DNA of 64,000 nt from Siphonodentalium dalli. Its lineage: Eukaryota; Mollusca; Scaphopoda; Gadilida; Siphonodentaliidae. The notes under the pieces were generated by a model. The model saw only the letters and a program-made list of their open reading frames with translations, searched no databases and had not been told where the DNA came from. Positions 1 to 64,000 of the stretch are shown in pieces. Location: assembly GCA_032622095.1 (NCBI GenBank), contig CP136061.1, positions 22,508,991 through 22,572,990 on the forward strand, in the 5' to 3' direction. A program made the position numbers and the translations under genes. How positions within the stretch are numbered: the first letter of the stretch is position 1; the number at the start of each line of letters is the position of its first letter.

Positions 1-913
1 AAAGCAGTTAGTTAATACTTATACTCGCATATCTATTGTGGTTTATCATACAACAATAAATCAATCACCGAACAATAAAATGGTAGAAGAGTTGCTTCAT
101 CAGAAGGGAACATCACAAGAGGATTAGCTACGTAAACACGACCGTCACACTAAATACTGGTAATCCATCCACCCATCGATAATAATGTTACCAGATTAAC
201 TGCATCTTAATGGAGGTGTTAACTTTTCCGAAGCCATTAAAACACCACTAATATAATTCTATTGTAATAGTTTCCTAAAATGAATGGTATTGATTGACCG
301 ATGTTTTTCAACTTTATTGAGGAATTAAAAAGTGACCTGCCAAAACATTTGCCAAATGAGAATATTTTTTGCCAAATGTGTATTATTTTTGCCATTGGCA
401 AATTTGGCAAGTGGGAGCGGGAACCCTGACTATAACCAGCAAGTACCCATTAACCCTTCCATGACCAAGGGGAGACGAAAAACGTTCCGGACACGTCGGC
501 GGGGGTCATCAGCTAAAACACCAGCTGTTTCCTCAAGCGAACTTTTTTCCCCTCATGCTTTTTCGCAAACTATATATTCAATTTTGACACAGAAATGTAG
601 ATTGCAGAAATGACAATAAACGCATTGTATACTGAAGTATATACTACATATGGCCGTACAATATGTTACATAGGAATGGGTTATCACTTCTCAACCCATA
701 ATAAACCCCTCTGCTGGATGCATATAATTCATCACTGTTCAATATTGTGACCCGAAACAAAAATTTGGCACTACCTGCTGCGAATCATAAAAAAAACCTT
801 TTTTTGTGAAAACAATAAAAATAAAACTAGGTACATATATGCTAATCGAAATGAAAACAGGAGCCTAAAAAACATTGCCTGCCACTGCCTGGCATATGGA
901 TTCAAAGAGGTAT
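1..913. other. host intergenic DNA, no gene recognised
   Basis: AT-rich sequence without a convincing coding region. A short cluster of TTTGCCAAA-like words lies at about 340-415. The open frame at 332-613 has no recognisable domain and no splice context. Confidence 0.5.
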
Positions 914-1012
914 ACGGACATTTCCCCACCGGACATTTCCCCACTTTCAAAAGCGAACATTTCCCCACCCGGACAATTACCAACCGGACATTTCCCCACC
1001 CGGACATTTACC
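914..1012. repeat. short imperfect minisatellite (CGGACATTTCCCCACC)
   Basis: About six imperfect copies of a 15-17 bp unit, CGGACATTTCCCCACC and variants, lie head to tail. No gene is seen from here to 2,037. Confidence 0.7.
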
Positions 1013-2037
1013 CATTTAAACATTTGTCACGCGAAATATTGGGCCTAGAGAGTCCTTGTTTTGTGTCGTCCACCTATGATTTCCCCGCTGTATGGTATGC
1101 TACTTTTGAGAGGACTTGCATGGGTCAAGTTTGACAATATGTTATTGCCCGGTGAATTTTGAGGAGTTCTCTCTCTTTTAAATTTAGAATTCAGTTTTTT
1201 TTGGATGTCCGTATGATATCTTCTTCCTTATCGGCCAAAATACAATGGAATTTGGTATCTTGTTCATAATGTAGAGAAGCGCAGGTCAAGATCAAATGTC
1301 ACCGAGGTCTGCTAGTTTGTTTTCAGGAAATTTCATACAGAAAGGTAACATTTTGTAAAAAAAACTAACACAAAAAATGCTTATAAAATTCATCTGTTCC
1401 ACAGCTAACTGCGTGAGAAGTAAACACTCGGTAGGTCCACATGTAGCGAGCTATACCGAAATTTGCCTGTAAATTATATGCAATTATCTGATAAGAATAA
1501 ATTATGCAGGCTGGCTGCTTAATGTATGCCAAAAATATCATGGATATGGTTCTGGTAAATAAACAATTACAAAACGTATGGAGCCCCTAATACATATCTC
1601 AAGTGTTAACTTTTGTTACCAGTTTAATACCTACATATATATGTTTGAATATGACTATTATAATGTTGATGACTTACATGTTAGTCCTACTGTTTCTATA
1701 ATTATAATTAACCTTTTTTTGTAATTGTAGGCGGAGAGATGTTCCTAGCGCTCACGTGCAAAATACCATATATAACTTTGAGCGAAATCAAGCCAGAAAT
1801 AGATGTCGTGCAAAACTAAGGATGGTATACATCACAGAAGTAATGCATGAACATATTTATAAACCGAACTCTGACCTCACGACAGAATACATACTACGCC
1901 ATGTTTGTTTGTTTTTGTCTTTTTTGGTAATTATGTCTATCAATCGTCTCCAATGTTGTGTGAATAAAACGGTTCCCCCATGCTTTAGAACGACTTGCAC
2001 GTGCGCTGAGAACACCTATCCCCTCTCTGTTGCGCAT

Positions 2038-2668
2038 GTAGTCCTTCTCGTTGTAAAGGCTTACTGTATAGTGTAATTGTGATGGATATTGGGGTCGGGC
2101 GGGTCGGTGGCCTCAGGTAGTCCTTCTTGTTGTAAAGGCTTACTGTATAGTGTAATTGTGATGGATATTGGGGTCGGGCGGATCGGTGGCCTCATGTAGT
2201 CCTTCTCGTTGTAAAGGCTTACTGTATAGTGTAATTGTGATGGATATTGGGGTCGGGCGGGTCGGTGGCCTCAGGTAGTCCTTCTCGTTGTAAAGGCTTA
2301 CTGTATAGTGTAATTGTGATGGATATTGGGGTCGGCGGATCGGTAGCCTCATGTAGTCCTTCTCGTTGTAAAGGCTTACTGCATAGTGTAATTGTGATGG
2401 ATATTGGGGTCGGGCGGATCGGTGGCCTCATGTAGTCCTTCTCGTTGTAAAGGCTTACTGTATAGTGTAATTGTGATGGATATTGGGGTCGGGCGGATCG
2501 GTAGCCTCATGTAGTCCTTCTCGTTGTAAAGGCTTACTGCATAGTGTAATTGTGATGGATATTGGGGTCGGGCGGATCGGTGGCCTCATGTAGTCCTTCT
2601 CGTTGTAAAGGCTTACTGCATAGTGTAATTGTGATGGATATTGGGTCGGGCGGGCGGGTCGGTGGCAC
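2038..2668. repeat. 78-bp minisatellite, about 8 copies
   Basis: A 78-bp unit starting GTAGTCCTTCTCGTTG and ending GGTCGGTGGCCTCA repeats about eight times. Differences are single-base changes and small indels in the GGGCGG part. The open frames on both strands here are by-products of the repeat. Confidence 0.95.
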
Positions 2669-2929
2669 CCTTGCATGCGGAATAAAGGACCGCTATGAAA
2701 CGCGTCCGCCCGAATAAGGGGACTTTATTTGACCGGTGCATTTTTTTTTTAAGTAGTACAAATTTTGATTCTGCATGGGAACAATCATTGAATAAAACTT
2801 TGCTTCCTATACTATCTATGCTGTTAACACATCTAGTTTTATTTAATTAGACACCAGAATAATTAGTAAATACTATGTCTATGAAGTTATCATCCAAGTC
2901 AATAATATTCAAGTTCTCTAGTAACTCAA

Positions 2930-3510
2930 TTCGGTCGAATACTTTTCAAGTTGTCATCCGAAGAACATAAATAAACAGCAACTTCTAAGAAGAAAATATA
3001 CATAACTCTGACAGTAAGGTCAGTCCGGCCCCAAGTATTAACTTGATCGGGATTTTCTCATATAAAGACCACATACCAAGTTGCATGATATTCTGTCAAA
3101 GAGTTTATCAAGTTATCACCCGGACAACACAATAACCATCACATTCTAAATGTAAGTCGAAAAGGGGAATATTTCAGTCAGAAATGGACGGACCCAAAAA
3201 CTTAAAGACCACATACCAAGTTTCAAGAAATTCAGTCAAATACTTTTCAAACTTCATACGGACCGCGAAATAAACAGCAAATTGTAAGTTGAAAAGGGGC
3301 ATAGCTTCGTCAGACATGGTCGGTCCAGACCCAAATACGAACATGATTCGGACTTTCTCATATGAAGGCCACATGCCATGTTTCATTAAATTCTGTCCAA
3401 TAATATTCAAGTTGTATCATCCAGACAAATTTAGAAACGTTCTGACGGACGGACAAATTGGCAGACGGACGGATGGACACCGTTCATTTCGATAGTCACC
3501 CGTATTTTTT
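2930..3510. repeat. dispersed tandem-type repeat ending in GGACGGAC tract
   Basis: Imperfect units of about 120-150 bp share ACCACATACCAAGTTTCA, AAGTTGAAAAGGGGCATA and TTCTGTCAAA-type words. They end in a GACGGACGGA-rich stretch and a short hairpin around a G run. The organisation resembles the blocks at 13,310-14,125 and 46,560-47,075 but the sequence is different. It is a non-coding dispersed repeat. Confidence 0.65.
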
Positions 3511-3909
3511 TGCGGGGGGGGGGGGGGCGGGGGCAACTACATAAATATCACTTCTCATATCGTTAGCTTTGGTATAGATGCAATTTATAGCAGGTTGCCG
3601 GTCATATTCTAGCATGCTTACGTTTTTCTATGAAAAAATGTATGCAAACAATACCATGCATGCGTACCGATGGATTATAATTTGGAATCCAAAATGGCTG
3701 TGGCGGCCATATATTTTAACAAATTTCGAAAACAAAAATAGATGGCTCCCATCTAGAGGTCACCCCGAAGATCCATATGAAGTTTGGTGATGATCTGCAT
3801 GATGAGGGATGCGGCCTTTAGGGTCATTGAAAAGAAATTCTCGACGAACGACCCAAGCTAACCCATGACAATAGCTCAAGCTTGACATCGTCAAGTTGAG
3901 CTAAAAACT

Positions 3910-4180
3910 ACCAACCGGCAAGCTTTGAAATAGGGTGTCTGTCATTTGCAGAATGAGGTCCCCAGAGGGTGAATTTAGTGATGCTACCCCGCATAGCGGG
4001 CTAGCATCACCAAATTCACCCTCTGGGACCTCATTATGCTTACACCTTAGCAGAATGAGGTTCCCAGAGGGTAAATTTGGTGATGCTAGCCAGCTATGCG
4101 GGATAGCATCACTAAATTCACCCTCTGGGGACCTCATTCTGCAAATGACAGACACCCTATTTCAAGGCTTGCCAACCGGT
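3910..4180. mobile_element. palindromic MITE, GAGGTCCCCAGAGGGTGAATTT family, full-length copy
   Basis: The whole 271 bp is an inverted repeat. Both ends read ACCAACCGGCAAGC followed by a CATTTGCAGAATGAGG segment. Inside are two shorter hairpins built on CCAGAGGGTGAATTTAGTGA and its complement. Partial copies lie at 8,265, 8,488, 16,490, 16,800, 44,030 and 44,330. The structure points to a non-autonomous foldback or MITE. The superfamily is not identified. Confidence 0.85.
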
Positions 4181-4790
4181 ATAAAGGGATGGCCCCATAT
4201 TAAAACTACGAGGACGAAAAGAAAGGTTGTTGTACAAATTCTTTATTTTCAATTTATCGCCAAAATAGGGCTGTGCTACATGTTCTATATCAATTAGGAA
4301 ATACAACATTCCTCTGGTACACACTTCTTGTAATGGCTGTAGATTTGTAAATTAATTCCCATTGGAAAATAGATGATATTCTATATTATGCAGTGTTACT
4401 GTCAGGAAATTATGTTCGTGTAATACATACTATTAACAGATATATTTATCCACTATGTTTTCTATATCATCCCTAGAATACACGAAATCGCAAGGGATTC
4501 GAAACAAAATACCGTTCCTGAAGAATATGTTTAAGGTAGCCTAAAGTTACATTAATTTTGTTACAAGTCTACAGCCAAAAGTCTAAATGTAGAATTTTTA
4601 TTTGAGTCAGCTGATTCGTGAATCCTGGTGTCTCTGATATATGTAGGGTGCAGTACTCATTCGTGCCCAGTCGACGCCTTCAGTCTCCAATCAACATTCT
4701 GTATAGTCGCAGTATTCAAACACGTATCTTCTATCCCTGAAAAATATATAAATAACTAGGTGGTCAGACGGGACGGACGGGAAATATAAT
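4181..4790. other. host DNA, nothing recognised
   Basis: AT-rich sequence between a MITE and the GA microsatellite. No exon, RNA gene or repeat was recognised. Confidence 0.4.
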
Positions 4791-4817
4791 GTTGGAGAGA
4801 GATCCATGTATTGATAG

Positions 4818-4830
4818 TGGAGAGTGAGAG

Positions 4831-4864
<34 letters not shown>

Positions 4865-4991
4865 TAGAGTATGAGAGCCAGAGAGAGTGAGAGAAGATAG
4901 AGAGAATGAGAGAGAGAGTGAGAGAGATTCATGTATTGATAGTGGAGAGAGAGAGTGAGAGAGAAAAGAGAGAGAGAATGAGTGAGTGAGT

Positions 4992-5088
<97 letters not shown>
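4818..5088. repeat. (GA)n microsatellite, interrupted
   Basis: A GA tract of about 110 bp at the right end, preceded by broken GA blocks holding two copies of ATTCATGTATTGATAGTGGAGAG-like sequence. The open frame rich in Ser and Leu on the minus strand is an artefact of the repeat. Confidence 0.97.
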
Positions 5089-5366
5089 TGTTAGTTTAAT
5101 CATATTTTATTAACCAAATAGGTAATTAGATTGGGGCACAAGTTATTGCTAACCTATTGACAATTAACAGAGAGATTTAGCCTTCCTGTCTACAATAAAA
5201 TCTAATACAACCTGATACAACGGGTATACAAAGAACAAATATATGATTTACAGATGAAATTGAAGTAGGGATACACGTTAAGTTGTTAAGAAAGAGTGTA
5301 TTATGCGTCAGAATGGGGGGGGGGGATTGTGAACCGACACAAATATATCTTTGAAACACAACTTAC

Positions 5367-5496
5367 TCTTTGCTGTTGTCGTGCACTGATACGAGCCCTC
5401 TAAGTCCCCAGTTGCCATTAGTGGTGGGTAACTCGAAAGACAAGTTAGAATCCCAGTCATTAGGAGAGCTAAATAGGCAATTCGTTGCACACAGTC
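5367..5496 (-). CDS. dermatopontin-like gene, exon 4 (internal)
   Basis: The exon lies between a TTTTTCAG acceptor and a GTAAGT donor on the minus strand. It enters in phase 1, matching the phase-1 end of the exon at 8,621-8,752. In that frame it encodes 42 residues including NDWDSNLSFEL and SVHDNSKE. These are the start of a dermatopontin unit (WDxxLxF ... S.HxNxxEDR). It ends in phase 2 inside the expected EDRxW motif, so a further exon must supply DRxWxxxC and the stop. I did not find that exon between here and position 1. The other two frames either stop or give no family signal. The family is recognised from the motif; the splice joins are inferred. Confidence 0.75.
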
Positions 5497-5539
5497 CTGA
5501 AAAAGATGAACGATGTTACCACGATGCACCACAATTCAT

Positions 5540-5950
5540 GTTTTGAATCACAGTCCCCTGGTGCGACAACCCTACCACGAGTATCCACAGTTATACCGTA
5601 ATACAAGGTTTGTATCTATCGGACCTGTTTTGAGCATAGACTCAAGTGCACACTTTCGAAACCGGACAATCCCTTCAACAGATTCCCATCAAATAGCTAG
5701 CACTGCATAATTCCACTTGTCACCACAGGTCCCCTGGAGCGACAACCCCCCCCCCCCCCACGAGTATCCACATTAATACGTTAAGGTGTTAAGGTGTTAA
5801 GGTGTTAAGGTGGATACTCGTGGTGGGGTTGTCGCACAAGGGGACCTGTGTGGTCTAGTCTGTATGACCAAAGCAGAGTAAATTATGCAGTGCTATTATG
5901 CTATATTTGATGGGAATCTGTTCAAGTGTTTGTCTTATTTCGAAATTGTG
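5540..5950. repeat. composite inverted repeat with AAGGTGTT tandem loop
   Basis: Two inverted arms are visible: CCCCTGGAGCGACAACC with CACGAGTATCCAC pairs with GTGGATACTCGTGG with GGTTGTCGC across about 100 bp, and a segment near 5,660-5,715 pairs with 5,880-5,935. The loop holds about four AAGGTGTT words. This is probably a foldback element, next to exon 4 of the dermatopontin-like gene. Confidence 0.7.
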
Positions 5951-6448
5951 CACATATTCATTTATGACATTTATATATTTATATATTTCTTTGGTGATCT
6001 TGAACTTCTCGATGCGGGAGATACATCAAATTAAAGGCGCGAATATGATCTAAAGAACTGGGTTTTTGGCATTAGCTCATGCAAATGGGTTTTTGATTAA
6101 TTTTGTTCGCTGTTCGCAAGAGGTTAAAGTGGTTTATTTCGATCGTGTATAAATCAATAGTCGAATAGCAATTTGTCGTGATTGAAGGTGCTAATAAGAA
6201 AGAATTCTCCTTCTTGGTACGATTGAAGGTGCTAACAAGATAGAGTTGTCATTCTTGGTACGCGTTTTGGTAACCATCGATCCGAACTTTTTCGCGCGCA
6301 TGTCTGTTCTTAAAAGAGCTTCTAAAACGGTCACGCGGTTGTTATAAGAAATTCTAAATAATATTTATATTAATGGATAGCAACGAAAGTATCCTCGATT
6401 TCTTTGCAGGCATTTGAAGGCTATTTTCAGGCAAACTTGTTGACTAAC

Positions 6449-6832
6449 ATATGAGGCCCCCATCCCCCTTTTTGTACGCCGTATTCCATGCCCTGTTATG
6501 AGGTACGCCGTATTCCGGCCCCTCTGTTAGGAGGTATTCGGTATTCCAAAAATACCGGTATTCGTACGCCGACCTTCGACACCTTCCAAAAAATGATCAT
6601 AATAATAATATAAATGCGATTTTTGTCACAATAAATTCACGGTTTGACATAAGATCGTCGATCATCTTCATTTTATATCATTTTAGACGTGGACAATGCG
6701 GGATGACCGGCGTTCGTACGGCAATAGAAAATTTATCCGGAAAATTCCATATGGCTATTAACTGGTATTCCGTATTCCACCCTCTGTGTTAAGTGGTATT
6801 CCGTATTCCAGGGGGTGGGGGCCTCACATATA
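6449..6832. mobile_element. short inverted-repeat element (ATATGAGGCCCCCA ends)
   Basis: The ends ATATGAGGCCCCCATCCCC and GGGGTGGGGGCCTCACATAT are inverted copies. Inside are repeated GTATTCCGTATTCC words. No coding capacity; MITE-like. Confidence 0.7.
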
Positions 6833-6882
6833 TCATATCGCGGTATCATATCGCGGTGGTAGCACGCGGCAGTGCATATTCA

Positions 6883-8036
6883 TCTTATAAGCCGGATAGT
6901 GTTCATATTCATATTATAAGCCGGATAGTGTTCATATTCATCTTATAAGCCGGATAGTGTTCATATTCATCTTATAAGCCGGATAGTGTTCATATTCATC
7001 TTATAAGCCGGATAGTGTTCATATTCATCTTATAAGCCGGATAGTGTTCATATTCATCTTATAAGCCGGATAGTGTTCATATTCATCTTATAAGCCGGAT
7101 AGTGTTCATATTCATCTTATAAGCCGGATAGTGTTCATATTCATCTTATAAGCCGGATAGTGTTCATATTCATCTTATAAGCCGGATAGTGTTCATATTC
7201 ATCTTATAAGCCGGATAGTGTTCATATTCATCTTATAAGCCGGATAGTGTTCATATTCATCTTATAAGCCGGATAGTGTTCATATTCATCTTATAAGCCG
7301 GATAGTGTTCATATTCATCTTATAAGCCGGATAGTGTTCATATTCATCTTATAAGCCGGATAGTGTTCATATTCATCTTATAAGCCGGATAGTGTTCATA
7401 TTCATCTTATAAGCCGGATAGTGTTCATATTCATCTTATAAGCCGGATAGTGTTCATATTCATCTTATAAGCCGGATAGTGTTCATATTCATCTTATAAG
7501 CCGGATAGTGTTCATATTCATCTTATAAGCCGGATAGTGTTCATATTCATCTTATAAGCCGGATAGTGTTCATATTCATCTTATAAGCCGGATAGTGTTC
7601 ATATTCATCTTATAAGCCGGATAGTGTTCATATTCATCTTATAAGCCGGATAGTGTTCATCTTATAAGCCGGATAGTGTTCATATTCATCTTATAAGCCG
7701 GATAGTGTTCATATTCATCTTATAAGCCGGATAGTGTTCATATTCATCTTATAAGCCGGATAGTGTTCATATTCATCTTATAAGCCGGATAGTGTTCATA
7801 TTCATCTTATAAGCCGGATAGTGTTCATATTCATCTTATAAGCCGGATAGTGTTCATATTCATCTTATAAGCCGGATAGTGTTCATATTCATCTTATAAG
7901 CCGGATAGTGTTCATATTCATCTTATAAGCCGGATAGTGTTCATATTCATCTTATAAGCCGGATAGTGTTCATATTCATCTTATAAGCCGGATAGTGTTC
8001 ATATTCATCTTATAAGCCGGATAGTGTTCATATTCT
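6883..8036. repeat. 29-bp satellite-like array, about 40 copies
   Basis: The unit CTTATAAGCCGGATAGTG plus TTCATATTCAT (29 bp) repeats about 40 times with almost no divergence. One copy near 7,655 lacks the TATTCATA part. There are no spacers of varying sequence, so it is not a CRISPR array. The homogeneity indicates recent expansion or ongoing homogenisation. Confidence 0.97.
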
Positions 8037-8484
8037 GGATTATGTAAACATCTGCGACGGAATGTCTGAAAAAATGCCAGTGTGTTAATATAGCTTTTAT
8101 ACTCGCTTTCTTAACGAACAACAACCCACTGTGGCGTTTCAAACGAAATTCACCATTTACAACAATTATTTTCTCAAAAGCACCTTCAATCCACAGGCAC
8201 CCAGAATGTTCCCCTCCATCCATCCACCCACCCATCCATCCATCCACCCATCCATCCATCTGGCTATCATCACTAAATTCACCCTCTGTGGACCTCATTC
8301 TGCTTAGGCCTCATCTGCTATTGGAGACTTAGACATTCATATAGGTTATCAGATGGTGAATAATGTGATTTGCACCTATTGGGCACATCGATTATGCAAT
8401 GTGTTGTCTGAAACTAAAAAAAACTAAAAAAAACTTTGATAATAAATTTGATAATAAAGATACTTTCGAGAGAAGATGATGCTA
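8037..8484. repeat. MITE fragment and CATC microsatellite
   Basis: A CATCCACCCATC microsatellite lies at about 8,210-8,262. It is followed by half of the GGGTGAATTT palindromic MITE (8,265-8,300). The tail at 8,300-8,410 is also seen at 16,590-16,690 (GGCCTCATCTG ... TTATGCAA ... GTCGTCTG). Confidence 0.65.
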
Positions 8485-8615
8485 ATATAAGCAGAATGCG
8501 GTCCCCAGAAGGTGAATTTTGTGGTGCTAGCCCGATGTGGGGGGTAGCTTCAGTAAATTCACCCTCTGGGGACCTCATTCTGCAAATGACCGACACCATA
8601 TTCTCAGGCCTTGAC
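8485..8615. mobile_element. palindromic MITE (GAGGTCCCCAGAGGGTGAATTT family), short copy
   Basis: A hairpin with arms GGTCCCCAGAAGGTGAATTT and AAATTCACCCTCTGGGGACC around a GC-rich centre. It is followed by GCAAATGACCGACACCATATT, matching the outer part of the full copy at 3,910-4,180. It sits directly against the splice donor of exon 3 of the dermatopontin-like gene. Confidence 0.8.
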
Positions 8616-8620
8616 AGTAC

Positions 8621-8752
8621 CTTTTCCCTGGGCACAGTAAACCTTCCATCTCCTGTCTTCCTTGCTGTTACTGTGTTCGGAGTAAAATCCTCGAATGAAC
8701 CCGGTACTGGGACACTGGTATGCCATCAGCTGATCATAGTCGTTAATGAATG
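8621..8752 (-). CDS. dermatopontin-like gene, exon 3 (internal)
   Basis: This 132-bp exon is flanked on the minus strand by an acceptor (CTCTCGTTACAG) and a donor (AAAAG|GTACTG). It is phase 1 on both sides. Joined to exon 2 it restores a Ser codon; joined to exon 4 it restores a Gly codon. It encodes 43 residues with YDQLMAYQCP, SEHSNSKEDRRW and KVYC. This is a full dermatopontin unit: Asp and aromatic start, CP turn, S.HSN, EDRxWxxxC. Family knowledge: dermatopontins are secreted matrix proteins of about 200 residues with repeated DRxW loops closed by disulfides; molluscan relatives occur in shell matrix. The start of a MITE lies only a few bases beyond the donor. Confidence 0.85.
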
Positions 8753-9204
8753 CTGTAACGAGAGCAACATATATGTACATGTCTGACAAGGGACATGGCG
8801 ACATAGATAGGTGTCAGAGTGGCCCACACGTGCGGAGTAAAGTCACAGTATTATTCCGTTAATACTAGGTAATATTAAAACGACGCTTGGCCACACCTGC
8901 CCAGAAAAATGTGGCTTTTTACCACTTGGAGTTTTAGAAGGAAAAAGAATGAAATTCTGGCAATAACCATGCACCGCTTCCAACTTGAATTGTAAACATT
9001 ATAACAACATCATATACAAAATTCCATAACATTTTACCAATATATTCAAGTTTATCATCGGGGCAACACCTGTTTCGGGCAGACATGTGGACGGTCGAAA
9101 GTTTAGTTATATGGGGGGGGGGGGCGAAAATATTGGCGGAAGAAACCATTTAGTAAATAAAAGTTTAGACTACCCGAAGCCCAAATAAAGGTGCAAAGTG
9201 TATG

Positions 9205-9358
9205 ATAAATCGTTTTGTTATCCTTCAACCCATTTTCCTCTCTTCTGATTGGCTGAGAGTGCGTCACATGGCGGGCGATAAATCACCTTGTTATCCTTCA
9301 TCCCATTTTCCTCTCTTCTGATTGGCTGAGAGTGCGTCACATGGCGGGCGATAAATCA
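9205..9358. repeat. tandem duplication of about 75 bp with CCAAT and CRE-like words
   Basis: Two nearly identical copies run in direct order. Each holds TCTTCTGATTGGCTGAGAG (an inverted CCAAT box) and TGCGTCACATGGCGGG. A palindrome TACCCTCGAGGGTA follows. It could be a promoter fragment, but no gene start is recognised downstream. Confidence 0.75.
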
Positions 9359-10254
9359 CCATATTACCCTCGAGGGTAACATTGCCTTAGTTATTGACCG
9401 CTCAGCTGTTACCAGTAAACATAGAACTACGAAGAACTCACCGCGCAGAGATTCTCTGAAAGCTCTCTGATAATTTCGAAAAACACTGTTTTTATAAACC
9501 CCACTGTTTCATAACAACCGCGAACTGTGGTGTTTGCTAATTTGCATAATTGTGAGTTTTTTTATTTGCAATTAAAGCACGCTATGTATAAATGGTGTTA
9601 TCACAGACACACATCTGTTATAAGGTGTAATATTCATATTGGACCTTTTTATATCAATAATAAAGACCGTGGGACAAATAGATAAACCTTATTATGTAGT
9701 TGGTATGCTGCAGACTATTGCACATACGATGTACATACGTTACAACTACGTTTGTGTACTAGATCAAATGGCCACTCTTTGCTGTTTATCAATTGATTAT
9801 TTCTTTTCTTCAATACATTCATCAGACTTCAGAGAATACCCGTATGTTGCGTAACGATCTGTGACAGATGGCAATTTCTTTTTGCACTACTACAACGTGT
9901 TAGTTCCACATTTTAGCATTCTGGAAATTAACACGTCTGTCGGCGTCTTCACGCTCATTTGAAACGAAACCGAACATTTCGCTGCATGGCTACTCAACTT
10001 CGAAATTGCTTTACTCCTCTTTCCGTGAACCGATTTCCACAATGCAACCAGCAAACTGACCGGAGAATATCTGCGCAAATGACGCGTCTGTTAATTGATG
10101 CAGATTATGAATGTTTTATTTTCTAAATAGCGATGATTCCAACATAAAATTAACTTTTCGAACTGGATTAAAGAATATAAGCACGCATTTATGCCTGCTA
10201 TTAAGGAGGTTCGTGTGTACTCCATTGTCAGATAACAAAACAGTTATCACCCTT
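9359..10254. other. host DNA, nothing recognised
   Basis: No exon, RNA gene or clear repeat was seen. The open frame at 9,639-9,854 lacks domain or splice support. Confidence 0.4.
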
Positions 10255-10346
10255 GTTTTCGTGAGACACGGGGATTTGTCGCCGCTCTCGACCTGGAATG
10301 ACATTCCAGGTCTCGAGCGGGCGACAAATCCCCGTGTCTCACTCAA
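10255..10346. repeat. hairpin palindrome (GTGAGACACGGGGATTTGTCG)
   Basis: A nearly perfect inverted repeat. Arms contain GAGACACGGGGATTTGTCGC and CTCGACCTGGAATG and meet at GGAATGACATTCC. It belongs to the set of foldback-like palindromes in this window. Confidence 0.9.
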
Positions 10347-11118
10347 TCGCGGGCGATAACTGTATATTATCCACCACTCACTACCTAATAAACGTTACTT
10401 TTATTACGTCAATGTAGCTTTATTAGGTCAACGTAGCTTATTGGGTTAGTACTACTTTCATAACGTAATTGCATATGCAAATTGCGCAGGTAACTAGGGA
10501 CGTCAACCGATCTAAATGACGTCATTATGATTTTGGGACGTTTTTATCGTCCATAATTCACCGCAATTGATACAAAATTCGTAAACGGATATGTGTCTCC
10601 GCTTTAAAACATCTATAAACCATTAGTAGCTAATGTTGTCGCTTATTTCAACTGTTTATGTCCGCTCGGGGGATATGGCATATAATGGACTCGGCAGAGC
10701 CTCGCCTAATAGATGCTCAAATCCCCCTCACGTACACAAACAGTTTAAGTGACGACACTAGCTATATATTCTATATTTATTGCATACTCATTCAATTATA
10801 TTTTGCAAAGTACAGCAAGAAAAAATTTATATTGTCCTTGCCCAGGCCTCATTTGTTATGGGATACCTAGTCTGATTTATGTTCCCAGATGGTGAATATT
10901 GTAATGTGACACCTCAATTACGATTGCAAACCGATTACGTTAACAAAGTAATTGGCGACGTCAACTTTAACAGACAATTTCTTCACTAAACTATGAGGTA
11001 TAGTCTACACAAATCACACGTTTGTTCAATTAAATAAAACAATATCGACCTAAATGTCAGTATATTACAAGCTACAACATGCATAGTGTGCAATTAACAT
11101 AGAATAACACAGTTGTCT
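10347..11118. other. host DNA, mostly unrecognised
   Basis: AT-rich. A fragment of the GGGTGAATTT MITE family (GATGTTCCCAGATGGTGAAT-like) is visible near 10,845-10,920. No gene seen. Confidence 0.4.
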
Positions 11119-11234
11119 GAACATGTTAACGTTATTGCACGCGTTTGACGTGTCGAGCCGAGGTCAAACTCGAACATATACGTTTCTAGTCTTAGTATCG
11201 CGTTACAACTCGTGCAATAACGTTAACATGTTAA
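11119..11234. repeat. short inverted-repeat element (AACATGTTAACGTTATTGCACG)
   Basis: Inverted 22-bp ends bound about 70 bp of unique sequence. No coding capacity. Confidence 0.8.
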
Positions 11235-11293
11235 TACACACGTGACGTTCTCTCTATTTATTACACTCCTGTGCCCAATTTCCATTGAAACGC

Positions 11294-11384
11294 CGTTAAT
11301 TAAAAATGGTAACGTCACTAGTGAATTATATCATTTCCAGTGACGTCATTGACGTTACGTCACTTACTAATCTAGACTGAATTT
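11294..11384. repeat. direct repeat (left copy) with CRE-like palindromes
   Basis: About 88 bp (AATTAAAAATGGTAACG ... CTAATCTAGACTGAAT) recur at 11,726-11,814 in the same direction with a few changes. Both copies carry TGACGTCATTGACGTTACGT. The pair brackets the double-hairpin element at 11,455-11,708. Confidence 0.85.
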
Positions 11385-11454
11385 GTTATCGTTCATCTTT
11401 CTCCACATCGGAAATTTCAATGATTAATTCTGGGTGTTTTAATGGTTACAGTTA

Positions 11455-11708
11455 TGCCCTGTGCCAATGCATTCTCTTATACATGCGAGTCGACCATAGG
11501 TCGCCTCGCATATATAAGAGAATGCATTGGCCTAAAAATCAATTTTATAATATTTTCTTACATTTTTTTACAATTTTTATAATATTTTTCTACATTCTTT
11601 GACAATGTTATCATTTTTAATATGTGTTAAGCCAATGCATTCTCTTATATATGCGAGGCAACCTATGGTCGACTCGCATATATAAGAGAATGCATTGGCA
11701 CAGGGCCG
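11455..11708. mobile_element. double-hairpin element, copy 1 (GCCCTGTGCCAATGCATTC)
   Basis: Two palindromes of about 65 bp, each built on CCAATGCATTCTCTTATATA and GCGAGTCGACC, flank an AT-rich spacer of about 110 bp. The whole unit is also an inverted repeat, from GCCCTGTGCC to GGCACAGGGC. Three more copies lie at about 16,934, 53,539 and 63,183. Confidence 0.92.
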
Positions 11709-11725
11709 TTCTGATGAGTAAAGGG

Positions 11726-11814
11726 TTAATTAAAAATGGTAACGTTGCTAGTGAATTATGTAATTTCTAGTGACGTCATTGACGTTACGTCACTTACTAA
11801 TCTAGACTGAATGT
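11726..11814. repeat. direct repeat (right copy) with CRE-like palindromes
   Basis: Right partner of the repeat at 11,294-11,384. It ends about a dozen bases from the donor of exon 2 of the dermatopontin-like gene. Confidence 0.85.
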
Positions 11815-11826
11815 AATTTGTCTTAC

Positions 11827-12016
11827 ATGACTGTTGGTGATGCTCCTCTGTTCCGAAATTGTGAGGCGTGCAGTACATTTGCCATTTGCGATCTTCCTTC
11901 CCATTGTCGTGCTGACTGGTTACTTTGTAGAGTTTCTGGCCATTATTACATTTGAAGTCTAAGGTGGCATCGAAGCCCGTTTGTGACAGATACTGGCTAT
12001 TCTGGAGGAGTGCTAG
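11827..12016 (-). CDS. dermatopontin-like gene, exon 2
   Basis: The exon is bounded on the minus strand by the acceptor TATATCTATTACAG and the donor TCAT|GTAAGA. It enters in phase 0, matching exon 1, and leaves in phase 1, matching exon 3. It encodes 63 residues including TGFDATLDFKC, SQHDNGKEDRKW and QMYC, the first dermatopontin unit of the protein. A second possible acceptor 4 bp inside (CTAG) would give phase 1 and has no good pyrimidine tract before it, so the outer one is preferred. The reading frame is open upstream of the acceptor, which is coincidental. Confidence 0.85.
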
Positions 12017-12308
12017 CTGTAATAGATATAGGTTATCACCACCATGTGTGATTCCGAGATTCATATTCAAGTCGAGCTACCTTCTAAGTGCCGTATATCG
12101 TCGATATGCAGCACAGAAAAGGTAGCGACACTTGAATACCTGTCTCGGGAACATAAAGTGGTGATGACCAGTGTATCTTACAATTCACACAACAGACCAT
12201 CGTCTAAAAGTAGTATCTTATGAGAACTGTGTCGTTGTGTGTGTATATATAACGCACAACACAGTTGACGTCGTGGTGCGTCACAACCAAGACTGACGTC
12301 ATCAACGA

Positions 12309-12796
12309 TTAAAGGTACTCAATCCGATAAAACTCCTCTCAATTACTATTTCAATGGCTTCGGGGGTCAAAAATATTTGATTCGAGTCGAGGAAGTCACC
12401 CATCATAGCTCAGATTTTTTAGATATCGATTTTAGAAATCTATTATTTTTCATTATCGGGAATACTTTCTGGCCCAGAACGCAGTCAAAATTGCATTATT
12501 ATTACCACTTGATTTTAGAGTTATCCATCCTTGTCTGTTTGAATAGTGTTTTGGTGTACACATCTCGAGCAGATTACGCAGTTGAAGGCAATTATTAGTA
12601 CTCATCTCGAGAAAATAACAAATTTCAAAAATCAATATCTAATAACTCTGAGCTTTGTTTGATGGGTTCCTCGACTCGAATCAAATATTTTTTACCCCCA
12701 AAGCCAAATAAATAGTAATATAGGACCCTCTGATCGGATTGTTGTTGTTGGAATCTGTTGAGATGGGGACCCTCTGATCGGATTGAGTACCTTTAA
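12309..12796. mobile_element. TTAA-flanked MITE, copy 1 (TTAAAGGTACTCAA ends)
   Basis: Both ends read TTAAAGGTACTCAATCCGAT inward, with TTAA at each terminus as expected for a piggyBac-type target duplication. Inside, two longer arms (TATTTCAATGGCTTCGGGGG, TCAAATATTTTTTACCC) are also inverted. There is no transposase. The same element lies in reverse orientation at 21,594-22,065. Confidence 0.85.
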
Positions 12797-13309
12797 TTGT
12801 GTCAAAATAGATCAGAATAATCATATGCACAAAATCAAAACACAATTTTGTTCGCGTAAGGCAACCGATTTTATTTAGTATTGCAAACAAACGACATAAT
12901 TGAATGTATATAGTAAATGTTTTAGTCCAATATTGTGAAAATAATAGGAATAATTGATGCCAATTGGCCGATTAATCATATTGTTTACAAACGAAGCGAG
13001 TTTCTCCACAACTCGCATGCAGTCAGTGTTGCCATCCAAGGTACGACTTGTTGCCATTCATGATACGACTTGTTGCCATGCAGGATACGACATGTTGCTA
13101 TGGATGATTCAAGATCGGAAACCGCCTATGCGTTTCACGTGTATTTGAGGAAAAATAGCTAAACTTTAAAATAAAATGAAATCTATGGACGGAAAGGATG
13201 CCGGTTGGCAGTATGTTAGGGAGATATCGTCTGCCCCTTGGGTTTGAATTTTCCAACTGGTACCTAAAACATTCAAACTGTTGGAAATCTACAACCTTAG
13301 TTTGCAAGT
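12797..13309. other. host DNA with short repeat words
   Basis: Contains three spaced copies of TACGACTTGTTGCCAT-like sequence near 13,040-13,100. No exon seen. Confidence 0.4.
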
Positions 13310-14125
13310 GATTGCCATTTCCGTCCAAAAAAAGGCCGTCCGGCCACAGTGTCCCACGAAAAAGTGGCTTCATCAGCTTTCTGAAGAAAAAAATAACAAG
13401 GACCCTAAATCCGAAGCAACCAGACAAAAATGGATGGAGAGTACCCATATTCGAACTTGATCTGTATTTCGAGCTGATAAACTCATATACCAAATTTGAT
13501 TCAGATATGATCGCACAAACTAAAGTTATCATCCGGAAACCAGAAATTGACAGGATTCTAAGTCATAAAAGGGCCATAACTCTAACAAAAATTGGCAGAG
13601 CAAACCCATATTCGACCTGACCTGTATTTTGGGCTGATAAACTAGCATACTAAATTTGATTCAGATATGATCACGCAAACTAAAGTTATCATCCGGAAAC
13701 CAGAAATTGACAGGATTCTCAATCGAAAAAGGGCAATAACTCTAGCAATGGGCGAATTGACGAATTGTACCCATATTCGAACCTGACCTGTATTTCGAGC
13801 TGATAAACGCACATTCCAAATTTGGTTCAGATATGATCACACAAACTGAAGTTATCATCCGGAAACCAGAAAATTACAAGATTATAAGTAAAAAAAAAGG
13901 GCCATACCTCTCGCAAAAATGGGCGGAGCAAACCCATATTCGAACCTGACCTGTATTTTGGTCTGATAAACTTACATATGAAATTTTCTTTTGATCTAAT
14001 AACCGTAACTAAAGTTATCATCCGGAAACTATTTCCGGACGCACGCACACACACATATATACACACACGGACGGACGGACACCGGCTATTTTAATAGTCC
14101 CCCGAATTTGTTTTTTCGGGGGACA
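13310..14125. repeat. dispersed repeat, about 150-bp tandem units plus GGACGGAC tail
   Basis: About four imperfect units share GACCTGTATTTCGAGCTGAT, AAAGTTATCATCCGGAAACC and AAAAGGGCCATAACTCT. The block starts with GTCCGGCCACAGTGTCCC. It ends in a GGACGGACGGACACCGGCTA tract and a terminal hairpin CCCCCGAA ... TTCGGGGG. A second copy is at 46,560-47,075. It is an unnamed non-coding repeat. Confidence 0.8.
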
Positions 14126-14358
14126 ACAAACATGGCCGAAATGGTGAGACCTCCCCAACCCCCTGTCACTGCATGCTGACATCTTTTTCTTATGTTATAG
14201 TCCGGGAGCTGCTATGGTACCCCTGCATCACACAGGACGTAACTGCACCCAAATTGTTTTCTTACTAATTATGTCCCTCAACTTTTAAGCAATGTTAATA
14301 CGAACAAAAAGCGGCCGATTAGACAACAGACAAAATGGCGTCCAACATGGCCTGTAGT

Positions 14359-14592
14359 TTTTCAGACGAGGCACTATATCAGCAGACGAGGCACTATATC
14401 AGCAGACGAGGCACTATATCAGCAGACGATGCACTATATCAGACGAGGCACTATATCAGCAGACGAGGCACTATATCAGCAGACGAGGCACTATATCAGC
14501 AGACGAGGCACTATATCAGACGAGGCACTATATCAGACGAGGCACTATATCAGCAGACGAGGCACTATATCAGACGAGGCACTATATCAGCC
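14359..14592. repeat. 17/20-bp minisatellite (CAGACGAGGCACTATATCAG)
   Basis: About thirteen copies of AGACGAGGCACTATATC. They are separated by either AGC or nothing, giving mixed 20-bp and 17-bp units. Two copies have GATGCA in place of GAGGCA. Confidence 0.95.
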
Positions 14593-14849
14593 GATGCAAA
14601 TTATAGCGAGCAGATCGTGTAAAATGTATACAAATGAAACTAGAACATAACGCCACCTTTTTATCGATTGGCGCCAAAATAGCCACCGGAATTGGAAAAT
14701 ATGACTATTTCTCACTATTGTATTTTAGATCTTTTCTGTTATTTGGAACGAACGCCATTATAACATCCGCCAGGGTAGCCCGATTCGTCACATGAAATCG
14801 GTCCAGGGGTCTGTGAGAAAAATCGCGAACAGACACATCTTACTCTGTT

Positions 14850-14975
14850 ATATATATAGCTACACCTGAGAATATACGTTATATATATAGCTACACCGGA
14901 GAATATACGTTATATATATAGCTACACCGGAGAATATACGTTATATATATAGCTATATACACCGGAGAATATACA
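14850..14975. repeat. 31-bp minisatellite, four copies
   Basis: Four copies of a unit built from TATATATAGCTACACC, GGAGAATATACGT. The last one has an extra ATATA. Confidence 0.9.
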
Positions 14976-16485
14976 TTCTTTTCGCATTTATGTGTCATGT
15001 AAAATGAAAAAAGTGTAATAACCATGGATACATTTCCAACAACATGGCGCAAATATATATTTCAGTACATTTTATTTGACAACAAAAAGTTGTTTGAATA
15101 TAGCCAATTTAACACCGAATGTATGCATGGATATCCAAATTAGAGTGAACAAAATGGCATCAGGATTTGCTATGCAGCCAAAGACCGACTCAGTTGCTGA
15201 TTGGTCAAAAATATCTGCTAATAATTATTTGATTTACTGCTGTGGAAAGGTCTATTCATTTTATATGAAAGCCAACTGAATATGTGCATCTCCATTTGGT
15301 GGTAGGTGATTATTGGTTGACAAAACACGAATTGCCGGTGTATGTATATATAACTGAAACATAACGAACTGATGACATAGCAATTTTCCATCTGTTTTCA
15401 ATTTTTCGCACATAATTTTTACAAATTCTCTTTATACATACGTGTCAGGAACATAGCACAAGTGCCCATTGACCAAGTTATACTATAGGGCAGTATTATC
15501 CAATATTAATAACGCTGAAGGGGTATCTCTCACCAACTTCAATTTTGTTCATGAAAGTCTGGCGCCCATCAGCATTTTATTTTCAGTTTATTTTAATTTT
15601 CATTGGAAGTTAATGGAACGTAAACAAAATTTATGTTACAGAAATTGGTGAGAGTAACCCCTAATTCAGCAATACTAACGCTCATTGCATTGTACAAAGC
15701 TTTAGACCAAAAGCCTTCTTCCGAGCAACAAATTAATTTCCGATTACATATCACCAGGTTTAAACGATGCGTATCAAATTTAACACTACAACACAACCAA
15801 ATGGACATTATTGATACCATACAATAACAAGAAAACCATAATCAGAAATGGTAACGCCCTCAAGATTATATTATTACGCATAATATACATTATAAAAATA
15901 ATTGTAAAATATATTGGTTACATGAATGCACCGCCTCAGAATTCCGTTAAAACAACTAATCCTTCAAATTATTACAAAAAACTACGGCTTATTACTGCAG
16001 GTTTCTAATTCACCACACCAGAAGTCTCTAAATGCGGATCAAATATCGGAGTCATTGTGTTCCCGCCATAAAATCTTCAACAGTGGTCCAGCCATTGTTG
16101 ATATCTGAACATTGAAAGCAATTAATGGGGTCATAATAGTTACATACTGCAACTATCAATCCAGCGAATATGATATGATTGATAGAACAAACCACTATTA
16201 TGATGATAGTGTCGTTATTTGTTTAAAATACGTATCAATTGACATATACACACCCGTTCCTCATTAAAATCAACATATTTCTACCATTTTACCAACTAAC
16301 TAACATTTCTACCAACGTTCACTCGGATGTTTTTGCACTACACAGTCATATGGGGTCTCTTAGAATTTCATATGCAAAGATGGCTTCAGGTCAACAAAAA
16401 TTCGGACATTTCAGATAATTTTACTCTCGGCAAACATAACAAGAACGTCGCATGCATCCAGATCAAGCCTGAGTTCAGTGTGCCT
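14976..16485. other. host DNA, nothing recognised
   Basis: AT-rich stretch in the long first intron of the dermatopontin-like gene. Short inverted words (CACCAACTTCAATTTTGTT and AAATTGGTGAGAGTAACCCC, about 15,530-15,660) suggest a degraded foldback element. No exon recognised. Confidence 0.4.
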
Positions 16486-16906
16486 CTCATTTGCAGAATG
16501 AGGCCCCCAGAGGGTGAATTTAGTGACGCTATCCCGCATATCGGGCTAGCATCACCAAATTCTCCATCTGGTACCTCATTCTGCATGGCCTCATCTGTCT
16601 TGGGAGACATAGATTCGGAATGAAATTCCCAAAATGGTGAGTATTGTTATGTACACCCATTGGGAACCTCGGTTATGCAAATGTCGTCTGCCAATTTGGG
16701 GATATAGAGAAACTAAACTAAAAAAGAAATAGACTCTATGTGAAGAAGTTTCTATAGAAATTTTATAATTTAAGAAACTTTCCAGATAAGATGAGGCCTA
16801 ATCAGATTGATGTTCCCAGATGGTGAATTTAGTGATGCTAGCCTGCTATGCGGGATAGCGTCAATAAATTCATCATCTGGGGACTTCATTCGGCAAATAA
16901 GAGGCA
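16486..16906. mobile_element. two palindromic MITE copies (GGGTGAATTT family)
   Basis: Hairpins at about 16,490-16,585 (GGCCCCCAGAGGGTGAATTT) and 16,805-16,895 (GTTCCCAGATGGTGAATTT) are joined by the tail also seen at 8,300-8,410. The right copy is directly abutted by the TTAA element at 16,909. Confidence 0.8.
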
Positions 16907-16908
16907 CA

Positions 16909-17291
16909 TTAACCCTTTACCCAACACAACGGCCCTGTGCCAATGCATTCTCTTATATATGCGAGTCGACCATAGGTCGCCTCGCATATATAAGAGAATG
17001 CATTGGCTTAACATATTAAAAATGATAAAATTGTCAAAGAATGTAGAAAAATATTATAAAAATTGTTAAAAAATATAAGAAAAAATAATAAAATTGTTAA
17101 AGAATGTAAGAAAAAATGCATTCTCTTATATATGCGAGGCGACCTATATAAGAGAATGCATTGGCACAGGGCATAACTGTAACCATCACAATGTGGTCAA
17201 TGTATGGTGTTATTGAGACAGACCGAAGATATTTTAGGCTGTTGAAGCTTTATTTGGGCGTTTTTGGCCGTTTTGTTGGGTAAAGGGTTAA
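16909..17291. mobile_element. TTAA-flanked MITE carrying double-hairpin core, copy 2
   Basis: It starts TTAACCCTTTACCCAACA and ends TGTTGGGTAAAGGGTTAA, an 18-bp perfect TIR with TTAA at both ends (piggyBac-like). Inside is the same pair of hairpins as at 11,455-11,708 (GCCCTGTGCCAATGC ... GGCACAGGGC) with an AT-rich spacer. The inner end of the right hairpin is shortened. No transposase. Confidence 0.88.
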
Positions 17292-17324
17292 ACTCAGGCT
17301 TGATCCCGACCATGTTCTGACGTA

Positions 17325-18545
17325 ATAACACTATACCCCTGGTCAAGTGGTCCTGCTAATACGATGCGGTTGGATCCTGCTGCATTGATATGATACTGTT
17401 AGGGCAAACTGATTCTGGTAACAAAACGTACCGTCATATTGTTTTATTTTGTCTTTTTCGCGGTGTTCCGATACTCTGAACATATCCAGGAAAAGCCGTT
17501 ATGCGTATGACACATTCACCAACATATATATTGCGAAAATATTTTAATACTCGTTACATTAGTTGTTGCAAATCGACTGTAATCAAGATGCCTATTCATG
17601 TCGTTTTGCATACACCAGCGCAGGCATTATTATAATTTTCAAAAATATATACGTTCTTGAATATTTCATACACACTATATATATGTTTCTCCAATCGCTC
17701 GGATTGGCTGCGGACACACGTACCACAGTAGCGATGGCATAGTAGGTGTGACAATTTATTATGGTAGAGTTTGGTGACAATTGGTCGTTACAATTAATAT
17801 GCCATAGCAATCCATGTCGCCCTCTGCAATTTCACACAATGAGTCTCTACCAAGCTCTACCAGCGACGGGTCGATCTCTCAAGGATGTATCTACCTGAAT
17901 GTCTTGTCGCTGTTGATCTTTACTCAACACGCAGTGTTATATTTTGCATGCTAACACGCAAGTCCACTTAATAACTTAATGAATAACCCATTTCTGTCAA
18001 CAGCCATGATTGTTCTTACTAATGAAATTAATATAAGTAGAAAAACATGCATGCATTGAGATCATATAAAAAACGTACCACACACATGGAATGTGGGTCA
18101 ATGAGGAATTGCCACCAGGCCACGGTCAAAACAATTCTGGACGAGCTATCGTGCAATTATATATATCGTAGCGAATACAATTTAGCAAAACGTAATGAGT
18201 AGAGATCAACCTTGGTGAAACGCAATGTGTTAATTGGTCCAGTAGACTCATTGTCCGGAAACTCAGCGGGCAACATGACCAGCTATGGCACAGAATTATA
18301 TATGACGGACCAATTGTCACCAAACTATCACCATAATTAATTGTCACACCTACTATGCCATCGCTACTGTGGCACGTGTGTCCGCAGCCATTAGTCAAAC
18401 ACCGCGAAAATAACAACTTTAGAAAAAATAACGGTACTTTTTCGTAACGGCATCAGTTTGTCCTACCCGCACCTTATCAATTCAGCAGGACCACCAGCAT
18501 CATAGCATATTAGCAGGACTACTTGACCAGGGTGGTATTATGGTA
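17325..18545. mobile_element. foldback transposon-like element (CCCTGGTCAAGTGGTCCTGC)
   Basis: The left end CCCCTGGTCAAGTGGTCCTG is inverted at the right end (CAGGACTACTTGACCAGGG). Further inside are inverted AACTGAT...TAACAAAACGTACCGT arms and a second pair at 17,710-17,795 and 18,300-18,395 (TGGTGACAATTGGTC, CGATGGCATAGTAGGTGTGA). A shorter relative is at 60,445-60,965. There is no transposase open frame. Confidence 0.75.
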
Positions 18546-18666
18546 CAAATCGGTGTTAAATCTTTACATAAATGTATGTGACATACATTACAATTATAAA
18601 TATATAAATTAAGCCTATAGTTCCATGCTCAGGTTGGTACATAGATAAAGGAGATAAGTCACTCAC

Positions 18667-18753
18667 CAATTGGTTAGCAGTGCCCTCCACATCATCCACT
18701 AGATCGCAAGTTGCCATGGCAACGAACATTGCAAATACAACAAAGGTCTTCAT
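18667..18753 (-). CDS. dermatopontin-like gene, exon 1 with signal peptide
   Basis: An ATG opens 29 codons: a Lys, a hydrophobic stretch FVVFAMFVAMATC typical of a signal peptide, then acidic DLVDDVEG, ending NQL at a GTGAGT donor in phase 0. Exon 2 at 11,827-12,016 begins in phase 0. The four exons together give about 180 residues, close to the usual dermatopontin length of about 200. The protein would be secreted to the extracellular matrix. That this exon belongs with the downstream exons rests on strand, phase and length only. The 6.6-kb intron is filled with mobile elements. Confidence 0.6.
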
Positions 18754-19429
18754 ATTTCTTCCAGTTGCTCAACGCTGGTCAATCAAGAAGGATGAATGCC
18801 AGGACAGCTCGGGGTCCATCGTTTTGTTTGATTTGGTGATCACGGACCTCTGATCAAGCGCGAATTAACCACATGAAATCACGAACGTAATACAATTATT
18901 GAAATATTATCAGATGAGGACAAACAAGTACGTATATCGACACACGCGATCGAGAATGATATTGCCATTTTTCCAAACAATTGTCCTAGAATTGATGGGT
19001 GAGAACAAACTCAGACAGTGATTATATGAATATATGAACTTAAAGTGACTGAATCGACAGGGGACACATACGATAATGGTGGGTGGGGGAGGGGGTCGGA
19101 GTGATCCACCAGATGAGATATATTTTATACTCAATCGTTAGTATCTGCTACTAAATTTGTACTTTTAATTTAGATCGTTCCATGACTCTACTCAGACTTA
19201 TACTCCGACATTTGCACATCATGGAGCGCAGGGGCGTGGCTAGAAGGGTCTCCGTACACCCCTTGAAATCAGACCAAACTCCCAAGGTCGCGCTGTTGCA
19301 TTTACATCCCCGGGTCCCTCCACTTGGCTTTCCATTTCCTAAACGGGTTTTCACAGGTTCTCGATTTGGTTCGTTTGATCGATTGGGCACATGTGCGGGA
19401 TTATGACCCACCGGGCCTATATAATGAAG
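18754..19429. other. region upstream of the dermatopontin-like gene
   Basis: It should hold the promoter of the minus-strand gene, but no clear TATA box was identified. The open frame at 19,182-19,406 has no recognised domain. Confidence 0.35.
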
Positions 19430-19645
19430 AGCGTTTATCTGTCCACGATATGTATAATAAAGATTATCTATTACCGAAATGGCATAAATAAATAGCGTTT
19501 TATCTATTCCCGATATGATATAACAAAGAGCGTTTATCTATTCCCGATATGTTATGATAAAGAGCGATAGCCTATTCCCGATATGGTATAATAAAGGGCG
19601 GTTATCTATTCCCGATATGGTATAAACAAAGAACGTTTATCTCAT
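19430..19645. repeat. about 34-bp minisatellite (CGTTTATCTATTCCCGATATG)
   Basis: About six diverged copies of GCGTTTATCTATTCCCGATA followed by TGGTATAATAAAGA. Confidence 0.85.
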
Positions 19646-19807
19646 TTATGTACAAAAAAACCCCACTTCTGTGCAAACAGCTGACAAATTCCTGGTATTG
19701 TTTTGGAGGAAGTAGAGTCTACATATCGAAATTTCATCCAGTTATCGACCTCTCGTTTCCACTCACGTAGACACAATTTGGAGATTCAAACAAATTTTCC
19801 ATGTCCG

Positions 19808-20163
19808 TTTAAAAGCACGGATGGCCTTCGCGGTGGGTATTGCTGTATAATAGTCACACCCATGCCATAAACAGAAAGCATATTAAAATATAGAAAGACC
19901 TTGTTCTTATACCAATCATAAACATCGTGTATATAGTATGTAATGGTCATGTTGGCACGCTTTGTTATGTAAACAAAAGCCAAACACGTTACAGAACCTG
20001 GCTTTTGTTTACATAACAAAGCGTAGGAACTTGACGTTAACATACTATTTACGCGATATATGTGAATTGTTTAAGAACACAATATTCTTTCTGTTTATGG
20101 TAGAATTAATGGGTGTGGTTATTTTAACAGCATGCCCTCCTCGAAGGCCATCCGTGCCTTTAC
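19808..20163. mobile_element. full-length palindrome (foldback element), about 355 bp
   Basis: The ends AAAGCACGGATGGCCTTCG and CGAAGGCCATCCGTGCCTTT are inverted. Pairing continues through CCATAAACAGAAAG to a core of GCTTTGTTATGTAAACAAAA and its complement at 19,958-20,024. The whole sequence is one imperfect palindrome without coding capacity. Confidence 0.88.
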
Positions 20164-20590
20164 AGGGGGACTGTACACTAAATCCGGCAAATTTAGGGGA
20201 CCATCTCCTTTTATACTCAACATAATTTATTACATATCTATCAACGTAATTCGCATGATCGCACGAGTTTCCAAGCGTGTGATAATTCTCAGAATCGCAC
20301 TAGTGCAATCTGTCAACGGAACTATTTCATTCAGTGTTGTTAGACTGGTTCTCGCCGTTACTATTTTTACTTTTTCAATCACGACAATAAAGAAACAATA
20401 AGCGATCAATCGATGAGATGATTCATTCAAGTAGTTTCATTTCAAGAATATGTTTGTCGAGGCACAGAATTTAATTTCAAACGCATCATTAAAGATGGGT
20501 CAATGTCACTCGCGGATAGACGGGCTCCCTGTCTGATTGTTACGTTAACCCTAAAATGCCGTTAAAACTCAATTAAATTCACATTTTCTG
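20164..20590. other. host DNA with dispersed repeat fragment
   Basis: GGGGGACTGTACACTAAATC ... CATCTCCTTTTATACTCAAC at 20,165-20,222 recurs at about 46,415-46,472. No gene recognised. Confidence 0.5.
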
Positions 20591-20619
20591 TACGATTGTG
20601 AGTCAAATTACTATGATAC

Positions 20620-20825
20620 GGAGATATGTAATAAAAATAGAACCGCATGAGTGTCTGGAATTTGACGAATTATCGCACTCGATTTGTTGGCGGAACGCGA
20701 TACATCTCGTGTCGGACTGCGTCCCGCACTCGAGGTATCGCTCCGCCAACAAATCTCGTGCGATAATTACGTCAAAATGCAGACACTCATGCGGTTCTAT
20801 GTATTTATATGCAACAAATGAATTA
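20620..20825. repeat. hairpin palindrome (GAACCGCATGAGTGTCTG)
   Basis: Inverted arms run from ATAAAAATAGAACCGCATGA to its complement through GATTTGTTGGCGGA and CTCGTG... They meet near 20,720 around CGGACTGCGTCCCGCA. A foldback-like element. Confidence 0.9.
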
Positions 20826-21194
20826 ATTTTAGCCATGGATTAGTGCAAAAATACACTCATGTGCTCAATGAACGATGCAAACAACATGGTAAGTGTAATG
20901 AAAATGAATTTATGACAAGAGTATTGACTTCCAAGGGCTGACAATTCCACCTGTCAACCAAGAAACGATGCGATAACTGTTTTATTTTATGATTGGAAAA
21001 GACGTTGTGATATTGAACGTCGCTGGGAAAACGTGATCTATTTTCAGGTCTGAAAATAAGTTATGTTAACCCTGAAGTATCTGACGTCACTCAGAACTGT
21101 TATTAACCTGTTGTTTCATTCATGAGGTGAGCATCGTATAAGATATCTCGATTTCGTTTTATCATAGGATTTGGGGAAAAGAAACTTATGATCA

Positions 21195-21355
21195 TATAAT
21201 AAATATAGAATACACACGTAGTGTTTCTGAATACCAAATTTACACCACGAGTGGGATTGATGATTTACGACACGAGCTTTAGCGAGTGTGGTAAATCATC
21301 AATCCCACGAGTGGTGTAAATTTGGTATTCAGAAACACTACGTGTGTATTTTGTT
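21195..21355. repeat. hairpin palindrome with ACCACGAGTGG arms
   Basis: Long arms AATACACACGTAGTGTTTCT ... TTTACACCACGAGTGGGATT and their complement meet at ACACGAGCTTTAGCGAGTGT. Similar in layout to 41,438-41,583 and 62,630-62,772. Confidence 0.92.
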
Positions 21356-21502
21356 TATACCATGACCGGTACAGGAGCAAAAAATGCTATGAAATCGAAA
21401 TAAATCCACTTAAATTAAGACGATTCTGTCGCACCATTCACAATCACCCCCGTTGTGTTTCCCACACTTGGTCGTACATCGACGTACACTATTACGGTGG
21501 GC

Positions 21503-22227
21503 ACTGAATGGAATCACGATAGGCAGGTCCGGTCTGCGCATGCGCAGTTTTTAATGTAATAATAATTTGTCGAATAAAACTGAGCGGAACGACTTAAAGG
21601 TACTCAACCCGTAAAGAGGGTCCCCATCTCAACAGATTCCAACAACAACAATCCGATCAGAGGGTCCTATATTACTATTTCTTTGGCTTTGGGGGTAAAA
21701 AATATTTGATTCGAGTCGAGGAACCCATCAAACAAAGCTCAGAGTTATTAGATATTGATTTTTCAAATTTGTTATGTTCTCGAGATGAGTACCAATAACT
21801 GCCGTAATCTGCTCTGGATGTGTACTCCAAATCTATTCAAACAGACAAGGATGAATAACTCTAAAATCAAGTGGTAATTTTAATGCAATTTTGACTGAGT
21901 TCTGGGCAAGATAGTATTCCAGATAATGAAAAATAATAGATTTCTAAAATCGATATCTAACAAATCTGAGCTTTGATGGGTGACTTCCTCGAATCAAATA
22001 TTTTTGACCCCCGAAGCCATTGAAATAGTAATTGAGAGGAGTTTTATCGGGTTGAGTACCTTTAACTAAAGTTCCGTAAACCATACGGTCAATTTGATCA
22101 CATTGACAACGCATTGTGCGTGTTTGACCAAACTATGAACAGTTGTGGGAGTGTTCGATCCTCTTGTCGTGCGCGGCAAAAAATGACGCATCATAGACCG
22201 GACCTGCCTATCCTGATTCCATTCAGC
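21503..22227. mobile_element. inverted-repeat element containing the TTAA MITE
   Basis: The ends TGAATGGAATCACGATAGGC and CAGGTCCGGTCT are inverted at 22,185-22,227 (ACCGGACCTGCCTATC ... ATTCCATTCA). The TTAA MITE at 21,594-22,065 lies inside it. Confidence 0.75.
21594..22065. mobile_element. TTAA-flanked MITE, copy 2 (reverse orientation)
   Basis: TTAAAGGTACTCAACCCG at the left and its inverse at the right, with TTAA at both termini. Its inner sequence is the reverse complement of the copy at 12,309-12,796, with a shorter left subterminal part. Confidence 0.85.
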
Positions 22228-22806
22228 CTTTTCCCACTATTACAGCTGATCAAGCGTATTGATACATTGAATTAGGTCAACATTCAATTGTACGAATATG
22301 GCATCATTGTAGCCAATTCACAATAAACTGTAATGAAACCGTCATAAATAATTAACATGAATATATTTGGGAATACGAATTTAAATAATATAAATATAAC
22401 ACATTGCGGGAACTTTTTTCTCTCCGCCGTACAGTCAACAGGAAACCACGAGTGTCATTTTGAAATCCACTGTATGTTGTTCCGAGTTTTTTACGTCCAT
22501 TTCTTGAAATATATGTTCAATTTGTTGATCTGGATGTGATTTCCACGGAATCAACTGTTCGTTTTTATCGCATTAGTGAGTATAATATTCAATTGAATCG
22601 AAATTATCAAATTGTTTTCATCGCGAGGCGCTACGTTTTCAAAATAGAGTCATTTTGATCGAGGTCACGGAAGGTTAATGAAAGGTCAACTCGGATGTAG
22701 TTCAACTATGGGTATAAACATTAACCATTGAAATGCCATTCAAACGTGTCGTTACCCACAGTAGAAACGTGTTACACACGGTCGGACTCCTGTTCACACA
22801 CAGTAG
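22228..22806. other. host flank left of the Polinton
   Basis: No gene. Part of it (about 22,570-22,712: TCGCATTAGTGAG ... GAGGTCAC ... CTATGGGTATAAAC) is similar in inverted orientation to about 40,845-40,985. This suggests that the Polinton landed inside an older inverted-repeat element. Confidence 0.5.
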
Positions 22807-22812
22807 GGTGTA
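22807..22812. repeat. 6-bp target-site duplication (GGTGTA), left
   Basis: GGTGTA directly precedes the Polinton terminus AGTAGTAATGG. The same six bases follow the right terminus at 40,168-40,173. Polintons are known to make 6-bp duplications. Confidence 0.95.
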
Positions 22813-23281
22813 AGTAGTAATGGGGGGCACTATGGCCCAGTACCCCCCAGTGGGGGGCACTATGGCCCAGTACCCCCCAGTGGGGGGCACTATGGCCCAG
22901 TACCCCCCAGTGGGGGGCACTATGGCCCAGTACCCCCCAGTGGGGGGCACTATGGCCCAGTATCGAATACTGGACCATAGATCGTCCAGTATTCGATACT
23001 GGGCCATAGTGCCCCCCAGTGGGGGCACTATGGCCCAGTATCGAATACTGGACGATCTATGGTCCAGTATTCGATACTGGGCCATAGTGCCCCCCACTGG
23101 GGGGGGTACTGGGCCATAGTGCCCCCCACTGGGGGGTACTGGGCCATAGTGCCCCACTGGGGGGTACTGGGCCATAGTGCCCCCCCACTGATGGGTACTG
23201 GGCCATAGTTCCCCCCTGAGGATAGATATTCCTGTCATTGATGTGATATTTCTGATCGGAAAAAATGAAAATGGACTTAGA
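22813..23281. repeat. Polinton left terminal inverted repeat, internally palindromic
   Basis: The outer part has four to five 30-bp copies with core GGGGGGCACTATGGCCCAGT. Two mirrored hairpins follow at about 22,960-23,085, built on CAGTATCGAATACTGGACC. Then come four inverted copies of the 30-bp unit, and a unique inner end GATAGATATTCCTGTCATTG ... ATGGACTTAGA. Differences from the right TIR are almost only in G/C run length. Open frames across it are repeat artefacts. Confidence 0.95.
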
Positions 23282-23661
23282 CATTTTTTCATTACTAATT
23301 TTAAAGTTTGTATAATTCTGACCAGAGATGACACATCGACACGAACAGAATCAATTGGTGGGGATCCTACAGTGAAAACGATTTTGTTGAAATTTATCAT
23401 TTATTTTTCAAAAACAAGAACAAGAACAATGAACAATAATATATTATTATACATCAATAATATTAACAAAGAACAATAATTTATGTACAAAACAAGGTCT
23501 CAGATTTGAAGAAACTTAATTGAACATCCTACAACATCCTACAACATCCTACGCTGAATCAATAACAAAAGAGTCTATTTTGTGGAGTTGTTGACACATT
23601 CGTTGTTATCTTCGTCTTCTTTGCGTTGTATGTATATCAGCCGTCGATGTCCTGGTGAAGT
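23282..23661. other. Polinton non-coding stretch between left TIR and protease
   Basis: AT-rich, with three tandem copies of ACAACATCCT near 23,530. A minus-strand AATAAA lies near 23,400 and could serve transcripts ending after the protease gene. No gene seen. Confidence 0.5.
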
Positions 23662-24135
23662 TTAATTCAACAGCAAATTTGCTTTTCTGTATAATCGACC
23701 ATAGTGCTTTCCAAACCATCGAACTATTGTTCTGTCATTCTTGAAGAAATCCCGAGAATTGAATAATATTTTCATCCTCTTTCCTTTCATCATGTGGTGG
23801 AGTGCGAATATACAATATAATCCACACACATTTGTCGCACGATGTTGATATCGTGTTGTATTCATAGTCCATGCTGATGAGTTCCTTTTTATGAATGGTA
23901 ACATATATCGTCTCGGTGGTGGTAGTCCAAATGAGTCGAAGTATACAGCTGATCTTCCCTTGAATAACATCAATGTCCAGTGTTCTCCTGGCTGATCCGA
24001 TGAGTGCGTGTTCACAATATATGCTTGAATATGCTGTGGTTTCTTCTCTGGTAACAGATCTCTAGCACAAACATGTGTGTTAAGTTTACACAACCAGGAA
24101 TTGTCCAGAATATATTGAAGTTCAGCTGTCTGCAT
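23662..24135 (-). CDS. PRO: adenain-like cysteine protease (Polinton PRO)
   Basis: The protein is 157 residues. The triad of the adenovirus protease family is visible in order: His52 (GEHWTLM), Asp67 (YFDSFG), Gln97 (RYQHRA) and Cys104 in NVCGLYC. The family matures virion proteins by cutting after Gly-containing sites. Length and motif order fit Polinton proteases, and nothing essential is missing. It is the last gene of the minus-strand cluster, and its start overlaps the end of the gene at 24,122-24,580 by 14 bp. The presence of a maturation protease next to capsid genes supports virion formation; this is inference. Confidence 0.93.
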   Translation of the reverse strand: MQTAELQYILDNSWLCKLNTHVCARDLLPEKKPQHIQAYIVNTHSSDQPGEHWTLMLFKGRSAVYFDSFGLPPPRRYMLPFIKRNSSAWTMNTTRYQHRATNVCGLYCIFALHHMMKGKRMKILFNSRDFFKNDRTIVRWFGKHYGRLYRKANLLLN

Positions 24136-24580
24136 CGTTGTAATTCTCTTTGACTCGCTGTGACCACATCAGAGTCCACTCTGCATCGAATTTTTTGCGG
24201 TTGAGCTCCAAACTGTTTCTCAGATGATCCCACATAAGGTATGCTTCGAACTTCTCCTTGCAGTGTGGGTTTAACTCCATCAGCTTCGGGAACCATCTTT
24301 CCATAACATTGTATATGTCAATTTTAATCAGCGCTAAGTCGATAAACTGGTTTGTCCAATCATCAGTTGTAGAGAACAAACACAGAACATGTTCACGTTG
24401 ACTAGGATGTTCTATTTTACATCCTTCACAGTTTGCTGACACTTCCTTGCGAATAATTTCTTGTAGTTCTTCAATCGTAGCGTTGTTGAGTGTGTCCAAG
24501 ATCAGTTTTAATCTCGGAGCAACGTGTTGTGAACGTCGGTATTCTTCATAGTAGTTCCATAGCTGTGTTGTGAACTCCAT
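24122..24580 (-). CDS. Polinton protein of unknown function with CxxC and HPSQ motifs
   Basis: 152 residues, not assigned to a known function. Residues 51-67 hold ANCEGCKIEHPSQREHVLC, a C-x2-C ... H ... H-x2-C arrangement that could bind zinc. The rest is predicted helical with many aromatics (WNYYEEY, ERWFPKL, AEWTLMW). It starts one base after the capsid gene stop and overlaps the protease start, so it is probably expressed late together with them. I recall similar small Cys/His proteins in other Polintons, but this cannot be checked here. Confidence 0.7.
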   Translation of the reverse strand: MEFTTQLWNYYEEYRRSQHVAPRLKLILDTLNNATIEELQEIIRKEVSANCEGCKIEHPSQREHVLCLFSTTDDWTNQFIDLALIKIDIYNVMERWFPKLMELNPHCKEKFEAYLMWDHLRNSLELNRKKFDAEWTLMWSQRVKENYNDADS

Positions 24581-24581
24581 C

Positions 24582-25886
24582 CTAATAGTCAGTAAGCACT
24601 TCTCTCAAAGCTGTGATCTCTATTTCACTGTCGAATTCAGCATACACCAAAACGTTGACGGCTGTAGTGAGAGCTGTCAAGAACTGAAGCTCCAAACGCA
24701 GGTTCCCTGTCTTTATAGGATGTAGATGTCCCTCGTCGCTTCCTTGGTCCGGTGTCAAGTCGAAACCCCACAAACAATATCCATTCATATATTCTTTTAA
24801 ATTAATGCCAATTGATTTGTTAACACCAAACATTCCTAAAGATTGATACAAAGATAAATATGATCTGAGACATTGTTTTGTTGCGAAGTTTGGTTCAAAT
24901 GGACGGTTATGTATTGTATGACCGTCTTGACTAACTTCCAATTTATTCAAACTGAAATGTTTGAAGTGGAATGGATTGGTACCCAAATCTCCATTCATAT
25001 CTTTATTTTCGACCAACGCAATAAAAAGTCTCTTTGGTAATTGTCCTTGAAATAAGTGGTCTTCAATTTTTGATCTAAGTCCAGTACTAATTGTGAAAGT
25101 TTTTATTTCTACTCGTCTGATAGGTAGTTTCATTTTTGACTGGGCAATTTCTTGATTTAATTTATTTGAGACCGCTGGAAAGAGACTAACTGTTCTGACA
25201 TGGAACACTGCTGATTCGAAAACAATTTGTCCATCCTCGGAGCCAATGAGGCAAAATTTTGATGGTGATCTGTTTAATCTGATACGAATTTCAATTCCAT
25301 TTGGTAAATATTTTTCTTGAAGAAACAGATCGGTGTGTAAGCGTCCGCATAGTTCAACAAATTTACTACCAGTGATCAAACTTTCTCTAGAAGTTAATCC
25401 AGCATTAGTACCACCTTTGGTGCTCTCTTCAAATTGTTCTGCTGTATCGCCATACCACATTTCTAAATTTGCTAATTGATTATCTTTATATTCTTGAGAG
25501 TATCCCAACAGATTTTCGAAATATGCTCGGTATGGGTAAGTGTCAGAATTCGAAGTTATCAATTTGTTGTTCAAGTAAACATCGATACTGCTGAACATGC
25601 TATGAAAGAAATTGTTAACAGGTGCTAATTCCGTAGCAGCTACCAAATTAGTTCCATCTTTTTTTGTAATTTTGAATTTCACATAAAGATAAGATTGATT
25701 AATATCTGTCCACTTTTCGGTTTGAGATGGTATGACAAACTCTATCGGAGCAGAATTATTCAGCGGTGCAATAGGATGATTTTCGATCCACTGCGATTCT
25801 GACATTGTAGCCACCGTTGGTGGAACATGTGTTATATCAAGTTCCGATTTATTGCATTCGCATGATCCATTTACCATTTGTGCCAT
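24582..25886 (-). CDS. MCP: major capsid protein, double-jelly-roll type (Polinton MCP)
   Basis: 434 residues. The N-terminal half carries the pattern of Polinton and adintovirus hexon-like capsid proteins: an N-terminal IEFVIP and DINQSYLYVKFKI strand pair, then APVNNFFHSMFSSIDVYLNN with YPYRAYFENLLGY. The second half contains the repeated strand motif around FPAVSNKLNQEIAQ and RRVEIKTFTIS. This assignment rests on family pattern and context: next to a penton-like protein, a pVI-like protein and a protease. The fold was not modelled. It would form the trimeric capsomers of an icosahedral shell. The start ATG lies 3 bp from the end of the upstream gene. Confidence 0.88.
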   Translation of the reverse strand: MAQMVNGSCECNKSELDITHVPPTVATMSESQWIENHPIAPLNNSAPIEFVIPSQTEKWTDINQSYLYVKFKITKKDGTNLVAATELAPVNNFFHSMFSSIDVYLNNKLITSNSDTYPYRAYFENLLGYSQEYKDNQLANLEMWYGDTAEQFEESTKGGTNAGLTSRESLITGSKFVELCGRLHTDLFLQEKYLPNGIEIRIRLNRSPSKFCLIGSEDGQIVFESAVFHVRTVSLFPAVSNKLNQEIAQSKMKLPIRRVEIKTFTISTGLRSKIEDHLFQGQLPKRLFIALVENKDMNGDLGTNPFHFKHFSLNKLEVSQDGHTIHNRPFEPNFATKQCLRSYLSLYQSLGMFGVNKSIGINLKEYMNGYCLWGFDLTPDQGSDEGHLHPIKTGNLRLELQFLTALTTAVNVLVYAEFDSEIEITALREVLTDY

Positions 25887-25888
25887 GA

Positions 25889-26263
25889 TTAATCAAAAAT
25901 ATCAAGAGCTCGACTGCTAGGATGATTTTTCGACTGACTTTTTCGGCGTTTGACAGCTGAATGATTCATTTTTGAAGTCGCTACTCTTTTTCTAGGTTTT
26001 TTTCTCGAGTTCAAAATTTGATTTTTAGCTTGTGTGCCAAAAGATTTTAAAGCTTTTTTACCTTCAGACATCAACGCTTCTTTCGGACTTTTACCTTGAT
26101 TAATAATTTCATCTGCAACACCAAAAGTGTGTTTTTTCGCAAGTTGTAAAGCTGTCCGACCAAGCGGTTTTAGAAATGGTATAGCAGATCTCATAACTGA
26201 TTTGAAAATTGAACCAATACCATTACCATATTGCCGTGGTACGCCTCTATACACGGGGAACAT
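25889..26263 (-). CDS. small basic virion protein, adenovirus pVI/pX-like
   Basis: 124 residues, rich in Lys and Arg in the C-terminal half (RKKPRKR, KRRKSQSK). The N-terminus has PRQYGNGIGSIFKSVMRSA followed by an amphipathic stretch (IPFLKPLGRTALQLAKK). The layout (short leader, Gly-type cleavage site, amphipathic helix, basic tail) is that of adenovirus pVI or pX and of small proteins next to Polinton capsid genes. A cut at QYGN|G would free the amphipathic segment. Expected roles are membrane disruption at entry and DNA binding in the virion; both are inference. Confidence 0.75.
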   Translation of the reverse strand: MFPVYRGVPRQYGNGIGSIFKSVMRSAIPFLKPLGRTALQLAKKHTFGVADEIINQGKSPKEALMSEGKKALKSFGTQAKNQILNSRKKPRKRVATSKMNHSAVKRRKSQSKNHPSSRALDIFD

Positions 26264-26268
26264 TGTTT

Positions 26269-27120
26269 TTAGAACTCCTCTCGTTTTCTGAAATGTAGCT
26301 TCACCAAAGACTTACCACCGATAAACTGAATTGATTTTCCTGTGTCGCCACTTATATTTACACTAATTTTGTCAAAGTATGACTTTGAAACTGGAACATA
26401 ATGTAAATTTAAAAATTCATGTTTTACATGTAATCCGTCGATATCTCTTTTACTTCTGAAAGAAACAACTCGTAAAATTTGTACTTCAACATTTCCAACA
26501 AATGTGTAATCGGCAATATCAGAATAAACAAACATTAGATTATGACCAACATTCAAATCTACACCAAACGGAAATCTATTATTTGAATAAAAATCTTCAG
26601 AAGCGTTTTCAGTTTTGTAACCCAACTTGTGCAAAAGACATTGTGGTAATTCAATTCCTAGTTTTGTGTTACTTAAACTCTTGCGAATAATTTTCACACG
26701 TTTTGTACCTTTTGAGTACCCGATGTGAAATCCGTATTCGTTTTGCATTGCTTCTCCAAGTGTTTCATCAATTACATCTTGCATTGTATCAACTAAATCT
26801 GTCGCAGAGGTATACGAACCATTTTGTATCTGTATTTCAAGTGCATGAACGCCATCAGGTCTCTTAAATATCTTTTCTTCAAAACGATTTTGAAGAACAG
26901 ACAGTAATATTGCATCAGTTGTAATCAAATTGAATTTACACGAATCCCCTGTAACATTGTATGTTTCTGAAGGTGTTATCAGTTCGGCTAATGCAACTTC
27001 CCATTTTTCTTTATCAATTTGAACTGGTTTTGGTAATTGTACAGTAAAACAACATTGAGTATTGTTTGGATACATTACCATCGAACTGTCGCTCGGAATT
27101 GTAATGTAGAAAGGATTCAT
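26269..27120 (-). CDS. mCP: minor capsid (penton-like) protein, Polinton mCP
   Basis: 283 residues. The N-terminus FYITIPSDSSMVMYPNNT, followed by FTVQLPKPV and KWEVALAELITP, is the signature of Polinton penton-like single-jelly-roll proteins. The middle shows a GYKTE...FGVDLNVG and FVYSDI pattern also usual in the family. The C-terminus is basic (HFRKREEF). It would form pentamers at the capsid vertices. The upstream membrane protein gene overlaps its start by 4 bp (ATGA). Function is by family pattern and neighbourhood. Confidence 0.9.
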   Translation of the reverse strand: MNPFYITIPSDSSMVMYPNNTQCCFTVQLPKPVQIDKEKWEVALAELITPSETYNVTGDSCKFNLITTDAILLSVLQNRFEEKIFKRPDGVHALEIQIQNGSYTSATDLVDTMQDVIDETLGEAMQNEYGFHIGYSKGTKRVKIIRKSLSNTKLGIELPQCLLHKLGYKTENASEDFYSNNRFPFGVDLNVGHNLMFVYSDIADYTFVGNVEVQILRVVSFRSKRDIDGLHVKHEFLNLHYVPVSKSYFDKISVNISGDTGKSIQFIGGKSLVKLHFRKREEF

Positions 27121-27380
27121 ACTTTCAAAATTTCTGCCGACTGATTTTTCAAATATTTCAAACGCGGTGTTGGTAAAATGTACCCCAAAGAACTACTGAG
27201 TAAAATTAACCACAGTTCGTTATTTTCACTTTGTAAACTTAAATGAACAATTGCTGTAGCGATTATACCAACAATTATAATAATTTGTGTAAAATATGTT
27301 ACTTGATTTTTTGCAATTTTTTCTCCACAGATTTGAAATTGTGATGGAGCATCGAGACCAACTGAACCATTTTGAGACAT
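27117..27380 (-). CDS. small membrane protein with two hydrophobic segments
   Basis: 87 residues from the ATG at 27,380. The frame is open further upstream inside the integrase gene, but MSQNGSVGLDAPSQFQ is a typical soluble N-terminus. Two hydrophobic segments lie at about residues 28-48 (FTQIIIIVGIIATAIVHLSL) and 55-66 (LWLILLSSSLGYI), followed by LPTPRLKYLKN. Small two-segment membrane proteins ending in LPSP or LPTP motifs are, from memory, common next to Polinton penton genes. It could act at virion membranes or cell exit. The stop overlaps the penton start (ATGA). Confidence 0.75.
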   Translation of the reverse strand: MSQNGSVGLDAPSQFQICGEKIAKNQVTYFTQIIIIVGIIATAIVHLSLQSENNELWLILLSSSLGYILPTPRLKYLKNQSAEILKV

Positions 27381-27390
27381 GTTAAAAGTT

Positions 27391-28485
27391 TTATACCAAA
27401 TTTGTGGCAGGTATCCAACTGTCAAATTTTTTAGGATAACCAGCCCAATGAACTTTAATTTCTCTAACTGATTTACCAGCAACTTTTCTTGAACGTTTAC
27501 CAACAACTGATTCAATTTCGTAAACTTTATTATCTTTTATATGTTGAATTTCTTTACCATAAAATGATCCTGCGATGTTTTCACCATCTAAATCTACTAA
27601 TTTGTAAGTTAATGGTGTACTTTTACAAACTCTACTAATTTTGAAAATTTCTTTTGTCCAATTTGGAAGATATCCTTTATCAAAAGTTCTCTTTGTTTTA
27701 TTTATTCTAACAAAATCTCCAACTTTCAACATCTTATCTTTTTTCGTTTTTAACTTTCCATAAAGATTTCTGGAAACTTCAATTTCATTTTCTCGAGTTA
27801 CTAAAACTGGTGCCATCTTAATACTTCTATGAAAACTTTTGTTGTAAGAATTCACAAAATCGTGCAAAACATCAACGTATTTCAAAGTTTGATTATGTGT
27901 AAAATATTTCCACATCTTTGTTTTCAATGTCCGTTGAAAACGTTCAACTATACTTGCTTTTGTCTCTGGATTCTCTGTTGTGAAAAAATGAATTTTCTTA
28001 GATTTCAAAAATTGTAAAAATAATTTATTTTTGAATTCTGAACCTTTGTCAGATTGAAATGAAGCTGGTTTTCGTTTTGATGATTTTAGAATTTTCTGAA
28101 ATGTTTTAACTAAAGTTTTACCAGTTTTATCTTTAATTTTTTCAACCCATGCAAATTTTGAGAACACATCAATAACACAAAGTAAATATCTGTAATTGTC
28201 ATTGTGCTTTTGCAAAGTTTGCAAATCTGCCAGATCAGCTTGCCACTGAATATCAATTCCTGCAACAATAGTTTTACGTCTGCGAAATTTCCGAACAATT
28301 GGTTTGTGCAAAGTATATGTTTTTTGCCATTGTAACCATTTTTTAACATCTGAAAGTTTAATTTTGTTATTTGTTTCTTTTGCATTTTTAAAAAGTTGAT
28401 TTGCTCCACTGAAACCACCAACTTCTTTTGGATTGTAGTAAATTTCAGTTAGAAGTTTGTCAAATTTTATGTAAGTGAGGACCAT
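27391..28485 (-). CDS. INT: retroviral-type integrase with chromodomain (Polinton INT)
   Basis: 364 residues. The N-terminal part (LTEIYYNPKEVGGFSG, TYTLHKPIVRKF) is characteristic of Polinton integrases. The DDE core is intact: Asp84 (WQADL), Asp146 (FQSDKGSEF) and Glu181 (VERFQ), with 34 residues between the last two. A C-terminal chromodomain (about 320-364) reads YEIESVVGKR, EIKVHWAGYP and FDSWIPATNL. It would insert the element with 6-bp staggered joining, matching the target duplication seen. The chromodomain may steer it to marked chromatin (inference). The gene overlaps the end of the upstream gene by 19 bp. Confidence 0.95.
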   Translation of the reverse strand: MVLTYIKFDKLLTEIYYNPKEVGGFSGANQLFKNAKETNNKIKLSDVKKWLQWQKTYTLHKPIVRKFRRRKTIVAGIDIQWQADLADLQTLQKHNDNYRYLLCVIDVFSKFAWVEKIKDKTGKTLVKTFQKILKSSKRKPASFQSDKGSEFKNKLFLQFLKSKKIHFFTTENPETKASIVERFQRTLKTKMWKYFTHNQTLKYVDVLHDFVNSYNKSFHRSIKMAPVLVTRENEIEVSRNLYGKLKTKKDKMLKVGDFVRINKTKRTFDKGYLPNWTKEIFKISRVCKSTPLTYKLVDLDGENIAGSFYGKEIQHIKDNKVYEIESVVGKRSRKVAGKSVREIKVHWAGYPKKFDSWIPATNLV

Positions 28486-29174
28486 CCTTTCAAAATAGTT
28501 TTTCTGGTTTCTGGTGTTAAAATATCAACTGAACGTTTTCTTGACTTGCCACTGATAGGAGTTGCATGTGGTGTATGAAACTCATCACCAGTGTGACCTT
28601 TTAAATGTCTTTGCATCCACAGCCATCGATCCCTGTTACCTACATAATCTTGTGGTATATTAAGTTCCCCCAATCCACGTAGGAATGTTTCATAACCAAC
28701 TGGGTTAAAACCTTTTCGGTGACGAACAACATCGTTTATCAAATCAATTATATTTGATCCAGTAACTGTTTCTGTTCCATAAATTAATTGTCCACGATCA
28801 TCCCATCTAAGTTTAGGATTAGTTGACAACAATGATAAAATTTGTTGTGCTTTACCACGAAATTTAGATGGCACACTTTCCAATATATGGTCACTCATTT
28901 TCCCAAAGTTTTCAGATAACTTTTGTTCAGGTAATCTGAATTTTGAATTTAAAGATTTTTGTGAAGTTTTCAATTTGTACAAATTTTCTCCAAATAACTG
29001 TGACTTTTCTGATTCAGAAATATTTTTATCATAAACTGATTTCAATTCTTTGTAAGAATCTGAAACATTTGAAATTGCAGGATCAGGAGGTAATTGAGGT
29101 TTATTCATTTCTGACATTTCCCATTGTTTGAAATCTTCCAACATTCTGAATGGTACAATAACCATTTTCTTCAT
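28467..29174 (-). CDS. conserved Polinton protein of unknown function (LRWDDRGQLIYG)
   Basis: 235 residues. Conserved-looking features are the N-terminus MVIVPFRMLEDF, a central SKFRGKAQQILSLL and LRWDDRGQLIYG, then GSNIIDLINDVVRHRKG with NPVGYETFLRGL. The C-terminus is basic (GKSRKRSVD). From memory, similar proteins with WDxxGxLxY and IDLI motifs occur in many Polintons and in animal genome sets as unnamed proteins; I know of no proven role. It lies between the virion-type genes and the integrase. Confidence 0.75.
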   Translation of the reverse strand: MKKMVIVPFRMLEDFKQWEMSEMNKPQLPPDPAISNVSDSYKELKSVYDKNISESEKSQLFGENLYKLKTSQKSLNSKFRLPEQKLSENFGKMSDHILESVPSKFRGKAQQILSLLSTNPKLRWDDRGQLIYGTETVTGSNIIDLINDVVRHRKGFNPVGYETFLRGLGELNIPQDYVGNRDRWLWMQRHLKGHTGDEFHTPHATPISGKSRKRSVDILTPETRKTILKGWSSLT

Positions 29175-29194
29175 ATTTATTTGAGATTTAGCTT

Positions 29195-29557
29195 TTACAA
29201 AATATTTTTAACAACTGCACCTAATGTTTTGCTAATCAATGGAGCAAGAAATAATAATGGTAAAAAGCCACCTTTTTGATTCAAAATTTTCTTCTTTTGT
29301 TGCAAAGGTTTGTTCTTGTCTGCAAGATATCTGATATGTTTACGCTTCGAATGTAACTTGCGGTTCTGAGCTTCATTCAGTTTTACATTACCTTTTAAAA
29401 GATTTTGACAACATTCTGAAATGCAATCCATCACTTGTTTCGGAGCTTCGTTGATCATTTTCTTTTTATATGCAGATGGAACTTTACTCATTGCAACAAT
29501 CAACTCACCATATTTTTTTATCAGCGGTGCTTTCCGGCTCTTAGTTTTTGAAGGCAT
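29195..29557 (-). CDS. basic protein with Gly-Gly site and hydrophobic tail, virion candidate
   Basis: 120 residues from the ATG at 29,557; the frame extends two codons upstream only through a GTG. The first 90 residues are very basic (KTKSRKAPLIKKY, KRKHIRYLADK). Then comes NQKGG and a hydrophobic end (FLPLLFLAPLISKTLGAVV). A cleavage after QKGG by the adenain-like protease would release the tail. The design resembles Polinton and adintovirus pVI or pX relatives. The function is inferred from architecture only. Confidence 0.7.
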   Translation of the reverse strand: MPSKTKSRKAPLIKKYGELIVAMSKVPSAYKKKMINEAPKQVMDCISECCQNLLKGNVKLNEAQNRKLHSKRKHIRYLADKNKPLQQKKKILNQKGGFLPLLFLAPLISKTLGAVVKNIL

Positions 29558-29613
29558 CTTCACAGTCTAAGTAGTTGTCTCAAAATGAGCAGAAAAATTA
29601 TATGTTTCATCTT

Positions 29614-30201
29614 TTATCTTTTCGGATTGAACCATTCTAAAGCTTCGAATGCAGATTTCGATGCATCAGACAACGGCATAAATTTTGAAAATTCAAGATC
29701 AATAACTGGTTTTTTTTGTAACGGTTGATGTTGAGGGTTCTGCTGAGAAGGTATAGGTGTAAATTTAGAATGTTGATTTTGTTGAGTTTGCATCGGTGTA
29801 AACTTTGAATGATTTAGAGAAAGCTTTGTTTTACGTTTAGATTCTTTTTGATTACCTCTTTGTTGTGTTTGCTTCCGAGTAATCTTTGAACGTTTTGGAG
29901 AAACCTTTGATTTACTTTTAGATTGTCTACCAGTTTGTTCAAATGAATTTTTCAAAAGACTTCTAATTAAAACTCCTCCAAGAAACCCACTACCACCTCG
30001 TTGTAAAATTAATTTGCGTTTTGTTTCCATATCAGTTGATCGATCAGAGATTTTTTTAAGAACATTTTTATTTCTCTGAAAAAACTTTTTTGTCTGTGAT
30101 GGTAATTTCCAATCATTTTCAAGAAATAATTCAGCTGCAAAAGTGAAGAAATTTATAATTTGTGACAGTTCATCACGACTAAACATCTCGGTGGACGACA
30201 T
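29614..30201 (-). CDS. basic repeat protein with Gly-Gly site, virion candidate
   Basis: 195 residues from the ATG at 30,201 (MSSTEMFSRDE). A TATA sequence (TATAAATTC, 30,231-30,240) lies about 35 bp upstream on the same strand, which favours this start over the open extension to 30,270 that overlaps the ATPase gene. Helical N-terminus, then LILQRGGSGFLGG with a hydrophobic stretch, then a Lys, Ser and Gln-rich tail. The tail has three HSKFTP- or FSKFMP-type repeats (HSKFTPM, HSKFTPI, FSKFMPL). It ends EALEWFNPKR. QRGG|S is a possible protease site. Confidence 0.7.
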   Translation of the reverse strand: MSSTEMFSRDELSQIINFFTFAAELFLENDWKLPSQTKKFFQRNKNVLKKISDRSTDMETKRKLILQRGGSGFLGGVLIRSLLKNSFEQTGRQSKSKSKVSPKRSKITRKQTQQRGNQKESKRKTKLSLNHSKFTPMQTQQNQHSKFTPIPSQQNPQHQPLQKKPVIDLEFSKFMPLSDASKSAFEALEWFNPKR

Positions 30202-30230
30202 GGTTCTAAAATGAAAAAAATAACAACAAC

Positions 30231-30240
30231 TGAATTTATA
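30231..30240 (-). promoter_or_regulatory. TATA box for the gene at 29,614-30,201
   Basis: Minus-strand TATAAATTC about 35 bp before the ATG at 30,201. It lies at the very end of the ATPase coding region. Confidence 0.5.
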
Positions 30241-30886
30241 CTTTTGAATATATGACAGGACCTCGGTCATTAGCTGTCAACCATTTATGGAAAATATCAG
30301 TTCTAATTCGCAAATAATTTTCTGTTCTAGGATGAAAATCTACTAAAATATATCCATGATTTATTGAAGTTGCATCTTCGTATGCTTGTTTCAAATGATT
30401 GGTTTGCATTTGATGAGCCAAAACTTTTATTTGATTTTTATCTCGAACGCTTTGAAATAAAACCATGTAGTGTGCATTCAAACTTATAGTTCTGCTACTT
30501 TTTGATTTTTGGAACATGTTTTGAGTAATGTAAATTATTGAAGCATTTCGATGATGACCTTTTCTAGTAAACCAAAGCATTATTTTGTCTTCATCTTGTT
30601 CCCCCATCATGTCATCGAAAACAACAAGATGAGGAAATGATTTATCTGATACAATTTCCTCATCATCGTCTGGAATACCATCGATAAACTTAACGTTATC
30701 AATTTCTTTTATACGATTGTATGTGTCTTGCCATTCTTTGTAACACCAAACTATTTTCTTTGGTGGTGTTTGGAATAAATCGTGTTTAAATTCAATAACT
30801 TTTTTAACAAATTCTGTTTTACCTGATCCACTAGGTCCGCTGATAAAGAAATTACACGGATGTTGGAAAAGTAAAGATTCTTCCAT
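30236..30886 (-). CDS. ATP: FtsK/HerA-type DNA-packaging ATPase (Polinton ATP)
   Basis: 216 residues. Walker A is GPSGSGKT at 17-24, Walker B is HLVVFDDMM at about 86-94, and a sensor-like YITQNMF sits at 119-125. These and the length fit the Polinton and adintovirus packaging ATPase (A32-like). It would pump the genome into the capsid. The C-terminus NDRGPVIYSKV is charged and ordinary. Nothing is missing. The next gene upstream starts after a 33-bp gap. Confidence 0.93.
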   Translation of the reverse strand: MEESLLFQHPCNFFISGPSGSGKTEFVKKVIEFKHDLFQTPPKKIVWCYKEWQDTYNRIKEIDNVKFIDGIPDDDEEIVSDKSFPHLVVFDDMMGEQDEDKIMLWFTRKGHHRNASIIYITQNMFQKSKSSRTISLNAHYMVLFQSVRDKNQIKVLAHQMQTNHLKQAYEDATSINHGYILVDFHPRTENYLRIRTDIFHKWLTANDRGPVIYSKV

Positions 30887-30919
30887 GTTGTCACTTTGAT
30901 GTCTAATCAGAGAGTGAAC

Positions 30920-31570
30920 TTAACGACGTGTGAATTTAGTTTTTAAACCGAAATCTCCAAAGCTGTAAATATTTCCATACATTTCAATAATCCAATCATC
31001 ATAGTCTTCTATTCTTCTGTGCTTTGTTCTGTAAATAAAAAAATCATCCCCCAAAATGTTTTTAATTTTTGCATATGTTGACATTTTTTTTGTTAACAAA
31101 TACCCATAGATCCTAGGAACTGATTCAAAAGTTCCCCCATCAAGAGGTAAATGATCATCATACTTTGTATAATGAATATAGTCATGTTCATCAAAAGTTC
31201 CTAAATCTATATCTAAATGGTGTTGATCAGCACCAAATGTCCAAAAATCAGATATTTTTTCAATGAGAAAAAATGTTTTGAATTTAATAAATGATTCAAT
31301 ATATTTTTGAGAGAAATGAGAAGATATACTTGACTCAAGATAGGCCAATCTCTGTAAACATTCGCCGACATCACAGCATCGTAGTATTGCTTTCTTTTCT
31401 CTTTCAAACCAGACTTCTTGTAATTCCTTCTTTATCTCTGGAATAAGCGTTGACTGTGCCACCAAATATCCATAAATCTTCTCAGCAATTTCTGGAGGTA
31501 CTACTCCTGCCAACATCTTGACATGAAATGACTCAACATCTCCATCCGTATGGGTATGTATGAATACCAT
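30920..31570 (-). CDS. unknown Polinton protein between ATPase and polymerase
   Basis: 216 residues from the ATG at 31,570. That start overlaps the end of the polymerase gene by 38 bp in another frame. An ATG at 31,516, after the polymerase stop, would give 198 residues (MLAGVVPPEIAEKIYGYL). No family recognised. It is rich in acidic and aromatic residues with no membrane segment. A pair of YGYLV/YGYLL phrases (residues about 33 and 156) and a His/Asp cluster (GADQHHLDIDLGTFDEHDYIH) stand out. It could be a replication accessory factor by position; that is a guess. Confidence 0.65.
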   Translation of the reverse strand: MVFIHTHTDGDVESFHVKMLAGVVPPEIAEKIYGYLVAQSTLIPEIKKELQEVWFEREKKAILRCCDVGECLQRLAYLESSISSHFSQKYIESFIKFKTFFLIEKISDFWTFGADQHHLDIDLGTFDEHDYIHYTKYDDHLPLDGGTFESVPRIYGYLLTKKMSTYAKIKNILGDDFFIYRTKHRRIEDYDDWIIEMYGNIYSFGDFGLKTKFTRR

Positions 31571-34500
31571 TGACGAGTTTTCGTTTTGTGTACACCGATC
31601 TGAAAGTTTTGGTTTGACACTCACTAATCAATTGATGGTTCTTTTGTCTTTTAATTCTGGAAGGATACTCAACAACAGTTTTGAAATTTTCACGATCATT
31701 AACACATTGTACCATTGTTTCAAAATTAACTTTTTGACTTGTGCTGTAATCAAGAGTGATACCTTTTACCTTACATTTGGTGTATCTTACCCCATCTTTG
31801 ATGTATTCATATCCGTAGTTCTTTGGCCCAAGTCCAACAAATTTGACAATCTTTGCATCTGGATGTTCGTCGCTCCATTTCCCCAATCTTCCTTCGATAG
31901 TTTTGATGTTCTTCTTTGATGGATCACTGACATACATACAGCTGTCTGTATCAAAATACAGCACTCTATCTCCAAGTTTTTCTAAAACTTTATACAATTG
32001 TAATCTTGCATACGCTGTAACAAAAGAAGCAACAACAACATTTGCTGAATGATGAGGTTCAATATTATCTAAGATGTCAACATAATTTACCAGAATGAAT
32101 TTGTCACCATCAAGAAGTGTAACATTTTGAACAATTATATTGTTACTAGTAAGCAATTCAAAATAACGTGATGGTTTATCCACATACTCTGTTTTTGACA
32201 TAAGATTTCTTTGTGCATTCTTACCCCATATACAATTAATCATAATTTTAGATATTTGACGTTTTCCTGGATTCTTCTCGATGTTCTCCAAATTTATACC
32301 CTCAGCTGCATAATAATCCTGTACAAACTTTTGTTTCTGTTCTTCTGTCTCAACACCAAATGGATAACCACTACATTCCTGTTTGATCTTTAGATGTTTA
32401 TCGATATAGGATTTGTATATTTCATCTGTCCAATCTGTCCAATGCCAAATTTGGTACACATCAAGTATTTTGTAGCCAACATCCATTGCTTTGAATAATT
32501 CTGGCGTGGTCCACACTCCGGTTATAGCTCGATCTTCTTCTGAATGGTTACATGCCTCGTTCTCATTGATGGCACAAGTGTTGCACAGAGTAAAAACCAT
32601 TTTCTTGTTACAATGAATCGGTAGAACTGGAATATACAATTTCGATGATGGTAAAATTGTACATTTAACAAGCCCCGCATAGTCTCTAATGTGTTCTTGA
32701 TCGATCTGCTCTTGGCTCAAAATTTCTGGATGTCCAACAGGGTAGAATTTATATTTGTTGCAAAATGGATACAACGAACACACATCGATGAACTTGATTT
32801 CTTTTGTGGAATCTTGATCAATTTCCTCGTACAATTTGATGGCATTTGTACGTCCACCAAACAATGCTTCTCTTGGCAAAATAGGGTCTCGATGTTTGTA
32901 GAAAGATTCCATTTGTTGTTTGAATTTCACATCCGATTTCATTCTTTCGTCGATCTGATGCTCCCAAATTGATTCAACTCTGTAACCAAGACTTTCCAGC
33001 TCATCTTTCTTCTGTTGGGTTCTTGTATATAATTCTTCCATGGTGAGCATCGTATAGGGATTCTTGTATTGTCTGTTGTTGTAACATTTTGGACATCCAT
33101 GAAACAGACATCCATTCATCTCAAAAACTGTTCTTGTGGCTTCCTCATATCCATCGACGTAGTGTCCACCAATCTTGATTTCTCCTCCATTCAAAGCATG
33201 CTTGATTGTTATCATACGTGACAATGATATATGTTGAAGCCAACGTATCGCTTTCATGGAATAGTTTTTAGCACATGGGTATCCACCATCTGGAATGATT
33301 CCAATTGTTTTCTCTGGCATTGAATTCTTCCTCCATGCCAAATTGCAAACTTGTGCCAATGTTATTGACTCAATGAACGGGTCAATCTGTTCTGTTTCCA
33401 ATATGTATTTCCTGAATTTTCCACATCCACGGCGAAGAATATCCACGTCTGATTTGCAGTACTTCTCTATCTCTTCTTGGAAGTTGAATATCGCATAATT
33501 TTCTATTTTCTCATTGTACCATTCAAAGAATTTCTCTCGATTTTCCACGCTCATCATATCTGGTTTGTAGTAATCACAAGCCAAGTAAGGTCCAATGTAA
33601 TTTTGAAACTTTGGTGAATTCGCCCAATGTGGAAAGTGTCCTTTTGCCATCTCATTCAGCTGAAAAGTTTGTGGAAATTTTGAAAGCGGCATCATCAGAA
33701 AACTCAGAGAATCAATAACTTTCACGCTGTTGCATTTTAAACTGAGAATTTTGTTTCCATTCATGATCAGTTCTGGTTTATGAATTCCACTTTGTATGAG
33801 TGCTTGAAGTAGAAACTGTGCATCGTATCCCTGAGCATTATGTGCTATTGCAACACATCCTTTGTGATCTTGATGGAATAACCAGTTTGTGAAGTCTGTT
33901 AAAACATTGTCACCCTTGAATACAAATTCTCTGGAATCCGGTCCGCATGTTTCACATTTTTCTTCGATTGGTTTGCACATGCAATCTCCACAAGCGGTAT
34001 GTGCAACACAGAAGTTTGGAATATGAACACCTGTGTCTTGTCTGCATTCAAAGTCAAAGAATACATATGGAATCTTTGCAGGTTTCTTTTCCGGTGATTC
34101 ATATTTTGGAATGTAGCACCTGTGATCTGCTTCAACGATTTCTTTGCAATGTTTGCATTTCTTCAACCCCGCACATATATGTCTGTTTGATTTATTGATG
34201 AGAAATTCTTCATCACAAATGTTGCATAGTTGAACCAAATCACATATTTTTCTTTTCTGTTTTCCTTCCGTCTTCAAATGGTTGTCGAAACAAGATTTAC
34301 TTCTGAATGATCGTCGACACGTTCTACACTTCACCAAATTTGTGAAATTACACTGTGTCAATGACCAGCATGCACAAACAAATCTGCATCGATGATCGCC
34401 ACGACTTTTGAATCCAATGTCACAGAATTCGCAGTAGTAGCTGGTGCCTAGAAATCCTTTGATTGATGTTATGGTGTCGAAGTGATTGTTGTTGTAGTAG

Positions 34501-35606
34501 ATGTGTACACATTTGCTCTCCGAACACATTTCTGCAGGTTCAAATAGAAATCCAGCGCCAGCAAATTCATTGTGAATTTTCACAACATATTCTGGATACA
34601 ATATTTCTTGAATCTTGTGGAACTCATTGATACTGCAAACTGTATCGTGTGGAATACCAGCACGGTTGAGTAGATTTTTTGCTGCATCTGTTTGTGCTGT
34701 GTATATTGATTGTCTTATTCTTTTCCATTTCTTTGACCAGCACGCAGATCCATCACTATCTGCCTTACACATTCCGACGACAATAGATCTTGCCATACAC
34801 ATAACATCATCAGCATTTTCAATCCGGACAATACTTCTTTTCACTTTTGTAAGCTTGTTCTTGTCTGCAAATGGTCCATAATGTAGTGAGTGTCGTGTAC
34901 CACCTTCCGGAATATCTGTAACGAAGATTTCGAAATTGAGTGCACCGTCATGAATTGTAAAGTCTGCATTTGATTGAACCACATTTTGAATATTATCCAT
35001 GAGTGTCTCACCATTCAATTCACTGGCTTTTGTGAATGGAATGAAAATGTTCATATCAAGTCCTGGATGATTTATCGTAACTCTGATTCTTGTCTTCTCA
35101 TTTGCTGAACATTTCTGTTTCAATTCTTCTGTCAACTTCTCAAATATCTCTGGAATGTTTTCGATTGGATCTGTAAATTTCTCGAATTTCACACCAAATT
35201 GTCGTGATGCTGATTTAAATTTTCTGGAAAATTTCTCCGAGTTCAGCTCCAATTTGAAATATTTTGTTGGATTGAACACAACACGCTCTCTAGCCAGACT
35301 TCTCTTTCTCTTCCCACCAATTTCTCTATTCTGTCTTCGACCGCGTCCAATCTGACCATCACTAGAACTTTCTTCACTTTCGCCTCCATTAGTTTCCATA
35401 TCGCTCTCTTCACTTTCTGCCTCATCAGTTTCCATATCGCTCTCTTCACTTTCTGCCTCATCAGTTTCCATATCGCTCTCTTCACTTTCTGCCTCATCAG
35501 TTTCCATTTCGCTCTCTTCAATAACTGCAGGCCTTGGTCTTTTTCTAACAATATCTTCTTCGCTGGCGGAGTCGTCTGAAACAGGTCTTTTGATTCTCTT
35601 AAACAT
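31533..35606 (-). CDS. PolB: protein-primed type family B DNA polymerase (Polinton PolB)
   Basis: 1,357 residues. Exonuclease motifs: FDFE (517-520), AHNAQGYDAQF (588-598) and YCKSDVDIL (716-724). Polymerase motifs: DVCSLYP (941-947), KIMINCIWG (1120-1128) and YFDTDS (1217-1222). An extra MNGCLFHGCPKCY at 830-842 is usual in Polinton enzymes. A Cys/His-rich zinc-finger region fills about 391-500. The N-terminus has two basic nuclear-localisation-like clusters (KRIKRP, RKRPRP) and three 12-residue acidic repeats (ESDMETDEAESE, about 43-80). It would replicate the element from its TIRs. Residues 1-32 and the leader are duplicated in the divergent gene at 35,826 through a palindrome. Confidence 0.97.
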   Translation of the reverse strand: MFKRIKRPVSDDSASEEDIVRKRPRPAVIEESEMETDEAESEESDMETDEAESEESDMETDEAESEESDMETNGGESEESSSDGQIGRGRRQNREIGGKRKRSLARERVVFNPTKYFKLELNSEKFSRKFKSASRQFGVKFEKFTDPIENIPEIFEKLTEELKQKCSANEKTRIRVTINHPGLDMNIFIPFTKASELNGETLMDNIQNVVQSNADFTIHDGALNFEIFVTDIPEGGTRHSLHYGPFADKNKLTKVKRSIVRIENADDVMCMARSIVVGMCKADSDGSACWSKKWKRIRQSIYTAQTDAAKNLLNRAGIPHDTVCSINEFHKIQEILYPEYVVKIHNEFAGAGFLFEPAEMCSESKCVHIYYNNNHFDTITSIKGFLGTSYYCEFCDIGFKSRGDHRCRFVCACWSLTQCNFTNLVKCRTCRRSFRSKSCFDNHLKTEGKQKRKICDLVQLCNICDEEFLINKSNRHICAGLKKCKHCKEIVEADHRCYIPKYESPEKKPAKIPYVFFDFECRQDTGVHIPNFCVAHTACGDCMCKPIEEKCETCGPDSREFVFKGDNVLTDFTNWLFHQDHKGCVAIAHNAQGYDAQFLLQALIQSGIHKPELIMNGNKILSLKCNSVKVIDSLSFLMMPLSKFPQTFQLNEMAKGHFPHWANSPKFQNYIGPYLACDYYKPDMMSVENREKFFEWYNEKIENYAIFNFQEEIEKYCKSDVDILRRGCGKFRKYILETEQIDPFIESITLAQVCNLAWRKNSMPEKTIGIIPDGGYPCAKNYSMKAIRWLQHISLSRMITIKHALNGGEIKIGGHYVDGYEEATRTVFEMNGCLFHGCPKCYNNRQYKNPYTMLTMEELYTRTQQKKDELESLGYRVESIWEHQIDERMKSDVKFKQQMESFYKHRDPILPREALFGGRTNAIKLYEEIDQDSTKEIKFIDVCSLYPFCNKYKFYPVGHPEILSQEQIDQEHIRDYAGLVKCTILPSSKLYIPVLPIHCNKKMVFTLCNTCAINENEACNHSEEDRAITGVWTTPELFKAMDVGYKILDVYQIWHWTDWTDEIYKSYIDKHLKIKQECSGYPFGVETEEQKQKFVQDYYAAEGINLENIEKNPGKRQISKIMINCIWGKNAQRNLMSKTEYVDKPSRYFELLTSNNIIVQNVTLLDGDKFILVNYVDILDNIEPHHSANVVVASFVTAYARLQLYKVLEKLGDRVLYFDTDSCMYVSDPSKKNIKTIEGRLGKWSDEHPDAKIVKFVGLGPKNYGYEYIKDGVRYTKCKVKGITLDYSTSQKVNFETMVQCVNDRENFKTVVEYPSRIKRQKNHQLISECQTKTFRSVYTKRKLVNGIHTYPYGWRC
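35393..35515. repeat. 36-bp coding minisatellite in PolB, three copies
   Basis: Three direct copies of a 36-bp unit (TCATCAGTTTCCATATCGCT plus CTCTTCACTTTCTGCC on the plus strand) encode the acidic repeat of PolB. It begins where the palindrome arm ends. Confidence 0.9.
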
Positions 35607-35921
35607 TTTTGTCTTGAGTTTTTGTCAGCACAAAATATTGCGACTGGCTTCTTCGGAGTTGAAGTGTAAAGTGTATAATTACACAATTTTACACTTGCTT
35701 TTATAGCATTTTTCATCGTGACTGCTATAAAAGCAGGTGTTAAAATTGTGTAATTATACACTTTACACTTCAACTCCGAAGAAGCCAGTCGCAATATTTT
35801 TTGCTGACAAAAACTCAAGACAAAAATGTTTAAGAGAATCAAAAGACCTGTTTCAGACGACTCCGCCAGCGAAGAAGATATTGTTAGAAAAAGACCAAGG
35901 CCTGCAGTTATTGAAGAGAGC
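35511..35921. promoter_or_regulatory. palindromic divergent promoter with duplicated leader and first 32 codons
   Basis: The arms 35,511-35,708 and 35,722-35,921 are inverted copies with only a few differences, separated by about 14 bp. Each arm holds an outward TATA box (TATAAAAGC, at about 35,698-35,705 minus and 35,726-35,733 plus). It continues with a leader of about 100 bp (ACACTTTACACTTCAACTCC ...) and the first 32 codons of PolB or of the zinc-knuckle gene, identical at the DNA level. This makes a symmetric two-way promoter. The transcripts of the two genes would share their 5' ends and could in principle pair or regulate together. Confidence 0.93.
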
Positions 35922-36401
35922 TATATTGAGCTGCATAAAGAAGAATCTACACTACTACAGACTAGAAAAATTCAAGATAATCTTGTCGAATTGAGACAGA
36001 TCTCTACTGATTTGTTTAAATTTTGTAACAAAATGCAATGGCAAGAGAAAAAAGAGAAAAACAAAGCTGATAAAAATTGGAAACCACCATATGGTTACTG
36101 TTACAAATGCGGACAAGACTCCCATTGGTCCTTCCAATGTAAAACAGATTTCGACGACAAAAAAAATGTGAAAACTATACAAAAAAGTCTACAAGCAGTA
36201 ACAATACAAGAACAAAATGCAGTTATCAAAACTGAAGAGATGTCTACAACATCAGATGTTTTCAAACAACCCCGACCTGTTGATCCTACGAATGATTCAC
36301 AGAACAAATCTGAAGATAAGCATCCAGATTTTGAAAATTCCAAGAAAACTTCCAAGAAAAAGAAGCTGAGACAATTCTACATTCCAAAAACAGATAAATG
36401 A
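35826..36401 (+). CDS. zinc-knuckle protein sharing the PolB N-terminus
   Basis: 191 residues. Residues 1-32 equal those of PolB exactly and carry two basic nuclear-localisation-like clusters. After the join the sequence is unrelated: a helical stretch (ESTLLQTRKIQDNLVELRQ), then a CCHC knuckle CYKCGQDSHWSFQC (C92, C95, H100, C105). A polar, Lys- and Ser-rich tail ends with KKTSKKKKLRQFYIPKTDK. CCHC knuckles bind single-stranded nucleic acid; C-terminal FYxP-type peptides may bind partners. It could bring a PolB-like localisation signal to an accessory replication factor (inference). It ends in a normal AATAAA (36,433), not in a histone-type stem-loop. Confidence 0.85.
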   Translation: MFKRIKRPVSDDSASEEDIVRKRPRPAVIEESYIELHKEESTLLQTRKIQDNLVELRQISTDLFKFCNKMQWQEKKEKNKADKNWKPPYGYCYKCGQDSHWSFQCKTDFDDKKNVKTIQKSLQAVTIQEQNAVIKTEEMSTTSDVFKQPRPVDPTNDSQNKSEDKHPDFENSKKTSKKKKLRQFYIPKTDK

Positions 36402-36432
36402 ATCGATACAAACATTTGAAAATTATATTGTG

Positions 36433-36438
36433 AATAAA
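36433..36438 (+). terminator. poly(A) signal AATAAA for the zinc-knuckle gene
   Basis: AATAAA 32 bp after the stop codon of the gene at 35,826-36,401. Confidence 0.6.
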
Positions 36439-36511
36439 TTATGAATTGAACAATCGTGTTTTGTTTTGTTTTTTCAGCTATGAAAGAGTAACCTTTTTGG
36501 GGAATGTGGGT

Positions 36512-36527
36512 GGCCCTGAAAAGGGCC
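36512..36527 (-). terminator. histone-type 3' stem-loop of the gene at 36,546-36,896
   Basis: On the minus strand the stop codon is followed within 20 bp by AACGGCCCTTTTCAGGGCC. This has a 6-bp stem and 4-nt loop identical to the metazoan histone consensus GGYYCUUUUCAGRGCC. It is followed by ACCCACATTCCCC and AAAAAGGTTACTC, a purine-rich stretch where the histone downstream element would lie. Confidence 0.85.
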
Positions 36528-36545
36528 GTTTTTCTTTTCCAGAAT

Positions 36546-36896
36546 TCATAAAAATTCTGCCAAATCAGGATATATCCCGTTGGGATTAATTGTCACAGAC
36601 CAAGTAGGGTTTGATCTGTGCGCCGCAGCAGCCTGAGCGAAGCTGTCAATTGCTGCATTGCACAGATCTTTCTTCGAGATCTGTGACAAGATCTCCCCGA
36701 GATCAAGATTGCTTGGTTCTTGATCACATACTTCAGCCGATGGTCGTCGCCGAGCCAGAAAATCTGTTAACATCTGTTTCTGCACCACCTTTTGTTCAGG
36801 AGAATCCTGCCATTTCCTATAGGTTCTGATTTTCGTCTCCTCTGACGAATCTCTCTTCCTCCATAGCTTCTTGAAAAATTTCTTTAGAGACGGCAT
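36546..36896 (-). CDS. accessory protein A1, basic amphipathic N-terminus
   Basis: 116 residues, no family recognised. The N-terminus MPSLKKFFKKLWRKRD is basic and amphipathic. The middle is charged (ARRRPSAEVCDQEPSNLDLG). Then comes a helix ISKKDLCNAAIDSFAQAAAAH, and the end is NPTWSVTINPNGIYPDLAEFL. It is transcribed divergently from the gene at 37,512 from a 553-bp shared promoter. A TATA box (TATAAAAATA, 36,927-36,936) and a CTTCATTCATT cap-like site precede the ATG. Its mRNA would end in a histone-type stem-loop. It is not a histone. Confidence 0.75.
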   Translation of the reverse strand: MPSLKKFFKKLWRKRDSSEETKIRTYRKWQDSPEQKVVQKQMLTDFLARRRPSAEVCDQEPSNLDLGEILSQISKKDLCNAAIDSFAQAAAAHRSNPTWSVTINPNGIYPDLAEFL

Positions 36897-36922
36897 AATG
36901 AATGAAGTTCACTGAAAAAGTG

Positions 36923-37475
36923 AAAATATTTTTATACATTTGACACGGGCGGTAGAGAAATCACATGTCGCATTGACGTTAAAATTGACAAATGTTTCCT
37001 GGCGTTGTGTTTTTTCAGAGACGGATCAGCATTCATATTTTTCTTGATCATTATTGCATAGCGATCAAACAAATGTTTTTTATTTCGTTAGATCATTATC
37101 TATTATATGGTACACATGATTGATATATTTGTTACCTCGTTAGGAAAATATGGAATGTTTTTCTAGTTTTGTTTTTGGAGATGTACATATTTTATACATA
37201 AAACTGAACACAAGAAAACATACTGAACATTTTTCTTCATCATTACAATCGATAACTTTACTTGGTCATCGTTTATGAACGAAGATGAATTCATATGTTA
37301 AAACATCTTAATTAATTGCATATACTATCATGAATTTAATCTATAACATATCGAAATAGTGAAAACTACAGATAATGCACTGTAAAGAAACACAACGTCA
37401 GGGAGCATTTGTCATTTTAACGTCAATGCGACATGTGCTTTCTCTACCGCCCGCGCAATCGTAATATATGTTCAA
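36923..37475. promoter_or_regulatory. bidirectional promoter module, copy 1
   Basis: This 553-bp block recurs almost unchanged at 38,533-39,085. Its ends are inverted copies of each other (about 36,946-37,012 and 37,388-37,453): CGGGCGGTAGAGAAATCACA, TGTCGCATTGACGTTAAAAT, TGACAAATG. The leftward TATA is TATAAAAATA at 36,927-36,936; the rightward one is TAATATATG near 37,462. It separates divergent genes A1 and B1. Confidence 0.9.
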
Positions 37476-37511
37476 ACACGGCCGTGAACAATTTTTATTC
37501 TGCATTCAAAG

Positions 37512-37700
37512 ATGTCCGAAATCCCCGAACCGTTGATGTCTATACTAAGAGGAACGATAGGGCTATCACCCCAGATAATGCGGGCCGGACACGCAAAAGA
37601 AGTAACCGCCAGTGCAAAACTGGTTATGCAAATATGCAAAAAACAACAGCGTTGGAACAAAAGCAAAAGTCTCAAAAGAAAATCGTGGCGTGAACTTTGA
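37512..37700 (+). CDS. accessory protein B1, short basic protein
   Basis: 62 residues from the ATG in GCATTCAAAGATG. The equivalent gene B2 at 39,118 starts in the same context (ACATTCAAAGATG). No family recognised. The C-terminal half is basic (KKQQRWNKSKSLKRKSW). A different frame (37,433-37,693) opens earlier inside the promoter arm. The same opening, MCFLYRP, occurs before B2, so it is promoter sequence and not the start. The gene is short compared with B2 and may be a remnant or a fast-evolving small protein. Confidence 0.5.
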   Translation: MSEIPEPLMSILRGTIGLSPQIMRAGHAKEVTASAKLVMQICKKQQRWNKSKSLKRKSWREL

Positions 37701-37713
37701 TGCCATACAAAAC

Positions 37714-37729
37714 GGCCCTTTTCAGGGCC
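37714..37729 (+). terminator. histone-type 3' stem-loop 1 of gene B1
   Basis: AACGGCCCTTTTCAGGGCCAAAAAC begins 13 bp after the stop codon. It is an exact 16-nt match to the histone stem-loop consensus. The 3' flank is A-rich rather than ACCA. Confidence 0.8.
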
Positions 37730-37741
37730 AAAAACAAAAAC

Positions 37742-37757
37742 GGTCCTTTTCAGGACC
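37742..37757 (+). terminator. histone-type 3' stem-loop 2 of gene B1
   Basis: AACGGTCCTTTTCAGGACCAACCA has a second stem-loop with a compensated pair (GGTCC with GGACC) and a good ACC-type flank. TTTTTTCAAAAAGAAAAACT follows, a purine-rich element also seen after gene B2. Confidence 0.82.
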
Positions 37758-37888
37758 AACCAATTTTTTCAAAAAGAAAAACTTTTAGCATTGCTTAAGA
37801 ACTAATAATGTTCTTTGTACCCTATGTTTTGTTTTGAAAAAATCACGCCACGAATAATTTAAAACAAAATATACTTGCAAATATTTGT

Positions 37889-37990
37889 TGTTGAATAAAA
37901 TATAAATTGAACAATCGTGTTTTTGATTTTTTCAGCAATGAAAGAGTAACCTTTTGGGAAATGTGTGTGGCCCTGAAAAGGGCCGTTTTA
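37889..37990. repeat. 3'-flank block, unit 2 of the duplicated accessory pair
   Basis: Copy of 36,429-36,536: TTGAATAAAATATAAATTGA ... CAATCGTGTTTT ... TTTTTTCAGCAATGAAAGAG ... GGCCCTGAAAAGGGCC. With the promoter copies it shows that the whole divergent pair was duplicated head to tail. Confidence 0.88.
37969..37984 (-). terminator. histone-type 3' stem-loop of the gene at 38,007-38,495
   Basis: Minus-strand AAACGGCCCTTTTCAGGGCC, then ACACACATTTCCC and AAAAGGTTACTCTTTCA. It lies about 22 bp after the stop codon. The downstream purine-rich word is the same as after gene A1. Confidence 0.85.
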
Positions 37991-38006
37991 AAATTATCAT
38001 CTGACT

Positions 38007-38495
38007 TTAACATCGTTTTGTGTTTTTCTTATATCTTGACATATCTTTCCCATGAGAACCAATAGCTTTTGCGAATTCATCACTTTTCTCTGTATCTTTA
38101 GATTCTTTACAAGGAAGACGAAATCTGACTTTTGTCTCAGTAGAAGGCTTCATGATACTTTTAGGTTCTTTTTCTTTCGCAGCCAATATTTTTTCTTTTT
38201 TGATCTGTTTCTGTTCTTTCGATTTCTGAACATCATGAACCCTGATTGGTATATCTATCTCTTCTGCAACGAAACGAAGATTCACTTTTACTTCTTGATG
38301 CGTTACTTGTGTTTTCACGTCAATATCCCTGCGAAGACATCTCAGTTCATCTAAAATCGCTTTTAAAATGAGTGTATCTCCACCTATAGTCATTGTCGTA
38401 TTAGCTTGGCCTGTTGACTGTGGTGCCGCATATGTATTCTGTACAACAGGATTACTGTATATCTCACTCTGAAGAAATTCTGTTAACGGATCCAT
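38007..38495 (-). CDS. accessory protein A2, coiled-coil and Lys-rich tail
   Basis: 162 residues from the ATG at 38,495 (MDPLTEFLQSEIYSN). The frame is open to 38,549, but those codons overlap the TATA box TATAAAAATA (38,537-38,546), so the inner ATG is preferred. The start context CTATCAAAGATG resembles that of the B genes. A helical stretch (TLILKAILDELRCLRRDI) precedes a Lys- and Glu-rich part (KEQKQIKKEKILAAKEKEPK) and a basic end. No family recognised and no similarity to A1 is obvious, although their promoter and 3' end are copies. Confidence 0.75.
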   Translation of the reverse strand: MDPLTEFLQSEIYSNPVVQNTYAAPQSTGQANTTMTIGGDTLILKAILDELRCLRRDIDVKTQVTHQEVKVNLRFVAEEIDIPIRVHDVQKSKEQKQIKKEKILAAKEKEPKSIMKPSTETKVRFRLPCKESKDTEKSDEFAKAIGSHGKDMSRYKKNTKRC

Positions 38496-38532
38496 CTTTG
38501 ATAGCAATGCAATGTAACGTTGATCAAATTCT

Positions 38533-39085
38533 AAAATATTTTTATACATTTGACACGGGCGTCAATGAAATCACATGTCGCATTGACGTTAAAATTGACA
38601 AATGTTTCCTGGCATTGTGTTTTTTCAGAGACGGATCAGCATTCATATTTTTCTTGATCATTATTGCATAGCGATCAAACAAATGTTTTTTATTTCGTTA
38701 GATCATTATCTATTATTTGGTACACATGATTGATATATTTGTTACCTCGTTAGGAAAATATGGAATGTTTTTCTAGTTTTGTTTTTGGAGATGTACATAT
38801 TTTATACATAAAACTGAACACAAGAAAACATACTGAACATTTTTCTTCATCATTACAATTGATAACTTTACTTGGTCATCGTTTATGAACGAAGATGAAT
38901 TCATATGTTAAAATATCTTAATTAATTGCATATACTATCATGAATTTAATCTATATCATATCGAAATGGTGAAACTAACAGATAATGCACTGAAAAGAAA
39001 CACAACGTCAGGGAGCATTTGTCATTTTAACGTCAAAGTATTATGTGCTTTCTCTACCGCCCGCACAATCGTAATATATGTTCAA
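38533..39085. promoter_or_regulatory. bidirectional promoter module, copy 2
   Basis: Nearly identical to 36,923-37,475. Its inverted arms are at about 38,556-38,622 and 38,998-39,064. The left arm has lost the GGTAGAG word (CGGGCGTCAATGAAATC) and the right arm has AAAGTATTATG in place of AATGCGACATG. TATA boxes are at 38,537-38,546 (minus) and near 39,072 (plus). Confidence 0.9.
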
Positions 39086-39117
39086 GACGGATCTTCAGAC
39101 TTATTCTACATTCAAAG

Positions 39118-39585
39118 ATGACTGCTGTAAACATAACAGATCTTGACGAGATAATGGTACAGGGGGTATACTGTAAAGCAGTGTGCGGCGGCGAAGAAAT
39201 ATCTCTGTTTTGGAGGGCACTCAGCGTTGCGGTTTACGGGACGACCGATGGATGGATGGTTCTGAGAGATGCGGCAGTTGACCTGTACTACGCAGAGAGT
39301 GACGAACTTGGTGCGTCGGCACAAGATTTACGGCGCACACCACTTTTGGCTGAATCAAGATTGATGGTTGAATTAGCGGCGACTGTTATACAGCGACCTA
39401 TCGTCATGTTTGATGCTACCAGAGGCGGCTACAAATCAACACCAAGATTCAAGTCATCAATAACTCTAGTGTGGATCCCACACGTTTGCCACGAGCATTA
39501 TTGTGAATGCGAAATATGGATGAGGCGAGGAGACAAATCAATTGAAGTTTTGGCGAACAAAGAAGTTCAATGTGGCGGATTCTAA
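39118..39585 (+). CDS. accessory protein B2, OTU-protease-like fold, probably inactive
   Basis: 155 residues from the ATG in ACATTCAAAGATG; the open frame upstream (MCFLYRP...) is promoter arm. GGEEISLFWRALSVAVYG resembles the OTU catalytic block (GDGNCLFRAIS..LYG), but the nucleophile position is Ser and a Trp is inserted. WMVLRDAAVDLYYAE fits the following OTU helix. QRPIVMFDATRGG fits the core strand, and HEHYCECEIW resembles the His-containing strand. OTU enzymes remove ubiquitin; loss of the Cys suggests a binding role or divergence. The resemblance is by eye and moderate. The mRNA would end in a histone-type stem-loop. Confidence 0.65.
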   Translation: MTAVNITDLDEIMVQGVYCKAVCGGEEISLFWRALSVAVYGTTDGWMVLRDAAVDLYYAESDELGASAQDLRRTPLLAESRLMVELAATVIQRPIVMFDATRGGYKSTPRFKSSITLVWIPHVCHEHYCECEIWMRRGDKSIEVLANKEVQCGGF

Positions 39586-39604
39586 ACTATAACAAAAATA
39601 AAAC

Positions 39605-39620
39605 GGCCCTTTTCAGGGCC
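39605..39620 (+). terminator. histone-type 3' stem-loop of gene B2
   Basis: AAACGGCCCTTTTCAGGGCC starts about 20 bp after the stop. It is followed by ACCAAATATT and CGAAAAGAAAAACTCTTG. The ACCA flank and purine-rich element match animal histone mRNA ends. An AATAAA overlaps just upstream (39,597), so both kinds of 3' end are possible. Confidence 0.87.
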
Positions 39621-39700
39621 ACCAAATATTCGAAAAGAAAAACTCTTGATTGCTAATTGATATTTTCCAAAGTGAGATTTTCCTTTTGAAAAAAAATAAT

Positions 39701-40167
39701 TCTAAGTCCATTTTCATTTTTTCCGATCAGAAATATCACATCAATGACAGGAATATCTATCCTCAGGGGGGAACTATGGCCCAGTACCCATCAGTGGGGG
39801 GCACTATGGCCCAGTACCCCCCAGTGGGGCACTATGGCCCAGTACCCCCCAGTGGGGGGCACTATGGCCCAGTACCCCCCAGTGGGGGGCACTATGGCCC
39901 AGTATCGAATACTGGACCATAGATCGTCCAGTATTCGATACTGGGCCATAGTGCCCCCACTGGGGGGGCACTATGGCCCAGTATCGAATACTGGACGATC
40001 TATGGTCCAGTATTCGATACTGGGCCATAGTGCCCCCCACTGGGGGGTACTGGGCCATAGTGCCCCCCACTGGGGGGTACTGGGCCATAGTGCCCCCCAC
40101 TGGGGGGTACTGGGCCATAGTGCCCCCCACTGGGGGGTACTGGGCCATAGTGCCCCCCATTACTACT
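39701..40167. repeat. Polinton right terminal inverted repeat
   Basis: Inverted copy of 22,813-23,281, starting TCTAAGTCCATTTTC and ending CATTACTACT. It differs from the left TIR almost only in C/G run length (467 against 469 bp). Confidence 0.95.
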
Positions 40168-40173
40168 GGTGTA
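40168..40173. repeat. 6-bp target-site duplication (GGTGTA), right
   Basis: GGTGTA directly follows the terminus ACTACT and is identical to 22,807-22,812. Confidence 0.95.
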
Positions 40174-41430
40174 CAGCACAAATATATTATATAGCATGTT
40201 TGTACACAGTACAATATGGAGTCATGGTATAAACATGATTATACCATAATTGGCTATGCTACTGTGTGTATAACACCTGTTTTGTAAATTTAATCTTTAC
40301 ACCCCACTGTGGGTATAACGATTCCTAATATTGGTATAAATTTATACTGTTGTGTTTCAACGGCAGTTTAGGTTACAGTGAAGTAATTCGATTGGTAGCG
40401 CCCTCCAACGGATTTTGGACCAAGATGCAGGAGAGAATTAAAAAAATTCTGGGCTCTGGTTGATTAATAGTAGTTTCGATATTTAAACATATAAAATACA
40501 TGCAATCACTCCTCTTGAAATTTCAGACTCCAAACAAAACATTGGCACATTGTAAAGCACGTGGTTCCTAGATTAAATTTTGTTGGTGTGAGGTAAAAAA
40601 TGTCAATATTTTTTTCATGCAATTCTGACTCTCGATTATAAATCCCAAATTTAAAGGTACATTCCATGCTCGACGATATGATTTTTTTCATGCAGAAACT
40701 TTGCGCAGATGCCAATTCCGGTGACCATGTACTCATTTATCACAATTCTTGGATAGTCAGGGCTGCAGGCCATTATATGTTAACACTGAGGCCTATGGGA
40801 AATAATTACTTCACTGTAACCTTTATGTGTTAAAAGTGTATACCCATAGTAGAACGACCCGTCATTTGACCTCTGGTGACCTCGCTGTCGAAATTTAGCC
40901 CAATTTTTCGTCACGACCGCTTCGCGAAGTAAATACACAATTTTTCCGACTCAAAACACACTGAAATGCGATAAGTGGTCTTAACACAGAGATATATACT
41001 AGGTTTACTTGTCAAAAAATGACACATTAAAGTTAGTTTAAAGATGTTTTATGCTAGGTGCACGCACCGACAAAGTACACGTTTTATACAGGTCGGCGAT
41101 AGCTGTTGAAAATGTAAACAAAACAAACGCACGTGTTCGTCTGCCTTTCCGTGTTTAAAGCGAACGGCGGCTTACAGTTTGACTACAACGTATAGATTGT
41201 TAATGGTATCTGCAATGCGGGAAATCTGAATGTGTGTTCACATCAGCTGACTGATGCCCAAGAAAGTGGCGGATCACCGAATTTCCTAGAAATATGTATT
41301 ACTACGCGTGACCCACATTCATGATAGCTTAACATATTTGGGTCACTCGGTGCACATACATGTTAACAGTCACCACAGAGTAGCTCAGTAGCAATACATT
41401 TACGAAGCGACCGAAGAATAATAATTATGG
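40174..41430. other. host flank right of the Polinton
   Basis: No gene recognised. About 40,845-40,985 (TACCCATAGTAGAACGACCC ... GAGGTCA ... TTCGCGAAG ... ATGCGATAAG) pairs in inverted orientation with 22,570-22,712, on the other side of the insertion. Repeated GGTATAAAC and ATTATACC words are common. Confidence 0.45.
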
Positions 41431-41437
41431 TATAAAC

Positions 41438-41583
41438 AAAATACACCCATAATAGCCGAGAATAAAAAAAAATCACCACTCGTGGAATTGTGGTTTTAAC
41501 CACTCGCCAAAGGCTCGTGGTTAAAACCACAATACCACTCGTGGTGAAAATTTGTTATTCTCGGCTACTATGGGTGTATTCTA
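41438..41583. repeat. hairpin palindrome with ACCACTCGTGG arms
   Basis: Arms AATACACCCATAATAGCCGA ... TCACCACTCGTGG ... GTGGTTTTAACCAC and their complement meet at CTCGCCAAAGGCTCG. Same layout as 21,195-21,355. Confidence 0.92.
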
Positions 41584-41734
41584 TATTTATTACATTCATT
41601 AAACACATTTTATAATGATGATATACGGTCAGTGTACCCAAATGTATTGTTGTATTATTTGACTTCCGGTTTGTCGTCTGGTTACATTCCGTACGCTACC
41701 GTTGAGGAATGGAGAATCGATGTCTGTGCCGGGG

Positions 41735-42240
41735 TGGGTGGGTGGTCAAAGCCACCAACAAGAAATGTTTTCCGCAACTAAAAATAAAAATTCCTGCTTG
41801 TTTTTTTAGTGTTTTGGCAATGAGTTGGGCTTCAAAACCACTTTGAATGAGAGAAATAATGTAATTCTAACTGGTAAACTGACTGCAGGCAGTTATCGTG
41901 TTGTATTTTGTTGCAAATTTTGAAATCCAAGATGGCCGCTGGCAACCATGTTTTTTTTTGGCCGAATGACCTCAAAATGACTTATTCCTATTTACATGTC
42001 CATGTTAACATCCATGATAAATAGTATGCACAGAAATTCATATACAGCTGTTTACAGTGAATTTCCCCCCGCAAATCTCTGTTTTAGTGTTAAAAGGGGG
42101 TGGGTGTCAAAAAATGGTCGGAAAAAAACTGAGGAAAACGGAAACAAATTTGGCGGTGGGGGTGGGTGTGTACAAAAAATGATCGAAAGGGAAAAAATGC
42201 CATACGTGCCTGAGATATTTTTCCGACCCCCCCCCCCTGG
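41735..42240. repeat. dispersed repeat, inverted partner at 48,500-48,975
   Basis: Shared words in opposite orientation are CCAAGATGGCCGCTGGCA, ACTGCAGGCAGTTATCG, ATTCATATACAGCTGTTTAC, TGTTTTAGTGTTAAAAGGGG and TGGTCGG. G-rich (GGCGGTGGGGGTGGG). Non-coding, element type unknown. Confidence 0.8.
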
Positions 42241-42329
42241 ACTCGTTTTGTAAAAATCAACTGGGAACTCGTTGTAGATCTTCTATATTATCTTTCATCT
42301 GAGCTGAATCAATCAACGATAAACGCACA

Positions 42330-42446
42330 GCGAAATGATATACCATCAACATCTATACTAAATGATATACCATCAACATCTATACTAAATGATATACCAT
42401 CAACATCTATACTAAATGATATACCATCAACATCTATACTAAATGG
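42330..42446. repeat. 27-bp minisatellite, four copies
   Basis: Four exact copies of AAATGATATACCATCAACAT plus CTATACT. Confidence 0.95.
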
Positions 42447-42708
42447 ATTCTCCCCTTCAGTTATGGAAGTATACACAGGAATAATCTATTATTCATTTGG
42501 AGGTGTCTTCGGGTAACGAAAGCAGCCGACTGCAACAGAATAAGCCTATAATACAAGAGCAGAATAATTCATATTAATTGGTGGGAAATGTTCAGATAAT
42601 AAGTTCAACAAACGGTCTATGTTTTAACTTATTATATTAACATTTCACAATAGACTACTCATCAATGAATATGTAGTATAGAAAGGGACTACTTGTTATT
42701 TATTCCAG

Positions 42709-43610
42709 AATGATTACTGCATGATTACTGCATGATTACTGCATGAGTACTGCATGATTACTGCATGATTACTGCATGATTACTGCATGATTACTGAATG
42801 ATTACTGAATGATTACTGCATGATTAATGTATGATTACTGCATGATTACTGCATGATTACTGCATGATTACTGAATGATTACTGAATGATTACTGCATGA
42901 TTACTGCATGATTACTGCATGATTACTGCATGATTAATGTATGATTACTGCATGATTACTGCATGATTACTGCATGATTACTGCATGATTACTGCATGAT
43001 TACTGAATGATTACTGAATGATTACTGCATGATTAATGTATGATTACTGCATGATTACTGCATGATTACTGAATGATTACTGAATGATTACTGCATGATT
43101 ACTGCATGATTACTGCATGATTACTGCATGATTACTGCATGATTACTGCATGATTACTGCATGATTACTGAATGATTAATGCATGATTACTGCATGATTA
43201 CTGCATGATTACTGCATGATTACTGCATGATTACTGCATGATTACTGCATGATTACTGCATGATTACTGCATGATTACTTAATGATTACTTAATGATTAC
43301 TGCATGATTACTGCATGATTACTGCATGATTACTGCATGATTAATGTATGATTACTGCATGATTACTGCATGATTACTGAATGATTACTGAATGATTACT
43401 GCATGATTAATGTATGATTACTGCATGATTACTGCATGATTACTGAATGATTACTGCATGATTGCTGCATGATTAATGTATGATTACTGCATGATTAATG
43501 TATGATTACTGCATGATTACTGCATGATTACTGCATGATTAATGTATGATTACTGCATGATTACTGCATGATTACTGAATGATTACTGAATGATTACTGC
43601 ATGATTACCA
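42709..43610. repeat. 11-bp satellite (ATGATTACTGC), about 80 copies
   Basis: Nearly 900 bp of ATGATTACTGC. Recurrent variants are ATGATTACTGA, ATGATTAATGT and ATGATTACTTA. They come in a repeated order (for example two TGA units, TGC, then AATGT), which shows higher-order duplication inside the array. No variable spacers. Confidence 0.97.
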
Positions 43611-44025
43611 ACTTGGGTACAAAATTCGTTAAAATTACTACGTTGACCATGTATACGTTTGACTAAAATCATTCTTGTTCGTATATATGTAAAAATGTGG
43701 GATGTTTCACACCACTTTAACAATGTTTCCTATATTATGACCAGTTATCTGACCTCACTGAACTTATGAATGGGACCCGTTCTCTGGTCTGACCGCCCTC
43801 GCGACCTCATCATTTGATATTCTAGTAACATCCACCGTTTAATTCACCCTGGCTTTGTTAGTAGCCGGTTACGATTTCCGATGTGCCTGTAACATGGGAC
43901 CGTCTCACGCGATATAGATATTTAGGTTGTCACACTAAATCCTTATAGATAGACATTCTCATGAACCCACCGATCCATCACTCATGTGTTTACCTGCTAA
44001 AAAAAACCCTGGATATGGTGTGTTT
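43611..44025. other. host DNA, nothing recognised
   Basis: No exon, RNA gene or repeat recognised. Confidence 0.4.
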
Positions 44026-44425
44026 GATATTTGCAGGATTAGGTCCACAGAGGGTGAATTTAGTGATGTTACTCCACACAACGGGCTAGCATTACCAACA
44101 TCACCCTCTTTCGACATCATTATGCTTAAGCATCATTTTCTGGGAAGTATCTATAGTCTCAAATTAATGGTTGCTTTAGTTACTTTCCCCCTTCTGTTCA
44201 GTTTCTATATCCCCTAATTTGCAGAAGATGAAATGCATACACGAGGTGACTAATGGGTGAACATAATCAACATCAACTGGGGGTACTTCAATATGATCCT
44301 ACATGTCTCCCATGGCAGTTGTGGCCTAAGCAGAATGAGGTTCACAGAGGGTGAATTTGGTGATGATAGCCAGCGGTTCAGGATAGCGGCACTAAATTTG
44401 CCATATGGGAACCTCATTCTGTCAA
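44026..44425. mobile_element. two diverged copies of the GGGTGAATTT palindromic MITE
   Basis: Hairpins at about 44,030-44,120 (GTCCACAGAGGGTGAATTT) and 44,325-44,420 (GGTTCACAGAGGGTGAATTT). The first is eroded on its right arm. Confidence 0.75.
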
Positions 44426-45380
44426 TAGCATAGTCAATTTCAAGGACACCATGCGTTTCAAATTGGTGAATAACAAGGTAATCTTTAATCAACCAAACAC
44501 GAGGTTCTTCGGACAAGTCACCTTTCGATGTCGCTGACTTATAACGATCTTTTGAAATCTGAACGCCAAACATATTGACATTCTATATATGAATTACAAG
44601 ACAATATATACACCATATTCCATATTATAGACCATTTGAAAGACGAAGCTCCAAAATATTGTATTATCAACTTATCCAATCGAATAAAATGTGATACAAG
44701 TTGTTTTTGTCAAGATACCGACGTCTGTTCTGTGCTTAATATGTTCTCATAATGTTTGCGCTATATAAATTAATTATTATCAATTTCGATCTGGTCTTTA
44801 ATGCCAGTCTATTATTGTCAACGGAAGCGGAATAACTCTACCCCTTAGTTATGAATTATGATGCATTCTGGTGTGAATAACGGGGGAAGTCTTGGTGTAA
44901 ATCTGAGAACCTCTGTCACTTGGTGGACACTCCTAGGCCACAGCTGTTCCATATTCTGGTAGCACACATATACATATACATATTTGGTTCCTCTTAAAAT
45001 GGTAAATCACATTGAATATGTTGTACAAAATGTGATCTGGGGATTCGAAAATTAAGTGGGCCTTTAAGTGCTCTGGCGTTTCAATGCATGTACATGCAGG
45101 TTTGAATGTGTATCCCTGTTTATGGAAGATTCAGTATTTGAAAAACCTGATTGACTCTCAAATTCCCAATGATGAAATGAAGCAATCTCTATGTCACCTT
45201 AAAACAATAGCACTCTTGCATATATAGTACGTACAGAGTGTGCGATAAACAAAACACTCAACACCGGGGGAACCACTCTAAGCCCATGCAGTTAATGTTT
45301 CGTGGTGATCAACTGTGAACTTGCGCGGAGTGGATTTATTATGAATCGACAGAAATCCTGGAGACTGATCAGGGCTCATA
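44426..45380. repeat. host DNA with a copy of the TTTAAAGGCCCACTTAA element
   Basis: ATCTGGGGATTCGAAAATTA ... GTGGGCCTTTAA at about 45,030-45,068 matches the ends at 50,524-50,562 and 52,697-52,730. Upstream words (CAATCGAATAAAATGTGATA, GGAAGCGGAATAACTCT) also match that family. No gene seen. Confidence 0.6.
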
Positions 45381-45383
45381 GAG

Positions 45384-45526
45384 AATCACCGCGAACCACT
45401 GAGAATCGCCGCGAACCACTGAGAATCGCCGCGAACCACTGAGAATTGCCGCAAATCACTGAGAATCACCGCGAACCACTGAGAATCGCCGCGAACCACT
45501 GAGAATTGCCGCAAATCACTGAGAAC
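45384..45526. repeat. 20-bp minisatellite (GAGAATCGCCGCGAACCACT)
   Basis: About seven copies with CACC/CGCC/TGCC and GCGAACC/GCAAATC variants in an alternating order. Confidence 0.93.
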
Positions 45527-45794
45527 TACTTAAAATAGTTCGAGCCAATTTGATTTATTTGATTGTCTTGTTTTGACTTGTTCAATCTTTTAATGCCCGC
45601 GAAATGTTATGGGAATTGTAGATCTGTGAAATGAGATTTCCCACTCACACGATTCGTGTCAATGGGCGTGTTTTTTTTCTCAGCCGAGGACTATTTTGTA
45701 TACATGTATATAAAACGTTCGTATATAATGCCATTTATAAGAATAATTCATCGATATGAAAATAAGGTTGATCGTTGTATATTCAAACCTGTGT

Positions 45795-45905
45795 TTTAAG
45801 TCAGTTAATGGACTTGCGGCTGAACATTCGGAAACTAAATGGTCTCACCCTTCGGGCTCGACCATCTTGTTTCCAAATGTCAAGTCGCGAGTCCATTAAC
45901 CCTGA
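45795..45905. repeat. hairpin palindrome (GTTAATGGACTTGCGGCTG)
   Basis: Imperfect inverted arms GTCAGTTAATGGACTTGCG ... AACTAAATGGTC and their complement meet at CACCCTTCGGGCTCG. Confidence 0.8.
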
Positions 45906-46409
45906 CATATCGCTCGCCTATCCTCGCTTTCGGTTCTGAGTGGGTCACCGTGAATCACTCCACCCCCCCCCCCCAAAGTCGTCACGGTATTGAGTGATAT
46001 TCTTATCGTGCACTTTTTACATACTGTATATACCACTGTATATTTGCTTCTGTCATCAGTGTTGCTCCGAGAATTCATCTTGATCCACCTAAAAGCCCAG
46101 CCATCCAAAGCATCCACGCACTCGAGATGATTACATGGCTTCAGCTCATTTGATAGACGTCATGCTATAAAGATGCCACCTCCGAGATGACACCATTCAA
46201 TTAATATTTACACGTTTTCTACACAATAAGATAATGAATTTGAATCAACAACATGTATACGATGAATTCAGACCATGGTGACAGTCGTTAATATGGATCT
46301 TTTACCGCTAACAGCGAATATTAAAGAACGTTTCTAAAATGATCTAAACTATGATTTTATGCTTATTGTCACCCCAGTTTTGTTGTATGTCCTTACAAAC
46401 CCTATTGTA

Positions 46410-47220
46410 CTTAACCGGGGACTATATACTAAATCCGGCCATTTATGTGACCATCTCCTTTTATAGTCAACAGAATATATGAATGAATTTGAGCCATGGG
46501 TTAGTGCAAAATACACTCGAGTGCTCTATGAACGATGCACACAACATGATAAGTATAATGATAAAAGGCCGCCCGGCCACAGTGTCCCCCGAAAAAGTGG
46601 CTTCATTGGGGGCATCAGTTTTTCTGAAAAAAATAACAAAGACCCTAAATCCGATACTAAATTTCAGAACAATCCAACCAGTGTCCCCTGAAATGGTGGA
46701 TACACTATCATACTAAATTTGATTCAACCCATATTCGAACTTGACCTGTATATAGGGCTGATAAACTCACATACCAAATTTGGTTCAGATATGAATACAC
46801 ATACTGAAGTTATCATCCGGAAACCAGAAAATTACAAGATTCTAAGTAAAAAAAGGGCCATAACTCTCGCAAAAATGGGCGGAGCAAAGCCATATTCGAA
46901 CTTGACCTGTATTTTGGTCTGATAAACTCACAATGAAATTTTCTTTTGATCTAATAACCGAAACTAAAGTTATCATTCGGAAACCATGGAAGCACAGACA
47001 CACGGACGCACAGACGAACGGACGGATGAACACCGGCTATTTTAATAGTCGCCCGGAAAAAAAAATTCGGGGGACAAAAATGAGTTAATGACTCGAGCCA
47101 TAAACTCATTTTCATTATAATTACCATATTGTTTTACATCGTTCAAAAAGTAAATGAGTGTATATATTTTGCACTCATCCATGGATCAAATTCATTCATT
47201 TGTTGCATATATTCTGTTCG
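46410..47220. mobile_element. inverted-repeat element with inserted dispersed repeat
   Basis: The ends TGAATGAATTTGAGCCATGG and GTGCAAAATACACTC at about 46,480-46,520 pair with GCACTCATCCATGGATCAAATTCATTC at about 47,170-47,200. The same sequence near 20,825-20,890 is a related end. Inside, 46,560-47,075 is a copy of the 13,310-14,125 repeat, from GGCCACAGTGTCCC to the CGGACGGATG tail and CCCCCGAA-type hairpin. Confidence 0.7.
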
Positions 47221-48490
47221 CGTTAATTGTAAAGAAAATGGGCTAAAGAAGCATATAGCTAAGTTAGTGTTAATTTGATGTGGAATCCTTAATTTCCAAG
47301 CCTGTTCCGAAACTGAATGACGTCATATTGACTACCCCATCCATCACCACCCACAACCCGAGAGATAGTTGGCACAGAGACTATGGTATGGATTTTATAT
47401 ATTTTAATGTTTCAATCATGATATATAAACGCACGATGTGGCTGATGCTATCGTTGTCGTAATATTTACAAACAAAACTTGTTGAATAAAGAGTCTAATC
47501 ATTCGGAGTGAACATTTCTTGATTCAAACCATAAAAAGTTGGGAATAAATGTACTGTTTGTAATTCAATCCATCAGAACATCCAAAAGAAACTTCACGAA
47601 ATAAACTTTTTTATCAACATTGCATGCTTTGAAGTGAGATATCCCCTGGGTAAGTTCAATGGAGTTACTCGCGCCAGAACAACTTCTTGATAACCGTATA
47701 TCTATATTTGCAACAACGTTGCACTTGACTCGATTACGCGACTCCTGGTAGCGCAGTTACGTATTTTACGCACGTTGCCAATGACACCGTGCTCCGTTCA
47801 ACATTTTTTCTTCAGATCAGCGACAAATATTCCACTTGAATTACAATCACGCTTAAATATAATTGCTGATAATTAATTGTAAAAACATTACGTTTTTGTC
47901 GCATTTTTGAAGGTCTCTTGGTAGATTTGTATAATAATGTATACGACGAAAACCTCAGCCACAGTGTACGTGATACGAACAATTGCAAATGTGATATAGT
48001 ATGTATACACCGCATGAGTATAGTGATGTACATTCTATCATGTCAAGCAATATAAGAACGCTACGATGGAGATCAAGCCTCAAGAAAGCCAATCTGATTA
48101 TACAAATGCACGATCTAAGAACATATATATGTTAACTACATGGATTTAACCCTTTCGTGACGGGAGCTGCGCTGGTGCAGCGTTAAAGATCATGGGACAG
48201 TGCATTCAATTATACATACTAGTCTCCCATATATAGGGACCCTCGCATATATAGGATAATGTACTGGCTTACGTGGTCAAGGTAAATATTGTTAGGCGTC
48301 ACCCCACCCCATGAATCCTGAATCCCAGTTAACAGAGAGGGTGAATCTTGATTACCATTTAAGAAAATGTCGAATGAAAGTCATGGTTATTTCACACTAA
48401 TATTATAATTTGCACCTATTTGTTGAGGTTATGTACACAACTTCAACAAATAAAAATGTATGAGACTGAATTACATAAAAAATTGTCATT
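47221..48490. other. host DNA, nothing recognised
   Basis: No gene seen. A weak hairpin with GCATTCAATTATACATACTA ... TATATAGGATAATG near 48,200-48,265 resembles a decayed double-hairpin core. Confidence 0.4.
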
Positions 48491-48494
48491 TTGG

Positions 48495-48975
48495 CTCGGG
48501 GGGGGGGGGGGGGGGGCCCCGAATCTAATTTTTTTTCCGTTTTCGGCAGTTGTTTCCGACCATTTTTGGACACCCACCCCCTTTTAACACTAAAACAGAT
48601 ATTTGCGGGGGGAAATTCACTGTAAACAGCTGTATATGAATTTCTGTGCATACTATTTGTCATGGATGTTAACATTGACATGTAAACAGGAACGAGTCAT
48701 TTTGGGGTCATTCGGCCAAAAAAAACATGGCTGCCAGCGGCCATCTTGGATTTCCATATTTGCAACAAAATACAACACGATAACTGCCTGCAGTCAGTTT
48801 AGCAGTTAGAATTACATTATTTCTCTTATTCTAATGTGTTTTAAGCCAAACTCATTGCAAAAACAGTCAAAAAGACTTGCAGAAAAAAAAATTGAGTTGC
48901 GGAAAAAATTGTTTGTTTGTTGTCGCAACGACCACCCACCCACCCCGGCATACGTGCCCGGAACCCCCCCCCCTG
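48495..48975. repeat. dispersed repeat, inverted partner of 41,735-42,240
   Basis: Reverse-complement copy of 41,735-42,240, with the G/C runs at both ends changed in length. Confidence 0.8.
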
Positions 48976-49237
48976 TTTGGCTAAGAAATAATTCCAATGT
49001 GGAACATTTTGATGCTATAAAAGCTGCACACCAGCCTTGTTGTTGAATCCTGATTTCCGGTTAAAATAGGCATATGAATCCATAGTATCAGTTAACAAGA
49101 GGTATGAATCATGCGGACCACATGAAAATAACCTGAATCCCAAGGGGGGGGGGGGAATGGCACACTCGTATGAAGACATACATCGATTGTATCACGCAGA
49201 CATCCGTGGTGTTTTGGTCATATCACATGTACAATTA

Positions 49238-49760
49238 TAGGGGGATTATCTCTTTGTAAACTTGTAAACATGTATTATATAGTTACCGGGGTATAAAATA
49301 TTAGATCTGAATCGAAGACTCCTGTCCGGAAATGCTTCTATCGATTAATATTAATTTTATTTCTAGTATTTTCTGGTCTAAAAAGGTGTGGTCGTTTAGC
49401 TAACGAACAATAGTGGTTACTGTTAACAGAGACCAGAAATGTTATTGTGTAATTTTGTCACAAATAAACGTTAATTATATCCATTATCGCATATAACTAT
49501 GGAATAAAACAATACAGCCAATCAATCTGGTACATTTGACGTTCGGTTCGCAGCCATAGGAACAGCCTAATGCTCTATATCGCTATATGGTATCACCCGA
49601 ATGGGCTGTTCTAAAACTAGACAAATAAATGGGCCCAATAAAATATTCGAGATAAAATCAATATTAATTGATAGAAGCCTTTCCGGACAGGAGTCTTCAG
49701 TTCATATTATTTTATACCCACGCAACTATTTCAAATTTGTTAATTAAAGAGATAATCCAT
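49238..49760. mobile_element. inverted-repeat element (GGATTATCTCTTT ... AAAGAGATAATCC)
   Basis: Long inverted arms include GGGATTATCTCTTTGTAA, GTATAAAATATTAGATCTGA, GACTCCTGTCCGGAAATGCT and TCTATCGATTAATATTAATT, with their complement at the right. No transposase. A larger relative spans 61,051-63,121. Confidence 0.85.
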
Positions 49761-49930
49761 CTTTAAGATAATATCACGTTACTTCAAGATAATATTTCGT
49801 TATTTCAAGATAAGGATCTCGTTGATTGTTTCAAGATAAGGATCTCGTTGTAACGAAATAGATATGTCGTTATGCAAACATATTATCTCGAAATAACGAC
49901 ATATTATCTCGTTATTTCGAGATCAAAATA
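49761..49930. repeat. short repeats of TTATCTCGAAATAACGA type
   Basis: Direct and inverted copies of GATAATATTTCGTTATTTCAA, GATAAGGATCTCGTTG and TTATCTCGAAATAACGAC. Confidence 0.75.
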
Positions 49931-50523
49931 ATTACTGGTATGTCCCAAATCAGCCACTGTAAAATGACCGAATGTGTGATTGTAAATACGAACACGCATG
50001 TGAAGTCTGATGCATACATGGATCGTCTGTTATTTATACATGGATCGTCTGTTATTTATACATGGATCGTCCGTTATTTCCAAAAAGTATTATATGGCTG
50101 TATATATAGTTCTAAAGATGTTTTTTCAGTGCGAATATTCCCATAACACACGCGATGACCAGGCCGATCTTCGGAGCAATGGAGCCTGAAACGATAGCAA
50201 TTAATCATGTCAACATGGCAGTAATGTCGAAAGCATGGACAAAATACTCATTGCCGAGTTGTTTTTTTTAGGAAATCTGCAGTTCATAAGTTCAACGATC
50301 GTTCCCCACCAATGAACAGTAACCATGGTAACGGTTTATTATCTGTTTGTTTGTGTCATATGCATATATTTCCTGAACATCCTTCCAAATAAATAATAGA
50401 CCACTCTAATGTATACTTTTGTAACAGAATGGAATATTTCATTCAGTTAAAGAGTTAACTTCACCCCTCCCATTGAAGATAAACATCCCCATCTGTGGGG
50501 AAACTGTATTTCCCACACCATTT

Positions 50524-50962
50524 TTAAAGGCCCACTTAATTTTCGAACCCCCAGATCACATAATATAAAATATATGCAATATTATATACCTTTTGAAAAC
50601 ATTGTATTATCGACTTATCCGGTGTAATGAACTGTGAACATATTGTTTTTATTGAGTTACCGACGTGTTTTTCATCTGGATTGTAGTGCAAATGGTATTA
50701 TTTTCAATGGAAGGGGAATAACTCTATATCTTAAATATATAGTTTGGATCCTGTTGCTGTCTGGAAGTCGTAATCGGGGAAATGTGTGTATGATTTAAAC
50801 TATTATCTATTACTCTATGGGCACCTTCTGAGACACAGACGTTCCAAATGGTGATGAAATATAGTATCTTAATAATATTTTATGGTATAGATTGTTATTA
50901 AAACCGTATATCAAGGCACTACAAAAAATAAACTTGACTCGAAAATGAAATGGACCTTTAAA
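50524..50962. mobile_element. MITE-like element, TTTAAAGGCCCACTTAA ends
   Basis: TTTAAAGGCCCACTTAATTTTCGA at the left is inverted at the right (TCGAAAATGAAATGGACCTTTAAA). Inner sequence is AT-rich. Half copies end at 45,068 and 52,730. Confidence 0.8.
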
Positions 50963-52140
50963 TATAGCTCCACCCGTTTCCGAGATCTGGTCTGCGCATG
51001 CGCGAAGCTGGCGTCGCACGGGCTCGGCGACCCGATAAAATTCGTATCCGGGGCAAGATACATTCACATGCCAAATTTCAAGTCGATAGCTCCACCCGTT
51101 TCCGAGATCTGGTCTGCGCATTCGCTAAGCTGGCGGCGCACGGGCTCGGCGACCCGATAAAATTCGTATCCGGGGCAAGATACATTCACATAGCAAATTT
51201 CAAGTCGATAGCTCCACCCAGCCCGACCCGACGTTGTCCGGGCTATTAAAAAAACAAATTTCAAGTCGATAGCTCCACCCGTTTCCGAGATCTGGTCTGC
51301 GCATGCGCGAAGCTGGCGTCGCACGGGCTCGGCGACCCGATAAAATTCGTATCCGGGGCAAGATACATTCACATAGCAATTTTCAAGTCGATAGCTCCAC
51401 CCGTTTCCGAGATCTTATCTGCGCATGCGCTGCACGGGCGTCGCACGGGCTCGCCAAATACGACAACGACGACCGCCTGGTCAAACTACACACACGTACC
51501 AAGTTTCGTCCCGATCGGTCGAGAATCGTAGATTTGTATAAATAACATACAGACATACAGACAGACAGACAGACAGACAAACAAACAGAGGTCTTCAAAA
51601 TATATTATAGACTAGCCGATGAGCCCGACGTTGTCCGGGCTATTCAAAAACCAAATTTAAAGTCGATAGCTCTACTCGTTTCCGATATCTGATCTGCGCA
51701 TGCGCGAAGCTGGCGTCGCACGAGCTCGGCGACCCGATAACATTCGTATCCGGGGCAAGATACATTCACATACCAAATTTCAAGTCAATAGCTCCATCCG
51801 TTTCCGAGATATCGTCTGCGCATGCGCGAAGCTGGCGTCGCACGGGCTCGGTGACCCGATAAAATTCGTATTCGGGGCAAGATACATTCACATAGCAAAT
51901 TTCAAGTCGATATATAGCTCCACCCGTTTCCGAGATCTCGTCTGCGCATGCGCGAAGCGGGCGCCGCACGGGCTCGCCAATACGACAACGTCCACCGCCT
52001 GGTCAAACTACACACACGTACCAAGTTTCGTCCCGATCGGTCGAGAATCGTAGATTTGTATAAATGACAGACAAACGGACAAACAGACAAACAGACAAAC
52101 AGACAGACAGACAGAGGTCTTCAAAATATATATATGAGAT
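50963..52140. repeat. about 120-bp tandem repeat family with GACAGACA tail, two blocks
   Basis: Units contain GCTCCACCCGTTTCCGAGAT, GTCTGCGCATGCGCGAAGCT, GGCGTCGCACGGGCTCGGCG and AAATTTCAAGTCGATA. Two blocks (to about 51,600 and 51,612-52,135) both end in TTCGTCCCGATCGGTCGAGA, a GACAGACAAACA tract and GGTCTTCAAAATATAT. The second starts CTAGCCGATGAGCCCGACGT. The head and tail resemble those at 59,764-60,160, so this is probably one non-autonomous retroelement-like superfamily; no reverse transcriptase is present. Confidence 0.8.
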
Positions 52141-53394
52141 TTAAGACTGGGTATATTATTTGGCTATAAAGCCATAATAAAGTGATTTATTTCGATCGTA
52201 AATCCAGTTTAAATACAACTTGCCGTGGTGACGCGGCTTATAAGAGTTGTTCTTGTTATAAGCATTTGTTTTTTTGCTATGAAAGTTTTCGCGACGATAT
52301 CTGTTCTAAAAATAGCCCCTAGAAATATCCCGCGGATGTGATAGGAATGAAGTTTACGTTAATTGATAGCAACATTTCTGGGCAGGTACCCATATGATAG
52401 AAAATAGCTGAAAACATAAAATCATTTCCCCCGTTATGCCTCCCAGAATGCAACATAATTCAAATTATAGTTTATTTTCAATGGAAGGGGAATAACTCAA
52501 TATCTAAATATATAGAGTTATTCCTCTTCCATTGAAAATACTAAGGCTTTGTGTAGAAACTTCAGCACAGAAAAGAGACGTCGCTTTTAAAAAAATAACC
52601 TACATGTTCATAGTTTACTAAGTTGAAAATACAATGTTATGTAGCTTCCTCTTTCAAATGGTATATAATATTGCATATATTTTATATAATGTTATCTGGG
52701 GGTTCGAAAATTAAGTGGGCCTTTAAAGATGCATTCAGGGTTCCAGACCAATTTTTTACGATACCTATTTTACTTTTTATTAAGATTTTATTGCACAAAA
52801 TAACATGTTTGGAAGAAGACGTGCTACAAGAAAGACGCTATTTTGTCGATATTGAATTTTCTATGCATTTATTTCATTACAAGTCTGATGTTTTAGAGGG
52901 ACACCAAAACTATTATGTTAATATTTCAATAACAAAATGATATTCTTTTGCATTGATAAGTCGAGATTACAATTCAAATTTTATTATATTGTTCTCATCA
53001 TTTTTCAAACCAATCAACCAAACAAAGCAGAATAATATTTACAAATGTTAAATTAAATTATTATGTTGTTGTCGTAACTGGAGGTTCGGAACCCTATATG
53101 CATCTTTAATATTGTTGTACTATTGTTTAGCTATATCGACGAGAGCATTCACCCGCGAATATAACAATGTAGAAGCTCAGAATTGTCCCTTCATCGTGCC
53201 ACGAATCTCTACTCTAGCTAACGTCTGTATGTATCATAGTCCACAAGTACAAAATAAGGAAACTTTGAAGTTTTGACAGGGAACCTTACAAAAAGTCAAA
53301 AATAACGCGGGGAATAAATATCTCAGTTATTATCTCTTCCTTGGTAATGTATTTCACTGTAGGTGAAGGTCCTAACCCAAAATTTGAAGATATA
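52141..53394. repeat. host DNA with one end of the TTTAAAGG element
   Basis: Inverted CAATGGAAGGGGAATAACTC at about 52,478-52,540 and the TTTAAAGG end at about 52,697-52,730. The open frame at 52,623-52,940 has no recognised domain. No gene seen. Confidence 0.5.
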
Positions 53395-53805
53395 ACCGTT
53401 TACCCAACAAACCGGCCAAAACCGGCCAAATAAAGCTGCAACAGCCTAAATTATCTTGGGTCTGTCTCAATAAAACCATACAAATATGGATATCATTGGA
53501 ACCGGCTCATTGACCACATTGTGATGGTTACAGTTATGCCCTGTGCCAATGCATTCTCTTATATATGCGAGTCGACCATAGGTCGCCTCGCATATATAAG
53601 AGAATGCATTGGCCTAAAAATGTTTTTGTTTCACACTTTTTACCATTTTTTCTTACATTCTTTAACAATTTTATAATTTTTAATGTGTTAAGCCAATGCA
53701 TTCTCTTATATATGCGAGGCGACCTATGGTCGACTCGCATATATAAGAGAATGCATTGGCACAGGGCCGTTATGTTGGGTAAAGGCTTAGGCCTAAGGGT
53801 TAAGT
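53395..53805. mobile_element. TTAA-type MITE with double-hairpin core, copy 3
   Basis: The outer left end TTTACCCAACAAACCGGCC is a decayed form of the TTAACCCTTTACCCAACA end at 16,909. The right end GTTATGTTGGGTAAAGG leads to AAGGGTTAA. The core from 53,539 to 53,766 has both hairpins intact (GCCCTGTGCCAATGC ... GGCACAGGGC). Confidence 0.82.
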
Positions 53806-54324
53806 GAATTTGTGAGCGATTTCGCTTTGCGTCGCTTGCAATTATGGAATTTCTCCTCGGTATAATTAATTCGATGTTTATTACGATATCGGCCCACAAA
53901 AGGAACAGATAACAACTATGAAATATATTCCCGCGAGTTATTTTTTCGATTTAATAATGTTCCCTCTCATAACTTAAAAAAGTTCGAAGGTTTTTTACTG
54001 GTGTAATGTGATCTCTATACGTAAGCTATAATTAGCCATAGTAGAGATTCGTGGCATGATCTAGATTGCCCGTTAAATACGTCCCTCTATACTTACATGA
54101 ATCACATGTCCTATGTGCAATAACTAGCGATCTCTCGAGATACTCTCGGGTATGTGTATATTGTGTCTTGTCGCAAAATTTGAATGTTTCCCTCAGGCAG
54201 TGATACCAGTCTTTCTGTGCTCTGGAATAGGACAACAAAAAACACAAAGTCAAAGGTCAAGATCAATTTCTTCAGAACATCCGATGTGTACGCATAGTTG
54301 GTATTCACACAGTCGACGTAAACA

Positions 54325-56332
54325 TCTCCGTAATAGAGACCTTTCGCAAAACTCACGTTTACGATTACGGATACGGATAGGGTACTACGTCACCAACCTT
54401 TGTGTACTTTCTAATCGTTCTCGTATTTTACTATCCGTAATAACGTTTACGATTTCATGGTTTCTAAGAAGCTCAAATAACACCTGAAATTTATTTTCTG
54501 CAATATATCACTTTACTCGGTTCGAGACTGTATATGTATATCATGTAAACCATCCAGTTGTATTGAGCTACAACCTCGGTGTGCTGTTTAGATTGACAAT
54601 CACTCTACTCGTCGTCGTGAATCTCGAGCTTCCCGCGAAATAAGATCGCTATTCACAACGGATAGTAATCGCTGGCTGCGACACAACACTTTGCAGTACT
54701 ATATAGAAGTACACTATGAAACCAGTCGCCAAAAATACACGACTGACATGGATTTGGTGGTACTAAAAGAATATTTGGCACACCCACCAACATCACCGTG
54801 TCGACTTTGTTACGATTTGATAGGACAAATCAGAAGTGATGCACATCAGCGAGCACAGCAAACTTATGTCTGATTTCCTAAACCCAAAGAGGTGATAGGC
54901 CTGGATAGGATAGGATATTTGATTCCCAATACACATACACAGAGACGTGGCGACAGGGGGGGGGTGGGGGGTGTCTCACCCTCCAACTTTGGTCAAAATT
55001 TTCAACAGTTGGAAATTTCATACCTGACACAACATTAGTTGGAAATTTTTACACCAACAATAGGTTGATAATGTTCTTGTAGTTTGATTTTCAAACAACT
55101 TATTGTGGGGAATTTATTGTTTTTGGACCAATATTTGCATATTTTCCTTCTTTTGATAAACATTTTGGACTGAAATGGCCATCAGTTAGAAATTTTCCAA
55201 CCTTAGGGGTGTCAGGTTGGAAATTTCCAACACTTGGAAAGCTTGTGTCTTGGTCCCTCCCCGTGGCCAGTCAAAAACTTCTAGTTAATTTAAGAAAATA
55301 ATATTGTCCTACATTTGGTCAAAATTGTCACTGGAATTGTCATCAGTTGGAAATTTCCAATTCTATGAATGCTTGAGGCTAGTCTAGATGCCAGGATTTT
55401 GCGATTTTCTTGTTCACGTTTAAAAAAAACTTTCGCCCGGTGTGTCCTGGTCCCTCCCCGTGGCCAATAAAAAACTGCTAATGAGTTTAAGAAAACAATA
55501 TTTTACTACATTTGGTTAAAATCGTTGACTGAACATTTCCAAACTAAGGGAGAGTATGAGGTTTGAAATTTCCAACACTAGGAAAGTTTGAGGTCAGTCT
55601 AGATGCTAGGATTTTGCGATTTTCTTGTTTAGTTTTCACAATTTTCTCACACCGGGCCGAACAACCATGATCGGCCCGGTGTGTCCTGGTCTATTGCCCG
55701 TAGTCGTGTGCACACCCCCAACGGAAACCCTCTAGCCACGTCCTGGCACATACATATTACATAATAATGATGACAATTATGGATAATTCTGTCGTAAATT
55801 GTGGGGGATGGCATAATCTGGCTAGACTGTCTTTCTGCAGAACTCGCGTTGAAATGAAATTACGGACTGAAAGGGTCTTGAAGTGGTGGCGTCGTGGTTG
55901 ATGTGAGGTCCAAATTTAGGAACCGCTCTTCCCCCATCAGCATAACGCCTATCAGTTCATCCATATGATAACAACGAACTGAATTTCCACCACATATGAC
56001 CTGGCATTTATACCTGTATTGCCATAATATATCACGAGAATCCCGGGTCGTACGTTGTGACTGGTCGAATTATTGACAATATAAACAGGTCATGATTATC
56101 GCATTGTTGCATATGAGACGATAAGTGACGTATTAAGGGACTGTATACCAAACACACGCTTTGAATTGTAAAAGTGGTACGAAATAATGATGGTACGTGT
56201 TCGTCAAAACTCTTACGCGTAGTCGTTTTGCGAATGGACTTTTTGGCCATGCGGATAGACTTACGACTACGAATAGCTATCCGTATTCGTAATCGTAAAC
56301 GTGAGGATGCGAAAGGTCTCTAATAATTATAA
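54325..56332. mobile_element. 2-kb element with inverted ends (TAATAGAGACCTTTCGCA)
   Basis: TAATAGAGACCTTTCGCAAAA ... CACGTTTACGATTACGGATA at the left is inverted at 56,265-56,332. The inside holds GTTGGAAATTTCC-rich repeats with two similar blocks (about 55,180-55,270 and 55,365-55,460; GTGTCCTGGTCCCTCCCCGT). No transposase frame seen. Confidence 0.7.
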
Positions 56333-57540
56333 TATTACGTCGACACGAATTCATGTAAAAACCCTTTTCCAGAACAATGGGCTTCCCCCAATATCGTGAC
56401 GTCATACTGATGTCACAGACATTCCAAATAAGGAATAATTTATGCGGTTGTATTGGAATGTTACGAGAGGCAGAGATTTACAGAACACTGAATATCGGTA
56501 TCGGTTATTTGCCGCCGATCAGAATCATGCCATTTGTCAAAAGTGTTTTTCTTTAATAAAGCAGCTGGTCAAAATCAATACGACTATTAAAACTAACTTT
56601 AAATCAGTGCAACATGACCGAGTTAAACGACTATTGCGTTCGCCGTATACAGATGACACCTGAGCTATTTTTACGGGACACGCGCAGCTGTTATCGGTTA
56701 GCCAATCGGGGTTAGCGGTTTCTGGTACCGCTTCCAATCAAAACAAGGAATTTCCTGGTATATCCCCAAGTCTGGAAATAGCTTTCCGGCCAGTCCTGTT
56801 CGACTCAGATGAATTTATTTCGGCCAATTTGGCCGGTTACTTCATGTGACTTTTTCATCTGACGTGTGTGTCGGATAATTGATCTGGAGGATTTATGTAA
56901 ATGTTAGCCCAAACTACATTTCCAAGTAACGATGGTTTTGTTGTTTATTTTGAGGAATAATACCGCGTCAGATGAATTCAGCCCAAATATGTTAACAGTT
57001 GTCGTGTCAAACATTCGGCAGTAGGTTAGCGTTATTTAGTATTTGTGGATTTCCTTTAACATGGGGAAAATAGCCTACTGCGCTTGAACGAGCATGTGAA
57101 TTTGTCGTTTTTAATGTACAGCAACTTGATAATCAATAACAGAGGCATTCTCTGTCAAATAAGGTCGCTCTATTTACGGTATTAATTGCGGAACTTTCTA
57201 AAGTAAACTACGCGTAAACGGATACATACGGTAAATTATAGAATGTGCTTGAATCGGCCTAATCGCCCCATGGCCAACTCGCCCAGTCGACGTGTGTCAA
57301 CTCGGTACCTACTATAACATGTACCCGAGTCCGATTCGGAATAAAAGATGTATACGGGTGTTATATAGCGTTTGGTCCGTTGTTTCTCAATGAATATTAT
57401 TGAAATTTGGTGTATATGTCCGGGCTGGGACATGGAATACAAAAACGTTTGAATTGTTTTTAAATTTACAAATTTGTTGATTTTATTCAATTTTTTTTCG
57501 TTCTGAAAACACACTATAAAGTGTATATAATATAATAACG
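56333..57540. other. host DNA, nothing recognised
   Basis: No exon or repeat recognised. The open frame at 56,442-56,663 lacks domain support. Confidence 0.4.
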
Positions 57541-57842
57541 AACACGAGACATACATAATTTATAAACTGTTAACAAAAGATATCAAATTCAATACATGAC
57601 AAAGATGACTCAGTGGAGTTTATAAAGTGAACATAAAAACAATGAGGTAAGAATCTTTTTAAGGAATGCAACTTTATTTAATGATAATAAACACATAAAT
57701 TAAAATAACAAACATGAGACATACATGATTTATAAACTGTTAACAAAAGATATCAAACTCAATACATGACAAAGATGACTCAGTGAAGTTTATAAAGTGA
57801 ACATAAAAATATTAAGGTAAGAATCTTTTTAAGCATTACTAA
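57541..57842. repeat. direct repeat of about 120 bp, two copies
   Basis: CATGAGACATACATAATTTA ... GATGACTCAGTGGAGTTTAT ... GTAAGAATCTTTTTAAG occurs at 57,544-57,664 and 57,712-57,833 with few changes. Confidence 0.92.
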
Positions 57843-58509
57843 ACCGTTTAGCACAGACCACAGTCCACTTCACTCATCCGATCATCACCAAACTTCATAT
57901 TTATCTTGATATTGATCTATCAGATGAGAGCTATCAAATATGTTTTTAATTTCATAGGAAAAAATGGTCGCCATTTACGTTATATTTTATCGCGTCATGT
58001 CGATATCTAGTATTACTTAGAAATTTCACCTTTCCAGATTCATAATTGCTCCATTGACTGTAACAGATGAAATTATTCCCCTCTTCGGATAGAGTGTCAC
58101 TGAAACTTTATTTTGTCAGACTGTCTGTATAATCACTGATTATATATGGCAATAATCTGTAATAAGATGTAGCACTATTTTATTTTATATTTACATGCAG
58201 TGCTGTTTTATACATCAATTCTAATCCCCCTAGATCATCATGTGATCGATCATACATCGCGCGAGGACCTGGTTGAATTAAGGGGGGTTTTATGGATCAC
58301 TTCTGTCCTCAAGCTAGATTATACTTATGACATTTGATGGCATGTTTCTAACGTGGAGGGTTAGATATGCTTGAGAACCCACCACTCTTTAATTCACACC
58401 AAGTTCTCAGCTGTCATGTTCGGATATTAGAACCCATAGCCATGATATATGGTTTATTTTGTGTATACTAGTAATATAGTTATTTTCAGTACCTTTATAT
58501 ACCAGTACT

Positions 58510-58809
58510 GTGTATAACAATGCATATAAATTAATCCATGTATACATGTATATTGATTCAACGGATTCAGTGGTTTTGTCCATCAGTCTATCAAATTTGC
58601 GGGGAAAACATGGTTACAAGCAGTACACCCTGCTAAATTTCGAATTTGAATCAATTGGCGCACCCTGCAGCCAGCTTTTATTGGAGAACTTTTTCTTATG
58701 TGGATATTTTGGGTCACCGCTAGATGTGAGCCATATTTTGTTCTCAAACTGTCCTTGTGAAGACATCACTGCCAGCGGTGATCTTCAATTTTACTATTTT
58801 TATGGCTAA
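58510..58809 (+). other. open frame, faintly CUB-like; possible exon or remnant
   Basis: A 99-codon frame ends at a stop. LLNFEFESIGAPC, NFFLCGYFG and DLQFYYFYG recall a CUB domain (FxF ... C ... CG ... LxxxFxS), but the Cys spacing is not regular and no clear splice sites were found. It could be chance. Confidence 0.2.
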
Positions 58810-59264
58810 ATAATTTGGTTGATCCTACAGACGACACCCTTGTCCGATCGTCATCAGATTCCACAATTATCTTATGGATAACCAGGGTGAGAGTAATCTA
58901 ATTTTCCCGAATTTCGTTAAAAAACATTACCACAGGCAGCAATTTGGTATCTTACTCTTTGATCCTCTTTTGCGTGACTGAATTGTTTAGCAACTGTACA
59001 GACATATCCCTCATCTGGTTTTTATATACATGTATATCTCTTCATGCGGATAGCCAGTATTACGTAGGTACTTCAACTTTCTGCATTCCTGTCATCATTT
59101 GAAATATAAAAATTTACCTGATACATGCACCCTTCAAAATTTGTTTCGTCGTATCTATTTTAATGACCCGTATGGTAATATTGATACAGATATATTTGTC
59201 AAACATTTCTTTGTACAATATACAGGTATTTAGTTTGTAACTAAATCTAGAAATATATAATAGT

Positions 59265-59763
59265 AGCTCGTGGACCCCACTTCGTCCGGGATGTTCCCCT
59301 CTGATTTTCGGAGAAATGCGCGATTTAACCTTGAATTGACTATTTTAAAGGTGAAGGTCATGTCGGGGTCACGATTTGACCCGTCCAAAACACTCCCCGG
59401 ACAAAATTCACGACAAAAGTACCCGTCGAAATCCGCCCGGCTTTATACCCGATTTGACCTTGAATTGACAATTTTGAATGTCAAGATCAGGTCAGGGTCA
59501 TGATTTGACCCACCCGAAACACTCCTGGGACAAAAGTAGCAGTAGGTATCAAATTTCGTTGAAATACTTCCGTTTTACCAGATTTGACCTTGAATTGATC
59601 TTTTTGAATGTCAAAGTCAGGTCGGGATCAAGATTTGACCCGTCCAAAATACTCCCTGGAAATAATTTCCACTAGGTATCAAATTTCGTCAAATCTGTCC
59701 GGCAGTTTTCCCGGCCATAGCTAACAGACAAACAGACAGACAAATGTCCAAAATATATATTAA
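59265..59763. repeat. repeat block with TTTGACCTTGAATTGA units
   Basis: Three imperfect units of about 120 bp with CGATTTGACCTTGAATTGAC, GGTCAGGGTCATGATTTGAC and CAAATTTCGT. Head GGACCCCACTTCGTCCGGGA, tail ACAGACAAACAGACAGACAA and TCCAAAATATATATTA. Confidence 0.8.
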
Positions 59764-60165
59764 ACTAGCTGATGTACTCGACTTCGTTCGGGCTAGTTAG
59801 GGATTTTTTTGGTGATCGCCTCCATCTGGACAGTACCCAGTATATACAGCGTCTGGCCAAACTATTGTTCAATTGGTCCAGAAACATGCCTATATCAGCA
59901 CGTTCGAGAACATGGTCCCACGTGAAATTGGACCCGTCCATATTGCTCCCGGGATCGAAGTAGTCCTACACACAAATTTTTAGTCGGATCGGTCAAGGTC
60001 CAGAAACATGCCTATGAGCGAGGTCAAGTTGACACGTTAAATACCAAATTCGAGCAGTGTTAGAGTCTATAACACATACACACATGCATTCACGCATACA
60101 CACATACATACATACATACAGACAGGTGTTTCAAAATGTATAATCGATAGCTACAACAATTCTAT
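59764..60165. repeat. repeat with head CTAGCTGATGTACTCGACTTC and CATACATA tail
   Basis: Head CTCGACTTCGTTCGGGCTAG, body with GGTCCAGAAACATGCCTAT twice, end in CATACATACATACAGACAGG, TTTCAAAATGTATAATCG. It follows the preceding block directly in the same direction. Confidence 0.75.
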
Positions 60166-60444
60166 GGTAGATAGTTCACGGCCGACCTGATGCATGCATC
60201 TTAGTTTTCTTGTATGATATACTGAGTCGAAATTTATGTCGACTGGTATTCACACACACTGATGTGGGTGAGGGGGTTCAAGGGTGACAATTCCACGCAA
60301 CATATAAATACAAACGGGACAGATCATTGAATAAATGTACGTCAGATCGTCACTGAGACAAACAAGATCCTCCAAAATACGTTATGAAGGATAAGGGGGT
60401 ATACCCGCTATACTACGCTAAATCTACTTTAAATTAATTTCGTT

Positions 60445-60965
60445 CTGATACCACCCCTGGTCAAATGGTCCTGCCAATATGCTATGATGATGGTGGTCCT
60501 GCTGAATTGCTATGATGCGGGTAGGGCAAACTGATGCCGTTACGAAAAAGTACCGTTATTTTTTCTAAAGTTGTCATTTTCGCGGTATTTGGCTAATCCG
60601 AGCGATTTGAGAGTGAAAAAAACAGTGTGTATGAAACATTCAAGAACATATATTTTTGAAAAATATAATAATGCTGCGCTGGTGTTTCTAAAACGACGCG
60701 AATAACCACATTGAGTACAGTCGATTTTCAACAACAAATACAACCGGTATATATATATTAAAAATATTTCGCAATAAATATGTTTTTGAATGTTTGATAC
60801 GTATAATGGCTATTCCTGTATATGTTCAGATTATCAGAACACCGTCAAAAAGACAAATTAAAAATATAGCGGTACTATTTGTTAACAGTTTCCAGTTTCA
60901 TTTGCCCTAACAGCATGATAGCAATTCAGCACATTAGCAGGACCACATGACCAGGGGTGAAGCAC
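60445..60965. mobile_element. inverted-repeat element, relative of 17,325-18,545
   Basis: CCCCTGGTCAAATGGTCCTG at the left and CAGGACCACATGACCAGGGG at the right. Inner inverted arms include AGGGCAAACTGAT and TTTCGCGGT. No coding capacity. Confidence 0.8.
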
Positions 60966-61499
60966 ACACTGGGAGTAGTAACATACATTAGATATTTATA
61001 ATATTACAAAATATAACGATCTTCTATCATTCTCGTGAATATCATAACTTAAAGGTGGATTATCTCTTCATCAACATGATCTATATAGTTTCCTGGGTAT
61101 TGAATACTAAATACGAATCGAAGACCCCTGTCCGGAAACGCGTCTGTCAATTAATATTGATCTTATTTGCTAATTTTTCGTATAAAATAACTTTGTGCCG
61201 TTCAGTAATGATCCCTGATTTTCACGACGGTCTTTTTTAATTGCGTTTTTGTTTTGTTATTTCAGTTACTTTAATAATTAAAAATAAGCATATACTACAT
61301 TCTAGGTCTTATCTACTTGATTAGTCATTAATATTACAATAGATACAATCAATCGGAGACATTTTGTGGCTCGCATTCGTTCGGAGCACCATGCAGGAGG
61401 CCTCTATCTAAGAAGTGTCCCATTAATTCAATGAAATAATATCAAAATAAAATCAATATTAATAGATAGAATCGATTCCTGACGGGATTTCCAACTCAT

Positions 61500-61725
61500 A
61501 CAGGGGGGGGGGGGGGGGGTCAGGAAAAAAAATTACGGATACAGGGGGGGGGGGGGTCAGGAAAAAAATTACGGATACAAGGTGGAAATTTTGTGTGTTT
61601 CAGTTTTGGGGACCCACCACCCCGGGAGCGTAAGTTTTTTCCACCCAGGTCTGGGACACCCACCCGGGGCCGTAAGTTTTTTCCACCCAGGTCTGGGATA
61701 CCCACCCCCAAAATTGAGGAAAATC
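61500..61725. repeat. short duplications with long G runs
   Basis: Two copies of CAGGAAAAAAAATTACGGATACA follow G runs of 13-18 bases. Two copies of CGTAAGTTTTTTCCACCCAGGTCTGGGA follow. G-run length is probably variable and error-prone. Confidence 0.85.
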
Positions 61726-62629
61726 TTGTAAATTCTACTAAATAATGTGTTGTTGGCAGGGTAAGGGTCTCTCATTGTGTCTGCACCGGAACTGAGAGAA
61801 TGCTGATCAAGTAGACCCACAAAAAATAAACAAACAAAGCACATGGCTGAAAAATATGCCAACAAAAACAGTGACAAAACCTTTAAAAACCCAAATATAA
61901 ATGGTTATAAAGGTAAAATACCCACTTTAACAGGATAGTTGTGTCCCTTATTAGAAATAGGTTAAAATATGTGCATGTGTAAAGTAAAAACACCATCAAT
62001 TTGATTAAATAAACACAGTTCCAGTCCTCTCCATGTGGGAAATCACTGGTGAGCAATTAGGAGCTCCCCTTAAAATCATTCTAGGCGAGTGGCGAGTAGC
62101 TCTCCTACAAAATGTCGAGGCGAGTAGTATCCCAGCAGGAGATGCCGAAGGCATCTCCCGATGGCCTGAGATTACGGGAGGGGGTCAGGGGGCATCGCCC
62201 GGAAAATCAGATGCTCTGAGATTGAATCTGGAGCCTTTTAATTCTCCAATCAGTGAACAATACGTTATTATGTGCCTTAAGTCACTGTAGTCATGTATCG
62301 ACATCGACCATGTACTTCGACCACGTGGTCACTGTATTTATCGTTTATTCAATATCTTGACTGATATCATTAATATAAACAAATGAGGCCAACGGTTTTT
62401 CGGCTTTTTGACAGCTGGCCACATTGCTAATAGTACACACGCAAGTAAGTTCGTATATTTTGAAGCATGTGTATTCTGAGTTATCGACAGTATTTTATTG
62501 AACCATGTGGTCTATCTGTTTGTTGTGCAGAAATTGTATTGCCTATGTGAATCGGAATCAGTTCGATTTTGAATTAATTCCTCAATCGATTTTAGTAAAT
62601 AGCGCATATAATAAAAAGAAAACCTTCGT

Positions 62630-62772
62630 GTTTTGGGTGAATACCGGAATTACCTCATTCGTGGTCATAGTGAGATACCGGAATCATCACTCATGGCCTA
62701 AAGGCCACTCGTGATGATTCCAGTATCTCACTGTGACCACTCATGAGATACTTCCGGTATTCACTCAAAACA
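62630..62772. repeat. hairpin palindrome (GAATACCGGAA, CACTCATGG)
   Basis: Arms TTGGGTGAATACCGGAA ... GTGGTCATAGTGAGATACCGGAATCATCAC and the complement meet at CATGGCCTAAAGGCCACTCG. Same design as 21,195-21,355 and 41,438-41,583. Confidence 0.9.
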
Positions 62773-63136
62773 AGCAGGTATCCTCTATGTATAAAAGCCA
62801 TGATTAACTATGAGAAAAGATGAGAATGGATTTAAAATTAAAATATAGAGCCCCCCTCACTTGTATAAGGCTATATCATGCCCTACTATATGAATCTGAT
62901 TGTTTCAATTCATTTTGAAGCTGTAATTTGTCTTAGAAATGATTTTGGAAAAAAACTGCATGACATCAGAAAAAATCTGCATTCCGGGCTCGGGGACACC
63001 CACCCACCCGGTCCTTGTATCCTGTAATTTTGTTCCGACCCCTCCCCCCGGACTCATATGTATTATTTCATACCCAGGAAACTATCGAAAAATGTTACTT
63101 GAAGAGATAATCCATCTTTAATACCTGTAGTATATT

Positions 63137-63593
63137 TGTGACCCGCTATATCAAATCCAGTCGTAAGTCGGGTTTGTTTTTACCCTGTGCCAATGCATTC
63201 TCTTATATATGCGAGTCGACCATAGGTCGCCTCGCATATATAAGAGAATGCATTGGCCTAACAATAGTTTATCATTTTTTTTAAATAAATGTTTCTTACA
63301 ATTTTTAGGACATAAAATAAAAAACATCCATTACCCTGCAGGGAGCCCCACACATATATAGAAGCATATAGAAGAGTGTCGTCTGCTCATGTTTGTCTGG
63401 GGCTCTGTATGGGTGAAATTATAAACTTGTTAAAGAATACAAGAAAAAATTATAAAATTGTAAAAAATTGTTAGGCCAATGCATTCTCTTATATATGCGA
63501 GGCGACCTATGGTCCACTCGCATATATAAGAGAATGCATTGGCACAGGGTAAAAAAATCCCGACTTACGACTGGATTTGATATGGCGGGTCAC
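63137..63593. mobile_element. element with TGTGACCCGC ends around the double-hairpin core, copy 4
   Basis: The outer TIR is about 50 bp (TGTGACCCGCTATATCAAAT ... CAGTCGTAAGTCGGG) and differs from the TTAA-type ends of copies 2 and 3. The inside (63,183-63,549) is the same hairpin pair, CCCTGTGCCAATGC ... GGCACAGGG, with an unrelated spacer. ATTT on both sides may be a short target duplication. Confidence 0.85.
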
Positions 63594-64000
63594 ATTTATG
63601 CACTCTCACATCGTTGGCGTATTCATACGCGACCGGAGGCGCCCCCATAAGCTTTGTGTTCGATGTCAGGTCACCTCCATACAGCTAATATACATTTTTC
63701 ATACATCATATTTTATATTGTACATATTAAATTATATCAGTGGAATAAATACTGTCTACATCAACGGGGGCTGGGAACGAAAAGCAACAGCGATTAGGCT
63801 GTCGGTTTCAGAGAACAACCGGATAGATCGGGGGGGGGGGGGGGGGTCTGCAGAAAATTTCCGCCACGTTATCTCGGAAGCTGGTTCTATTAGATGTTAA
63901 ATGATATGATTGAGCCTCTATATTATACTTTCAATAGTATTACACGTACTTCAGGCAGTGGCCATCAATGTTTTATTCTTTTTCATTTTTTCTGTTAGTC
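63594..64000. other. host DNA at the right edge
   Basis: No gene recognised. A G run of about 18 bases lies at 63,829-63,846. Confidence 0.4.

What the first reader, a model, noticed from the sequence alone, without database searches (positions are those of the whole stretch)
36512..39620. Histone-type mRNA 3' ends on a Polinton's accessory genes
Five 16-nt stem-loops (36,512 minus; 37,714 and 37,742 plus; 37,969 minus; 39,605 plus) lie 13-25 bp after the stop codons of four accessory genes, always in the sense orientation. Four read GGCCCTTTTCAGGGCC and one GGTCCTTTTCAGGACC. These match the metazoan replication-dependent histone consensus (GGYYCUUUUCAGRGCC) in stem, loop and usual flanks (AACGG before; ACCCA, ACCA, AACCA or ACACA after). 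Purine-rich words (AAAAAGGTTACTC; CAAAAAGAAAAACT) follow where a U7-binding element is expected. None of the proteins is a histone. The inference is that a virus-like mobile element has taken over S-phase-linked, poly(A)-independent mRNA processing. I do not know of a report of this in Polintons.
Basis: partly seen in the sequence, partly recalled or inferred. Interest (0 to 1): 0.95.

Follow-up and report, generated by a model that had tools for sequence, protein, structure and literature searches.

The report
Histone-style mRNA endings in a Polinton
A virus-like mobile element in an animal genome ends four of its small genes with the stem-loop signal that animals normally keep for histone genes, very like the host's own histone signal, which suggests that it may make mRNAs without poly(A) tails during DNA replication.

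Summary
A complete 17.4-kb Polinton (22813-40167; 6-bp target-site duplication, 98.7% identical terminal repeats) carries five histone-type stem-loops. Four of five pass Rfam's cut-off. All five are sense, 13-41 nt past the stops of 4 of 17 ORFs; the other 13 have none. None of the four proteins matches a histone. Host H4, H2B and H2A genes end in the identical 16-mer, and two Polinton tails match the host H2B tail for about 38 nt beyond the loop. In a capped genome-wide scan, 12 of 12 scored hits outside the histone blocks fall in copies of this Polinton. Of 60 loops in 20 copies picked by capsid, 59 are exact. Across more diverged copies, loops changed about eight times less than synonymous sites. 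Promoter and tails are duplicated around unrelated ORFs. Best reading: a captured or mimicked histone 3'-processing signal used as a modular terminator. Cleavage, lack of poly(A) and S-phase timing are inferred; U7 pairing is inconclusive; SLBP was not reached. The only hint found in print is an uncommented count in polinton-like viruses.

The parts
22813..40167 (.). Complete Polinton, 17,355 bp
   Evidence: TIRs 22813-23289 / 39693-40167, 98.7% identical over 479 aligned columns; 6-bp duplication ggtgta at 22807-22812 and 40168-40173 (read); PolB, integrase, packaging ATPase and a protease match just under Pfam's cut-off
36512..36527 (-). Histone-type stem-loop of gene A, 18 nt past its stop
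   Evidence: (42.6 bits)
37714..37729 (+). First stem-loop of gene B, 13 nt past the stop; lacks a histone-like flank
   Evidence: (22.2 bits, below gathering)
37742..37757 (+). Second stem-loop of gene B (C-G pair replaced by U-A), 41 nt past the stop
   Evidence: (37.1 bits)
37969..37984 (-). Histone-type stem-loop of gene C, 22 nt past its stop
   Evidence: (40.1 bits)
39605..39620 (+). Histone-type stem-loop of gene D, 19 nt past its stop
   Evidence: (41.8 bits)
37758..37800 (+). Tail of gene B after its second loop, with candidate histone downstream element CAAAAAGAAAAACTTTTAG
   Evidence: matches the host H2B tail over 39 nt, score 48, 0 of 2000 shuffles as good; 0 changes in 560 sites in 20 young copies
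39621..39660 (+). Tail of gene D with candidate downstream element GAAAAGAAAAACTCTTG
   Evidence: matches the host H2B tail with gaps, score 35, 0 of 2000 shuffles as good; but only 0.90 identity among 10 copies
36482..36511 (-). Tail of gene A (CACATTCCCCAAAAAGGTTACTC)
   Evidence: weaker match to the H2B tail: 4 of 2000 shuffles as good
37941..37968 (-). Tail of gene C (CACATTTCCCAAAAGGTTACTC)
   Evidence: weak match to the H2B tail: 55 of 2000 shuffles as good; paralogue of the gene A tail
36546..36896 (-). Accessory gene A, 116 aa, no known family
   Evidence: dN/dS 0.13-0.52 wherever defined
37512..37700 (+). Accessory gene B, 62 aa, no known family
   Evidence: dN/dS 0.28-0.35 in the four copies where defined
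38007..38495 (-). Accessory gene C, 162 aa, no known family
   Evidence: (longer ORF from 38549); dN/dS 0.13-0.48
39121..39585 (+). Accessory gene D, 154 aa, no known family
   Evidence: (longer ORF from 39043); dN/dS 0.31-0.52 wherever defined
36923..37475 (.). Divergent promoter region between genes A and B, repeated at 38533-39085
   Evidence: 96.6% identical over 554 aligned columns; inner inverted repeat 36946-37018 / 37380-37453, 90.7%
38533..39085 (.). Second copy of the divergent promoter region, between genes C and D
35826..36401 (+). Gene with a weak zinc-knuckle match (below Pfam's cut-off), convergent with gene A; AATAAA 32 nt past its stop and no stem-loop
31533..35606 (-). DNA polymerase B, no stem-loop
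   Evidence: Pfam PF03175, E 2.2e-38
27391..28485 (-). Retroviral-type integrase with chromodomain, no stem-loop
   Evidence: Pfam rve E 1.3e-12, Chromo E 1.7e-5

Best explanation
The four accessory genes of this Polinton are expressed from two copies of a cassette: a divergent promoter region in the middle and a histone-type 3'-processing signal at each outer end. The signal was most likely captured from, or selected to copy, the host's replication-dependent histone genes (H2B fits best). After transcription, host SLBP would bind the stem-loop, the host U7 snRNP would bind the purine-rich word downstream, and CPSF73 would cut a few bases past the stem. The result is a short mRNA without poly(A) that is stable and translated mainly while the cell replicates DNA, when a PolB element can replicate too. 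Shown here: presence, sense orientation, confinement to four genes, identity of the loop with host histone loops, constraint across copies, and promoter and tails duplicated around unrelated ORFs. Inferred: SLBP binding, U7 cleavage, lack of poly(A), S-phase timing and the route of acquisition.
For: Rfam RF00032 above gathering for 4 of 5 loops. Loops follow 4 of 17 ORFs, all sense; none follows the other 13. Host H4, H2B and H2A genes end in the same 16-mer with the same AACGG lead. Tails of B (second loop) and D match the host H2B tail beyond the loop, 0 of 2000 shuffles as good. In the genome-wide Histone3 search (75 hits scored of 409,530 candidates), 12 of 12 scored hits outside the histone blocks on C5 and C8 lie in Polinton copies, and the five best scores are Polinton loops. 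59 of 60 loops exact in 20 copies chosen by capsid. In the more diverged copies, 5 changes against 38.6 expected from dS at loops not used to find the copy (6 against 65.6 overall), over 22 nt per loop. dN/dS of A-D below 1 wherever defined. A and C have no AATAAA or ATTAAA within 300 nt. Cassette duplication around unrelated ORFs.
Against: No RNA data. Host U7: nothing over Rfam's cut-off; one look-alike found by pattern pairs in a nearly constant register, but no better than random stretches of the element. SLBP could not be searched (server busy each time). B has an AATAAA 194 nt past its stop and D one 12 nt past its stop, before the loop, so polyadenylated forms are possible. The tails of A and C match host tails only weakly. 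Promoters share only scattered 10-mers with two host histone loci. In one search some neighbouring stretches are as conserved as the loops, and D's downstream stretch is less so (0.90). Of 8 variant loops seen there, 4 keep a G-U pair and 4 break a pair. Expected counts ignore shared ancestry. In the young copies the contrast with nearby noncoding DNA is slight (1 of 960 against 22 of 4220).
Confidence: 0.78

Rival explanations
1. The loops bind SLBP for translation, stability or timing, but the mRNAs still end at ordinary poly(A) sites, or use both ends by turns as some histone genes do.
For: AATAAA lies 194 nt past the stop of gene B and 12 nt past that of D. A human H2A mRNA is processed either way (PMC9756948, abstract and passages seen). 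D's downstream stretch varies among copies (0.90 identity).
Against: Genes A and C have no canonical poly(A) signal within 300 nt. B's downstream element shows 0 changes in 560 sites and identity 1.0 in the copies.
Confidence: 0.13
2. The loops are relics of a captured histone 3' end that hitchhike with the cassette and do nothing.
For: Tails resemble the host H2B tail. The scored capsid copies are 99-100% identical (97 of 97), so some conservation is simply youth. 37714 lacks a histone-like flank.
Against: Changes in loops are about eight times fewer than expected from synonymous change. Five loops on four genes, all sense. The second loop of B differs from the others by a compensatory pair (one event). 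Some copies have broken ORFs but keep the loops.
Confidence: 0.06
3. The hairpins act as DNA or as protein-free terminators (cruciform, replication or packaging signal), and the likeness to histone loops is convergence.
For: Loops of A, B and C sit between convergent genes, where a terminator is useful.
Against: The non-palindromic loop TTTC, the A-rich lead and two tails match host histone genes. Orientation follows the gene in 5 of 5.
Confidence: 0.03

Closest known systems
Metazoan replication-dependent histone mRNA 3' end (Rfam RF00032; SLBP / U7 snRNP pathway)
   Same: 16-nt stem-loop, lead sequence, place after the stop, and for two tails the downstream element; the commonest 16-mer is identical to that of the host's H4, H2B and H2A.
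   Different: No histone match for the proteins. Loops stand 13-41 nt past the stop against 29, 31 and 35 in the three host histone tails. Gene B has two loops. Processing itself is untested.
Polinton / Maverick, and adintoviruses
   Same: PolB, RVE integrase, packaging ATPase, TIRs and 6-bp target duplication.
   Different: I found no report of histone-type 3' ends on their genes: 'histone stem-loop' + 'Polinton' 0 papers; 'polinton' + 'histone' + 'SLBP' 0 papers.
Polinton-like viruses and virophages with uncommented histone stem-loop matches (PMC12220804)
   Different: No genes, positions, hosts or function are discussed in that section; the supplementary tables could not be read here. It may or may not be the same phenomenon.
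SARS-CoV-2 frameshifting helped by SLBP (PMC12166091)
   Same: A viral RNA that interacts with host SLBP (search listing and start of abstract only).
   Different: Concerns ribosomal frameshifting, not a histone-type 3' end.

Membership tests
Polinton / Maverick | Family B DNA polymerase of viral type | tested here: met
   PF03175 E 2.2e-38
Polinton / Maverick | Retroviral-type integrase | tested here: met
   PF00665 E 1.3e-12
Polinton / Maverick | Packaging ATPase | tested here: met
   PF04665 35.1 bits, cut-off 22.8
Polinton / Maverick | Adenovirus-type cysteine protease | tested here: inconclusive
   PF00770 E 5e-4, 20.2 bits against a cut-off of 21.3
Polinton / Maverick | Double jelly-roll major capsid protein | tested here: inconclusive
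   The 434-aa ORF at 24582-25886 has the expected place, but no Pfam match and no meaningful PDB match; no fold was predicted for it
Polinton / Maverick | Terminal inverted repeats and 6-bp target-site duplication | tested here: met
Histone-type mRNA 3' end | Stem-loop that passes the RF00032 model | tested here: met
   4 of 5 loops above gathering; 37714 fails with 22.2 bits
Histone-type mRNA 3' end | Loop shortly after a stop codon, sense strand | tested here: met
   5 of 5
Histone-type mRNA 3' end | Downstream element like that of the host's histone genes | tested here: met
   Met for 2 of 5 tails: B (second loop) and D, 0 of 2000 shuffles; A 4 of 2000; C 55 and B's first loop 52 of 2000
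Histone-type mRNA 3' end | Pairing of the downstream element with host U7 snRNA | tested here: inconclusive
   U7 gene not established; look-alike L076 pairs in register but not better than random
Histone-type mRNA 3' end | SLBP binding; cleaved, non-polyadenylated transcript | not testable with these tools
   needs RNA work
Replication-dependent histone gene | Encodes a histone | tested here: not met
   No histone match for proteins A-D in Pfam at E up to 10

The most novel reading that the evidence does not exclude
Animal Polintons, or one lineage of them, have turned the histone 3' end into a portable expression cassette. A divergent promoter flanked by histone-type terminators accepts unrelated genes and makes tail-less mRNAs whose life is tied to S phase, so that the element senses host DNA replication and dodges poly(A)-dependent control. 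This would be a non-histone user of the SLBP/U7 pathway carried by a mobile element.
Probability: 0.4. Interest if true: 0.92.

Novelty: new variant of a known kind. Interest (0 to 1): 0.85.

Why it matters
Histone genes are taken to be almost the only users of stem-loop, poly(A)-free mRNA ends in animals (recalled). A virus-like element that uses the same signal on unrelated genes would show that the pathway can be hijacked. It would give a handle on when Polintons are active in the cell cycle, and could mean that poly(A)-selected RNA-seq misses their accessory genes. It is directly testable with poly(A)-minus RNA-seq and SLBP binding.

Tried and rejected
Relatives elsewhere: capsid, PolB-part and integrase searches and two patterns in viral contigs gave none, so other species could not be compared. 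The large protein database was switched off. Protein identity: Pfam and PHROGs gave no family for A-D, nor PDB for D, the only one of the four searched there. Folds of D and C had mean pLDDT 42.8 and 46.5 and were not used. An OTU-like look of D (by eye) has no support in Pfam. A histone origin of the promoters was not supported: only scattered 10-mers shared with L006 and L008, with no formal control. U7: Rfam hits L042-L046, all below cut-off, read as chance. The pattern search gave 201 matches against 91 for the backward control; only the first part was listed, and 8 of the listed places were fetched. L076 is the most U7-like but unproven. The genome-wide count of the loop pattern and the SLBP gene were never obtained (server busy). 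Covariation: one search used 12 rows that I picked (five window loops, four variants, three host). It shows one pair with changes on both sides, a single event. Three variant loops seen that break a pair (one each of B1, C and D) were not among the rows, so its 98.6% paired is too favourable and is not used as evidence. The hostH2A row lacks its left flank and reaches further right; its stem columns are in register.
Full report
OBSERVATION. Four of five pass Rfam's gathering score for the histone 3' UTR stem-loop; no other family passes in the 64-kb window. The fifth (37714) scores 22.2 bits; it is followed by an A-rich spacer and then a second loop. About 8e-5 exact matches would be expected in the element under a first-order model. 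All five fold as the 6-bp, 4-nt hairpin. Stop-to-loop distances are 18 (A), 13 and 41 (B), 22 (C) and 19 nt (D).

ELEMENT. The window holds a complete Polinton at 22813-40167: terminal repeats of about 477 bp, 98.7% identical, flanked by ggtgta on both sides, with PolB, integrase plus chromodomain, packaging ATPase and a protease match just under Pfam's cut-off. The 434-aa ORF at 24582-25886, called capsid here, is named by its place only. The core genes run leftwards from PolB. The right end holds a gene with a weak zinc-knuckle match and genes A-D.

CASSETTE. A and B diverge from a 0.55-kb promoter region that is repeated, 96.6% identical, between C and D. The tails of A and C are related (36416-36532 and 37875-37989, 86.7%), as are those of B and D (37729-37795 and 39593-39654, 82%). 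The proteins in between are not: no alignment of A with C or of B with D. So promoter and terminators were duplicated as a frame around unrelated ORFs, or the ORFs were replaced or diverged beyond recognition. The A/C tail module is two-way: on the plus strand it carries an AATAAA with a GT-rich stretch after it (36433; 37894), on the minus strand the histone-type loop. Compared with the other copies fetched, A-D show dN/dS below 1 wherever it is defined (not every copy covers every gene, and some copies have frameshifts or stops), so they look like real genes. The zinc-knuckle gene and the PolB part gave mixed values, 0.29-2.54, on few changes.

SPECIFICITY WITHIN THE ELEMENT. Of 17 ORFs examined, 4 have a loop within 300 nt of the stop, all sense; 13 have none. 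The zinc-knuckle gene has an AATAAA 32 nt past its stop. A and C have no AATAAA or ATTAAA within 300 nt; B has one at 194, D one at 12.

HOST. The window lies in a 2.23-Gb, nine-contig genome of an unnamed animal (inferred from its histone genes). A genome-wide Histone3 search scored 75 hits of 409,530 first-look candidates. 63 lie in blocks on C5 and C8; 25 of them (L006-L030) were fetched; the H4 tail and the H2B tail were each found 25 times in these loci and the H2A tail 10 times, and the genes themselves were read in L006 and L008. The other 12 hits, in 11 fetched stretches, all lie in copies of this Polinton, and the five best scores are Polinton loops. Host H4, H2B and H2A share AAACGGCCCTTTTCAGGGCCACC. 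Past the loop, the tail of B (second loop) aligns with the H2B tail over 39 nt, and that of D over 38 columns with gaps, 0 of 2000 shuffles as good; A 4, C 55 and B's first loop 52 of 2000. Promoters show no such likeness. The signal is therefore host-like in the loop and in two tails; whether by capture in this host, capture elsewhere or selection is open.

CONSERVATION. Capsid search: 97 scored copies of 2113 candidates, this window's included, 97 of 97 at 99-100% identity, 94 without a stop: a recent burst. In 20 of these 97, taken about every fifth, the 800-bp stretch with three loops was read: 59 of 60 loops exact; 1 change in 960 loop sites, 0 in 360 lead sites, 0 in 560 sites of B's downstream element, 21 in 3000 middle noncoding sites, 42 in 1988 promoter sites, 60 in 3721 sites of gene B, 23 in 3675 of gene C. 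These copies are young, so the contrast with nearby noncoding DNA is modest. The 11 stretches are more diverged (about 87-99% in the longer blastn pieces) but were found by their loops. There, loops are 0.98-0.99 identical to the window and the six bases before them 1.0, while neighbours range from 0.90 to 1.0. Leaving out the loops that found them, 5 changes were seen against 38.6 expected from dS of the adjoining gene; with all loops, 6 against 65.6. The copies share ancestry, so this is not a formal probability. Only copies with an alignable gene and loop enter: 9, 7, 7, 10 and 10 for A, B1, B2, C, D. Of the 8 variant loops, 4 keep a G-U pair and 4 break a pair, so single copies do decay.

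MECHANISM. The simplest account is that host SLBP, U7 snRNP and CPSF73 process these mRNAs as they do histone mRNAs; the parts of that pathway are as described in PMC9756948 (abstract and passages), the role of CPSF73 on histone pre-mRNA being partly recalled. The consequence, recalled from histone biology, would be tail-less mRNAs whose abundance follows S phase. For a PolB element with convergent genes this gives timing with replication and a compact terminator. None of this was observed directly. U7: no hit over Rfam's cut-off. A look-alike at C1:101.75 Mb (L076) has CUCUUUUGG before AAUUUGUCUAG and a short hairpin after it. It pairs with seven of eight tails in nearly constant register, but it was found by a pattern that favours such pairing, and the energies rank among random stretches of the element (0.13-0.61). 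SLBP was not reached.

KNOWN OR NOT. Searches: 'histone stem-loop' + 'Polinton' 0 papers; 'polinton' + 'histone' + 'SLBP' 0; three or more of histone, stem-loop, Maverick, Polinton, adintovirus 50 papers, 20 listed, four of them opened at passages (PMC11071296, PMC12220804, PMC11071308, PMC8363768); SLBP + U7 snRNA + transposable element + histone 1 paper, seen in the listing only; four wider searches on SLBP, histone mRNA or U7 with viruses gave 1, 26 (20 listed), 15 and 13 (10 listed) papers, and one on non-histone genes 34 (12 listed). Of these five I opened PMC9756948 and PMC6713331 at passages; the rest, two poxvirus papers holding 'histone stem-loop' among them, were seen in the listing only. 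The one relevant statement found is in PMC12220804: six histone 3' UTR stem-loops counted in a polinton-like virus and virophage collection, without comment. Starrett 2021 on adintoviruses is not held. Other viruses or species could not be compared here.

VERDICT. A real feature, well beyond chance, tied to gene ends, host-like and constrained. The mechanism is likely but unproven at the RNA level.

Noticed in passing
35511-35921: A 411-bp self-inverted repeat (96.2%) lies between PolB and the zinc-knuckle gene and makes a divergent promoter region; both proteins start with the same 32 residues (MFKRIKRPVSDD...).
   Followed up: partly
35368-35520: 36-bp direct repeats in frame in the acidic N-terminal part of PolB; alignments to several other copies break there.
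   Followed up: no
22813-40167 and 97 places in G000: Very recent expansion: 97 of 97 scored capsid copies at 99-100% amino-acid identity, 94 without a stop, out of 2113 candidates.
   Followed up: partly
36416-36532 and 37875-37989: Two-way terminator module: AATAAA with GT-rich stretch on the plus strand, histone-type loop on the minus strand.
   Followed up: partly
22822-23216 and 39766-40158: Terminal repeats are built of short nested direct and inverted units (GGGGGGCACTATGGCCCAGTACC...), internally self-complementary.
   Followed up: no
42702-43608: Tandem array just outside the element; copies align at steps of about 11 bp, roughly 90-96% identical.
   Followed up: no
39121-39585: Protein D has by eye an OTU-like layout; no Pfam match, and the single-sequence fold was too poor to judge.
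   Followed up: partly
L031-L041: Of 8 variant loops, 4 are C to T changes that keep a G-U pair and 4 break a pair.
   Followed up: partly
G000, e.g. C1:7791193: TCTTTATGAAATTTGTCTTG recurs at many places, so probably a dispersed repeat; it imitates a U7 Sm-site pattern and is the commonest listed hit.
   Followed up: no
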